From NCBI RefSeq assembly GCF_963678975.1, contig NC_089285.1:5938694-6002693 (forward strand): a stretch of 64,000 nt of DNA, given 5' to 3'. The notes under the pieces are model-generated. The model ran no database searches, was not told the origin of the DNA, and saw only the letters and a program-made list of their open reading frames with translations. Positions 1-64,000 of this stretch are shown here, piece after piece. Within the stretch, counting starts at the first letter, position 1, and each line of letters begins with the position of its first letter. The DNA comes from Dysidea avara (lineage: Eukaryota; Porifera; Demospongiae; Dictyoceratida; Dysideidae). A program made the translations under genes and the position numbers.

Positions 1-249
1 GAATCTACACAAATAAATGACAAGACAGTAGCTAACATGGTTCAGCGAAATCAACAAATGCACTTACGGGCATTTCAAATAGTCTTCGTAGATTTTTGAC
101 ATGTACCTGGCTAGGTAATAATTTGTAGGTTTGCAAACCTACCTTACGCACAGATATCATATGTCTGTTCGAATCTCTATCATGGTTTGCCATGTTAATT
201 AATCAAATTAGTAGGTTGGTCACGCATCATCTCGTGATTTCAAAGAATG

Positions 250-1700
250 TGTTGAACTCAGAAGGGAGATCGCTCTAATGTTAGCAATTACCGTCCTATT
301 AGTTTGACCTCGCCTATTTGTAGAATCTTGGAATCCATCATTAAAGACAACATCCAAGATCATTTGATGACTAATAATGTGATACTTCCTCATCAGCATG
401 GCTTTACTCCGCCTGGAAGATCCTGTTCAACTCAACTGTTATTGGCCATGAACGATTGGACCAAAGCGCTTGACGATGGCCATTCTGTATCTTGTATTTT
501 GATTATGCTAATTAAGGCACTGTTTGATTCCGTCCCACACAACCATTTAATTTCCAAGTTGCAAGTGTGTGGCATATCTGGCAAGCTGCTAGCGTGGGTG
601 AAGAATTTTCTTGTGGGAAGGAAGCAGAAAGTTGTACTGAACAGTCATGCATCAGATTGGTCAAGTGTCAGTAGTGGAGTGCCTCAAGGCTCTGTTTTGG
701 GCCCTATTTTGTTTAATATATATGTCAGTGACATGCCCTTAATAGTTAGCTAATAGTCCCATTTTTCAATTTGCAGATGACATGAAGATGTTCAGGACTG
801 TGGACGACTTTTGCCAACTTCAACAAGATATAAATTTGCTTTTTGCATGGTCTACGAAATGGCAACTGAAGTTCAACATTAGTAAGTGTAATTGGTTACA
901 CTTAGGTAAACCACGGATTTGGTGAATATGTAATTGATGGCACTACTATTACATCTTGTGATGTTGTAAGGGACTTGGGAATAATGATTGACAATCAGTT
1001 AAAGCTTCACAATCATATGCATACCACCACAGTTGCCAAGAAAGCTAGCAGACTACTAGCAGTTATTCACAAGACTTTTCAGAATTTCGACCATGCTACA
1101 TTCATCAACTTGTATAAATCATATATCCGCCCAGTGCTAGAGTATGGTAACATCATCTGGGGACCGCAATACATTCTAGATCAAGAACAAATAGAGAAGA
1201 AGATACAGAGAAGTGCCACAAAATTGGTCCAGGATCTTCAAAACTGCACATATAATGATCGCCTCACTGCTCTAAACTTGCCATCACTTAAATACCGCAG
1301 ACTGCACGGTGATATGATAATGTTCTATCAGCTATTACACAGCCATTTCAGTCTAGATATATCAGATTAATTTTGTTTACTTCTGCAACTTCATCAACAA
1401 CTAGGGGTCACAATTACAAGTTATTTAAACCTCAAGCAACATCAAGAGTGAGATCTACTTTAATTTTTTCACTGTACGAGCCATCAATGACTGGAGCAGT
1501 TTACCCAAGCACATAGTTAATGCACCCACACTTAGTGATTTTAAAAATTTTCTCAACAGTGGCTGGTCTACTTTATTGTATAATTATTAATTAGTTAACT
1601 ATTACTGTATTATAAGTTTTTGCTATGTAGTTGCAAATTTGTTAAATTCTTTTTGTACAGATCAGGCTTTACAGGCTCCTCGAGCCTCCTTCACCTGTAA
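250..1700 (+). pseudogene. Decayed CR1/L2-group LINE fragment (reverse transcriptase to 3' end)
   Basis: Reading along the plus strand, the conserved RT block NYRPISLTS appears near 280-312, followed by an open stretch to 753 holding the finger and palm regions, with DSVPHNHLISKL near 525-560 and SGVPQGSVLGPILFN near 672-716. FADDMKMF, the catalytic box, follows at about 771-796 in another frame. The thumb and C-terminal region is open at 975-1370, with LEYGNIIWGP near 1138-1167. No endonuclease or ORF1 precedes it, so the copy is 5' truncated. It has several frame breaks and a damaged palm (the usual FxKAFD reads IKALFD). The 3' flank ends around 1700 in a short region with CTTTACAGGCTCCTCGAGCC. 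Placement in the CR1/L2/Jockey branch rests on motif spacing only. Confidence 0.85.
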
Positions 1701-2028
1701 CACAAATACTAATACTCATCCAACTATTTTATTTATTTTTTAAACCATCAATAGAGATGAAATGTTAAAATTAATACATAAAATTCCTCGGTCACCATGT
1801 GACCAAAAAGACCTAAATCCAAGTAGGCATGACAAGGATAAATACAAAACAGAGAATATAATAGAGTTTAATTAGTCCAAGTAGGGATGCTCCGAGCAAA
1901 GAATCTTCTCTGGGACGCAGTGATAGCAATTGCTGCTGCGCTATCAAGTGTCGCTTTTGAATGGAAAAAACTTTGATTTAAAATTTGCTCCATTACTGTA
2001 ATGGTCTCCTTAAAGTAGTACATGATTA
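1700..2028. other. Intergenic stretch without recognisable gene
   Basis: AT-rich sequence between the LINE 3' end and the Harbinger-type MITE. No open frame or repeat structure stands out. Confidence 0.5.
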
Positions 2029-2367
2029 GGCCACTCCAAACGAGACTGTAGTTTCCCGTCCTCCTCCCGCATCATGTCTGAGCACCCGCATTGCATGTCA
2101 TTATTTTTCCAAAACCACTTTCTGGAAACTACTCATGGAGCCTTTTATTTTGCATTGCTAAAAGCACAATTAAACCTAAAATGAACAGTTCTGGTGGTTT
2201 CTAGCCTGAATAGAAGCCATTTTCATGACCTTGTAATCCTAGCGAGATCGAGATACTCTATTAGAGCAGTTGCACCTTTAATTAATGAATAACGATAATA
2301 AGCCTCCTGCCCACACCAAATGACGAAAACATCAGGACGGGAAACTACAGTCTCATTTGGAGTGGCC
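2029..2367. mobile_element. Harbinger-type MITE (339 bp)
   Basis: The ends are inverted repeats of about 33 bp, beginning GGCCACTCCAAACGAGACTG on the left and mirrored as CAGTCTCATTTGGAGTGGCC on the right. The three bases on each side are TTA (2026-2028 and 2368-2370), a target duplication typical of PIF/Harbinger. There is no coding capacity. The interior carries a copy of the TACTCTATTAGAGCAGT word at about 2254-2272. Confidence 0.8.
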
Positions 2368-2399
2368 TTAGTTACAAACTAAATGTTAATTAAGTAGCT

Positions 2400-3130
2400 A
2401 GTAAAGATTTAATTATCAACATTATCAGTTTCCACAAGGTGATCTGGTAGGTGATTCCATAATCGGATTGCTCTTGGAAAAAATGAATGCATGAAAGAAT
2501 CAATTCTTGAGGATAAGTGTAGGTATTTCTTGTTGCTACTACAGGTGATAATGGGAACTTTATGATCACAAGGGATAATCTACATAGCTACCTTTTTAAT
2601 AAGTTTATGAAACATTGCCAAAATTGAATAATCTCTTTGTCTCTCCAATGTTTGCCAATCAAGTTGATTTAGCATACATGTAACACTGGAATATCAAGAA
2701 TAATCGTTAAATACAAATCTGGCAACCTTCCTTTGAATCGTTTCAATTTAGTGAATGTTAGTGTGTAAGTGGGGTGACCAGATTACACACTAACATTCAC
2801 AGAACACTACCAGCACATTCACAGATGGGGCAGATGTATATTTAATTTTAACACCCTGTGTGCACTGACCAAAGTTTCATTGAAACAATGCCTAGGCAGA
2901 GGTAGCTCGATCAATAATTCCTGAAATACGTGCAAACCAGGACTGAAATTGTTAATTAATCCAAGATACTTAGCAGATTGTACTCTCTGTATCACATAAT
3001 CATTCAACCTGTAATGACATACAAAAGGGGAGGATTTGTTAGTAAGTATGAGATGCTCACACTTAGTTAAATTGAAAGGGATTTGCCAAATGGTGGACCA
3101 GTGAGCTAACTTGTTCAAATCATTTTGCAG
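2400..3130 (-). pseudogene. Decayed CR1/L2-group LINE 3' fragment
   Basis: Minus-strand translation from about 3118 to 2819 gives the RT thumb region, including LTKCEHLILTNKSS and VQSAKYLGLI. Further 3' (2690-2400, other frames) come QLDWQTLERQRDYSILAMFH and a C-terminal FFPRAIRLWNHLPDHL, the usual LINE tail motif. Several frame breaks separate these blocks. The 5' part of the element, including the catalytic palm, is missing. Confidence 0.75.
2751..2800. repeat. Perfect 18-bp inverted repeat (hairpin)
   Basis: GTGAATGTTAGTGTGTAA at 2751-2768 is repeated in exact reverse complement at 2783-2800 around a 14-bp loop. It sits inside the decayed LINE fragment, so it is either a small insertion or a local fold-back duplication. 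Confidence 0.8.
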
Positions 3131-6100
3131 TGCATGAACATTGACACCAAAGCTTCATAATATTGTAAAAGATGGGTTGTATATCCAATCCCAGCGGCCT
3201 TACAAACCTCCTCAGTACAATGCACTGCTTTCCTATCTGCTAAATAAGCCTAACACCTAAAACAATGTTTGGTTGCGTCACAGGTTTATGTTGCATGACC
3301 AACTTTATCTGGTCCTATATACTTTGATACTGTATCCAGTACTTTTTGAAGAATGAGCAATCACATGTACATTGTGCTTGCAAAACTTACAATGGTGTTT
3401 TATGAATGCAAACACTAAAAATGAAACGTTTCAGCCAATTTATTCATTGCAAAATGCATTTTAGCATATGATTGCCCTGAAGGGAACACTTCTGTACCAT
3501 GCATATTACATGTATAGTCACATGTGTCTGAGGTATTGTAATTGTGTTTTGAACATCTTAATGCTAACTTTGTCACCTAATTGTAGCTACAGTGTATAAA
3601 TGGAACCTAATAACTACCTGTTGCTCTAAAAGGGACACATATACAATTTCTCAATTTATACAGTTGAGCTATATAGCTAGTATACACTATAAATCCAACT
3701 GCTTGCAATTTAAATTTTGCTAGTTTATTTGATTTTTTTGATTTTTTTATTAAACTCCTCTGTTTGGAATAGCTGATCTTCCACAGAGGAGTGTATGTAC
3801 AAAAACAGTATACAAAGAACAACCACATACATCTAAAAGTCAAGTACAAAAACTTTAACATATATAAACAAAAATACATACAGAACAAGCATTACTGTAG
3901 AAATCAGTTGAGAGACTAAAGCTCTGGCACAAATGGGATTCAGTAGAAACGTTCCACTGCATGATGCCTTTGAAATTAGAAAGTTGCTGTTGTATGTGGC
4001 TCTTTTGGTGTATGCCTAGATGGCAGGGATCAAGTCACCACTGGGTCTGGGGTTTCAATCATAAGTCTAATAGAACACACATAGATCCTCCGAACCTGTC
4101 CTATCCCTGCATGAGTCAGTTTTTGAGTTTTTTACATCTGAAACGGTAGTATGAGGGTGTTCCAAAGTCCACCTTGACTGTGATACAAAAAAGTAAAACC
4201 AGCATCATACAATACTACCTCATACATACACATGGTGGCAACTAGGCCTACTTGCAACATGTACTTAGCCCAACATTTTTCAACTCGTAGGATGGCGAGG
4301 ATAACAAAACACTCTCCATCTGAGTGGTTTTCATGCCAAGTCATGCATCCCAAACATGCATGTGAGCATTAATCTATCTCCACAATCTATTTCAGCCTCA
4401 ACATCATTATAATCATTGCCCAGTTGTAACCCAGCTACATCTGAAATGTATTCCGAATGGCCTTTTTGACCTGAGGTGTGAAAGTGTTACATGGTAATAG
4501 TGGAATGGAAACCAGATATGGAAAAGGTCAAATCTTTCATATCATGGGCAAAATCGTTGTTTAGTGGCCACCTCTCAAAGACCACCTCTGTACAAAGGCC
4601 ACATCCTAAAGATGGGTAAGGCATAATTAAGACCTCATTGCTGACCACCTCATTACAAAGACTACCTCTGTACACAGATTGCATGTAATAATGATCATGA
4701 ATTTTTCAAGGTTCCAGACACATACTCTTCACGATTAATACGAACACCCCTATTATTGTGCCCAGGTCTTAAGGTGTACTTCACAGTGGCAGATACAGGG
4801 GGTTGCAATGATTTTGACTGAAACCCTCTTGAAATGGTGCATGCATCCCAACAATGTTGGTGATAAATCACAAGAGATGGTAATAAATCACCAAGAGGTT
4901 TAAATAATAGTTATACGGGCACAATGTGGAGTCTATGAAATTTATAAACCCGAAGGCGCCGGGCTGTATCGCACGAGCGAAGCGAGGGCGCTACTAAGAT
5001 TGACTACCCCACTACTACTAAGAAGTCTAAGAAAACTGCATTCTGATTCATTTTAGCTAACTAATTCAGCTATTTAGTTTGTAAAAGAATATAATAAAAA
5101 TCCATCTCCTGCACTGCTGTTTTGAGTATTTGATAAATAACAGTTGTACGGGAACAATGGGGAGTCTATGAAATTTATAAGCCTGAAGGTCCAAATCTGT
5201 AGATACTAAGGGCCTGAGGATATTACTTACCTTGTCCATGGCTGTTTCTGCTGTAGATTTGGCAAAAGCAGCTGGTTTTCTCTCAATAATACTAGCACCA
5301 TGGAAACTATGCATGTTCACATGACAAAATAAATACCCTTATTACATCATTGTACATTAATAATGATTCATTGTAAAATTAATTTTGATCAATGAAGTGA
5401 CACCATATAATGGTAAGCGTAGCCATGCACAGACCATAGTAAAAAGATAAAGCCTATAATTAATTAATCTACAGTGTATATATATTGGCATCTTCACACA
5501 CTAAGGAATGTCACTCCTGGCTAAGAATACCAATCCCCCCCCCCCCCCCTTCAAAAAAGCAATTTACAAGTATAAGTAGACTAGAAGCAACTCTATATTC
5601 ATCATTCAATCAGTTATATAGCAACACCATGCATGAACAGCTCATAAAGTTTCAATTCCTCCAGTCACTTCATCCAAATAAGTTCTCAAGTCTATTGGTG
5701 ATCTGCAGTAAGTAGGCAGAAACACAAACAGAATGTAACTTACAATGACGACCACCTTTTAAAGTGTAGTTTTCGACACTGAGAAATCAACCACCTTCTG
5801 TCTTACTGTCTTTTGAGTTGAAAATGATAGAAATGGATAATGGAGGAGAATATATAAACACATTACACATGCACATTTACGCACTACACTACACAATAAA
5901 TTTGAACACATCACACATGCGCACATGCACACTTGTCTTGCTATTTCGTATGAGTCACACATTCCTCCACTGCAGCTGAGGGGCTTGTAGCCACACTGGT
6001 GGATTACACTTCTTCATCTATGGTGGCACTGAACAGTTCCATGCTGTGTTTAGCACGCATGCATACACACACATACATGTACTCACATACGTGTGCGCAC

Positions 6101-6389
6101 ACATGCACACACACGTATTTGTCAAGGGTAGGTTATCCATTCATATTTCAATTTAAAAGCTCTCCTATAACAAGAGTAAGATTCTGTTCAAGTGACTACT
6201 ACTGATTGTGGTTACCCCACCTGGTAAATGTTGACCAACCATTGTCATGACTTCACTGAAGGTATAACACCTATATTAGGTCATCCACCCTGTAGTTGTG
6301 AGCACAGTGAATACATAAAGTATTATCATAATATAAAAGAAGAGTTTTTATATTATGAACTCATGGTATTATCATCCCTCATATTTATA
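3131..6389. other. Gene-poor intergenic region
   Basis: No coding region is supported. Small items only: a likely LINE 3' tail on the minus strand near 3720-3790 (a CTCCTCTG/CAGAGGAG hairpin followed by A-rich ATAAAAAAATC repeats), related short words CACCTC...ACCTCTGTAC near 4560-4680, a GC-rich patch at 4950-5000, and a run of about 15 C near 5535. Confidence 0.5.
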
Positions 6390-6391
6390 TA

Positions 6392-6598
6392 CAGTGGAAC
6401 TTCAGTTATCCAAACCCAGTGGTCCATAAGTCTGAAAAGTTTGTATCTCTGAAACTGTGTATAAATAGCATTAAAATAGCATAAAGAAATACCAGTATTT
6501 TCAACTACCCTAATAGAACAGTAATAGAGCAGTCATTTCCGCAGTTCGGTTAACCAAGAATCCGGATAAGTGGGGTCCAGATAACTGAGGTTCCACTG
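6392..6598. mobile_element. pogo/Tigger-type MITE (207 bp)
   Basis: Ends CAGTGGAACTTCAGTTATCC and, mirrored, CCAGATAACTGAGGTTCCACTG. TA dinucleotides flank both ends (6390-6391, 6599-6600). This end sequence and TA duplication are typical of pogo/Tigger-like Tc1/mariner elements. No transposase is present. Confidence 0.8.
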
Positions 6599-6599
6599 T

Positions 6600-9500
6600 A
6601 TGCCCTTGCCATTAGCTGTGAAAGGATGGCAACTTACAGCTGTAATGCACAAAACATAACAAATAGCCATTGTTACATAATTTCCAATACATATTGTGTG
6701 ATACTAGAGTATTTGATTTATACGATATTCGATACTTTCTTTAAAGTATTGATCAAATACCAATGTGGTTAAAATTCAAGCATAATGTGCTGGAGCTTGG
6801 TATACACTGCATTGTTTTTCTTCTTGACAATACAAACAGTGCCTTAATATTTGATCAAGAATATAAATGTACCATCTAAGAGGTACTGATAAGGATTTTC
6901 CGTATTGTACCAAATAGCTACATATATAACTACACTGTATGAGTCATACAGTATATACAATTATGTGGATAATTGGACAAATACAGTACAGTTATGCAGA
7001 ACAGTTACGAAAGGAATGTATTACAAAAACAACCCCACTCAGACAGGGTCTTGAGGCAAATAAGCACTCAGTAAGGGAAGGAGGGTCTCGAGGCAAATAC
7101 AGCACTCAGCTTCACCTCATGTTGTATTAGCCTCTCGACACACCTCTCGTGCTGCATTTTCTGTTCACACACGTGGCAGTGCTTTAACTATAACATACAA
7201 TAAGTTGTAGTACTACAGATGGGTATACTGATGTGATAATTTGAACTGATTACAGTGATTAGTGGTACAGTAGATTGCAAGACAGTTATTGGTTACAATT
7301 CCTTTTGCTAGTGATATTGTTCTATAAAGTATGTATATTTCGTACCATACACATATGGTACGTACCATACGCTTATAATATAAAAATCATACCATATGTG
7401 TACAGTTGTACCGTATGCATATGCATTTCTTCCGCTTGTGTTTATATCTTTTCTGCAAGTAGACGTATAGTTTGCCATTTCTACCATGGTTCTTTTTTAT
7501 GCTTCTGGGATCCTATGATACTGGGCAATCATATATGACTCGAGTTGGTACAGAACATCAAACAGTTTGTTGCCTACACTAGCTGTGTATCAGTGTTTCT
7601 CCATGGCCACCCAATTGTTTATTGCAGGTCAGGATGAACCGCTATCTTGGTCCATTACATATTCCACACTTCCTAGATAGATCACGATACCCTATAGAGC
7701 AGTCAAATACCCTAATATAACAGTCACACCTTGTTGTTGTTTTTAAAAAAAAATTTAATGTGTGCATGCATGGATGTACAGAATGCTAACTTGTTTAACA
7801 ATTTTTACTTGAAGTTTTACCAACTTGACTGGTATTGACAACCTTACCTTGGATGTGCCTAATCCTTTTGCAGAACTGGATTTTACGGTATCTTCCCTGT
7901 CTGAAGTCTCACTCTTGTCAGTTTAGATGCCACAAAGGTAGCCTGCTCACTGATGCATCAATTGCTGCAGCACAGCTAATACATCAACAGGCATTTTAGA
8001 TTAGTTCAGTTGTTAACAAAATTTTTCTTGGGCCAGGCTGCTCAACTAAATTAAACTGTGCACTCTGAGATTGAACTTGGAAGCATTTATAGTTCTGCAT
8101 GCACGTGGACCTTTGGGATAGCAAGTTTGCACCTAGCACGTTAAAATTAGAAATATTTATATATATTTAAAAATCATGCTGTTATGAGAGAGAATTTTAA
8201 AGTTTCAAATTTAAGAAGACTAAAAGTCACTTCCTTACCCACTTCCCAAATAAATCGGCATGGAATACTGCAAAGAGCATTATATAGTTATTCATTCATG
8301 CTATGCAGTGCGTTGATTTAAATCCTACTTTCTAGGTGTAAAGCATTATGCTAGTGAGACATCCCAATTATTACCAATAATATGCTATTAACTATGTATA
8401 AGTTACTTTTGTACTAGGCCACTTAGCTATACCTTCTAATTTCAGCTGGTTGCTACTATTAGAGTGTTGATTTGAGTATAGTGTAGGTGTATACTGCATG
8501 ACTTATATTACAATGTTTTATTGTGCTCTCAGGGCACAGCTGAGAAACAGCCACTTTGGCTGACGCTATTTTCCCTCATTAAAAAGAATAACTTTACAGC
8601 ATGCACATACAAAATTACAATTAAAATTATTGGTGTGCATGCCAGCAACTAGTGCTAACAACCAAAAGTGAAAAAAAAAAACAGTCATTTAAGTTGATTA
8701 AAGTTTGTGGGAATGGGTTCTTCAGAACATCAATAAGCATGGACATAAAATGTGAAATGTGCAGAGTTGAAGTTGTTAGAAAGTGGTTCCATAAATAATC
8801 AGTTATTCGGTGCAAAATGACTGTTCTGTTAGAGTTATTGACTACTCTATTAGAGTATTTTAATCTTGAACAGATACTTTAGCTTGGACTGGCTACATGG
8901 AATTAGCCCTGTAAGCTGACGGGAGATGAATCCCCACCCCTTCTGCTATTATCCATGTATGCATATGCAGCAAATCATATCATGAATTACAGGCTATACT
9001 GGGTATATATGTACTTGTATGGTATGGATTGCCATGCCATAATTATGCGTATGGTGCAAAATACACATTTGGAATAGAACAATATCACGTGAAAAATAGC
9101 CAATCAAATACTTTGTAAGAATTTGAAAAAGTCTTGCAACACATGTTAGAAGCTATCAAAAAGAATTCATGTTAATTGCATATTTTGACTTCTTAACTGA
9201 TGCTTAATCTAGCTTTACATCTAAATTACGGGATTATGGAGACCTTGAATACAATTTCCAGTGCTGTTCTCTTCCATTGTTGGTGTTTGCCCTCCATTTC
9301 ATGTGTATTCATCACGTGATAACAATTTCAATCGCCCAGTATATTAATATCAAGCCACTAAGGCTCAGCGAGGTTCACTACACCATTAAATTATGCCTAA
9401 GATAAATCTTCAGTTGGCACCTAGTTTTTAATGAAACACTCCTAAAGTAGATTTTTAATTGCTTTGTACAAATTCTATGAACTCAGGTGAGTGTGTCGTA

Positions 9501-10000
9501 CCTCCTCTGAATCTTTGTAGCTGTTGGACAAGTCTTTATGGGAGCATGCATTAAAATGTTTGTATGGTATTAGCGATATATCAGTTTTTCACTTCATGTT
9601 ATTGTTTAGAAATGCCTCCTTTTCCACCAAATCATTCTATTTGCAGATAAGAACACTAAGCCAATGTGTACATAAGCACGATAGGGGTATGTACAACACA
9701 CTTACACAGTGCAATTTACTGATTACGACTACAGTGCAGTGTACATAGCAGCTACGTACTTGTACAGTATCTATCTCTGATATACTGCTGGAGCAAACAT
9801 GGGAATTAAAACATTTGCTATCAATATACACAATCAACTTTGAAACTAGGCATGCTATATATGCAAGTAGTCTATAATAGATGCTTTGGTGGAGAATGTA
9901 CCATGTAGGTATTAAGTTTTTACACATACAGCAAAAAAAACACAAACTTGTACCCTGGAATGTAAAAAAATTAAATTAAAAACAAAAATATATATACCAG
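6600..10000. other. Gene-poor intergenic region
   Basis: No gene or full mobile element recognised. Two copies of the TCTATTAGAG/AGAGCAGTCA word cluster lie at 7686-7730 and 8819-8860, and short CATACCATATG-like repeats occur at 7345-7420. Confidence 0.5.
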
Positions 10001-10004
10001 TCCA

Positions 10005-11240
10005 GTAGTCCAGTGACCCAGTCCAGTGTTAGTACCTTTCTAAACCAAATAGATACAGGTTGTATGGATTGGACTAGTGGACTGGACTGGTGGACTGGAC
10101 TAGTGTTTTCTTCCCTTTTTCTAACCAAATACTTGGGCAACTGGTTGTAAGTATGCTAGTCTCATGTAGTTAGACCACTCCCAGAAAGAAACTCGTACAC
10201 AAACAGAGGTGGTGATCAAGCCAGACCAACTGCATGCAGCTATATACAGAGGTTCTAATAGTTCTTGTATGTCAAATCTAAAGCAGAAGTCACATAGTTC
10301 AAAATGAATCACTTTGATTGATCAAAATCTTGTGCACGTGATTTTGCTTGTCATTGCTGTCATGCAAAAAACTATTAGAACCTTTGTATCAGCTATGGAA
10401 TAGCAAGACAGTTAACTTTTACCATGCATTTAACTTGTATTTAGGACCCATGGTTACCACAACACGATAAGTAGTCATACTATTCCAAGAGAGAGTTGTT
10501 ATGCAAATTGCACACAATCTTAAGATGAATAGGTAGACAGGTTTACCATATTTTACATTCAATGTAGCAATAGCTGCCCAATTGTGTGCTAAAGAAAAAA
10601 AATTTAGTCAGTGATTGCATACAACTGAAAATAGAGCATTTAAAACATCACCATTGCTAATGGTATACAATCACTAGTGGACTTGACTGGTGGACTAGAC
10701 TACTAAACTCAAGGTTTTTTTTTTCTTTCTTCCGTCTTTTAAGTACATATTTGGGCATTGTGTCTGTGCATTTTACTACAATTTGCAGGTATCATTTGCC
10801 AATCAATCTTGAAAGAGACAGCTGTTAACTACATCAATGTAAGTATATACTCATCTGTTTTGCAGTCAAACATTTCTTTCATGGCATGATCTCCAGAGAA
10901 TCATTCATGACTGCCATTCTATTTATCATGGAGTATAAATCATACAGAACATGTTTAGCCACATAATAACCATGTATCTGATGGTCTTCTGGATCGTCTT
11001 GCTATTCCATCCATTGCTAGGCAATACATCCCGTATAGCTGCAGCTGGGCAAAGCTGACATATTTTGGAATGGCTACAGTGCTTTCTTTCATGTGTGGTG
11101 GTGGGAGTGGTCTAACTACATAAGATTAGCATATTCTACATAACAAACAATAGCCAGTTGACCAATATTTGGTGAAAAGGGAGAAAAAAAAACCTGAGTC
11201 TACCAGTCCAGTCCACTACAGTGATTGTATACAACTATAG
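10005..11240. repeat. Large nested fold-back cluster with GGACTGGACT repeats
   Basis: The left part (about 10,068-10,190: tandem GGACTGGACT, then CCAAATACTTGGGCAACTGG and GTAGTTAGACCACTCCCA) recurs in reverse complement at about 11,097-11,225. A second inverted pair lies inside: GTATACAATCACTAGTGGAC near 10,660 mirrors GTGATTGTATACAACTAT near 11,220, and a third pair around AGGTTCTAATAGTTCTTG (10,250) mirrors AACTATTAGAACCTTTGTA (10,370). It looks like stacked non-autonomous fold-back elements. No coding sequence. Confidence 0.6.
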
Positions 11241-12050
11241 CTAATACCTCCTCAGCCAATTCCTCTATCCACTTCACTGTAAGGGACTGTCATCAAAACC
11301 AAGTAATCTGCCATTTCACATTCATATGAAGTATCCACCCCAGTCTTTCTTCATTCTTCAGTTATAGTACAAACTGCACACGTCCATCTTAGGACGGTAA
11401 AACATCGCTGTACTCCTGCCCACTCAGCATAGAAGTACACTGTATCCTGTAACATTATAATATGCACTACACAACATAGTGATTACAATTACTTGGTCCT
11501 TTACCCAATTCATTAAATAAAGTGTGATCACTTATACTTAGAATATTCCTCGTTATACACACTAGTGAAGTAAAATTTACAAAAGTATAGCTGATCAAAG
11601 ACAATTAAACGGCAGAACTTTCAAATAGTACTTCACTGCAGTACTACTAGAGGGTCTGTCACAACTTACGTAAATACTAACTACGCAAACATGCTCTTAC
11701 AATCACCAAGTAATGAAGACAGAGTAGTACCATCTAAGGTAAAATGCGCATACATATAGTTGCCAAACTAAATTGTGATATGCAGTAAGGACATGGCACA
11801 TGCATGATTATGAAAGATGTAATCATGTAAACAAATTTAAGGTGCTGTACTTTTCATGTGCCCAAAGAGTGTGTGGCAAATCCCCCACCAGGGCTAACAC
11901 ATTAGCTATAGGGATGGATTCTACCATAGTCTGGTGCACCCGCCCCTTCACATGCAGGGCTGTATACTGGATCAGCACATAATTAATAATTTACACAAAA
12001 GTAATTCTAGACACCCCGGAACTCTTGCCTCCACCAATTTCCTTGACATT
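11240..12050. other. Intergenic stretch without recognisable gene
   Basis: AT-rich sequence with short open frames only. No family motif or repeat structure was recognised. Confidence 0.4.
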
Positions 12051-12289
12051 TACAAAACTGCTACATGTGATGAACTCGTCTGTTAACCCAGATAAACATT
12101 CATAATAAGAGAGAAGAACCATCAGTATTATTGATGACACAAACAATTACAATCAAATGTCCTCGGACACATGCTACCACAAAAATAGGGCATAAAAAGC
12201 CCCACAGGTGGTCATGGCAAGGAGTACAATTAACAAAAAAAACAAAACACACACACAATTAATAATGAAAAATGTCTTGCCAACATAAT

Positions 12290-13550
12290 GTTCAAAAGTC
12301 CACACACCATTCTTGGCAGCTCTTCGCCATAAATATTCTCCTAGAAGAGGATATTGAAATTGCCGCTGCTAAATCAAAGATTCTCTTACATTGAGATTTT
12401 AACATAGTGAAATTATTTTGAATGAAGTTCACACAGTTCCAAAAAGAAGATAATGAACTTGGCAGATAGTGACCCAGTACACTCATCTCAATTGTGTCAT
12501 AAAAGTTAACAATGCCAAGGCGATCTAGCTCAGACAAAAGTAGTTGATATTCTTCCTTTTTAAGTTTACGGTCTCTTGCAAGTTCAAGGTGACGGACAGA
12601 GTCCAGTGGACAAGTAAGCTCCAATAAGGCTACTGAATTACTTTCTTTATTGTGAATCACAATATCAGGGCGATACGGCGTAATGAGAAGAGCGGGAGGT
12701 ATTGTTGCCTGAGGGGAATCACTTGCTCGCCTTCCAGGTAGGTCAGCATAAACGATGCACTGATCAGTCAAAACTTTAGAAAGCTCAGTGAACAAACAGT
12801 CCAGAACTTGGTCATGCCTATATGTATAGCGACCCTGTGTCAATGCACTGGGGCAGCCGCCCAAAATATGCGCAGTGGTTGGTTGAGTACCGCCACACAG
12901 TATGCACTTTGCGCTGCATTGGATGTTCCATCTTTGCAGATTGACCGGTGTGGGGAGAGTGTCAGAGGCAGCCCGAAGAATAAAGGAAAGCTGGCCTGGA
13001 TTGCATCCCAGTAACAATCTGTTCCAGGTACCACAACAAGATTCAAGAGACACTGAGTCCTTCAGCTTACATTGGACAGATAGTGTGTCTAGGTGTTTAT
13101 CATAGCGTGAGCGCTCATCAGCAGCAGCCAGCTTCTTAGACTGCAAGTAAAGGTGACGAGCCATTGGGATGGATGACAGCTGAGAGCGGGCTTTAGATAG
13201 GATGGAGTAGTCCGAGCTTTGTGTCTGCAAATACTCATCTCCCAAATGTAATTGCAGACCCAATTCCTGAATTTGATCATCAGAAGATGCACTAATGCAG
13301 GACAAAAGGCTCAATTTTGCCTGTTTAGAAACCTGAGAGATGCTTGGACAGCACACCCCTGGATAATATAACACAGCGCGGGTGGCATTTCTTGGGAGGT
13401 TTAGCCATTTCTTGAGGTGCCGAGTGGCAATGTTTTCCATTTTAGTAATGGCAGCAGTAGTGACAGAGTCTACAGAGAGGTGGAAACGTAGCAGGGAGAC
13501 AATGTAGTTACGATAAAGCCACAACTTGTACTCTCCTCGAATAGAAGTCT
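12290..13550 (-). pseudogene. R2-like LINE, 5'-truncated: RT thumb, CCHC knuckle, restriction-like endonuclease
   Basis: An open frame of about 410 residues on the minus strand (13,524 to 12,292). It begins in the RT thumb (KLWLYRNYIVSLLRF; a stop lies just upstream near 13,550). The order is then a CCHC knuckle at residues 207-224 (CILC...H....C, spacing CX2CX8HX4C) and a restriction-like endonuclease with RPD at 285-287 and Glu302 in LLELTCP, followed by a Lys-rich ARDRKLKKEEY. This order and the RPD-x(12-14)-E motif are the hallmark of site-specific R2/NeSL/CRE-branch LINEs, which cut target DNA with a PD-(D/E)XK enzyme. The fingers, palm catalytic Asp residues and N-terminal zinc fingers are absent, so this is a dead 5' truncation, although the remaining frame is intact. 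Confidence 0.85.
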
Positions 13551-14124
13551 ACAACATGCAGCGTGGCTAGGATTCATTATGCAAAGTATTTTTATGAAAA
13601 GTCTACATGCCAAGAGTATCAATTTAGTGTTGATGTCAAGTAGTATAAATTTGCAAGTAATTATTAATTATTGAAAGAGTATATGCATGGATTAAGTACA
13701 AGTCATCAGACAGCACATTGCAAGAGACGAGATAGCACATCACACATTTTCTTACTAGCAGCCTTCTTGGTGGCACTTAAGGACACTTCAAGGGACTTCC
13801 CCAGAAACATGGTGCCGCCCCCAGTTATTAATCTTGTACTGCCCCCAGATAACTGAATTCCCTGTTGCATGTGATGACGACCATCAAACAAATGTGACAC
13901 ACACTTGACTGGTTTGAAAGAGAGATCTAAATCTTGACATGAAAAGTTTGACAGGATCAGATCACAGTTCAATTAAAAGATAACTTACTCACGTGATATT
14001 TTTCCGTTGTTGCAACGACTGAGGGTTTCGTGTCAATCGTGTGGTCAAAGACATAAGTGAGTGGACACAAGCGAAGGCGTCACTGACGTTGTTGTTGTTG
14101 TGCAGCCGGTACAACTTGGTGGCA

Positions 14125-14241
14125 ATGGCTACAAGATACATAGATGACCATCGTAGCACAGTCGTGCTTCAAAGGGACAACTTTTCTTACAGCATTCAAA
14201 TCGAAAAGGTTACAGTAGATAGCCTCAGGAGACTGTTTCAC
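14125..14241 (+). pseudogene. Lone first exon of the RING-like gene family
   Basis: ATG at 14,125 opens 39 codons ending at a GTAAGC donor (14,242). The peptide contains STVVLQRDN and VTVDSLRRLFH, closely matching PTVTLRRGQ and VTTDILRRLFR encoded by exon 1 of the gene at 30.5 kb, and both exons end in phase 0 at the same residue. Upstream, both loci share a GTTGTTGTTG-rich leader and GGTGGCA. No matching second exon follows here. The next coding exon (ubiquitin protease, ATG at 14,387) does not join in phase. It is either an orphaned exon left by rearrangement or the start of a transcript whose other exons are elsewhere. Confidence 0.6.
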
Positions 14242-14386
14242 GTAAGCTGTATGATTGTTTATACGAAGTGACTATAGAGCCGGTACCGGCACTCAAAATA
14301 AATTCCTTAAAGAGCCGGTAAAGATCACGTGATAGTCGTTGTTAAGGCGCGAGATTGCAATTGTTGTCAAGGCGCGAACTAGTTTG

Positions 14387-17300
14387 ATGGGTTTGTTTGG
14401 TTTGATCAATAAAGGAAACACTTGTTTCCTGAATTGTGTGCTGCAATGCTTAATACAAGTTCCATTGTTGCGAAACCTGTGGGCTTCTTATGAGGCTAGT
14501 GATATTGATGGTGGCGAAAGTGAGTCTCTTTAAGTGTCAAAGTCAACAGAAATACTTGATTAGTTTTTTTTCGTTACTTTTATGTTAGATAACTTAGTTA
14601 TTCAGCTCAGGAGCCTATCCAATCTAGTTTTGCAGAAAACCTGTGTAGTGGAACAAGTAATTCCTCCTGTAATCTTCTTGAAGTATATACCAAGTGAGTG
14701 TGGGCTTTGTTTGAATTGTTTCTGAATCAGCACTATACACTATATATTGTAGGAATTATCTCCGGATGGCGACTTGGATTGCAAGCTGATGCACATGAAT
14801 TGCTTATTGGAATATTAAACAGTGGGTCAGCTGCTGCGGCTAATGTCAATAACTTGGTCCAATTTAACATGGTCACAGAAGGTATCACATCATCAGAATG
14901 TCATGTAGACTGCAGCTGTGTACTCCTGTGTTTATGCATGTTTATTATATATAATTCTTTAGTTACATGTGATAGCTGCCAGAACATTTCAAAAGCTACA
15001 TTTCAATGTAACCACTTGAACATACCTGTCTATCCTATTCAAGTATGGATTAACACACTGCACCGCTTCATTATCTTTACACCCTTGTGAACTTTGCAGG
15101 CTTTTAATTCTCCATTTGCCAAAGCTATTGTGGAACAACTGAATAAGACAGAAGACTTAGATGGTTTAAACAAATATTATTGTGAAAGGTATTGGTATAA
15201 AAACACATTGTGTGCACCAGCTATACGCAGTGTGTCAGCTTTTGTGTATAGTTTAGCATATCAGTGACCCGGTCAGACAAAAGGGACTTATAGTCTTTCC
15301 TATTTTGCAATTTTGTGAAAAAAGATATCTCCTTGAAATTTTCCCACCTCAGTCAGGATTCCCATTGTTGTTTTATGGTGTGCAAATATCACTGCCACAG
15401 GCCATCCAGAAAAAAAGTTATGAGCTCTCAAAGGTAGAAAAGTGAAAAGGCTAGAAAGTCTTTTTGTTAGACCGGGTCAATTATTAAGCTATTATGTGTA
15501 CAACTACATGTGTATGTGTTTCGTAGGTGTCAGAAGAAAACATGTGCTGAAATCAAGTATTGTGCTAAATCACTGCCAGAAATTTTTATAGTCCACATCA
15601 AACGGTAGGAATGTGATCCATATTGTACTGTCTGTTGCAATTTGTCTGTTGTGTGTATAAGGTTTGAGGCATCAAGAAAGGGGATTAACAAAATATGTTC
15701 ACCAATGGAAATTCTCAGTGAAATCACTATTCACCGCAATGAAGTAAGCTCTTATAAAATGGATTATTGTTGTATCAGTAAAACTTTGTATTTTATAGGA
15801 CGATAATGAGACTGAATTTATTTATAGCCTGCAAGCTTCAGTTGTTCACACAGGGAAAAATGCAACAAGTGGTCATTATGTTGCTTACATTCATAATGAA
15901 GACAGATGGTTTTTATTTGATGACACAGATGTCACTGAAGTTCATGAAGCAGAAGTATTAAAGCAGCAATCATACATATTATTTTACCAGAGGACAAACA
16001 GAGAGGTTAGTATACAAATTATAGTAATTCAGTCATATAAAGAGTCTAATTAATAGCCTCCTCAAGTAGGATTGCCAGCTCAGGAAGGATCACCACCTCA
16101 GTCAGGATCCCCACCTCAGGCAGAATCACCACCTCTTGCAGGATCCCCACATCACGCAAGGTCACCACCTCAGATAGAATTACCACTCCAAGCAGGATCC
16201 ATACCTCATATAGGACTGGCAACACAACCAGAATCACCACCTGACACAGGATCACCACCTGACACAGGATCACCACCTGACACAGGATCACCACCTGACA
16301 CAGGATCACCACCTGACACAGGATCACCACCTGACACAGGATCACCACCATCATTGAAGTTGTCAACACCACAGCTAATACTTGAGCATTTGGAGTGCCA
16401 ATCCCAAGATATTGCTTCTGATGTCACTGTAGAAAGTGGCTCTAGAGAAGCTATTTTTTCAGTGAATGATGTTTTCAACAGTTATGATGAATTGAAAGAA
16501 AAGCTTAATTTGTACCAAACGAAGAAAGCTGTACAATTGTGGACAAGAGATTCACGTACCATTAAAGCTGCATGTAAGAGAGTGAACAGATACCTCGACA
16601 AGCGAATCAGGTACTATGAGGTAACCTATGGTTGTATACGTGGTGGAAGAAAGTTTAAGGCAAAAGGAGAGGGAAAGAGAGCTACTAAGTGAGTCAATTT
16701 AATTTCATATGCAGAAATATTTTGTTTGACTGAACTATTAGAACATATCGAAAAGATTGTCCATTTGTATTGTCACTGCGAGCTACTGATGATGGCAAAG
16801 GATTACGGGTGACACGTTTTAATGAGGACCATAACCATGAAATTAGCAAAGTAATTGCAAGCTGATTAAGTGATTCAGTGCAATTTATATGCTTGAACTT
16901 ACAGGAATTATTCCGCCAGCTACCTCATCAGAGGAAGCTGTCCGAAGTAGAGAAATGTGAGGCAAAGAAATATCTAGCTGTAAAAGCCAACAAAAAGATG
17001 GTGCAAGACAAATTAGTGGCAATATCAGGGAAAGTAATACTCCTTAAAAGATTTAACAAACCTCAGTGCAGAAATGAAGTCTGGTAAATCAAAGAATGAT
17101 CTGGTATCTGTAGCAAACACTCTTTCTAACAAATATGGTAACTTATTTATAGAGTTTTGAAAGTAATGTATGCATATACATACATACATACAAATTTTCA
17201 TAGCTTACGATAACATCCCTATTCCAGACACTCAACAAAAATCCGGTCAAATTGCATAGATTTCTGACCATAATACAATTGTCCAGACATGATGTAAAAG

Positions 17301-18818
17301 TACCAGGAGGGAGCCAAAGGGATTAGTTGACACAATTACTGCATGGGTTGCTAGCAATGTCAGCATCAGTTCTTATTTCATAAACACTTTCTTATGAAGG
17401 TGCTATTATGCTGTAAGTGCATACTCGCAAGCTTCTAATCAAAGTTACATGTATCAGCTCTGGTGGATGCATTATAACAAACGTATGTGAGTTGTCATAA
17501 AGTAAACATTCATTACTTATGTGTAAAAACAGCTAGAGGCAGTCTAAAACCAGCCTGTATAGCTATAACCTGTGCTGAACTCTTGATCCAATTGCAAAAT
17601 TATTGGTTTTTAAAAATTAACATGCAATTAATTTAAATCAATTGAATCAGCATGCAACCAATCTTTTGTATGCATGTAGGTACTTGAAACTATTAGGATA
17701 TTCCAGTAATCATCTAAGGATACAATGCATGGATAATGTGACTATTCTACACACGTCATTATGCATGATCTGTTAAATTTTACATGTTATGTCTGAGCTA
17801 TTTGTGTAATTTTACTGCACATGTATTGAAATTATGTATAGGTGCTACTGTGGAGGTACTAGTAAATGACAGCAATGTTCTCTGCGGTCTATACTTTCAA
17901 GATAAAGAAATGAAACAAGTTTTTACAGCTTATCCAGAACTTTTGTGCATAGATGCTACCTATAAATTGGTAAACTTACGGTTTCCATTTTATATACTAC
18001 TTGCAGAGGATGGCAATGGTCAGAGTGAAGTAGTTGCTGCATTTTTGCTGCTTGAAGAGACTGAAGCAGCAATCTCCAGTGTCATGAATATTTTTAAGAA
18101 GCATAACCCCGCATGGAAATCAGTGCGGGTATTGATGTCTGATAAAGATTTCACAGAGAGAGAGGTTCTCTCTAAAAGCTTTCCATCAGCTCAACTTTTG
18201 ATTTGCCTTTACCACACATTTCGATCTTTTAGACGTGAAATCACCATGGAGAAAATGGGCATAACTTCAGGCCAAAGAAATTGTTGCCTAGATTTGCTAC
18301 AGAGTATGGCATATGCAACGAGCGAAGAAAAGTACCTTGAGCTTTACGCTACATTTAAATCAACTGTCCCATTACCTGTGTTAAATTATTTCAATGAGCA
18401 GTGGCATCAAATCCGACATCAGTGGGTAATGGGAATGAAGTACAGTAGTGGCAATTTCCTTAATAGTACCAACAACAGATTAGAATCACTAAATGCCAAG
18501 TTGAAATCAGTTATAGATCGTTATTCTACACTGGAGGAGTTTGTTGAGAAGTTTTTTTTAATATTAAGAGTACTGCGTTCTGAGCGTGACTACAAAGCAG
18601 GCACAACTGTCCAAAAAGTACCTGTTGCATTTCATTCTACAACTAACAAAGCATCTCTCAGTTACATGCAGTATTTGACACCACATGCATATGACTTTGT
18701 GGCAAAGCAGATGGCACTGAAAGATAAGGTCAGGTTTACGGAGGATGGGCCAAAACTGTATCACCATTCTACAGCTTTAGATAATTGTAACAAGCAATAC
18801 TTTGAGCTTGTGTTATAA
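14387..18818 (+). CDS. Ubiquitin-specific protease / FAR1 zinc / MULE-transposase chimera (about 950 aa, 12 exons)
   Basis: Exons inferred from GT-AG sites and phase: 14387-14519, 14589-14693, 14753-14881, 14963-15042, 15100-15188, 15527-15604, 15662-15743, 15799-16005, 16057-16688, 16742-16850, 16905-17137, 17842-18818. Residues 1-300 are a peptidase C19 domain: GLINKGNTCFLNCVLQCL (nucleophile Cys13), LQADAHELL, two CxxC zinc-ribbon pairs (CDSC, CERC), IVHIKRF, SGHYVAY (His258) and FDDTDV (Asp273/274). A Pro/Ser-rich linker (302-410) follows. Then comes a FAR1-like zinc domain (Cys494, Cys518, His542, His544) and a MULE transposase core like that of ZSWIM1/3 proteins: LLCIDATYKL (Asp663), LMSDKDF (Asp726), CLYH (Cys747/His750), NNRLESLNAKLK (Glu840). 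No C-terminal SWIM CxCxnCxH is seen before the stop. One extra A in the A-run at 17,046-17,049 breaks the frame in exon 11. If functional, it would remove ubiquitin at DNA-bound sites (inference). Separate adjacent genes remain possible. Confidence 0.7.
15265..15479. mobile_element. MITE with TGACCCGGTC ends (215 bp), in an intron of the protease chimera
   Basis: TGACCCGGTCAGACAAAAGG on the left mirrors TTTTTGTTAGACCGGGTCA on the right, with inner GACTTATAGTCTTTCC mirrored by GGCTAGAAAGTC. The ends resemble those of the larger TGTGACCCGGTCTG family at 45-50 kb. It lies wholly within the 15,189-15,526 intron. Confidence 0.7.
16231..16348 (+). repeat. 18-bp VNTR encoding PPDTGS repeats
   Basis: Six consecutive copies of CCACCTGACACAGGATCA, practically identical, in frame within exon 9 of the protease chimera. 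Diverged upstream units (SPPQSG, SPPQAE, SPPLAG) show an older array from which the perfect block grew. It forms the flexible linker between protease and DNA-binding parts. Confidence 0.9.
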
Positions 18819-20770
18819 TGCATGGTGCCTCTCACTAAACTACTAAACATATTGTATTTCCTCGTATAAAAGCTGCATTTGAATAAGCTAAATAAAGGCC
18901 AGGGGGCACTACCTTAATACAAAGGGTAGTGCAAGATTAAAATATCATAATTAATTTTGTACAACATCAAGTGATTAAAACATGTGATTCCCATGACTTG
19001 TCAAAAGTGTGTCAACAGCAGCTGCTACAAGGAGCAACAAGACATTTTAGCTGATTCATGAATAGATTATAAGAAATAATACCTACTTCTATAACAGGAA
19101 ATACAGTACATTCATACACATAGACAATTCCATGGGAGGCACAGGCCACCTGTTGAAAAATGCATTTTCAAAAATCTTGGGAAGACGTTTTAGTACACAG
19201 TAACATTTTAATTAGAAATATTTTGACCAGCCCTGAATATAACTGGGTCCATTTCATCCTTACATTTTCCTCATAAATTTTTTGAACAGTCTCTCACCCT
19301 CCCACCACCCCTATTGGAGCTCATTTTATACAGTCGACCTTGAGTTAGAAACGATCACAAATGAAGGGAATTTTAGCTGTTGGCTACTTGCATAGTAAAT
19401 GGTCTGGAAGGTGAGGAATTGTAAAATGTGCGAAATGTTAATTTTAAAGACCATGGCAACTTATAACACTCTAATTGAAACAGAATTTCTTGACAGTAAT
19501 AAGACTAGTTTTCCCAGAGATCGTCTGCGGACCTCGGGCAGTCAGGCATACATATCAGGCAACGCCCTCATGCCCATGTTACAACTATTACATATTGAAT
19601 ACACTATGGAACAAAAGCGTCACAAATGAACCATCACAATCAACATCTTTGAGTGAAATTAGTATCTTTCCCATAACAATCTTTGAATTTAGATAATGAA
19701 ACTATAAACTATAGAGATATTTCGAAAAATATGAGAACATGTATATTTACAAATTACTGTTACATCATGTGAATAGCCACAATAATCTACTGGCTACCGG
19801 ACATCAACATTGGGTATTTTATTAGCATCTTAAAAACTATACAATTGCAATTGCAAATTGTCTAAATAACAAATTATATCAGTATCATATAGCAAGCCTG
19901 GTGGCTGCAGCTTATGACAATCGATATTTAGAAAATTGGTACAGCGACTAAAAAAGATATTGAGGCGATACTACCAGGAATGGTATTCATACTGAAGAAA
20001 CAATAGTATTTCTACTCAACTTGGAAAGCCAGTTTTATATCCATATCTGTTGTAGTTTTAGATCGATATCTTCTTCCAAGATTAAATAATATTGATACGA
20101 TTTCTAATTAAGCTCCAATAGAACCTACGCTTGAATATAATGGAGTCCCCCAAATAAAGCATCCTTTTACAATCTGTGACATCATTTGGGATAAGGCTTA
20201 TTTCCTTTACCTACCCAGAGACCTAAAGTGTAAAGATCTCTATAAATGGAAATTATTTTTCCATATATACCCAGGATCTATCCAAAATGGCAACGGAGTG
20301 GCACTAGTGTTTCAACTGTCTCACATTCTTGCCAAATTAGATAAGAGAGTGACTTAATAATAAGGCAGCAGGTCTGTAAAACATTTCTTTATTAGATCAC
20401 TATGGTACTTGCCCTATGTGCAAGAACATATCCACATTAAACATTTTAATGCCAGACCAAGCATTAAACACCAGTACTGCTATGTAGAGTACATGGTGAT
20501 ATCACATTTTTAAAGAGCATGAGGTTTCCTATGCCATCCTGCTGAAATTAATGATACCAAACATTAGAGTTTATTGTTTGTGGTTTTGACAGGAATGTAT
20601 TTCAAGTGTTCAGTGCATCTTCCCTACCAGTGACTTCAACATGCTGTAAAGGACAAACAATCCTTACATGCAGGAGAACCAATGCGACAATAATTAATAT
20701 ATGGAAGCATAAATATAAGTGTCCTATATTTGCTGTGCAGCGTGCATGTTGATAGAAGGAATCCAAACAA
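18819..20770. other. Intergenic region without recognisable gene
   Basis: About 1.9 kb of AT-rich sequence. Short open frames near 19,400-19,700 overlap in two frames and show no family resemblance. No terminal repeats of the upstream MULE-like gene were found here. Confidence 0.5.
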
Positions 20771-20945
20771 TAAAAAGTAGTGAAACAAGAGAAGAACGAT
20801 AGTAGCTATTACAGCATAGCTCGGTGGGAAATCCCTACTTTGGCATGGTATAGCAATTATTTTGTGTCCAATGCCAAAGTAGGGATTCCCACCAAGCTAT
20901 GCTGTAATAGCTACTATCATTCATCTCTTGTTTCACTACTTTTTA
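20771..20945. mobile_element. Near-perfect hairpin MITE (175 bp)
   Basis: The left arm from TAAAAAGTAGTGAAACAAGA to CCCTACTTTGGCAT (about 77 bp) is repeated almost exactly in reverse complement on the right, around a loop of about 20 bp. Possible TA duplications form the outermost bases. No coding content. Confidence 0.8.
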
Positions 20946-21869
20946 CCACTTGGCTCCCTACTTCATTTTTAAACTTATAATTTTTAATATACTAGTTTGT
21001 TTAATTTTTGTTAAAGCATACAGCTAGCTATAAACATGTGACTGTTCTATTAGGGTGACTGCTGCATTAGAGTATCTCGAGTCAGTCTGCAAAGATGTGT
21101 GCTTGCCCAAATGGGGCGTGGTCATCGTGATTTCGATCGATTATTAGAATCAGCCTTCCAACTTGAAGGTGTGTGGTCACTGACTAGCTATTCCGTCACC
21201 TAGCGTAAAAGGGGTGTGTCATTGTGGTTTCAATCGATAGATTGATAATGCATAGAATAAAGAATGGGCTTGTGACCTATCGTGAAGATACAGGTAGCCA
21301 GTACCTCCGTACAGTAGCATAGTCTAAGTGCCTTAAATAATCTTGTGGCGTCTATTATGCTGCTTAAAGAAAGTGTTGATACGGAAAATTAATGCCTCGA
21401 TATGGTTTCGTTGTATGAAGAAGAAGACAAGCAGAAGATGAAAGAAGAGACAAGGTGCAGAGGACCTACACTCGTCGGAACCCCAAAAGGCACATCCCAC
21501 TGGTGAGTTTGTTATTGTGGCGTAAAATGGTGGCCATGCACTGCTTCGTTTGACCTGTAGCCTTGCGACTGTGGTCAGTGAGTGAGGCAGTGAGGCTAAA
21601 ATTCAAGTTTTTGGCGATTTTTAAAATTTTATATCCGGCCACCTGTAAGTGTTTTGTTGCATTTGATGCTGTTTTATGTATTATATGGACTAGCACCATT
21701 CCATAAAGGTGATTTTGGTCGTGTAAAATATATCTAGGGTGATTTTTAAAGGCAGAGTTTTGGGCAGCGCACAAAAGTTTCACCACAATCCCTACCGTTT
21801 GATAGAGTAGAGGCTGGTATTGTGATGGGTCACATAGCTTTTAAAAAGTTGAGTGGGTTAAATCTTGCA

Positions 21870-22241
21870 GATTTAGGGCAAGTTATAATAACCGGAACCA
21901 GAATCAGGAATGGAACTGAACAGAACGGAATGACTAAACCAAGTGAAGAAACCAAAGCTGAATCCGAACCTAACACTAACACTAACCTAAGGTTTGCCTG
22001 TTAAGCATAATGATGTCTTTCACTGTCTCACTGTCTGTATGAAGGTAAGTTTTTGGTGAGTTTGTGGCGAGATAGGGTTGGCCCAGCTTTGCTGAGATGC
22101 TCACTTCGCTGGCTCCAACCCTAGTTCACCTCAAACTCACCAAAAACTTACCTTCAACTAGTGTGCTTGATAGTGGAGTTATCAGAGTGACCGTTCCATT
22201 GCTGATTCCGGTTCCGGTTATTATAACTTGTCCAGATTTAG
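21870..22241. mobile_element. Double fold-back element
   Basis: Outer inverted pair: AAGTTATAATAACCGGAACC (about 21,880) with GGTTCCGGTTATTATAACTT (about 22,210). Inner pair: GAAGGTAAGTTTTTGGTGAG (about 22,040) with CTCACCAAAAACTTACCTTC (about 22,135). An open frame at 21,822-22,004 is internal to it and is not treated as coding. Confidence 0.65.
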
Positions 22242-22282
22242 GAGTAAAAAGATAGAACCTATTCAGATCATTATAGATAGTA

Positions 22283-22817
22283 CAGTGGAACCTGTCTATA
22301 ATGGTCACCTTGGGACCAGATATATTTGGCCTTTATATACAGGTGGCTGTTATAGAGAAAACCTGCATAAGGTGGTCTGCAGCATTTTAGTGGCTATGAC
22401 CGTTATAAATGAGTAATTACTGTATTATTAAGAGGCTCGCGCCAACCGCAACACAGTATAGTCTTTATACAGAAAGGACAAGGTGAGTTTGTTATGAACG
22501 TTGGTTATAGCTATTGAATACGTTTAAGCAATGAAGCCTGGTAGTTTGTATAGCATGAAACGGTGCCGCTGTGGAGTCAGACTATTGGCTTAACAAGCCA
22601 CCATAAAAGGAAGCGACCACTATACAAAGGATGAAGTTATGTATACAGTGATTCATAGGAGAATTCTTGGTTGGCCGTTATACATGTTAGACAGGTGACT
22701 GCTTAATGCAGACCACAATGCATACATTTTTATGGGAAAATATTTGGGGCCTCGTGATCATGGCCGTTATGCAAAGGTGACCAAATAACCCAAGTGACCG
22801 TAACACAGGTTCCACTG
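22283..22817. mobile_element. pogo/Tigger-type MITE, long form (535 bp)
   Basis: CAGTGGAACCTGTCTATAAT at the left and GTAACACAGGTTCCACTG at the right, with TA on both sides (22,281-22,282; 22,818-22,819). Internal sequence is shared with the copies at 50,319-51,123 and 61,321-61,886. No transposase frame. Confidence 0.85.
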
Positions 22818-23474
22818 TAATTATAAGTCAATCACAAATCTAGCTAATTATGGGATGATATAGCTCCTATAATGTACTACATCATATTGACATATTGTCA
22901 ATGATTCTCTTTGTACCACTCACTATGTAGTTAAGAGTACAAATATGTAAAGTAGACATATGAAGTCAAATAATCTTTTCCGACTGTCTACAGTGTCCTG
23001 CTACCCTTTACATATGAAATCTACCGTAATTAAATATGAAATAGTCAACTTACAAGCACAGCATCTCATAATATCCCCATATGTCTCATAATACACACAT
23101 CTACAGTGTTCCAGAAAATTTATCTAAAGACCACCCACAAGGCAGGAGTTTTTTTGAATTTTTAAGGGTAATGTAGTTTTATGGGTACACTTTCCCTTAG
23201 TAGTAGTGGGAAATACCAGGGTTACAGTTTTAGGTATTTTTCAATGTTTTGAAGTTAAGTGTCTCACAAGTCACAACTATACCACCACTATTCTACGTAG
23301 TAGACTTTTAGTAGCTAAATTCCTTTTGTAAACACCTTTTAGAGCTTTACAATACAATAAGACTGTTGATATTTAGAGCTCAGTAGTCATTCCAGTTGCG
23401 ATTAGAAAAAACTTTTTCCTACCGCTTCACCATCATGGCTAACTATCCAGTTCCGGCAATACAATTAATCATTC

Positions 23475-23713
23475 CATACCATTGAAACTGCTTCCGCCAC
23501 CACATCATCTAACATATTATCGTCTATTTTTGATGTCTTGCTTATTCCCTTTGCTCTGCAATAACGCTGTAACGAGCGTGCACTGAAGCCCTTTTCTCCG
23601 GGATATGCTGTCTGCAACTGCTGGCTCAACTCAGAGTAAGTGAAACGTTCTATTTCTACTTTCTCTTTTATAAAACTCTCCATAGAAGATCCAAGTGACT
23701 CTAAAGTAGCCAT
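23475..23713 (-). CDS. Orphan exon, HTH-like N-terminal region, possibly transposase-derived
   Basis: ATG at 23,713 (minus strand) opens about 80 codons: ESFIKEKVEIERFTYSELSQ, then PGEKGFSARSLQRYCRAKGI, then DDNMLDDVVAEAVSM, with a GTATGG donor after SM and a stop soon after in the intron. The pattern (a Ser-Leu-rich helix, RSLQRYC, a conserved acidic tail) recalls the N-terminal helix-turn-helix that precedes integrase-like catalytic cores in some metazoan mobile genes, but I cannot name the family. No catalytic exon was found downstream within about 10 kb, so it is probably a partial copy. An upstream extension in the same frame to 23,896 looks like leader or non-coding sequence. Confidence 0.3.
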
Positions 23714-24816
23714 ATTCGAATCTGACACAACATCATCAGGCACGTGCCGGGGGGTTTCCAGGCGTTTCAGGAAACCCCTACTAAAATTGTCAGTAATAAG
23801 CGACCTAATAAGCGACGTAATAAGCAAAACCCAGGCCATAGTGCTGCTAATTTGTTTGCAAACAAGAAATACCACGAGTATAGCTACATCAATCAATGTA
23901 CAGTACTATTATAGTGGCAAATCCGAGGGTGGGGTCTATTCTACGGAAAGGAACGGAAAGGAACGGAATGATGGACTAAACCACGGAACGGAACGCTTTC
24001 TCAAATTGAAGCTTGCAACTTACCATTGCTGAAACTTCCCTTATAAGTTAGCAGTGGCACCTCCAGTGGGTGATAAAACATAAGATAAAAAGAATTAACG
24101 GATCGATTGTGGGTTTTTGTTGGTTGTCATTAGTAACGAAGTATTAATTATGGGATGAGCTGTATCAGTGATGTTCATCCATGGTTCATCTACGGAAGGG
24201 AACTTTATGTGAGCTGTTTTTCTTATTTAGACTTTAGAAAACAGTCTGGGCCGGTCTTTCAAGTCATAAGTCAGTGTATAAATAAAGCAAGCAGGAAGAT
24301 ACTGGTAACAGGAAAGAGCCAGCTGAATTAAAACTTGAAGAATTTTGTGCAGTGTGTGAGGAGCAAATATTTTGGCAGACCGCAAGGAGGGTATATTCTG
24401 CAAACATCACTGAAGTGTATGCATGGAGTTATTTATATACTAACAGCTGGTGCAGTGGACTAATGCCGTATTCAATAGTGAGCTGATTTTATCTGTTGCA
24501 CAATTCAAGGATGTGTCTGACTGCTAGCCTTGAATCAGGCTAAATGCCAAAACTTCAAGATCAGCCAAATCTCTATTATAAGCCGCATGTGAAACCATGC
24601 CCGTAGCCACCAGGCAAACGTGATTTGGACCAGGATGTGTATATAATTTCAATGTATCTAGTCAGACCTGAAATGGAACACTCACATTAATTACATACCA
24701 CCTAAGAACCTAGGATTTCTTAAGTAACATTTCACATGCTTTTTATTATTATTTAATTTTGCTGTGAAAACTTCACAAACAGAAGAATATACACAGATAT
24801 AATATAATAAATAATG

Positions 24817-27660
24817 TTAGCTATTGATTGCAAAATAATAGTTACGTAGCAGAGATTTGAATATGTCAGTGTTTTCCGCTTCAAAGATGTAGCGAGGTAG
24901 TACATTCCATTGCCTTGATGTTGATGGTATAAAGGAGTATTTGTAGGTGTCAGTGTTACAAAATGGTTCGATGAGTCTGAACATATGGCATGATCTGGTC
25001 TGTAGCTGGTACTGTGATGTCTGTAGATGAAACTCAGGTATGTATTCAGGTGGTAAATAGACATTTTGTTTAAGAATGTTGTATAGCACAGTTAAGGAGA
25101 GCTGTTCTCTTCGAGACTCTAGTGATTCCCACTTAAGTTCGTTAACCATCTGTGTTACACTAGCATGATAGGAGTATATACCTTTGACATATCGTGCAGC
25201 ATGCCTCTGAACGTTTTCTAAAACGATCTTGTCAGTTGTTAAATGAGGGTTCCAGACTGTAGTTGCATATTCAAGTTTAGGGCGTACTAGGCTAAGGTAG
25301 GCTCTCTCTCTAAGATGAATAGATGATGTCCTCAAGTTACGCTTTAGCAGACCAAGCATCTGATTTGCTTTGGAGGTGATAGATTGGATATGTAGGTGCC
25401 ACTTCAAATCACTCTGAATAATGATGCCTAAATATTTGTAATGTTCAACAGGTGAGAGGAAATGATTGTGTAGTCTGTAGGGAGTAATGATTTTATTTCT
25501 TCTAGGATGTAAAACAGTCATGGTAAAGCACTTTGATACATTTAGTCTCATCAGCCATCTCTGCTGCCATTCTTGTAACGCACATAAATCTTCTTGTAAC
25601 CTCTCAGCATCTTCAGGGGTACGGATAGCCCTATATATTATACAGTCATCAGCGAAAAGTTTAATAGAACTATGTAAAATGGATTCCGGTAGATCATTGA
25701 TATAGATGGAGAAAAGAGTAGGGCCAAGGACTGTGCCTTGAGGGACACCAGACAGTACTGGGCATCTGGGAGATGAAATACCATCTAGCACAACACACTG
25801 CGTTCGATGATTCAAAAATGAGGAGATCCAGTTTTTCAAATTTCCTCTAATGCCATACCAGTCTAATTTGTACAGTAGACGTTGGTGTGGTACTGTGTCG
25901 AAAGCCTTTGCAAAGTCAGTGAAGATAATATCTGTCTGTATTCCAGTATCATAGCAACAGGATAGATCATGTAATAGTGTGATAAGTAATGTTTCACAAG
26001 AACGAGAATGACGAAAGCCGTACTGATGATCACTTAGGATGTTGTTGGTTTCTAAATGTTTCATGATGTTTGAGTTTACAATTTGTTCAAATAATTTAGA
26101 GACAATGGAAGTTAGTGAAATTGGTCGATAATTGGAAGGTTGTTGTCGGTTACCCTGCTTAAAGATTGGTGTAATATTTGCAGATCGCCACTCATCAGGA
26201 ATGACTCCAGAGTCTGAGGAGCACTGAAACAATGTTCTTAAGAAGGGGGATATAACATCAGTTGTTTCTTTAAGTACTCTTCCATGTATTTGATCAGGTC
26301 CACAAGCTTTATTGGGGTTGATGTTAAGCAAGAGGTTGTAAACGCCTTCTACAGATGTGTTCACATCAGACATTGTTGGATGGGGGCTGGGACCCTTGTC
26401 TGGTAGTGAGGATTTTGGTTCCTTAGTGAACACAGACTGGAACTGTTGGTTTAGTACTTTAGCCTTATCCAAACTAGTTTCATAACTAGTGCCATCGCAT
26501 TTCAGCACAGGTATATTGGTATTTTCCTTCCTTAGAGCTTTGATGTAAGACCAAAACCTTTTCTGGTTTGAGTGAGGATGCCCTTCTGGAGAAATAAGGT
26601 TATTTGTATAAGACCAGTATGCAGATCTTAGTTCCTTCTGGACAAGATGTTTCAAAGATTTAAATTCAGCATAGTTGGCTTCTGAAAATGAATTTTTACA
26701 TAGTTTATACAGCCTATCCCGTTTTCTCATCAGTCTTTTGATGTTTTGATTCATCCATGGCAATCCCCGTCGTGCTTTTGTATGTTTATGCGGGATATAT
26801 TTGTCTACAACCTGGGCAATGGAGTGCTTAAATTTTGACCACAACTCTTCTACATTTGTCTCTTCAAAAGTGCCAACGTGGTCGGATGTGAGAAGGGTGT
26901 AAAGTTCCTCTTTGAGTGCATTCCAGTTTGCCCTGTTGTACATGTAGATGGATCGTGGGATTTGTCTGGTATGATCTACTTTAGCATTTACTTCAAAGCA
27001 AACGATATCATGGTCACTAATTCCAGCTATGCTTTGAATGTTGAGTATGGTGGAAGGTTTATTTGAAGATACTAAATCTAGCGTGTTGAAATCGCGTGTA
27101 GGAAAAGTGACAAGCTATTGAAGTCCATGATCTTGCAGGATTTCTAATGAATATTCATGTATTGCTCTGAACGATGAGCTATGTTTTACGAGGCTTTCTG
27201 ACCAGTCGATACCTGGTAGGTTGAAATCACCAGTTAATAGGATAGTGGGGTTGTTCGTAGTTTCATTTAATTGGTGTAATGATAAGTCTAGTTGGGTGAG
27301 AGAGTATTCGTCATTGATATGTGGTCTATAGTATGCTGCTATGTACAATGGGGAGCCAGAAATTATTAGTTTTGCCCATATGATCTCGCAGTCCGTGCTG
27401 AGAGAAGGTAGATCAACAGATGAGAGCTTATTAGAAACTGCTAGGAGCACTCCTCCATACCCATCAGGCCTGTCTTTGCGATAGATATTATAACCAAGTT
27501 CAGGTGGGATTATTTCACTATTCATTACATCTGGGGTTAACCACGTTTCTGTTCCAGCAAGAATGTCTGGTTTCTCTTTATCAATCAAAGCTATCAGATC
27601 AGGTTTTTTATTCCGGATTGATTGAAAATTTATAAGTAGAATTTTTAAATGATTAGAAGT
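24817..27660 (-). pseudogene. LINE ORF2: APE-type endonuclease and reverse transcriptase
   Basis: One frame throughout, starting without an ATG just after the ORF1 stop (LLINFQSIRNK), which suggests re-initiation. Endonuclease motifs: NFQSIRN, AGTETWL (Glu), LLTGDFNLPGIDW (Asp/Asn), ISDHDIV (His). RT motifs: NYRPISLTSIVSKLFE, DFAKAFDTVPHQ, SGVPQGTVLGPTLFSIYIND, LFADDCIIY (both catalytic Asp kept), LNVSKC, YKYLGI, and the C-terminal EYATTVWNP and SRQWNVLP. One in-frame TAG at 27,112-27,114, after QDHGLQ in the endonuclease, interrupts an otherwise open frame of about 945 codons. The stop is at 24,817. ORF2 protein nicks target DNA and copies the element RNA. Confidence 0.85.
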
Positions 27661-27681
27661 CTTATTACATGTTGCAGGTAG

Positions 27682-28663
27682 TCAATTAGAAGCTTGGTCA
27701 GGAGGTGGCGTTTTTGTAGCAGTTGCAGATAATCTGTTCATAAGTTGCAATTGTTGGTTCTGAATTGTTGCATGAAGTTTATTAAGTACGAATAAGCTTT
27801 GATTTCGGATCTTTATGAATTGCCTGGCTACTCCCTTTTCTATCAAACATCTTCTTTCTTTTAGCAAAAGAGATTCTGCAACTCTTTCTTCAGCAGTAAG
27901 ATCAGGCTTCACAAAAACTGGTTTGGAAAGCTTGCTCTTTCCGTTCAGGATGCTGGAGGCATCTGTGTATCTTAAGAACTTGACTAGGACAGGTCTGGGT
28001 CTGTTTGCCTCCGGATTATATTTCCCCAAACGATAACAGTCTTTGATTGAGCTTTCATCAATTGGAGGACTTTCTAGTTTTTGAAAAAGCTGATGTAACA
28101 CTTTTAACATCCATTTGCAGCCTGTCCTGTCTAGTAGTATTGGAAGGGTTTTCTTCTAGGCCATACACAACTACATTTAATTTTCTTTCAGGTGGGGCTG
28201 CTTGCTGGCTTTTTGGTTCACTGGGCTTTGTAGGAACAGGTGGAGTAGTTTCATTGATTGGGGCTGGTAAAGGCTCTTGAGCTCCTTCTAATTTTGCTAG
28301 TTTATTAGATAGTGATTTTACGGTTTCCTTCAGATCACATATTTCCTTGTATTGCTTAGTGCATGTACAAAATGAACACAAATAAGGGGTGGACTCGTTC
28401 AAATTGTCAAAAGCAGGGCGTGACAAACCAGCACACATACGATGGATCCACCCTTGGCAGTCCCCTTCACAGAAAACTGCGTCTTGGCCCTCAGTGGATT
28501 CACTAGCCTCTAGTATACTGCAGTCACAAACTATACATACCTCGCATTTGTTGTCTTCTTCGAGCGTACCCTTCGTCTTTTTTCCAGCAACGCCTGACGG
28601 AGGAGTGTTGTGTACTGGTTGCTTCCGCTTCGTAGTCCTTCTCGTGTGTTTAGGGGTGCTCAT
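27682..28663 (-). pseudogene. LINE ORF1: PHD-like zinc finger plus RNA-binding C-terminal region
   Basis: ATG at 28,661-28,663 (minus). The N-terminal part is basic (TRRTTKRKQ). A C4HC3 PHD-like finger follows: CIVCDCS...CEGDCQGWIHRMC...CSFC. Then a coiled-coil-like stretch (KETVKSLSNKLAKLEG), LNVVVYGLEE, the start of an RRM-like fold, and CYRLGKYN...RPVLVKFL, typical of the C-terminal half of LINE ORF1 proteins that bind the element RNA. The first half is open to 28,058 and the second from 28,110. A single-base frame slip lies between SVTSAF and KLESPPIDES, around an A-run. The stop is TAA at 27,682, with ORF2 beginning about 15 bases further on. Confidence 0.8.
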
Positions 28664-28799
28664 TTCGTCTTGGGCATTCCAAATAGTGCTTCCCGTTGGT
28701 AATATCTTTAAAACTAACTATCTTCAACGAGTAGATTCTACCGTGTGATGTTAGATAGTTCAGAAAATTACTAGTAACGCAAAAAAAAAAGAAAACATA

Positions 28800-28856
28800 C
28801 AAAACAGGTTAAAAAAATTTAACCTGTTTTGCTTCACTTCAAACAAAACAGGTTAA
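28800..28856. repeat. CAAAACAGGTTAAA hairpin with a third direct copy
   Basis: CAAAACAGGTTAAA at 28,800-28,813 is followed immediately by its exact reverse complement TTTAACCTGTTTTG (to 28,831), and AAAACAGGTTAAATTT returns at about 28,844. It lies just outside the 5' end of the minus-strand LINE. Confidence 0.8.
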
Positions 28857-29277
28857 ATTTTTTCGTCTATTTTCAAGTGATTCCCAGTCCAGCTGGTCCA
28901 TGAAATTACAATGGGATCACATGTATTTGTTACAGTGCGGGCTGTCCTGTGTTGGATCTACTCTAGAGTTGAAATTTCAAGGTAGACTCACTGCCAATGT
29001 ACTGACACTAGTACTGTTGTAGCATGTTTAAGTGGAGGACAAATGAAATAGTAATGCTAGATTATTTATGTACACAAATTTTTCATAATGAAATTGATAT
29101 CCCATTTTGATTTGTACTTCCACTTTGCAACATATTCAAGAACAAGAAGCTACCACACTTAATCTCCAACCACTGTCATTAATTAACCAAGATCTCACTA
29201 GTCTGTAATTCACCTTACTGTAGTGATTTTATTGATTCATCTGTATGTTTTCTTCATTTTCCTTTGAAGTTGTACCA

Positions 29278-29523
29278 AGAGTTCATAATAAGGTGGAGAG
29301 TGTCTAACTTGAATGCATTCACCAAACACCCTGCTTATAGTAACACCTCGGCCTTATTTCAGAACAAAGGCTTTACCTTCTTCAGCAACACTAATCAACA
29401 GTTTTCTATCCCCCAGTAAAGGTGTTGATTTGATGAAAGGTGAACTTTACGCAGGGTGTTTGTACAGGCCATACTGAGAGTTAGACACTCTCCCCCATAC
29501 AAATATTACGAACTCTTCGTTGT
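29278..29523. mobile_element. MITE with GGAGAGTGTCTAACTT inverted ends (copy 1)
   Basis: AAGAGTTCATAATAAGG and GGAGAGTGTCTAACTT at the left mirror AGTTAGACACTCTCC and TATTACGAACTCTT at the right. The same end motif recurs in the element at 35,328-35,584. No coding sequence. Confidence 0.7.
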
Positions 29524-29689
29524 ACAGTATAGGTAAACAAAGATAAGTTTCTCTCCCATCTTATTCTAGGATTTCTATTGACTAGGAAAATTCAATTATT
29601 TGTATACAGGCTCAAAATTGAGAAAATATAAAGAAAGTGAATTAATATTATAGTCAGTTTGCTTTTGGATATTTAATGTCTCCAACCGC

Positions 29690-30236
29690 AACAAAAATTC
29701 GATGAATCCATGCATCTCATCACTGGTCGTCTGAACATTCTGAAAGTGATACCTCACTTGAGGGACTCCAGGGTGAACAGATATTGCATCAGATGAAGTA
29801 CTATCTAAAGCTACTTGTTGTGACCTTCTGGTGAGCCAAGTATTGACTAACTGGCAGATGTGATTGTTGATACCATAGTGTCCTAATTTAACTAATATAA
29901 TCTTTGATGTGGGACACTATCAAACGCTTTAGCAAAGTCAAGGAGAATGACATCGGTTTGTTTCTGTTGGTCTAGAGCACATGACAAGTCTTCTACCAGT
30001 GAAATAAATTGGGTAACACAAGAGTGCTGGGTATCAATGAGAATGTTGTTAGAGTTTAAATGTTCCATTATGGAATGATATATAATGTGTTCCATAGTTT
30101 TGGAGCACACAGAAGTCAGTGATATTGGTCGGTAGCTTGCGGTACTAGTACGGTTTTCTTTCTTGAAAACCGGACATGCATTGGCCATGAACCAATTGGA
30201 TGGTAGTATACCTGTGAACAAGGTATTACGGAACAA
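29690..30236 (-). pseudogene. CR1/L2-group LINE fragment (RT fingers and palm)
   Basis: Minus-strand frame 30,236-29,892: GILPSNWFMANACPVFKKEN, SYRPISLTSVCSKTMEHII, LLDFAKAFDSVPHQ. It continues in another frame to about 29,740 with GINNHICQLVNTWLTRRSQQ and VHPGVPQ. A block is missing between NNILIDTQH and SCVTQFI. It lacks the FADD box, thumb, endonuclease and ORF1. It is a separate insertion from the larger LINE at 24.7-28.7 kb: same family type, different sequence. Confidence 0.8.
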
Positions 30237-30483
30237 TTAGCTGCAGGTATACAACTAGCGTCTTTATCAAATCGAGCGTGCATTACAAAAAAGTATCCGA
30301 CCTTTGTTAGCCTGAAGAACCTTCATGTTACGGTATAGTGATGATGGGAGTCATCGTTATTTCATTGGTCCATTTTCACGTGACACCATAAACGTGATGA
30401 CCACATCCGCGATATAGTTACGTCATCTAAAATTAGCTAATGATCAGGTAGTTAACGCCCATCAGTTGTTTGACGGAGCTTGC

Positions 30484-30490
30484 TATAAAA
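30484..30490 (+). promoter_or_regulatory. TATA box candidate of the RING-like gene
   Basis: TATAAAA at 30,484-30,490, 40 bp ahead of the ATG at 30,530. If used, transcription would start near 30,515, which argues against the ATG at 30,494 and for the one at 30,530 or 30,662. Confidence 0.35.
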
Positions 30491-30529
30491 GCTATGTGCA
30501 AATCGTACTTGTCGCATAAAGTTATTTTG

Positions 30530-32386
30530 ATGGATGTACTGTTGTTGTTCTATATAGTGTTGGGAATCTCTACCGGTCTGGTGGCATCAACCTACACCTG
30601 GGCTACTCTACCGTCGCGCCTGGCTCGCGTGTACACTGAAAACGAGGCGACTGAACAACCTATGACTTCACAACCGACTGTAACGCTGCGAAGGGGTCAG
30701 TCGACTCAAGATTTGTCTATTAGTCAAGTTACTACAGACATTCTAAGGCGTCTCTTTCGTGTAAGTTACTGTACAGTTTAAGTTGGCGCCTCATTTGGGT
30801 TAGAAAATTTGTCAGATTGTTGATCTAGAGGTATAGAAACTGCCTGTTTGGTATAGAAGTATTATACATTACGGAGGTGTTGAATTTACTGAAGTTTCCA
30901 CCAGTGTTCGAATCCCGTTACACCGTGCGTGACTGCGTAAAACACTGCGTAGAGGTCTTTTTATCACGCTAACCACGGTTAGCACTACATGATGAGAGGT
31001 GGTTATGCCAAGCTAGTTAGTGTGATAGAATAACATCTACGAACTGCTCTACGCAGTCACGCACGGCGTTACGGGATTCGAACACTGATGAAAACCTCAG
31101 TATAGAGCCCAGCCGTCGGAGGTTTCAGTGTCTTCAGCTATGGCTAGCTCTGCATGCATGTATGCAGTATAGCTGAGCTACTGAACTGAATAGTGCGCAT
31201 TTGTATAGACTCTAGTGCTGCTGCATAGCTGATTTTTAACACGTTTATAGCTAACCCAGGCATGTTGTATGTTACAGGTTGATCCCAACGAAGCTTGGTT
31301 AAAAGATGACATAGACGACACCCCATACTTTCCAGACGACAGTGGTAAATTCAATTTACATGAAGTAAATAACATAGGTTACGCTACTCTACTTGTTGAG
31401 GGACCTCTGGCAGCTCCATCTACAAACAATACCAGTGTATCTCGTGCCGTAACCCCTACCGGGAACCTTTCGCTTCTCCATGCACAAGGTCCTAGCTCCA
31501 GCCTGCAGCAGTCCCCACCTACCTGGCGGTCAGTTACTCGTCAAAAGAAGGCGGCCAGCTGTACTTTGAAAGTAACCAGAGCTGCCATGACTATGATAGG
31601 GCATACTGCTAATTTTAAATTATCTAGTGTAGCGTTTATTGAATTGGTCGATGGTACAGCAAATTTGGGTTACATTTCCACAGTGATTAAAAACAAATGG
31701 GGTGAAGACTGCGTTATTGTGACAAACGAGGGCCTTCGGCTGGAGGACTCTTCAGCAACTCAAGGTATAGTTATCCCCTGATAGCTACATTTAGCTAAAT
31801 GTATAGCTATGTGACATTCATGTAGCTTTCTTTGTTCTACATAGGGTTAAACTTCTGGAAGTCTCCGAGAAGGAAGTTGTACGCTGTTTCTATTAATGAT
31901 GTACGTGCCGCAATGGGAGAGCCGAGTGATAACAGCCGAAAGAGATCTTGCCCTTCCGAATGGAATGAGAATGCTGCGGATGCGGGTAATCCACTGAAAA
32001 GACAATTAGAAGATACTGAATCAAAACTAGATTATGTAATGTCCGATTTACTGCAAATTAAGGAAACCTTCGAGCAAACCGTTCAATTAACTAAAGATAC
32101 GCCGATTCCTGTTGGCTTGAAGAAAAGCATAAAGGACAATTTTAAATGTCGCTTATGCCTTACATCGCCACTCAACCCACCTATAGTCATCACTAAATGC
32201 TGTCGTGTGATACTTGGCTGTGAGCCCTGCATCAATGGGTGGTTTGTTGGAGATGATGCTCTTACAAAATGTTGTCCCTCGTGCAGAGTGGAACGTGGCT
32301 ACAGCGAGGTGATGGTGTTGAGGGGACTAGATGATTTTTTGACTACGATCAAGTGTCTTCAAGAAGTTAATGTTAGTCAGGAATGA
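30530..32386 (+). CDS. RING-like zinc protein of an unnamed family (about 419 aa, 3 exons)
   Basis: Exons 30530-30760, 31278-31764 and 31845-32386 join in phase (0, then 1) with GTAAGT/CAG and GTATAG/TAG sites. The N-terminus from 30,530 is hydrophobic (MDVLLLFYIVLGISTG), either a signal-like segment or leader if the in-frame ATG at 30,662 is the true start. A conserved block TVTLRRG...LRRLFRVDPNEAWL follows, then a folded region ending EDSSATQGLNFWKSPRRKLYAV. A Lys-rich stretch and a predicted coiled coil (LEDTESKLDYVMSDLLQIKE) lead to a C-terminal Cys-rich module: CRLCL...CC...GCEPC...W...CCPSC, close to RING/U-box spacing, followed by YSEVMVLRGLDDFL. I recall similar uncharacterised proteins in fish and cnidarians but know no name. 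E3 ligase activity is inference. The frame is intact, with no lesion, and its first exon has a paralogue at 14.1 kb. Confidence 0.75.
30888..31102. mobile_element. Fold-back element with tRNA B-box-like word, in intron 1
   Basis: GTGTTCGAATCCCGTTAC...GTGCGTGACTGCGTA on the left mirrors TACGCAGTCACGCAC...GTAACGGGATTCGAACAC-like sequence on the right, around a loop of about 90 bp. GTTCGAATCCCG matches the tRNA B box, but no A box or cloverleaf is present. It lies entirely within intron 1 (30,761-31,277). Confidence 0.65.
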
Positions 32387-33560
32387 CTATTTAATAACTT
32401 GTGGCCATGTGAACCGTATTAATTACAGTGTGATTCAGCGATTTTATTACATTTTGTCAGTATACATATGCTGTCAGCTATTTAGCTATATAGCTACATG
32501 CTTTTGTTGTACATGCTATTGTTACTTTTGTATACTAGGCTATGCATTGTTGTATCCTTTTAGTTCAGTATATATGCTACCATTGTTGTAGTTACTCCAG
32601 TGTTGTATACTTTATCAGTTGTTTACAATTAAAAGTATAAAATACATTTATTTGTATATATATATATAGCTAGCTTGTGAGTAATGCATGTAATTAACAT
32701 CCACACACCTGTGAAACACTGCCAAAATTTGGACTTGCCTTATTTTGTAGGTTGGAGTTTACTATAGCTGTAGTGTGAGATGGGGTCCTACAGTTTAATT
32801 CTAAAAATTTAGCCACATAGTCAATTCTGGTGTCAAGCTGACAGCTATATAGCTAGCCTATAGCCATACCTGTTCTTCAGTCAACCATGTTTCTATAGTA
32901 TAAATATGTTGCATGGTTAGAGACTTATAACAAAGGCAAAACAACTAAATACAGAGCCTTAAGTTGTCACTCTTTTCCAGCCAAGTATTCAGTGCATGCA
33001 CTTGCTTCGTGTGTATTCTAATAAATCAGCACGCTGCCGGCATGTCCGTGAATCTGCAGTTTCGAGAATAAAACACGCGGTCAGGTTGTTCCTCAAAAAG
33101 AAGGCTAGCTAAAGTGCGTGTAAGTTATGGTGTTTATGCAGTGGTACTATATGATAAATAGATTGGAGTGTCTGAATTTAACAGCGTGTCAGATTTTGCC
33201 ATGATGCCCGGGCAGTAGCCCAGTTACATGCATCATCGCTTCACTGGCCGCAGGTCTGGCGAGGGATGTGGAATCCTCAAGAAGCTGGCTTAGCTAGCTG
33301 TATTATAACTACTTGGCTTGCTTTTTTATGAAAAACTAGCATTGTAGAATTAACTAGCTATAGGATGCATGCCCACGCAGTTAATTCACCCGGCCTGTAT
33401 TAATGAGGGCTATAGATACAACTTACAAGCAATTAGTAACCCGTGCACTGTGGTCTTAATCATGTTTAGCTATTTGTATGTAAATGAATACTTGAAACGT
33501 AATATTACTGCAATAATCGCTTGTGAAAAGTGTAGGGAAGGGTTTTCAGACATTTAGTAA
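32387..33560. other. 3' flank of the RING-like gene; no further gene seen
   Basis: AT-rich, with AATTAAAAGTATAAAATACA near 32,628 as a possible polyadenylation region and a TATATATATA run at 32,656-32,667. No open frame of interest. Confidence 0.4.
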
Positions 33561-34013
33561 TTTAAGAATATACTGGTTAACCCTCAAGTTTGTGCTATAT
33601 TGCTTTGCTCCAACTGTAAACAACTTGTGCCTGCCTTCTGCAGCAAGCGCAAGAATTATCAATGGTCACTTAGGCTAGGCAAACTTGATTACTTGTTTCT
33701 CAATTGCTGTTATCAATCATGTACACACATATTTTGATGCTAAGAAGGCTGGCTATCGTTTTACTGCACAGCAAATGCCACTTTAACCTCAGAAATAATC
33801 ATAAAACATAAGTACTAGTTCTTAAAAGGTTTTAGCAAACCTTAATTCATAGTACTAGACAGCTTGATTTGTGTATTTTCTTTAATACTGAAAAATGAAT
33901 TCCATCCTACATGAAAATCCAAATTTTTGTGGATGAGAAACAAGTAATCAAATTTGCCTGGCCTTATTAGAGAGGTGGTTTAAATCTAAGCCTTTATACA
34001 AAAGATCAGGATA

Positions 34014-34316
34014 GACTAGCACTCTAAAGACCATATAGTGTTGTATAAGTGCTCTAGAAATCTAATTCAGAGTCACAGAGATTAATCTAGCACGTCCCAA
34101 CCTAATCTCGTAGGACAGGTCTTTGAAACCCTCAACACTCGGTATAAGCGCCTGCGCCTTATACTAAAAGGCGTAAGATTGTGGATTTGGCCTGCTAAGT
34201 TAAGTTGCACGGGGCTTACAAGCTAACCTCTACTACTATATAACTCTGTATTAGACTTTAGAGCATGTGTACAACACTATATGGTCTTTGGCATGCTGTG
34301 GAGTGCTGGTCTAGTC
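34014..34316. mobile_element. Fold-back MITE (about 303 bp)
   Basis: GACTAGCACTCTAAAGACCA and TATAGTGTTGTA at the left mirror TACAACACTATATGGTCTTT and GAGTGCTGGTCTAGTC at the right. No coding sequence. Confidence 0.7.
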
Positions 34317-34691
34317 CTTCGCACATGCGCTTATAAATGGATAAGCGCTATGACAATATCGACGCCTGGGTCTGGAAGCAAAGAGTGCTAGCTGTAAAAT
34401 CAGCGTTAGGTATGAAAAATAACTGTTATATAAATGTAAAAGTGCTTTTTGAAAGCGTCCGTGTCCGTGTCCGACTGTATCCGCCTTTTCCAACTACCCT
34501 TTTGTGCTATATTGTTTTACTCCAACTGTAAACAACTTGTGTAATATTTTGTCTGTTTTCCGTTTTGTCTGTTGTCTGTATTCTGTTTTGTATCTCCCTT
34601 ACCATTAATGGTTTGTATAAGTTAATTTTGTTTTGTGACAATTCTTGTATGTACATTTAATTCTTTCAAGTTTAATAAATTAATTGTAATA

Positions 34692-35069
34692 ATGAGTGAT
34701 AGTCAAGTGTCCCTTAAGTTACGCAGTGGTCGCCATAGAAAGAACAAGGGTGGCAATCCACCACAGAGTCAACCAATCTCTTCTAATTCTTTAGAGCCAA
34801 CTGCAATGAACAGATTGTTAAACACACAGCCAGTCAACAAGGACTCGCCTGGAAGAGTGCCGCCTGCCATTCCTGCTCAACCTGTTGACCTGACCTCACC
34901 ATCCAAAGGTCCTACACAACGATCAACAACCACTGAACCACATGCTCTACAACAAGAAGGTACCAATAAATTACATGTTAACACTTCCAATGAACACACG
35001 GGAAGCCAAAATTCCTCCATTGGGACTGATGGCACTGGGAACTCTAGGTGTTTCCAACCTGAACCCTAA
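34692..35069 (+). CDS. Hypothetical basic, Pro/Thr/Ser-rich open frame (125 aa)
   Basis: The ATG at 34,692 follows AATTGTAATA. The protein starts MSDSQVSLKLRSGRHRKNKG and continues with low-complexity Pro, Gln, Ser and Thr. No domain is recognised. It sits between two copies of the TGTGCTATATTG landmark of the surrounding tandem repeat. It could be the N-terminal piece of a mobile-element protein or chance. Composition resembles coding sequence more than its AT-rich neighbours do. Confidence 0.3.
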   Translation: MSDSQVSLKLRSGRHRKNKGGNPPQSQPISSNSLEPTAMNRLLNTQPVNKDSPGRVPPAIPAQPVDLTSPSKGPTQRSTTTEPHALQQEGTNKLHVNTSNEHTGSQNSSIGTDGTGNSRCFQPEP

Positions 35070-35327
35070 TCTCAACCCTCTGTGCTATATTGTTTTACTC
35101 CAACTGTGAGCAATTGTGCCTGTCTTTAGCAGCAAGTGCAAGAATTGTCAAAGTTCTGCATATGATAGTCACTTATTAGAGAGGTGCATTGTCTTGCTTA
35201 CATGAAAGATCAGTGTGTTTAACCAAATTGACCTTATTAGTGAGGTGTCCAGATTTCAGGGGTCTGTATGTGTGTGTGCTATAACACAATTGAAAAACTG
35301 ATGTCCTGATTATATTTATTAGTAGGA

Positions 35328-35584
35328 GTGAATAATAAAAGAGGAGAGTGTCTAACTTCAGTATAGCCTAAGGCATCAAGTCTATAGGCTTCCCTCTAAT
35401 TTATAAGAGAAGTCTTTGATCTGTCAAAGTAGCTAGCTACTTTGAGTTTCACTACTGAGTGTTAACTTACTCCATCAACACTTTAATCGTAAAATGTATG
35501 GGTTTACTATAATAACCAGTAAAGACTTGAAGTTCTCATTTTGATATCAGTACTGAAGTTAGATACTCTCTCTTTTATTATTCA
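35328..35584. mobile_element. MITE with GGAGAGTGTCTAACTT inverted ends (copy 2)
   Basis: GTGAATAATAAAAGAGGAGA...GTCTAACTTCAGTA mirrors TACTGAAGTTAGATACTCTC...TTTTATTATTCAC. It is present in only one of the tandem 1.2 kb units, so it inserted after they duplicated. Confidence 0.75.
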
Positions 35585-35952
35585 CTTTTGTTATTAGTGA
35601 GGTGTCTTTAATAGCAGAGGTACTGGCTAGGTGAGGTCATTTATTGCATCAGTACAATAATTACTACATGTGAGGCATTGAATATCAATTATAGTGGAAT
35701 GCTAAAAGTAATGAATGCTTTGATAGTGTGGTGTAGCCACCAAGAGTATAGACAAATTTTTACAAGAAGCAAGGAGACATCCTTAAGCTATTTAAGGCAT
35801 TTTGGTAGTGAGACAATATTTTTATTCTCAAAGAATATTAATAGCTATATGCACTTCCTTGCATAGAGTAGTGGAGGAAATATCAGTAAGAGCACAGCAA
35901 AAATAATTTATTTTTGAAGCTGTCTCTAAACAATCATATAGGATCAGAACTT

Positions 35953-36154
35953 ATACTGTATAGCCTAAATATTTCAAGGTTGCTGATTTTGTGGTTTTGG
36001 GTGTTATCAGCGAAAATTTTACCCTCAAAATATTTAGACCTCCATATAGTCTAATACATTTTGGAAGTGTTCGCAAATCCACAAAAATTTTATTTTTAGC
36101 AACATTGCTCAACCTCGAAATATTTGCCCCTCGAATATTTAGGCTACACAGTAC
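35953..36154. mobile_element. MITE with TACYGTATAGCCTAAATATTT ends
   Basis: TACTGTATAGCCTAAATATT mirrors AATATTTAGGCTACACAGTA. Inner blocks (GTGTTATCAGCGAAAATTTT) match the copies at about 51,140-51,260 and 61,258-61,310 inside the palindrome. An antisense open frame across it is fortuitous. Confidence 0.7.
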
Positions 36155-36539
36155 AAGCCCTTCACCTTTCATACACTTTACAAGTGATCATATAGCAGTA
36201 CAGAATTGTGCATCAACTGTTACATATCAGGTGCTTGTCATGTGAAAGTGTTGACAGTGTAGTAGGGGAGGAGTTTCAGAAATTTAATTTAACTGTCACT
36301 GGTCAACCCTTTGTGCTATACTGTTTTTCTCCAACTGTAAACAACATGTGCCTGCCTTCAGCAGCAACTGCAAGAATTGTCAAAGTTCTGTATAATATGA
36401 TGGTCACTTACTAGAGAGGTGCATTGTCTTGTTTAAGTCTATTTGTACAAAAAATCAATGTGTTTTGATTACCAAAGTTGTCTTATTAGTGAGGTGTCCT
36501 GATTCCAGGGGTCTGTGTATGTGCGTACAACAATACGTT

Positions 36540-36939
36540 TGTGACCCAGTCTGGGAAAACCGGTCTTATTGTCTATTAAAAGTATTGAGAAATGCTGGTT
36601 TTAAGCAGTTAGTGTGTTGTAGCTCGCCTGAAGCTGTGTGTACCAAATTTTCACATGTTTTACACGAATTCTCCTTCCTTTACACCAATTTAGATAGTTT
36701 TTGAACTGAGGTTGACTGTATCATGCGAGCTCTAAAAGGGGAGGGAGGCGGGGGCCCAGAAGGAGGGCAAGACACACCACACATACAGATCGCCACTGAG
36801 CTTGGGAAAAGCAGCCAGCAAAACCACTCAAGTCTAAATGATTTTGATTATGAAATTAGATAGCTTATTCATGCAGCTTGGGTGAAGAATCAAATCTGCT
36901 GACATGGGTGATACGACTGGTTTCCCAGACTGGGTCACA
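36540..36939. mobile_element. MITE of the TGTGACCC superfamily, long form (400 bp)
   Basis: TGTGACCCAGTCTGGGAAAA at the left and TTTCCCAGACTGGGTCACA at the right. Comparison with the neighbouring tandem unit, where CACAATTGAAAAACTG is uninterrupted, shows the filled and empty site. A second copy of this form starts at 63,934. Confidence 0.8.
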
Positions 36940-38479
36940 TTTGAAAAACTGGTAACCTGATTATATATCAATATCAAAATAGTGTAATGCTAAAAGTAAT
37001 CAGTGCCTTGATAGTGTGGTGTAGCCACCAAAGGTATAGACAAATTCTTCCTTCACAAGAAGCAAGGGGACATCCTTATAAGCTATTGAAGGCATTTTGG
37101 TAGTAAGACAAGATTTTTATTCTAATAATTATCAAGGATGAGAATGCATTCCTTGCAAAGTAGTGGAGGCAAGATCAACAAAACTATACCTCTGATGAGA
37201 TGAGCACAACAAAGACAATTTATTTTTGTATTGACTTGAAGCTGTTTTAACTAGAAGTATTTGTATAAGCAATCCTACAGGATAGTACTTCTACAGTACA
37301 AAGTGACCATATATAGAAGAGCAGTGTGGTATTGTTGCATAATCACTAGACAATATGACACCAGGCTGGTACTTGCCATGTGAAAGTGTTGACAGTGTAG
37401 GGGAGGGTTTTCAGAAATTTAATTTAAGAATACTGTCGCTGGTCAACCCTTTGTGCTATGTATATCATTTTGCCCCAACTGTAAACAACTTGTGCCTGCC
37501 TTCAGCAGCAATTGCAAGTGCAAGAATTGTGTATAATTATGATGGTCACTTATTAGAGAGGTACATTGTCTTGGTTTAAACAGTCTATAGTTTATCTGTA
37601 TACAATCATATTAAAAAAAATTATACAAAGGATCAGTGTGTTTTGATTACCGAAGTGGCCTTATTACTATTAGTGTGGTGTCCTGGTGGGTACTGTTAGT
37701 GAGGCGTGTGTGCTTGTGCATGCATACAATAATATAATTAAAACCATTCACTACAAGTGTCAGGGTATCCTTATTAGTGAGGTTTCTTGATTTTTTGCAG
37801 GAATCTAAATGTGCGTGTACACTATAGCTCATATCAATGATGTCAATATCCCAGTTATCACTGCAACATAGCCACCAAGATAATTGTATATCATCTGATG
37901 AATATCAGATACGTTGTCACTGCTCCAATGTAATGCAGAGGTTATTGTGATCAAGTGTGTGTGTGTGTGCATTGGTGCTGTTAATGTTTGTGTAACAGTG
38001 AACGGTGAAACCTACTAGTGATCACCTTTTTATGGTGGCATTACTTAATTGTATGAACATATTTCTTGGCCTCATAAAGGCCATCTCATTATAGTGCCTA
38101 GGTTCCAAACAAGACCTGGGGAACCATTACCTCATTAATAAGATCACCTCATTATAGTGTCCATGTCAAGTAGCTCTCGAACATAGCTGAGGTGTACTTC
38201 ATGACCTCATTAATAAGACCACCTCATTATAGTGTCCATTTGAAGTAGGTCCCTGCCTAACCTCAGAAATACAACCACATCATAGCGCATGGAGTTTGTA
38301 ACCATTCTCTACTTTGTTAGTGTGTACTGAGATGAAGGTATGCAGTATTGGTTATTAGTGCATATGCTAATTAAAGAGCCAGTGTTTTTGATAAATTCCA
38401 ACAGTTGTTTACCAGAAGAAGTGGGATATGTGGTATGCAGCTCACTTTAATTGCATTTTGTGTCATGTGAGTCTCAATA

Positions 38480-38645
38480 CAGCAAAACCTGTGTATTAAG
38501 GACACCTTGGGACCAAACAAAAGTGTTCTGATTATTAAGGTGTCCTGATTTTCCAGGTCAGATTGCATGCTAACGGACATTTTGGGACCATCCAGATTAT
38601 ACAAGTGTCCTCATTTTCAAGTGTCCTGATTAACAGGTTCCACTG
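38480..38645. mobile_element. pogo/Tigger-type MITE (166 bp)
   Basis: CAGCAAAACCTGTGTATTAA at the left and TTAACAGGTTCCACTG at the right, flanked by TA (38,478-38,479; 38,646-38,647). The interior repeats GTGTCCTGATT, TTGGGACCA and related words. Confidence 0.75.
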
Positions 38646-40580
38646 TAGCTGTAATACAAAACCAACAAACGATGGAGTTTACTAGGGCTTGGTAGATCTT
38701 TGTTTTGAATGAGCCCCTGTTAGACACACAAAGTATTTTTCACCATTTCTCCTAGTCTAGCGCTGCCCACTCCTTCGCAAAAGTAAAGGTCTACAGATCC
38801 CATATCATTTCAAAAGGAATTTAATTAGGCAGTGTATGTAAGTGCTGGTTACATTGCTAATTGGCTTTAAGAGTCATTTGGGATCTGTATTTCTCCAGAC
38901 CCTTACTTTTTGCAAAGTGGCAGATGGCACCAGACTACATAGGCTCCTACAAAACAAAGTACACGGCCATAAACTTTATGTGAAGCATGTTAAATACCCA
39001 CTGAGCCCTAGTGAATTTCATTGTTGGCTGTTTTTATACTGCGACTGATAGTAATATACAAGCCATACTATGCAGGTCCTACCTCCTGTGGTTGTTTTAG
39101 TGATGTCACTTAGCATCAGAAATATTTATTACACGGATAAAAGCACCAAGTTTTTTCTGATGCTTCGTTGAAGCATTTTGACTAAATTTTAGAGGAGGTG
39201 CATTATTATTGGTCGATGCTTGTATCAAGAATTGGAATGCATACTTATCTAATAGAGTAGTTGGTCCATGTATCTTCTCGCCATCCATAATCTTATTAAT
39301 CAAAACTTGAAGATTCTTACGTAGAATTAAGGTATTTGGAATTAGCAAATTCCAGTTGCTGTATTTTTAATTTAGAAGTTAAACTGTTGTGTTACATAGG
39401 TTAGTAACTATGCGTATGAGGCACAACTATTATCGTAGTGAGTTGATTTGTTTGGCAGCTTCTATTCTTGCAGAAATTATGGACATGATTTTTCTAAACA
39501 ATGCATGCTGCTCCTGATTATGTGATCGTGGTTTTCAATGTTTCTATTGACCTTTCTCAGCCTGGGTAGGTCAATAGTTGATTGTGTTACTCAATAAACA
39601 TTAATCGTCACTGCCAGACCACCAGAAAGTACAGATGTGGGCTACTGGAAGTAAGACAGGAGAGTGCATCTTATTTATAATTCTGTGTTTCAGTATTATT
39701 TGTGTTTAGTGGCATAAACAAGTAAATAAGCAATGTGCTAGCAGAAGCTTGATTAGTTTGTTTCTTTCAATAGGTAGTTGCTCTAAGTATACATAGGTTA
39801 TTGTACAAATGCAGGTATCTGGCTATTTTTTTTAAAGACATGAGGAATGGCACAATAATCACCATGGGTGAAGTTCAAGGTAATTATTGTGCCATCTAAA
39901 TAGTGCATTGCTTGTGCAGCTCTGGTCACTGCCAGTAATAGTGGATTTCTGATTGACTTAGTGCTAAAATAATTCACTGGTAGGCTTCCCAGATGAAAAT
40001 GATCAGTAATGCTTTCTTTACACTCTAGCAATGATTTCTGGTAGCTGGAATTTAAATTCTGAATTGTCCTGAGTAGTGCACAGGTTGCCAAGTATGTCAT
40101 TGGGTATAGACACTACACCAAGGCATATCTGTTAAAGCATCAACATTATAGAATTTTTCCTTTTGCAACTGCAGCCACACTAGATGAGAAAACTATTGTG
40201 AAATTGTAAAATGTGGAATTGTGAGCTAACAAATGATGCACTGACACATGTTGGATATGGAATACAACAGACAACAAATCATATATATGATCCCATGTGA
40301 TCATATGATTCTGGCGTACATTTATTTATATATCCCAGCTCAAAATATTGTTCCATGCATGTTTGTATATGTGCGTGTGCGTGTGTAGCATGTTCAAATG
40401 TAAGTACTGTGACATATTTTGATACACAAATGTAGCTATAGTGGAAACTGTCTAAGCCAGTCAGGGCCAAATTTTTTTGGCCTAGTGCATAAACATGCAT
40501 GTGTAATTCATGTGTATGCATCTACATATTGTACTAGATGTGGCCTCCATTTCTTTGTATCATTTTCAACTCCCACCCCA
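38646..40580. other. Intergenic region without recognisable gene
   Basis: Open frames up to about 100 codons occur on both strands (for example 39,798-40,100 minus), but none has family motifs or splice-compatible neighbours that I recognise. CGTGTGCGTGTGT microsatellite-like sequence lies near 40,370. Confidence 0.4.
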
Positions 40581-40583
40581 TAG

Positions 40584-40826
40584 GTGTGCAAGAGAGAATG
40601 TAACAAGAGAAAAGATAGAAAAGATATGTAGTTGATTTCTCACTGCAGTAGAAAAGGTGTTCTTCAATGTAAGCTACATTCCGTTTTGTGTTGCTACCTG
40701 GCTATTATCATGTGTACTGCAGGCCACCACAGTGGACTCAAGAACAGTCTCCTAATATTGCTGGTAGATAGGAAGGTGATGATGCACTTGGACGACGTGA
40801 CTAGAGTAGTTGAACTTTTTTTTTAG
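40584..40826 (+). pseudogene. Partial paralogue of the last two exons of the palindrome gene
   Basis: The junction CTTCAAT|GTAAGCTACATTC at 40,663-40,681 and the intron ending CATGTGTACTGCAG (to 40,722) match the arm copies at 53,741-53,795 base for base with few changes. The following exon reads LKNSLLILLVDRKVMMHL before a stop at 40,826, against LENCFLILLKDIVTNL in the arms. Because intron and exon are equally similar, this is a segmental copy and not proof of coding constraint. No upstream exons were identified here. Confidence 0.45.
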
Positions 40827-41149
40827 CTGGATATTTACTCTCATATCCTGATACAATACATTATGTATTGTAATAATTATGTTGTTTACAGACTTTTGTT
40901 TATCAGTTGAAGTAATACAATACATTGTAGCTTATATTTAAATGTACTTGTTGTTTGTCACAGGGATTTTATCCAGCCATGCAGTTAATCATTGTTCCCC
41001 TGCTTTTATGTACTGTATGTCTACGTATGTACCGAAGAGTACATATAACTGAAGGATGTACATAAAATTTATATACTAAAATGTCTGTACAAATGGGTTA
41101 TTAATATAATATATATGCATAATGCTCTAGACTAAGTACTTCCATAATA

Positions 41150-41830
41150 ATGATATTGGATTTGCAATGTCGCCTTTGGCTACTATTTTCACCAAATGTT
41201 GCTACTCATGATCAGTCATGACCACATGAACTTTGATATCCTTGGAGGTTGAGTCAAGGACTTCATTACAGGTGAAATATTTAGCAAAAAAAGTTACTTG
41301 AAAATAATGACTGTTTAATTAGAGTGTTTTATGTTTGCTCAATTGGGGTAATTTATTGAACTATTCACAAATTAATAAGCATCAGATTAATCACTGGTCT
41401 ACAAATGCTCTAGACCAAGAATTATGAGCTTTTCATGTATAGTATTCATACAATTGACAAATGTAGCCTTACAATTGTTTGGTACATGTCTGAGCTAACC
41501 TCAATTCCCATCTTACAAAAATGCTTACACTTAATCTGTTAAATCTCTAGGTAGCTTCAGTTTCACTGAATTTTGCCGATCATGATCACTTGAACCATGA
41601 CATCCTTTGGAGACTGAGTAAGTCAAGGGCCAAATTCACATCTACATTATAAAATGAACTAGAAACAAAATAAATTATTAATGATATCCACGTTTAAGCA
41701 GAAATTATGACTGTTTAAGTGTTTTGCATGTGTGTGCTTTATTAGAGTATATTGTTTCAACTACAGGTATGACACTTAGGTCCATCAGATTAATCACAAA
41801 TTAATTGGCTATAACACAGCTAATTGTGCT
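41150..41830. repeat. Two diverged tandem copies of an about 350-bp segment
   Basis: Shared landmarks in order: TCACCAAATGTTGC/TCACTGAATTTTGC, ATGATCAGTCATGACCACATGAACTTTGATATCCTT-like with CATGATCACTTGAACCATGACATCCTT, TGACTGTTTAA, and CATCAGATTAATCAC, at 41,188-41,395 and 41,560-41,797. Confidence 0.5.
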
Positions 41831-41849
41831 ATAATACTACATGGTTCAT

Positions 41850-43900
41850 CAAACATCAACTATTATGACAGCTTCATTAAGAATTTCAAAGAATTTTATA
41901 ATGATACGCTTGCTTATCACTTGTAATGACTTGTATCTATATATTATACTCTTTAAATGATTACCATTATTTCATTAACTAGCTGTACATAGCATGATGA
42001 CTGCTAGCTTACAACAGTGTGTAAGCAAGCATGAGCTTACTACACTGACTTATCCTATGCATATCTAATTAATTTATACATTTATTTATTCATCCATAGA
42101 GACCCTATACAGAGTGTAACACATGTACAGTTTATTAATTAATAAACTTATAATGAATAATAATGCAGTTACACAAGCTTTATATTTTTACATGTTGACT
42201 TGCTCTAATTTACTCTGACATTTCCTAGCTAAACTTTGCATGTTAATGTGGTCTATTTAGCTACATAGACTTGTCCTGTTTGTATGTTGACTTTTCTAGC
42301 TACAGTGACTAGCTATAGCTAGCTCCTCTTTGTTTGTTGACTTATATTCTAGCTCCACACATGTTGACACATTGCATGATATGACTAGTCCTAGGTACAG
42401 TTTGTATAGTGACTTGGCCTAGCTAGAACTCCTTACCTATGCATTGGTCATTAGTGCTCCCTTGTATGTTGACTGGTCATTGTTGCTCCCTAGCTATACC
42501 TTGTATGTTAATTCGTCATTAGTGCTCCCTTAGCTACACCTTCACTGGTAGCTACACACTGACACAAATACACTGGTAGCTACACAGTGCTAATTAGAAT
42601 GGTAGCTTAAGTAATTGTAAACAAATTATAGAAACAGCAACAGTCCAACTGATTCTGACAGTGAAATTTTCAACAGGGGTACTAACAGTGTGCATATATA
42701 TATATATATATTTGGGAGTGAGTAAAGTGAAAGCTGATTGATACAACTAGCTATGCTCTATCTAGGAGGTCTGGGGGAACGTTCCCACAGGATGATAGCT
42801 AATTTAACCTTCAATTCTGTGATTGGCAAATTCGGTAATTTTAAGTCAAGGTTGTTTTGAAAATATCACAGTTAGTTATCTGAGATTACAAATTTTGACT
42901 GAACTTAGTAACTTCTTGATTATAACATGAATTCAAAAGGTTATTTGTAGCTACCTAGTAACCTAGGCGGAGTCAAATATACTCAAAATTTTGTCCAAAA
43001 TGCTTTCAGGAATTTCCCAAAGTTTTCACCTATTATACTCTTCAGTGTTCCCATTATGCTTGCATTATGCTCCTAGGTTAGCAACATTTCTTACAATTTA
43101 TCTTGAAACATTATAATCTGTGAATGTTCTATTAGAGTATTTCACTACAAAGCGACTGTTCTATTAGTAGTGCAGATTTGTGCACAAATTTGGGTGAATT
43201 GTAGGTTTTTACGTACAAACATCAAAGTTGGCAGGATTATAGAACTTCACCTAGTAAGTATTTTTAGAAGTGGAGCCACCTCCAACTCTGACCTTTATGC
43301 ATTAATTAATTACTAAATTTAATATGACATTTTGAAATCAATTGTGGTCATTATGAGTATCAAATGAAATGGCACACTACAAGAAGTAATTTAACAGTTG
43401 AATCAAGTCTGTATGTCTTTCTGTTCAAAAGTTATGGCTATTTTTCCATGTTCAACTATCACAGTGAACAAAAATAAAAAACACTATAATAATACCATTC
43501 TACAAGTAGTCAGCGTTGTAAGCCTTTTTAAAAAAGGCTTTTTTGTGCACTTTTGGATAAAAGCATGAAAGTTGGCAAAAAGTTTGTGTGTGTGACAAAG
43601 ATCATTTTTTGCTAGGGAGCCACCTCAGATTTGACCTTTGGTGACCTTTACAGGCAATTTAATGTTCAAAAACTGTCAGTTTTGTCTCTATTTCATGTTT
43701 GTATGATCCAAAATCCACACACTTGGTGTCAAATTGAAGCAGTTTCCCTAAAGATTAAGTTGGTTTTTACAGAAAGTCTATATCTTATTCTGTTACAAAG
43801 TTACAATGATTTTTGTGGTAAAATATGCAAGTATATTGTCTCCCGCCCATGCACAGTTGAAAATGTACAGAAAGAAGGCTTACTTTTTAATACTCTTTAT
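41850..43900. other. Intergenic region without recognisable gene
   Basis: AT-rich. Repeated phrases such as TTGTATGTTGACTTGTC and GTGCTCCCT at 42,240-42,540, a TATATATA run at 42,695-42,710, and paired TGTTCTATTAG words at 43,123-43,172. Confidence 0.4.
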
Positions 43901-43908
43901 TTTTCTTA

Positions 43909-44255
43909 TTAAGGCTTTACAGCACAAGTGCTGAAGGTCTGTAGGACACCCGGTCCTACAGCCTGTTGAAATTTGTTGTGTTTGAAAAGGTGGAGATAGG
44001 AGAAAAAAATCCATGACTGGAATGACCTAGGCAGCCTCAAACCTGCAGCCATCCGATTAACGTTCAAACGCTTACAGGAGTCTGCCAGGAAGCCAGGATG
44101 TTCAATTTCATGTATATGTCTCCATATAGAGAGTGACTTATTATCTCAAAGTACCCCATGTGGAACCAAATGGACATTAGTATATTTATTAAGGCTTTAC
44201 AGCACAAGTGCTGAAAGTCTGTAAGACACCTGGTCCTACACTCTGTTTAAAGTTG
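43909..44255. repeat. Direct repeats of about 65 bp flanking an about 220-bp interval
   Basis: TTATTAAGGCTTTACAGCAC...GGTCCTACA occurs at about 43,909-43,970 and again at 44,187-44,243 with few differences. GGCTTTACAG also occurs at the 3' end of the LINE at 1.66 kb, so these may be LINE or SINE tails. Confidence 0.5.
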
Positions 44256-44580
44256 ATACATAAAGTGTACTGATTCTGTATAACAATTTGACATGTTAAA
44301 TAGGTATGATACTTAGGGATAGATCAATTGACTACCATGGGTTACATGCCCATGCAGGTCAATACTCTGAATGGCGGGTTTATGTACGAGGTACAATTTG
44401 TGTAAATTTTGCAAATTCTTGATCCACTAAATTTTAGCTGCATGTTTTTGTATGAATTCACACATTTCGACTAAGCTTTCTGGATTCTACTTTTATTGAA
44501 TCATTATAGTGAAGACAATTGCTTGTGTTTTGTAGACTAAAGTTTGCAATTGCAGAAATTTCTGCTGTAGTCTATTTAGT

Positions 44581-44985
44581 AGGCACCGGCCTATTATGCT
44601 TTTAATTTTGCCTATTATGCTATGCTGCAGTGCTCAAAAAATTTTGCCTATTATGCTCATAATTATGCTCAAACTTTTTGCTACAGTTCCCATGTTTTGT
44701 TACTTTCTAATGGATAATGATAAACTTTGGCTTATGAACAACTGAAATGCACTCGTTGTGCATTAAGAATTTGGCTACATTATACTGTGAAACTATAATA
44801 ACAGTCATGTCAAATAACTACTTAATGCCATATCAGTGCCATCGTTATTGTAAGTCAACCTTTTTCTGTGGCATGCATTTTTGCTTACAGTATGACAATT
44901 ATTCTGCCTATTATACTAGCTTATGTTTGATGCTTTCAGGCACCTATTATGCTCAAAATCATGTCAGCATAATAGGCTGGTGCCT
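44581..44985. mobile_element. MITE with AGGCACCGGCCTATTATGC ends (405 bp, copy 1)
   Basis: AGGCACCGGCCTATTATGC mirrors GCATAATAGGCTGGTGCCT. CCTATTATGCT is repeated internally. A second copy lies at 47,200-47,981. The target duplication is not clear. An open frame across it is fortuitous. Confidence 0.75.
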
Positions 44986-45730
44986 ACTCAACATCATGAC
45001 AACATGCTCTATTAATGGAGTTCTGGGGGCATGCCGCCACAGAGTCTTCTGAGATTGAATTTGGTAACAGTAAGCACTGTGAGTTACTGTTAAAGAAAGT
45101 GCTCATCATCAGCTGATCAGCATTATTATACAGTAGCAGTAGTAATACTATAATAGCTGCATGTCATACAGCTAGGGGATACAGCATGAATACTGCAGTA
45201 CGATTTACATGTAAGTATATAAAGCTGAAATTTAAGAGGTCTGATGCTGCAACCCCTGGAATCTGACACATATTATCAATGTATATACAGTAGCAATAAA
45301 ATTGCAAATACAGCTGGCAATATTTATCTATGTTTCTAGGTTCACAAGGAGATGGTAATAGCTATCATAGTTTCTGGTCTAATTTATTTATACTGTGGTC
45401 ATTCTAGAACATCTCTTTTGGGAGTTTGGAATTTGAAGAAATGATATGGGGTGCTATAGTTGTTTATGTTGATAAAGAATTCACTTAAGCCTACACCCCT
45501 CATTATAAAAGTACACAGAAGGGTCTCAAATGCAATATACACAGTGGTCATATTTTGTTTGCACCTTAAAAGTTAGATACATATATGTAACATACAGGTT
45601 ATTATGTGTGGAGCAGGTCTGGGGGTAGTTAGCTTTGTTCAGTCACTATGGTTTCCAATGCAATACGAAGGTGTCTCTTTTTACTGCATTGCTGTAATGC
45701 TGTAAGTTGTGATTTCATACAGGTAGCTTA

Positions 45731-45982
45731 TATGACCAGATCTGCAAAAAGGGGTCTTTTAGCCTTTCCGATTACATGTACTTGGCAACCCATAACTTGA
45801 CCTGTGAATATGGTGTCACCCTGAAATTTGGTCACCTGATACCCCTAACATATATAGTATATACCACAATAGCTTGGTGTAATATGAAGGTGATAAGTCA
45901 AACATATGTGCATAGAGTTATTAGTAAACAAACCCAGGAATCTGGAAAGGCTATAAGACCCCTTTTCGCAGATCCGGTCACA
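45731..45982. mobile_element. TGTGACC-superfamily MITE (about 250 bp)
   Basis: Left end TATGACCAGATCTGCAAAAA, then GGGGTCTTTTAGCCTTTCC. Right end GGAAAGGCTATAAGACCCC followed by TTTTCGCAGATCCGGTCACA. Same family as 46,508-46,751 and 50,374-50,610. Confidence 0.8.
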
Positions 45983-46139
45983 AAGTATTTATTGAAGTGT
46001 AATTGTAACTTTCACTATCAACATAGTTTTAATATAGTAAAATATCCAAATGCCTGTCACATGACCAAGTCGTTAGGTAAGAAATGTGCCTTAGATTGGC
46101 ATATAGTACAGTTGCTTTTGGTTTTGGTCACGTGACCGC

Positions 46140-47199
46140 TTTACTCTGTTATTGATTGATTGATTGATTAATATATTTAACCTCCAGGCAATCAGCTACA
46201 GCCATTCTTCCTTGCCCAGAGGGACACATTACAATATATAGACAGTACACACAAAACTAAACAAAGCAATTATACAAAGACAACCAAAGTAAACAACTTA
46301 TAACACAAAAAACATACATAGTTACAATCATATTAATATTATCAAAGGAGTGAGTCACAGTGCTGCTTAAGGACATCCACATACTCATAAAATGGAGAAT
46401 TAATAGTCAGTTACAGATGATGGTAATGCATTCCACCATTGAATAGTCTTATAATGAAAGAAATGTTGAGTAAAGCACAAGCTGAACATAGGTAAGTTTG
46501 CAAAATATGTGACTGGGTCTGCGAAAAGGGGTCTTATAGCCTTTCCAATTGCATGTACTTGGCAATCCATAACTTAACTTGTGAGTATGGTACCAACCTG
46601 AAATATGGTCACCTTACACTATTACTAACATAGCACTGTTCATGGATGTAATTTTAAGACAATAGGTTAAACACATGCATGATATGTTATGACTCGTCAA
46701 ACTTGGAAATTTGGAAAGGCTATAAGACCCCTTTTCGCAAATCCGGTCACATAATATTATACTGGTGTCCTTGTACTATATAAGAAGTTCCACTGAAAAC
46801 AATTGGTGGTTCAAGTGGAATACATTTAACTTGGTAGTACTGGTGGCACATTAAACACAGTGATTTAAACTGAATATATAAAATAAGGCAATGGCAACCA
46901 TTGCAATCTATGATAAAATTCAGACACATGATCATATTTCCTTAGGTCATAACACAACCTTACTGCACCCTCTAAAGTCTTTGCAGTAGAGTGCTTCAAA
47001 ATGATGGTCCCCACACTGTTACACAGTAAGACAAATCAGACAATACCAGGGATTCCAATAACATCTTCACCAAACTATTGTCAATAACATGTCAGTGAGA
47101 CCTAAGCAAACATAGATAGCTAGTATACGACATTTTATGGCACACATTAGCAATGTGATGAGTCCAAGACATAGTAGAGTCAAAAATAAGTCCTAAATT
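46140..47199 (-). pseudogene. Decayed LINE 3' fragment, interrupted by a MITE
   Basis: Minus-strand pieces: LGLIFDSTMSWT and LSYCVTVWGP (about 47,190-46,950), then HFFHYKTIQWWNALPSS (about 46,460-46,410), the usual C-terminal LINE motifs. The 3' end is a tetranucleotide tail, ATTG repeated at 46,145-46,170 on the plus strand. The TGTGACC MITE at 46,508-46,751 sits inside it, and the AGGCACC MITE adjoins it at 47,200. Several frame breaks; no catalytic region. Confidence 0.65.
46508..46751. mobile_element. TGTGACC-superfamily MITE (244 bp)
   Basis: TGTGACTGGGTCTGCGAAAA at the left and TTTTCGCAAATCCGGTCACA at the right, flanked by TA (46,506-46,507; 46,752-46,753). It is inserted in the LINE fragment. 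Confidence 0.8.
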
Positions 47200-47981
47200 A
47201 GGCACCAGCCTATTATGCTTTTAATTTTGCCTATTGTGCTATGCTGCAGTGCTTAAAATTTTTACATATTATGCTTATTATTATGCTCAAAATTTTTGCC
47301 ACAGTTCCTATGTGTTGTTACTTTCTAATGGATAATGATAAACTTTGGCTTATGAACAACTGGTTAAATGTGAAAAGTACTCATTGTGCATTAAGAATTT
47401 GGCTGCATTGTAAACTATAATAACAGCGGTTTGAGATAACTATTTAATGCTATATCAGTGGCATCAACTGTTCTATTATCAGGGCCGCCCACAGGGGGGG
47501 GGCAACTGGGGCATTTTGCCCCGGGCCCCAGCCTGAAAGGGGCCCCAGGAGGCCCCATGAAGGCCCCCCTGAATACCTGTTTAAAAGATCGATATACTCT
47601 AATAGAGCAGTCAGATCTAAATACTCTAATAGAGCAGTCACAGTATTCTTCAGAGGAGCAGTGTAGCAAGCTTATAGATAAGGAGATATGGTTGGTGATG
47701 GGTATATAGTTATTGTCATTGCCAGCAGGTTGTGATCTTTTTTTTTTTTTTTTTTGGTCTTCATCTTACAACTTGGGTCAAGGGCCCCACTTTAACTCTT
47801 TGCCCTGGGCCCCTTAATTTCTCTGGGCGGCCCTGTCTATTATTGCAAGTCAACCTTTTTCTGTGACATGCATTTTCGATTGCAGTATGACAATTATTCT
47901 GCCTATCATGCTAGCATTATGCTTGATGCTTTCAGGCACCTATTATGCTCAAAATTATGCCAGCATAATAGGCTGGTGCCT
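47200..47981. mobile_element. MITE with AGGCACC ends (copy 2), carrying a nested hAT element
   Basis: AGGCACCAGCCTATTATGC mirrors GCATAATAGGCTGGTGCC. Removing the nested 356-bp element and its 8-bp duplication leaves about 418 bp colinear with copy 1 at 44,581-44,985. Confidence 0.75.
47480..47835. mobile_element. hAT-type MITE (356 bp) with an 8-bp target duplication
   Basis: CAGGGCCGCCCA at the left mirrors TGGGCGGCCCTG-like sequence at the right. TCTATTAT stands on both sides (47,472-47,479 and 47,836-47,843), the 8-bp duplication expected of hAT. The interior has two TACTCTAATAGAGCAGTCA words (47,594-47,643) and a T-run at 47,738-47,755. Confidence 0.9.
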
Positions 47982-48368
47982 GCTATTTAGATTATATATG
48001 AACTTGCAAATATATAGTATCACTAATGTTTAGCACACTGTATCTATCACTGAAGAATATTTGAAACCACCCTATGCATGCAATAGCAACTCAGTATATT
48101 AGTGCATATCATACTATATAAGCATTGTTCTTATTATATTTTTTAAAGCTATTACTGTGAAACTTCTCTAATTCAATACCTGTATCTAATCCAGAATATC
48201 TCTGTAATCTGACACCATTTAATTTGCTGCACCAATGAAATAAGACTTTTTCTGTCTGATATTGCTTGATAATCCAACATCCCCACGCAGGTTGTTGAGC
48301 AAAATGTAACTGATATATAATAGGAAATTGATCCGTGTATTTTGGGGCCAATTATAAGTCTAATATTA

Positions 48369-48435
48369 CAAACGGTAAAGTAAATAGGCGCTTCGCGCGC
48401 GCAGCGCGCGAAGGGCCTATTTACTTTACCGTTTG
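48369..48435. repeat. GC-rich hairpin next to the palindrome
   Basis: CAAACGGTAAAGTAAATAGG followed by CGCTTCGCGCGC is mirrored by GCGCGCGAAG and CCTATTTACTTTACCGTTTG. The core is almost pure GC in an otherwise AT-rich region. Confidence 0.85.
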
Positions 48436-48811
48436 GTCACTAGGACATTAGGCAATTGGAATTCGCAAATTCCAATTGCATAAGTTTCAATGCTCAAAGT
48501 TTAAGAATTTATAAACACTGCTGACCTGGTTTGTTAACACGTCGAGGCGTTAATTTCCTCTGTTCCTGACATGGCAAATAATTAAAAAGTTTGCGTTCAT
48601 TCAGTACGCACGTGATGTAGTGGTACCAGGCTCTGTCCAGAACTCAAGTCTACCCCCAAGGAGTGGTCAGCACACAGAGAGAACTGCTCAAACGGACTAA
48701 AGGTAAGTAGGATAAGTAGATACACACGTTGAGATTATATTGTTTTGAAAGGCTAGTGTGGTACCAGACTACTTTCTCTAAATAAAATGCACCAGTTGGC
48801 GTGGCTATGGT

Positions 48812-48996
48812 AGTCTTGCGTAGACCAGACAGAATTTTTTCTTAGTGTGTGAGTGCGGAATAAGTGGCCAATCAGCACCCACCATAGAGCTGGTGAAACG
48901 TTACACAGAAATTCTATGGGAAGTGTACTAGATCACTTATTCCCCACCCACACACAAAAGAAGAAAGTCGGTCTGATCTTAGCTATATTATAGTGA
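48812..48996. mobile_element. Fold-back MITE, present in both arms
   Basis: GTAGACCAGACAG...GTGTGTGAGTGCGGAATAAG mirrors GGAATAAGTG-type sequence running to GTCGGTCTGATCTTAGC. The mirror copy is at about 63,690-63,860. It predates the arm duplication. Confidence 0.6.
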
Positions 48997-49968
48997 GTGA
49001 TGTTGAAATGGGCTCCTTCACCCCATTGGTATTCCCTACTTTTTGGGGGAATGGGAGGTGCGGCTAGTATTGCTTACAAGACGTTAGCATTTCTGCCTGC
49101 TGCTTAGAAAGACCAGTAGTGTAGTGTCCTGGATTAGATGCTCCACCAGTTTTTCTTTATTGTAACCCTGCCAGTCCAGTTACTATCGCAGCACTTGACC
49201 TTGCAATGTGTGAGGGTCAGGTGCATGCTTCCATCACATGTACTTCAATTGCTGTTTCTTGTTTATTTACTTGTTATATTTCAAAAAAAAAATCGCGCAA
49301 AAAAAATAAATCCAGTAGTATTGGCTACCAACTTTTTAAAAAATGTGGGTTGTGGAGTAGAAAGAGCAATAAATGCATTGTATACAAACTGGTTAAACCT
49401 CTACCTTATCCCATCACCATTGTATGGCATGCGTATGGGTTTAAGTCTCCACAAAGGACTCGACTGTATCGTTATTAGAAGTAGACAGCATGCCTATACT
49501 ACCTACTGTCAAGGAGGTGTCACTCTAATGTATCCTGTATTGTACGATCTTCATCCTTTAAACAAGGGATTTTTGGCATAGGACAGTACAAGCATCATTT
49601 CAAGTAGCACTTTTACATTCAATAATTGTAACGTGATCTTGGAAACCTACCTTTTTGGTTTATTTTCTGTTTAATAGCTTAAATGAGGTATTGGGTGCTT
49701 ATCTATCTTGTGTTAAAATTTTAGTTTAATATCCTGAGACGTGGCTGGTTTACTGTCCGGTACATTACAAACTAGTGCATTAAGGTTTGTGAGTGATTAA
49801 GGGTGACAAGTGGTGTTTACCAATAATTCCATACATGGTCTGATATAATCACTGAAGCTCCTAGGAAAAAGAAGCTTTGGGTGGGAAACTTTACAGCACG
49901 AAAGTTTAATAGTTGCTTTTATCCAAACAAATTGTTGAAATTTTCATTTAAGTTTTTGCTGTATGTAG

Positions 49969-52639
49969 AAGTCAAGGGTCACGACAAGTCCAATGGAAGT
50001 CACTGCAAGGTGATAGGAGCAACTACCATCGAGTCATCGACCATTTTATAGAGGTATGTAATAAAAAGTTTGCAGGTTCCCTACCAGAAAGTTATTTTCA
50101 TGGCCTCACCATGTAACATTAGGGTAAAACTCTAGGTATCATTTTAATCCTTGTTCCATCACAAGTAGAATAATGTAAATCGCATAGCCATAGAATGGAT
50201 GCTTCAAAAGTTACAGTGCTCTATGCAAGGCATGCGTATTTATTAAGTTTAAATCCAGTTTTCTTGATTATGCAGGTTTAAGGGTTAAGTGTTGCTAAAG
50301 GTAAAATTTTCACAAATACAGTGGAACCTGTCTATAATGGTCACCTTGGGACCAGATATATCTGGCCTTTATATGTGACCCGGTCTGCGAAAAGGGGTCT
50401 TATAGCCTTTTCAATTACATGTACTTGACTACCTGTAACTTGACTTGTAAATGTGGTATCACCTTGAAATTAGATCCCCTTATACCCCTAATATAGCACT
50501 ATCGCTTGGTGTAGTATGAAAGTGATACATTGAAAACATGAGGAGTTACGGTTAGTCAAACTTGACTATTTGGAAAGGCTATAAGACCCCTTTTCGCAGA
50601 CCGGGCCACATATACAGGTGGCTGTTATAGAGAAAACCTGCATAAGGTGGTCAGCAACATTTTAGTGGCTATGACCGTTATAAATGAGTAATTATTATAA
50701 AGAGGCTCGCGCCAACCGCAATGTAGTAATATTTTAGTACAGAAATGGCAAGGTGAGCCTGTTATGGATGTTGGTTATAGCTATTGAATACGATTAAGCA
50801 ATGAAGACTGATAGATTATATAGTATTCATTGAAAGGCAGGAAGTGTGATAATCGCGCATTAATTGAAATGATGCCATGGTGCCAGGAAATTTGCTTAAC
50901 AAGCCACCATAAAAGGTAGCGACCGCTATACGAAGAAGAAAGTTATGTATACAGTGATTCATGGGCAAATTCTTGGTTGGCCGTTATACGCGTTAGACAG
51001 GTGACCGCTTAATGCAGACCACAATGCATACATTTGTATTGGAAAATATTTGGGACCTCATGACCATGGCCGTTATACAAAGGTGACCGCTTAATCCAGG
51101 TGACCGTAACACAGGTTCCACTGTACTACCCAAATGTATTACTCTCTATGGGAGGTCTAAATATTTCAAGGATAAAATTTTGCTGATAACCCCCCCCCAA
51201 CACTGCACAATCAGCAAAAAAAAAAGTTTCCCCTTGAAATATTTAGGCAATACGGTATATGCAGTGTAATGCACTTGATTTATTTTTTTGTAGCCAGATG
51301 ATAGAGCACTGGTATCACATACCCAGGAAAAATTCTAATTGTAAGTTTTTTTAACTGTTAAATGAAAGTATGAATATACTCATTTGATAGTTGTTCTCCA
51401 CACTACATAATGCCCTTGACTTCTCTACTACTCTAGATCTTTTGTGTCACAAATTCTATTTGTATATTGTATCATTGTCAAGTTTCATGGTAGTGAATTA
51501 TTCTACCCTAAGATTGGCCATGCATTGTGACATATTTAGTGCATGCTTGTAAGTTTAAACTCAGTGTGCTCCTGTACAAGTCCGTCCCGTCCAGTTATTT
51601 AATGAGCTTTATCCACAATTGCATCATAGCACAAAAATGGCAATAAGAGTGGGGATTGTTTGTACAGATAGCCATTAGAAGGGATAACTTTTGAGATTTT
51701 CCTCGTTAAGAAAGTGAGAGAAATCTCTGGTAAGACTTGTTTGTTAACTATCTTTCTATGTAGAAGCATGCACAGTTGCTCTTCTCGAACACTCCAGATC
51801 TGGTTTTGAAAATAAAACCCGAGCTAGGTAAGTATCTAAAAGTGTGAAAATGCATTCCCCAACAGAATTTTCTCCTGCTGTCTTCATGGCAAACATCTCA
51901 AAAGCTTATCCCTTCCAATGGCTCTGTACAAAGTACCCCCACTTGTAATTGTGAATGAAACTCTTTTGGGACCTTTGAAATGTAGCCCACCTAACTGTGC
52001 TAGTGATGACGTGGTATAACAGGAAGAGTAAAATTAATGCTAGATGGCATGTTATGCACAGAAGTATCTTCTAAACTGTTTTATAGTTTAACTATCTTGT
52101 TTTTTCTCGCCAATCCTCTCAACAAAGCCTCAAAGCTGCTCTTCATTTTCATTCACGTTCGTAAGGGACATACCCACTTTAAACTCAAAGGGATAAGCTA
52201 TTCCTGGAAGTCTACAAGGCCTGTACCAATGTTTTTCAGTTATTAAATGCCTGTAAAACTTGAAGAGAAAGTAAATCAAAAAGTCTAAGGAGAGTCGTGT
52301 CACCCATGTTTCAGCCTGCCAGAAAGAAATCACAAAGTTTACTCGTAACTGTTTATTACAAACTTCATTTCGCTTTTCTTACGTACAAGCTGCTTTTATC
52401 ATTTAACGATTTTGCTCACGTTGGTGCGTATGGACCAACATAGATAAGTAGATAGGCATGCACACACACACGCACACACACACACACAGTGACCCACACA
52501 CACTGCACACACACACACGCACACACACACACACTGCACTACACACACACACACACACACTACACACACACATGCACACTACACACAGACCATCACACAC
52601 ACACACATGCACTTGCTACACACTACACAGAGACACACA

Positions 52640-52705
<66 letters not shown>

Positions 52706-53870
52706 TCACCACACACATACTACACACACACGTACACTGCACACACACACACTCTACACACATACTTTACACACAGACTTTCTACATACTACACAGAGAC
52801 ACACACGCGCGCACTACACTAAGGCATGCACACGAACACTACACACATACCACACACTACACACACACACACACACTACAAACATACCCTACACATACAT
52901 GCTACACACACACACGCACACACCACACACGCTATAGTAGTGTCATGTAGTTTAGCAACAGTAGACACATGTACACAGAGACACATGTAGTCATAATGTA
53001 ATGCTGCTACATGTGTCTCTGTGTATGTGATACATGGATACACATGTCTCTCACTACATGTTTCTCTGCGTAGTGTCATGTACTATAGTAGTGTCTGTAG
53101 TTTGCATACTGCAGTTTCACACCCATCCCAGAGTCTAATTTTTATTACATCTCTTTTTTACAGACATGCTACTGGACACCCAAGAATTACATGTTACTGC
53201 TGGTGAGTGTACTTATATGCTATACACATTTATTGGGTTTGACAAATCCGACATGAAGCAAGGCCATTTGGTCTTTAGCAGCTTTTTGGTCTCATTCGAA
53301 ACTCTGTGGAAGTGAAACAATATACAGTCACTGTAACGGATTGCATTTTAAAATGTATATCCTATAGTATGATAATACTGTATAGTTCTGCAACCTCTCT
53401 CCATGAGACTCGGACATTTCTCCTGTGGTTTATTGAAGCTCAAGCTCCTGAGTAGTGCACAGGCATCCCAGCTCTGGTTTACTGGGTGGCAAGTATTGTA
53501 GCTGTGCTTCACATGGCTCTGCTTTTTTTTTGCTTTGTTGATGTGCGTGTGTGCGTGTTGGATAATGTAGTCCAAAAGTATGTGTGTGCATGTGCTTTCT
53601 CCATTTTCCGTTTTGTTATATCACGTTCAACTCTAACTTTGTAGGTGTGCTATAAGAATCTGGAGATGTATGTGTTATAGAGAAGACACCAAGGAACAAG
53701 ATGGTCGATTCGAACCATGCTAGACACAGTGTAGTGTTTCTCAATGTAAGCTACATTCTGTTCTGTGTTGCTGCTTATTATCATGTGTACTGCAGGTCAT
53801 CAATACTCTTGAGAACTGTTTCCTAATACTGCTAAAGGATATTGTGACAAACTTGACTTTTCACGTGTAA
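49969..53870 (+). CDS. Unrecognised spliced gene candidate, arm 1 copy (3' exons)
   Basis: A chain of exons with GT-AG sites stays open and in phase: 49969-50053, an optional 18-nt exon 51294-51311, 51764-51827, 53164-53202, 53681-53745 and 53796-53870 (TAA). Encoded pieces, in order: QGSRQVQWKSLQGDRSNYHR, VIDHFIE, KHAQLLFSNTPDLVLKIKPE, MLLDTQELHVTA, MVDSNHARHSVVFLN and VINTLENCFLILLKDIV. No family is recognised. The start codon and first exon were not found; a donor after GGACTAAAG at 48,702 may end a leader exon. A longer reading of the 51,294 exon and another acceptor at 53,645 would hit stops, so some sites were chosen for openness. It points toward the palindrome centre. It could also be a non-coding transcript. 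Confidence 0.4.
50319..51123. mobile_element. pogo/Tigger-type MITE, arm 1 copy, split by another MITE
   Basis: CAGTGGAACCTGTCTATAAT to ACACAGGTTCCACTG with TA at each end. The 237-bp TGTGACC MITE lies inside at 50,374-50,610. The counterpart without it is at 61,321-61,886. Confidence 0.85.
50374..50610. mobile_element. TGTGACC-superfamily MITE (237 bp), only in arm 1
   Basis: TGTGACCCGGTCTGCGAAAA at the left, and CGCAGACCGGGCCACA at the right. The uninterrupted arm 2 site, GGCCTTTATATACAGG, proves that the duplicated target is exactly TA. Confidence 0.95.
52460..52930. repeat. CA-rich microsatellite, arm 1
   Basis: Long ACACAC tracts broken by TGCACT, GACAC and similar. Translated open frames here are Thr-His repeats and are not treated as coding. 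Confidence 0.95.
52973..53029. repeat. Small inverted repeat around CACAGAGACACATGTAG
   Basis: TACACAGAGACACATGTAG is mirrored by CTACATGTGTCTCTGTGTA around a loop of about 17 bp, at the inner edge of the CA microsatellite. The same hairpin is in arm 2 near 59,270-59,325. Confidence 0.75.
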
Positions 53871-54439
53871 TGTGTGCTATGAAATAGTGTTATATAGTTC
53901 ATTCAGAGCTTTGTTAAGAATTCCAATTTATACTTACGGTTTGTTACTGGGGTTTTGCATAATATGGAGCTACACCGTTCAAACTCTTGATAATGTACCC
54001 AATGATGGCACTACTACCTAAGATGACACTACTAACTACTGTACACCATGTAGGGTGATATAAGGGTGTTTGAGTGGGTGGGGCACCACTTTTGGCTGAA
54101 TTATGCAAAAAAAAAATTTCAAACTAAATCTTGATGAAACAAAAGGTAGAAACATGCGACACTTGGTGTTTATTTATAATGGCAATTCAGGTTAACTTTT
54201 TCCGTATTGAGTGCCTCTAAATAATCATTGTTGTGTTTAGCTTTGTTTATGTGTCTCTGTAGCTACCTTGGAAACATTCTTAAACTGTATTATGAAGGTG
54301 CTTATTGATCAGTGTATTAGGTCCCTATTACCTCTGAGATAGGATAACCTCCTTGTAACAGTAAAATATCAACAAACTTGCAATTGGTTGGTCCCAAAGT
54401 GTCTGTTAAATTAATATAATATTAATTATATAGAGGTTA

Positions 54440-55690
54440 TACTGTAATGTCACTATTGCTGCCAAACATGACACCACTAGTTACACACTGTAGAATGATA
54501 ATGTCACTATATAGTTAGCCAACATGACACTATTATAGTTGCACACTGTAGTGTGATAATGTCACTATAACAATAGTTACCTAACATGACACTACTAGCT
54601 ATGCACTGTTTGGTAATAATGTCACTACATGACACTACTACTTACACACTGTAGGGTGATAATGTCACTACAAGACACTACTAGTTACACACTGTAGCAT
54701 AACACTACTAGTTACACACTGTAGGGTGATGATGTCACTACAAGACACTACTAGTTACACACTGTAGGGTGATAATGTCACTACATGACAATACTAGTTA
54801 CACACTGTAGCATAACACTACTAGTTACACACTGTAGGGTGATGATGTCACTACCAGACACTACTAGTACCACACTGTAGGGTGATAATGTCACTACAAG
54901 ACACTACTAGTTACACACTGTAGGGTGATGATGTCACTACAAGACACTACTAGTTACACACTGTAGGGTGATAATGTCACTATATGACACTACTACCTAC
55001 ACACTGAAGGGTGATGATGTCACTACAAGACACTACTAGCTACACACTGTAGCATGACACTACTAGTTACACACTGTAGGGTGATAATGTAACTACAAGA
55101 CACTACTAGTTACACACTGTAGGATGATGATGTCACTACATGACACTACTAGTTACAAACTGTAGGGTGATGATGTCACTACAAGACACTACTAGCTACA
55201 CACTCTAGCATAACACTACTAGTTACACACTGTAGGGTGATGATGTCACTACATGACACTACTAGTTACACACTGTAGGTTGATGATGTCACTACAAGAC
55301 ACTCCTAGCTACACACTGTAGCATGACACTATTAGTTACACACTGTAGGGTGATGATGCCACTACATGACATTACTAGTTACACATTGTAGGGTGATGAT
55401 GCCACTACATGACACTACTAGTTACACACTGTAGGGTGATAGTGTCACTACATGACACTACTACTTACACACTGTATTGTAGGGTGATGATGTCACTACA
55501 AGACACTACTAGCTACACACTGTAGCATGACACTACTAGTTACACACTGTAGGGTGACGATGTCACTACATGACACTAATAGTTACACACTGTAGGATGA
55601 TGATGTCACTACAACACACTACTTGCTACACACTGTAGGGTGATGATGTCACTATATTGTTACGTACCCAACATATATGACACTAGTTAT
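54440..55690 (+). repeat. Satellite array, arm 1 (43/27-bp units)
   Basis: About 1.25 kb of head-to-tail monomers. The 43-bp form reads GTCACTACAAGACACTACTA followed by GTTACACACTGTAGGGTGATGAT. A 27-bp form lacks the GGTGATGATGTCACTACA part and instead has TAGCATAACACTACTAG. Monomers are mostly 90% or more alike. Confidence 0.95.
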
Positions 55691-57840
55691 TGTGGCATGT
55701 TGGGACATTACATCACCATACAGTGAGTATTAGCTGTATTGCCATGCTGTGAGATTATCACCCTACATTGTGTAGCTAGTAGTGTCATGTTGGGTAACTA
55801 TAGTATAGTGACATCGTCACTCTACAGTGTGTAACTAGTAGTGTTGTGTAGTTACATCATCACTCTACAGTTTGTAACTAGTAGTGTCATGTAGTGACAT
55901 TATCACTCTACTGTGTGTAACTAGTAGTGTCATGTAGTGACATCATCATACTACAGTGTGTAACTACTGAGTAGCGTCATGTAGTGACATTATCACCCTA
56001 CAGTGTGTAGCTAGTAGTGTCAAATGGTGACATCATCACCCTACAGTGTGTAACTAGTAGTCTCATGTAGTAACATCATCACCCTACAGTGTGTATAATA
56101 ACTAGTAGTGTCATGTTGGGTAACTATTGTTATAGTGACATCATCACCCTACAGTGTGTAGCTAGTAGTGCCATGTATTGACATCATCACTCTACAGCAT
56201 GTAGCTAGTAGTGCCATGTATTGACATCATCACTCTACAGCGTGTAGCTAGTAGTGTCATGTTGGGTAACTATAGTATAGTGAAATGATCACCCTACAGT
56301 GTGTAATTATTAGTGGCATGTAGTGACATCATCACCCTACAGTGTGTAACTAGTAGTGTCATGTAGTGACATCATCGCCCTACAGTGTGTAGCTAGTAGT
56401 GTCATGTTGGGTAACTATAGTATAGTGAAATGATCACCCTACAGTGTGTAATTATTAGTGGCATGTAGTGACATCATCACCCTACAGTTTGTAACTAGTA
56501 GTGTCATGAAGTGACATCATCACCCTACAGTGTGTAACTAGTAGTGTTATGCTACAGTGTGTAGCTAGTAGTGTCTTGTAGTGACATTATCATCCTACAG
56601 TGTGTAACTAGTAGTGTCATGCTACAGTGTGTAGCTAGTAGTGTCTTGTAGTGACATTATCACCCTACAGTGTGTAACTAGTAGTGTCATATATGTTACA
56701 GTGTGTAGCTAGTAGTGTCTTGTAGTGACATTATCACCCTACAGTGTGTAACTAGTAGTGTCATGCTACAGTGTGTAGCTAGTAGTGTCTTGTAGTGACA
56801 TTATCACCCTACAGTGTGGTACTAGTAGTGTCATGCTACCGTGTGTAGCTAGTAGTGACATCATCACCCTTCAGTGTGTAGGTAGTAGTGTCATGTAGTG
56901 ACATTATCACCCTACAGTGTGTAACTAGTAGTGTCTTGTAGTGACATCATCACCCTACAGTGTGTAACTAGTAGTGTCATGCTACAGTGTGTAGCTAGTA
57001 GTGTCATGTAGTGACATTATCACCCTACAGTGTGTAACTAGTAGTGTCTTGTAGTGACATCATCACCCTACAGTGTGTAACTAGTAGTGTCATGAAGTGA
57101 CATCATCACCCTACAGTGTGTAACTAGTAGTGTCATGCTACAGTGTGTAGCTAGTAGTGTCTTGTAGTGACATCATCACCCTACAGTGTGTAACTAGTAG
57201 TGTCATGCTACAGTGTGTAGCTAGTAGTGTCATGTAGTGACATTATCACCCTACAGTGTGTAACTAGTAGTGTCTTGTAGTGACATCATCACCCTACAGT
57301 GTGTAACTAGTAGTGTCATGAAGTGACATCATCACCCTACAGTGTGTAACTAGTAGTGTCATGCTACAGTGTGTAGCTAGTAGTGTCTTGTAGTGACATT
57401 ATCACCCTACAGTGTGGTACTAGTAGTGTCATGCTACAGTGTGTAGCTAGTAGTGACATCATCACCCTTCAGTGTGTAGGTAGTAGTGTCATGTAGTGAC
57501 ATTATCACCCTACAGTGTGTAACTAGTAGTGTCTTGTAGCGACATCATCACCCTACAGTGTGTAACTAGTAGTGTTATGCTACAGTGTGTAACTAGTAGT
57601 GTCTTGTAGTGACATTATCACCCTACAGTGTGTAAGTAGTAGTGTCATGTAGTGACATTATTACCAAACAGTGCATAGCTAGTAGTGTCATGTTAGGTAA
57701 CTATTGTTATAGTGACATTATCACACTACAGTGTGCAACTATAATAGTGTCATGTTGGCTAACTATATAGTGACATTATCATTCTACAGTGTGTAACTAG
57801 TGGTGTCATGTTTGGCAGCAATAGTGACATTACAGTATAA
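55691..57840 (-). repeat. Satellite array, arm 2, opposite orientation
   Basis: About 2.15 kb of the same monomers read as CATCACCCTACAGTGTGTAA then CTAGTAGTGTC. An about 600-bp block is duplicated: the distinctive GTGTGGTACTAGTAGTG variant at 56,815 returns at 57,413 with matching neighbours, while arm 1 has it once (near 54,867). The orientation switch is at about 55,690, in CCCAACATATATGACACTAG / GGCATGTTGGG. Confidence 0.95.
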
Positions 57841-59339
57841 CCTCTATATAATTAATATTATATTAATTTAACAGACACTTTGGGACCAACCAATTGCAAG
57901 TTTGTTGATATTTTACTGTTACAAGGAGGTTATCCTATCTCAGAGGTAATAGGGACCTAATACACTGATCAATAAGCACCTTCATAATACAGTTTAAGAA
58001 TGTTTCCAAGGTAGCTACAGAGACACATAAACAAAGCTAAACACAACAATGATTATTTAGAGGCACTCAATACGGAAAAAGTTAACCTGAATTGCCATTA
58101 TAAATAAACACCAAGTGTCGCATGTTTCTACCTTTTGTTTCATCAAGATTGAGTTTGCAATTTTTTTTTTGCATTATTCAGCCAAAAGTGGTGCCCCACC
58201 CACTCAAACACCCTTATATCACCCTACATGGTGTACAGTAGCTAGTAGTGTCATCTTAGGTAGTAGTGTCATCATTGGGTACATTATCAAGAGTTTGAAC
58301 GGTGTAGCTCCATATTATGCAAAACCCCAGTAACAAACCGTAAGTATAAATTGGAATTCTTAACAAAGCTCTGAATGAACTATACAACACTATTTCATAG
58401 CACACATTACACGTGAAAAGTCAAGTTTGTCACAATATCCTTTAGCAGTATTAGGAAACAGTTCTCAAGAGTATTGATGACCTGCAGTACACATGATAAT
58501 AAGCAGCAACACAGAACAGAATGTAGCTTACATTGAGAAACACTACACTGTGTCTAGCATGGTTCGAATCGACCATCTTGTTCCTTGGTGTCTTCTCTAT
58601 AACACATACATCTCCAGATTCTTATAGCACACCTACAAAGTTAGAGTTGAACGTGATATAACAAAACGGAAAATGGAGAAAGCACATGCACACACATACT
58701 TTTGGACTACATTATCCAACACGCACATACGCATATGCACACACTAACAAAGCAAAAAAAAAGAAGAGCCATGTGAAGCACAGATACAATGCTTGCCACC
58801 CAGTAAACCAGAGCTGGGATGCCTGTGCACTACTCAGGAGCTTGAGCTTCAATAAACCACAGGAGAACTGTCCAAGTCTCATGGAGAGAGGTTGCAGAAC
58901 TATACAGTATTATCATACTGTAGGATATACATTTTAAAATGCAATCCGTTACAGTGACTGTATATTGTTTCACTTCCACAGAGTTTTGAATGAGACCAAA
59001 AAGTTGCTAAAGACCAAATGGCCTTGCTTCATGTCGGATTTGTCAAACCCAATAAATGTGTATAGCATATAAGTACACTCACCAGCAGTAACATGTAATC
59101 CTTGGGTGCCCAGTAGCATGTCTGTAAAAAAGAGATGTAATGAAAATTAGACTCTGGGATGGGTGTGAAACTGCAGTATGCAAACTATAGACACTACTAT
59201 AGTACATGACACTACACAGAGAAACATGTAGTGAGAGACACGTGTATCCATGTATCACATACAGAGACACATGTAGCAGCATTACATTATGACTACATGT
59301 GTCTCTGTGTACATGTGTCTACTGTTGCTAAACTACATG

Positions 59340-59585
59340 ACACTACTATAGCGTGTGTGCATGTGTAGTGTGTGTGTGTGTGTGTAGCATGTATGTGTAG
59401 GGTATGTGTGTAGTGTGTGTGTGTGTAGTGTGTGGTATGTGTGTAGTGTTCGTGTGCATGCCTTAGTGTAGTGTGCGCACGTGTGTCTCTGTGTAGTATG
59501 TGGAAAGTCTGTGTGTAAGGTATGTGTGTAGAGTGTGTGTGTGTGTGTGTGCAGTGTACGTGTGTGTGTAGTATGTGTGTGGTGA

Positions 59586-59640
<55 letters not shown>

Positions 59641-59797
59641 CTGTATGTAGTGCAGTGTGTGTCTGTGTGTCTCTTTGTAGTGCGTAGCATGTGTGTGTAG
59701 TGTGTAGAGCGTGTGTGGTGTAGTGTGTATTTGTGTAGTACGTGTGTATGTGTGTATGCAGTGTGTGTGTTTCTGTGTGTAGTGCAGTATGTGTGAA

Positions 59798-59833
<36 letters not shown>

Positions 59834-60055
59834 CGTGCGTGCGTGTGTGTCTCTGTGTAGTGTGTAGCATGTGTATGTGTGTGTATTTGTGTAGTATGTG
59901 TGTATGTGTGTGTGTGGTGGTGTGTGTGTAGTGTGCATGTGTGTGTGTGTGTGTGTAGTGCAGTGTGTGTGTGTGTGCGTGTGTGTGTAGTGCAGTGTGT
60001 GTGTGTGCAGTGTGTGTGGGTCATTGTGTGCGTGCGTGTGCGTGTGTGTGTGCAT
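59340..60055. repeat. TG-rich microsatellite, arm 2
   Basis: Mirror of the arm 1 CA tract but about 245 bp longer. His-Thr or Cys-Val open frames across it are artefacts of the repeat. Confidence 0.95.
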
Positions 60056-61320
60056 GCCTATCTACTTATCTATGTTGGTCCATACGCACCTACGTGAGCA
60101 AAATCGTTAAATGATAAAAGCAGCTTGTACGTAAGAAAAGCGAAATGAAGTTTGTAATAAACAGTTACGAGTAAACTTTGTGATTTCTTTCTGGCAGGCT
60201 GAAACATGGGTGACACGACTCTCCTTAGACTTTTTGATTTACTTTCTCTTCAAGTTTTACAGGCATTTAATAACTGAAAAACATTGGTACAGGCCTTGTA
60301 GACTTCCAGGAATAGCTTATCCCTTTGAGTTGAAAGTGGGTATGTCCTTTACGAACGTGAATGAAAATGAAGAGCAGCTTTGAGGCTTTGTTGAGATGAT
60401 TGGTGAGAAAAAACATGATAGTTAAACTATAAAACAGTTTAGAAGATACTTCTGTGCATAACATGCCATCTAGCATTAATTTTACTCTTCCTGTTATACC
60501 ACGTCATCACTAGCACAGTTAGGTGGGCTACATTTCAAAGGTCCCAAAAGAGTTTCATTCACAATTACAAGTGGGGGTACTTTGTACAGAGCCATTGGAA
60601 GGGATAAGCTTTTGAGATGTTTGCCATGAAGACAGCAGGAGAAAATTCTGTTGGGGAATGCATTTTCACACTTTTAGATATTTACCTAGCTCTGGTTTTA
60701 TTTTCAAAACCAGATCTGGAGTGTTCGAGAAGAGCAACTGTGCATGCTTCTACATAGAAAGACAGTTAACAAACAAGTCTTACCAGAGATTTCTCTCACT
60801 TTCTTAACGAGGAAAATCTCAAAAGTTATCCCCTCTAATGGCTATCTGTACAAACAATCCCCACTCTTATTGCCATTTTTGTGCTATGATGTAATTGTGG
60901 ATAAAGCTCATTAAATAACTGGACGGGACGGACTTGTACAGGAGCACACTGAGTTTAAACTTACAAGCATGCACTAAATATGTCACAATGCATGGCCAAT
61001 CTTAGGGAAGAATAATTCACTACCATGAAACTTGACAATGATACAATATACAAATAGAATTTGTGACACAAAAGATCTAGAGTAGTAGAGAAGTCAAGGG
61101 CATTATGTAGTGTGGAGAACAACTATCAAATGAGTATATTCATACTTTCATTTAACAGTTAAAAAAACTTACACTTAGAATTTTTCTCGGGTATGTGATA
61201 CCAGTGCTCTATCATCTGGCTACAAAAATATAAATCAAGTGCATTACACTGCATATACCGTATAGCCTAAATATTTTGAGGGGAAACTTTTTTTTGCTGA
61301 TTGTGCAGTGTTGGGTAGTA

Positions 61321-61886
61321 CAGTGGAACCTTTGTTACGGTCACCTGGATTAAGCGGTCACCTTTGTATAACGGCCATGGTCACGAGGTCCCAAATAATT
61401 TCCAATACAAATGTATGCATTGTGGTCTGCATTAAGCGGTCACCTGTCTAACGCGTATAACGGCCAACCAAGAATTTGCCCATGAATCACTGTATACATA
61501 ACTTTCTTCTTCGTATAGCGGTCGCTACCTTTTATGGTGGCTTGTTAAGCAAATTGCCTGGCACCATGGCATCATTTCAATTAATGCGCAATTATCACAC
61601 TTCCTGCCTTTCAATGAATACTATATAATCTATCAGTCTTCATTGCTTAATCGTATTCAATAGCTATAACCAACATCCATAACAGGCTCACCTTGCCATT
61701 TCTGTACTAAAATATTACTACATTGCGGTTGGCGCGAACCTCTTTATAATAATTACTCATTTATAACGGTCATAGCCACTAAAATGTTGCTGACCACCTT
61801 ATGCAGGTTTTCTCTATAACAGCCACCTGTATATAAAGGCCAGATATATCTGGTCCCAAGGTGACCATTATAGACAGGTTTCACTG
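61321..61886. mobile_element. pogo/Tigger-type MITE, arm 2 copy
   Basis: CAGTGGAACCTTTGTTACGG to GACAGGTTTCACTG, flanked by TA. It is the mirror of 50,319-51,123 without the internal 237-bp MITE, so it shows the empty site. Confidence 0.85.
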
Positions 61887-62226
61887 TATTTGTGAAAATT
61901 TTACCTTTAGCAACACTTAACCCTTAAACCTGCATAATCAAGAAAACTGGATTTAAACTTAATAAATACGCATGCCTTGCATAGAGCGCTGTAACTTTTG
62001 AAGCATCCATTCTATGGCTATGCGATTTACATTATTCTACTTGTGATGGAACAAGGATTAAAATGATACCTAGAGTTTTACCCTAATGTTACATGGTGAG
62101 GCCATGAAAATAACTTTCTGGTAGGGAACATGCAAACTTTTTATTACATACCTCTATAAAATGGTCGATGACTCGATGGTAGTTGCTCCTATCACCTTGC
62201 AGTGACTTCCATTGGACTTGTCGTGA

Positions 62227-62694
62227 ATTTTTGTATCAGGCAATATATGATTTACATGAGTAATCCCACAATCAAAAGTAAGCATGTGGCAAGAATTATG
62301 AAACACGGAGACTTGACTTGTCGATATTCATCACTTCATAATAAGTAAGCCACTGTAGTCACAGTGCTCCTCCAAGTAGCCCAGTGGACTCACTTTTTAA
62401 ATCTATGTGTGTTTGTAGGCTGTAAGAATTAAGTTATCTCACCTAGTGTCACCATGCGAGTCCATATTGTGTAAACATGCATTTTCGAAAAGCAGATTTA
62501 AGGGTTAACCTTGAAAAGAAATATTTAGGCTATACCTAGTAGTAATACCCCCACCTTTGATGTTGGCCATGAAAAACAAATTTATAAGGTGTCTGTATAA
62601 GGAATGAGGCGTCTGCTCTAGTACATTGCCTGCCTTATGATCTCAGGGTGGTTGACGATCCACAAAAGTTGGATTTCTTACCAAGAGTATACCT
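62227..62694. other. 468-bp block present only in arm 2
   Basis: Arm 1 reads GGACTTGTCGTGACCCTTGAC in reverse sense without a break, whereas arm 2 has 468 bp between CGTGA and TGACCC. TGA is present at both ends, either a 3-bp target duplication or microhomology of a deletion in arm 1. The block has no inverted ends and includes an AAATATTTAGGCTATAC word shared with the MITE at 35,953. Confidence 0.85.
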
Positions 62695-63091
62695 TGACCC
62701 TTGACTTCTACATACAGCAAAAACTTAAATGAAAATTTCAATTTGTTTGGATAAAAGCAACTATTAAACTTTCGTGCTGTAAAGTTTCCCACCCAAAGCT
62801 TCTTTTTCCTAGGAGCTTCAGTGATTATATCAGACCATGTATGGAATTATTGGTAAACACCACTTGCCACCCTTAATCACTCACAAACCTTAATGCACTA
62901 GTTTGTAATGTACCGGACAGTAAACCAGCCACGTCTCAGGATATTAAACTAAAATTTTAACACAAGATAGATAAGCACCCAATACCTCATTTAAGCTATT
63001 AAACAGAAAATAAACCAAAAAGGTAGGTTTCCAAGATCACGTTACAATTATTGAATGTAAAAGTGCTACTTGAAATGATGCTTGTACTGTC

Positions 63092-63533
63092 CTATGCCAA
63101 AAATCCCTTGTTTAAAGGATGAAGATCGTACAATACAGGATACATTAGAGTGACACCTCCTTGACAGTAGGTAGTATAGGCATGCTGTCTACTTCTAATA
63201 ACGATACAGTCGAGTCCTTTGTGGAGACTTAAACCCATATGCATGCCATACAATGGTGATGGGATAAGGTAGAGGTTTAACCAGTTTGTATACAATGCAT
63301 TTATTGCTCTTTCTACTCCACAACCCACATTTTTAAAAAAGCTGGTAGCCAATACTACTGGATTTATTTTTTGTGCGATTTTTTTTTTGAAATATAACAA
63401 GTAAATAAACAAGAAACAGCAATTGAAGTACATGTGATGGAAGCATGCACCTGACCCTCACACATTGCAAGGTCAAGTGCTGCGATAGTAACTGGATTGG
63501 CAGGGTTACAGTAAAGAAAAACTGGTGGAGCAT
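63092..63533 (-). other. Open-frame region conserved in both arms (mirror of 49,138-49,581), coding doubtful
   Basis: The same reading (GVERAINALYTNWLNLYLIP, YPVLYDLHPLNKGFLA) is present in both arms, but an A/T run of different length puts the upstream part in different frames in each. No family match. Listed to record the conservation, not as a gene. Confidence 0.3.
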
Positions 63534-63933
63534 CTAATCCAGGACACTACACTACTGGTCTTTCTAAGCAGCAGGCAGAAATGCTAACGTCTTGTAAGCA
63601 ATACTAGCCGCACCTCCCATTCCCCCAAAAAGTAGGGAATACCAATGGGGTGAAGGAGCCCAATTCAACATCACTCAGTATAATATAGCTAAGATCAGAC
63701 CGACTTTCTTCTTTTGTGTGTGGGTGGGGAATAAGTGATCTAGTACACTTCCCATAGAATTTCTGTGTAACGTTTCACCAGCTCTATGGTGAGTGCTGAT
63801 TGGCCACTTATTCCGCACTCACACACTAAGAAACAATTCTGTCTGGTCTACGCAAGACTACCATAGCCATGCCAACTGGTGCATTTTATTTAGAGAAAGT
63901 AGTCTGGTACCACACTAGCCTTTCAAAACAATA

Positions 63934-64000
63934 TGTGACTGTCTCTGGGAAAACCGGTCTTATCGCCCATTTAAAAGTATCGAGAAACGTCGGTTTTAAA
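63934..64000. mobile_element. Left end of a TGTGACC-superfamily MITE, long form (cut by window end)
   Basis: TGTGACTGTCTCTGGGAAAA then CCGGTCTTAT and CGGTTTTAAA, colinear with the first 67 bp of the element at 36,540. TA precedes it (63,932-63,933). Confidence 0.85.

What the first reader, a model, noticed from the sequence alone, without database searches (positions are those of the whole stretch)
48738..63933. 15-kb head-to-head palindrome centred on an inverted satellite
Arms of about 7.0 and 8.2 kb are reverse complements at roughly 1-3% mismatch (by eye), joined at a satellite that itself flips orientation at about 55,690. Arm-specific insertions, deletions and repeat lengths show the arms have separate histories. 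It may be a true inverted duplication, or two haplotypes joined head to head in assembly, since this divergence is also typical of allelic variation in marine invertebrates. A single-molecule missed-adapter artefact is unlikely because the arms differ structurally.
Basis: partly seen in the sequence, partly recalled or inferred. Interest (0 to 1): 0.85.

Follow-up and report, generated by a model that had tools for sequence, protein, structure and literature searches.

The report
Giant palindromic foldback transposon, dispersed family
The head-to-head palindrome is real and is most likely one copy of a family of very long, gene-less jumping DNA elements whose two halves mirror each other and which are scattered through this genome.

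Summary
The palindrome is confirmed (48737-63934; arms 1-2% apart outside the satellite; satellite reverses once near 55.7 kb). In the window's 550.8-Mb eukaryotic assembly one sharp 29-base terminus (GATCCGTGTAWTTTGGGGCC...) was found 40 times, on contigs C1-C14, 20 per strand, reversed-pattern control 0. By position 28 of the 40 form 14 inverted pairs. Seven of 14 pairs have identical 6-bp flanks (target-site duplications), against 0 of 182 pairings between copies. The true element runs from window 48330 to 1055 bp past the window end (16,726 bp). Two further large copies read in full (16,534 and 18,148 bp) have the same anatomy and nearly the same central junction. Markers of each window arm recur in the corresponding arm of a copy on C3. 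No protein family was found in the window's left arm. Best reading: a non-autonomous foldback-type DNA transposon family with unusually long arms, moved by an unidentified transposase. Caveats: the window's own copy has no target-site duplication, no transposase was found, most copies are known only by their ends, and the genome-search machine answered nothing from then on.

The parts
48330..64000 (.). whole element as far as the window reaches (it ends at C14:6003748, equal to window coordinate 65055; 16,726 bp)
   Evidence: terminus seen in 26 of 30 ends fetched; right terminus from the pattern search
48330..54444 (+). left arm, outside the satellite; no protein family found
   Evidence: six-frame Pfam scan of 48330-54445 gives 0 families at E up to 0.1
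48330..48358 (+). terminal motif GATCCGTGTATTTTGGGGCCAATTATAAG
   Evidence: 40 genome matches, 20 per strand, control 0
50375..50610 (+). MITE-like insertion with ~31-bp inverted ends in the left arm; also in one arm of the C3 copy and in the C7 copy
52461..52930 (+). CA microsatellite of the left arm
54445..55654 (+). 43-bp/27-bp satellite, left orientation
55655..55805 (.). central junction where the satellite reverses (limits approximate); nearly identical in copies C8 and C13
55806..57832 (-). satellite, reversed orientation
57833..63933 (-). right arm, outside the satellite, up to the secondary insertion
59353..60052 (-). GT microsatellite of the right arm
62227..62694 (-). segment of the right arm that also matches copies C8, C12 and C13 but is missing from the left arm at 49978 (the C3 and C7 left-type arms lack it too)
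63934..64000 (.). start of the ~720-bp MITE-like insertion in the right arm (to about window coordinate 64654); the C3 right-type arm has an insert of the same length at the same site

Best explanation
This is one copy of a non-autonomous foldback-type DNA transposon family: a 16-18 kb element made almost wholly of two inverted arms of roughly 7-9 kb, with outer non-coding sequence, an inner satellite, and one fixed junction where the satellite reverses. Shown: a defined terminus, dispersal over 14 contigs, identical 6-bp flanks in half of the paired copies, unrelated flanking DNA, a shared centre in three large copies, no protein family in the window's left arm. Inferred: a transposase encoded elsewhere binds the ends and moves the whole palindrome; the satellite changes length by slippage or unequal exchange; occasional arm-to-arm conversion keeps the arms alike in some copies.
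For: Pattern search: 40 termini (39 with 0 mismatches, 1 with 1), 20 per strand, reversed-pattern control 0; by position 28 of 40 form 14 inverted pairs, 12 are unpaired. 6-bp flanks: 7 of 14 same-copy pairs identical, one more at 5 of 6, against 0 of 182 left-right pairings between different copies of that set (the 12 unpaired ends were not in that control). Flanks: of 26 compared (4 of the 30 fetched ends left out) only one pair shares a match, of 96 bp. Copies C8 (16,534 bp) and C13 (18,148 bp) are palindromes with one satellite flip and nearly the same junction. Tree of 30 ends: window left arm with one C3 arm and the C7 arm (100/100), window right arm with the other C3 arm (99/97); the left-arm insertion and deletion and the right-arm 720-bp insertion follow that grouping. 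Pfam: 0 families in six frames of the left arm.
Against: The window copy itself has no TSD (GAAATT left, TGAGAG right), nor have five other of the 14 pairs. No transposase or coding partner was found; the relaxed-terminus search meant to find one did not complete. Read in full: the window copy, C8, C13 and a 138-bp mini-copy; C12 has 10,000 N inside; the other nine pairs are known by their ends and spacing. The assembly has 200-N gaps beside copies C13 and C14:6013991 and inside the C2:2498595 copy, and C2:2498595 and the left end of C13 carry matching 6-bp flanks on different contigs, so some copies may be misjoined. Within-copy arms are not always closer than arms of different copies: window left/right 72 differences, window right/C8 right 71, of 4,859 columns.
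Confidence: 0.9

Rival explanations
1. Two haplotypes or two unrelated copies were joined head to head by the assembler at this locus.
For: The window copy lacks a TSD; 200-N gaps lie beside or inside other copies of the family, and the C2:2498595 and C13:3209582 ends have matching flanks across contigs, so the assembly does have trouble at such palindromes.
Against: No N in the window or in the 10 kb fetched to its right. Nearly the same junction occurs in C8 and C13. The window's two arms correspond to the two arms of the C3 copy, which has the perfect TSD TGTATA. No other of the 40 ends carries a flank that completes GAAATT or TGAGAG at 6 of 6.
Confidence: 0.05
2. A segmental inverted duplication that arose once and was then copied to other places as segmental duplications, not by transposition.
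For: Arms are long, without recognised genes and differ by 1.1-1.8%, and half of the paired copies show no perfect TSD.
Against: In 26 of 30 fetched ends the match stops at the same terminus, flanks are unrelated, and 7 of 14 pairs have identical 6-bp flanks.
Confidence: 0.03
3. A decayed Polinton/Maverick or another named 6-bp-TSD element that lost its genes and kept enlarged terminal repeats.
For: 6-bp TSDs, a size near 16-18 kb and inverted ends fit the recalled description of Polintons.
Against: Termini begin GATCC, not AG (recalled for Polinton) and not the TA..TA reported for IS3EU (PMC10045372, passages seen). No protein family in the window's left arm; the other copies were not scanned against Pfam.
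Confidence: 0.1

Closest known systems
Galileo copy 112 of Drosophila willistoni (P superfamily; PMC4168063, passages seen)
   Same: Only two very long inverted arms with tandem repeats and other inserted TEs, no transposase segment, identical TSDs
   Different: 9,021 bp with 4,246- and 4,680-bp arms, called the longest copy there; here 16.5-18.1 kb in the three large copies read. TSD here is 6 bp; termini were not compared with Galileo's by any search
Tetris, foldback element of Drosophila virilis (PMC4079207, passages seen, part of the abstract among them)
   Same: Non-autonomous, foldback form, internal tandem repeats in the inverted arms, middle domain without coding, transposase not found
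Tm1 Mutator/Foldback family of root-knot nematodes (PMC3169594, passages seen)
   Same: Composite inverted repeats of variable length, and MITE-like relatives
   Different: 9-bp TSDs and an identified MULE transposase source
IS3EU (PMC10045372, passages seen)
   Same: TSDs usually 6 bp
   Different: TA..TA termini, not met here; foldback form not mentioned in the passages seen

Membership tests
Foldback-type (structural class) DNA transposon | Long inverted terminal repeats that make up most of the element | tested here: met
   Self-alignments of the window copy, C8 and C13
Foldback-type (structural class) DNA transposon | Tandem repeats inside the inverted arms | tested here: met
   43/27-bp satellite in both arms of the three copies, one flip each
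Foldback-type (structural class) DNA transposon | Dispersed copies with target-site duplications | tested here: met
   7 of 14 pairs at 6 of 6 bases, 0 of 182 cross pairings; the window copy itself has none
Mutator superfamily (home of many foldbacks) | TSD of about 8-11 bp (range recalled; 9 bp in Tm1; 8-10 bp in Tetris) | tested here: not met
   6 bp
P superfamily/Galileo | P-type transposase in an autonomous copy; 7-8 bp TSD (recalled) | tested here: inconclusive
   TSD is 6 bp; no transposase found, the search for a coding partner did not complete
Polinton/Maverick | 6-bp TSD (recalled) | tested here: met
Polinton/Maverick | Termini 5'-AG; polymerase, integrase and capsid genes (recalled) | tested here: not met
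   Termini GATCC/GATGC; no Pfam family in the window's left arm
IS3EU | TA..TA termini with 6-bp TSD | tested here: not met
   Termini GA..TC

The most novel reading that the evidence does not exclude
The family is moved by a transposase of a superfamily not yet described (GATCC...GGATC ends, 6-bp duplications) that can excise and reinsert a near-complete 16-18 kb palindrome. Arm-to-arm conversion keeps the halves alike in some copies, while in others (window and C3) the same unlike pair of arms is shared between loci.
Probability: 0.25. Interest if true: 0.65.

Novelty: new member of a known kind. Interest (0 to 1): 0.45.

Why it matters
Long palindromes are usually held to be unstable (recalled), yet here three read in full, of 16.5-18.1 kb, sit on three contigs with arms 1-2% apart outside the satellite, and ends of the family lie on 14 contigs. 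The family offers many copies for asking how long inverted repeats persist, how arms are homogenised, and whether a centre of diverged satellite protects them. It also warns that a palindrome in a genome assembly can be a transposon and not a haplotype join, and that several such copies lie at scaffold gaps.

Tried and rejected
The first look for TSDs at 48738/63933 gave nothing because these are not the termini. In some searches and 18 loci on the minus strand were read in the wrong orientation; corrected. Rfam and tRNA scans of the window found nothing. The terminus pattern gave 0 exact matches in viral contigs and in genome contigs; these collections are of viruses and of bacteria and archaea, so this says little. 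The C8 right arm (L010) in the 1.2-kb comparison is not usable: it shows 18.7% because a C8-only insertion lies in that stretch; the whole-arm alignment was used instead. Searches for a coding partner (relaxed terminus), for the inner arm 51200-52440, and the fetch of full C3 and C5 copies did not complete. Literature: eight searches. No title or abstract opening in these listings names a palindromic element of this size, but three listings showed only part of the hits (15 of 20; 8 of 44; 8 of 12, and that search was about superfamilies), and subscription papers are mostly not held; FARE (PMC1461375) is not held. So I do not claim that nothing like it is in print.
Full report
WHAT IS THERE. 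The window has an inverted repeat whose outer parts match at 98.6-99.2%. From the true termini to the satellite its arms differ at 100 of 5,799 aligned bases (1.72%) with 22 gap runs. The centre is a satellite of 43-bp and 27-bp units that runs one way from 54445 to 55654 and the other way to 57832. The orientation changes once: 28 forward unit cores, then 49 reverse; one further forward match lies outside the satellite. The junction, 55640-55830, folds as single-stranded DNA into a hairpin (z = -4.8 against 200 shuffles) with its axis near 55,730.

TRUE ENDS. The genome of the window is held: 550.8 Mb in 108 contigs; the window is C14:5938694-6002693. A search with an arm piece gave inverted pairs about 10-12 kb apart on many contigs. 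A search with 200 bases from 48738 gave 39 long matches and 2 fragments; loci came for 30 of them. In the window's right arm a ~720-bp MITE-like insertion with inverted ends interrupts the match at 63933; the arm resumes beyond it and ends at C14:6003748. The element is 16,726 bp long.

FAMILY. The 29-base terminus, up to 3 mismatches allowed, was found 40 times, 20 on each strand, on each of contigs C1 to C14; the reversed-pattern control gave 0. By position 28 of the 40 form 14 inverted pairs: 13 of 10.7 to 22.5 kb, and one of 138 bp at C5:31303905, two ends with a short loop. Twelve have no partner in the list. Seven of the 14 pairs have identical 6-bp flanks: C2:7350722 TATCAG, C3 TGTATA, C5:31303905 TGCATG, C6:12362822 CACCAA, C8 TGACAT, C10 TAGGAC, C12 TTTCAT. 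One (C5:25803694) matches at 5 of 6. Six do not match: C1:50037300, C2:39755496, C4, C13, C14:6013991 and the window copy. Among 182 left-right pairings between different copies of these 14 none match. Comparing all 40 ends with each other gave three further 6-of-6 matches: C2:2498595 with C13:3209582 on different contigs, and two second candidates for right ends, C10:1752559 and C12:9645160, so the partner on C10 and C12 is not certain. Twenty-six flanks compared with each other share only one 96-bp match; four of the 30 ends were left out and a few flanks are partly N, C12:9637648 mostly so. These are insertions at unrelated sites.

SAME ANATOMY. Besides the window copy I read C8 (16,534 bp), C13 (18,148 bp) and the 138-bp mini-copy in full. 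C8 and C13 are palindromes like the window copy with one satellite flip each. About 250 bases across the flip are nearly identical in the three. The C12 copy has outer arms of 2,669 bp with one difference, but 10,000 N inside. A head-to-head join made by an assembler at one locus would hardly recur with nearly the same junction on three contigs.

HISTORY OF THE ARMS. In a tree of 30 ends (about 1.2 kb each) the window left arm groups with an arm of C3 and the C7 arm (100/100), and the window right arm with the other arm of C3 (99/97). Structural markers agree: the MITE-like insertion at 50375-50610 and the ~470-bp deletion of the left arm are in the C3 and C7 arms, and an insert of 720 bp at the same site, with the same 60 bases next to the arm, is in the other C3 arm. 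Differences: window left/right 12 of 1,237; window left/C3 left 7 of 1,241; window right/C3 right 8 of 1,237; crosswise 14 and 17. So the arms had diverged before these two copies separated, and the unlike pair was copied together. Of nine copies with both ends in the comparison, both arms are nearest to each other in four by distance and tree (C5, C12, C1:50037300, and C14:6013991 with weaker support), in C10 by the tree only, not in three (window, C3, C13), and C8 cannot be judged there. Over 4,859 columns common to seven arms, arms within a copy differ at 72 (window), 75 (C8) and 37 (C13) sites and arms of different copies at 70-114, apart from the C2:2498595 arm, which differs from the C13 arms at 6 and 35. 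Arm-to-arm conversion is thus likely in some copies and not evident in others; this is inference.

NO GENE SEEN. The window's left arm in six frames has no Pfam family at E up to 0.1; C8 and C13 were only listed for open frames. Of 22 frames of 110 codons or more in the three copies, 16 are CA-repeat readings; the rest are five readings of 117-147 codons near the ends (the 147-codon one has no Pfam family) and one in a C8-only insertion. The element is therefore probably moved by something encoded elsewhere. That was not found: the genome search machine answered nothing from then on.

HOW IT WORKS, AND HOW SURE. Shown: ends, 6-bp flanks in half the pairs, dispersal, shared centre, arm markers shared between loci. 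Inferred: trans-mobilisation by a transposase; growth of the arms by taking inner DNA into the inverted repeat, as reported for Galileo (PMC4168063, passages seen); satellite length change by slippage.

COMPARISON. By structure it is a foldback element. It does not fit the TSD length of Mutator foldbacks (8-10 bp in Tetris, PMC4079207; 9 bp in Tm1, PMC3169594), nor the TA..TA ends of IS3EU (PMC10045372), nor the AG ends of Polintons (recalled). The largest comparable copy I saw in print is Galileo 112, 9,021 bp; the three large copies read here are nearly twice as long. The host was not identified; reverse transcriptases and a ZSWIM/MULE-like frame in the window point to a eukaryote.

WEAK POINTS. 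The window's own copy has no TSD. Some other copies sit at scaffold gaps or hold N. Nine of the 14 pairs are known only by their ends and spacing.

Noticed in passing
G000 C2:2498595 and C13:3209582: These two ends, on different contigs, have matching 6-bp flanks (GTTATG and its complement) and nearly the same outer arm (2 of 1,239 differences); a 200-N gap lies inside the C2 copy, so a scaffold misjoin or an old translocation is possible.
   Followed up: partly
G000 C5:31303905-31304042 (L053): A 138-bp mini-element: both ends of the family with a short loop and a perfect 6-bp duplication TGCATG.
   Followed up: partly
G000 C14:6013991-6030722: A second pair of ends of the family only 10.2 kb to the right of the window's copy, with a 200-N gap about 400 bases outside its left end.
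   Followed up: partly
G000 C12:9621850-9637648: Outer arms of 2,669 bp with one difference, and 10,000 N between; cannot tell a withheld stretch from an assembly gap. An end with the same flank lies 7.5 kb further at C12:9645160.
   Followed up: no
window 16057-18818 +: Frames resembling ZSWIM1/3 with a MULE/RNase-H-like domain; an 18/36/54-bp minisatellite at 16060-16349 lies in the first of them.
   Followed up: no
window 24817-27114 - and 256-753 +: Frames with reverse transcriptase domains, probably non-LTR retrotransposons.
   Followed up: no
window about 50316-51000: This part of the arm has 15 further genome matches at 93-94% that share a boundary near 50316, as if an older repeat family were embedded in the arm.
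   Followed up: no
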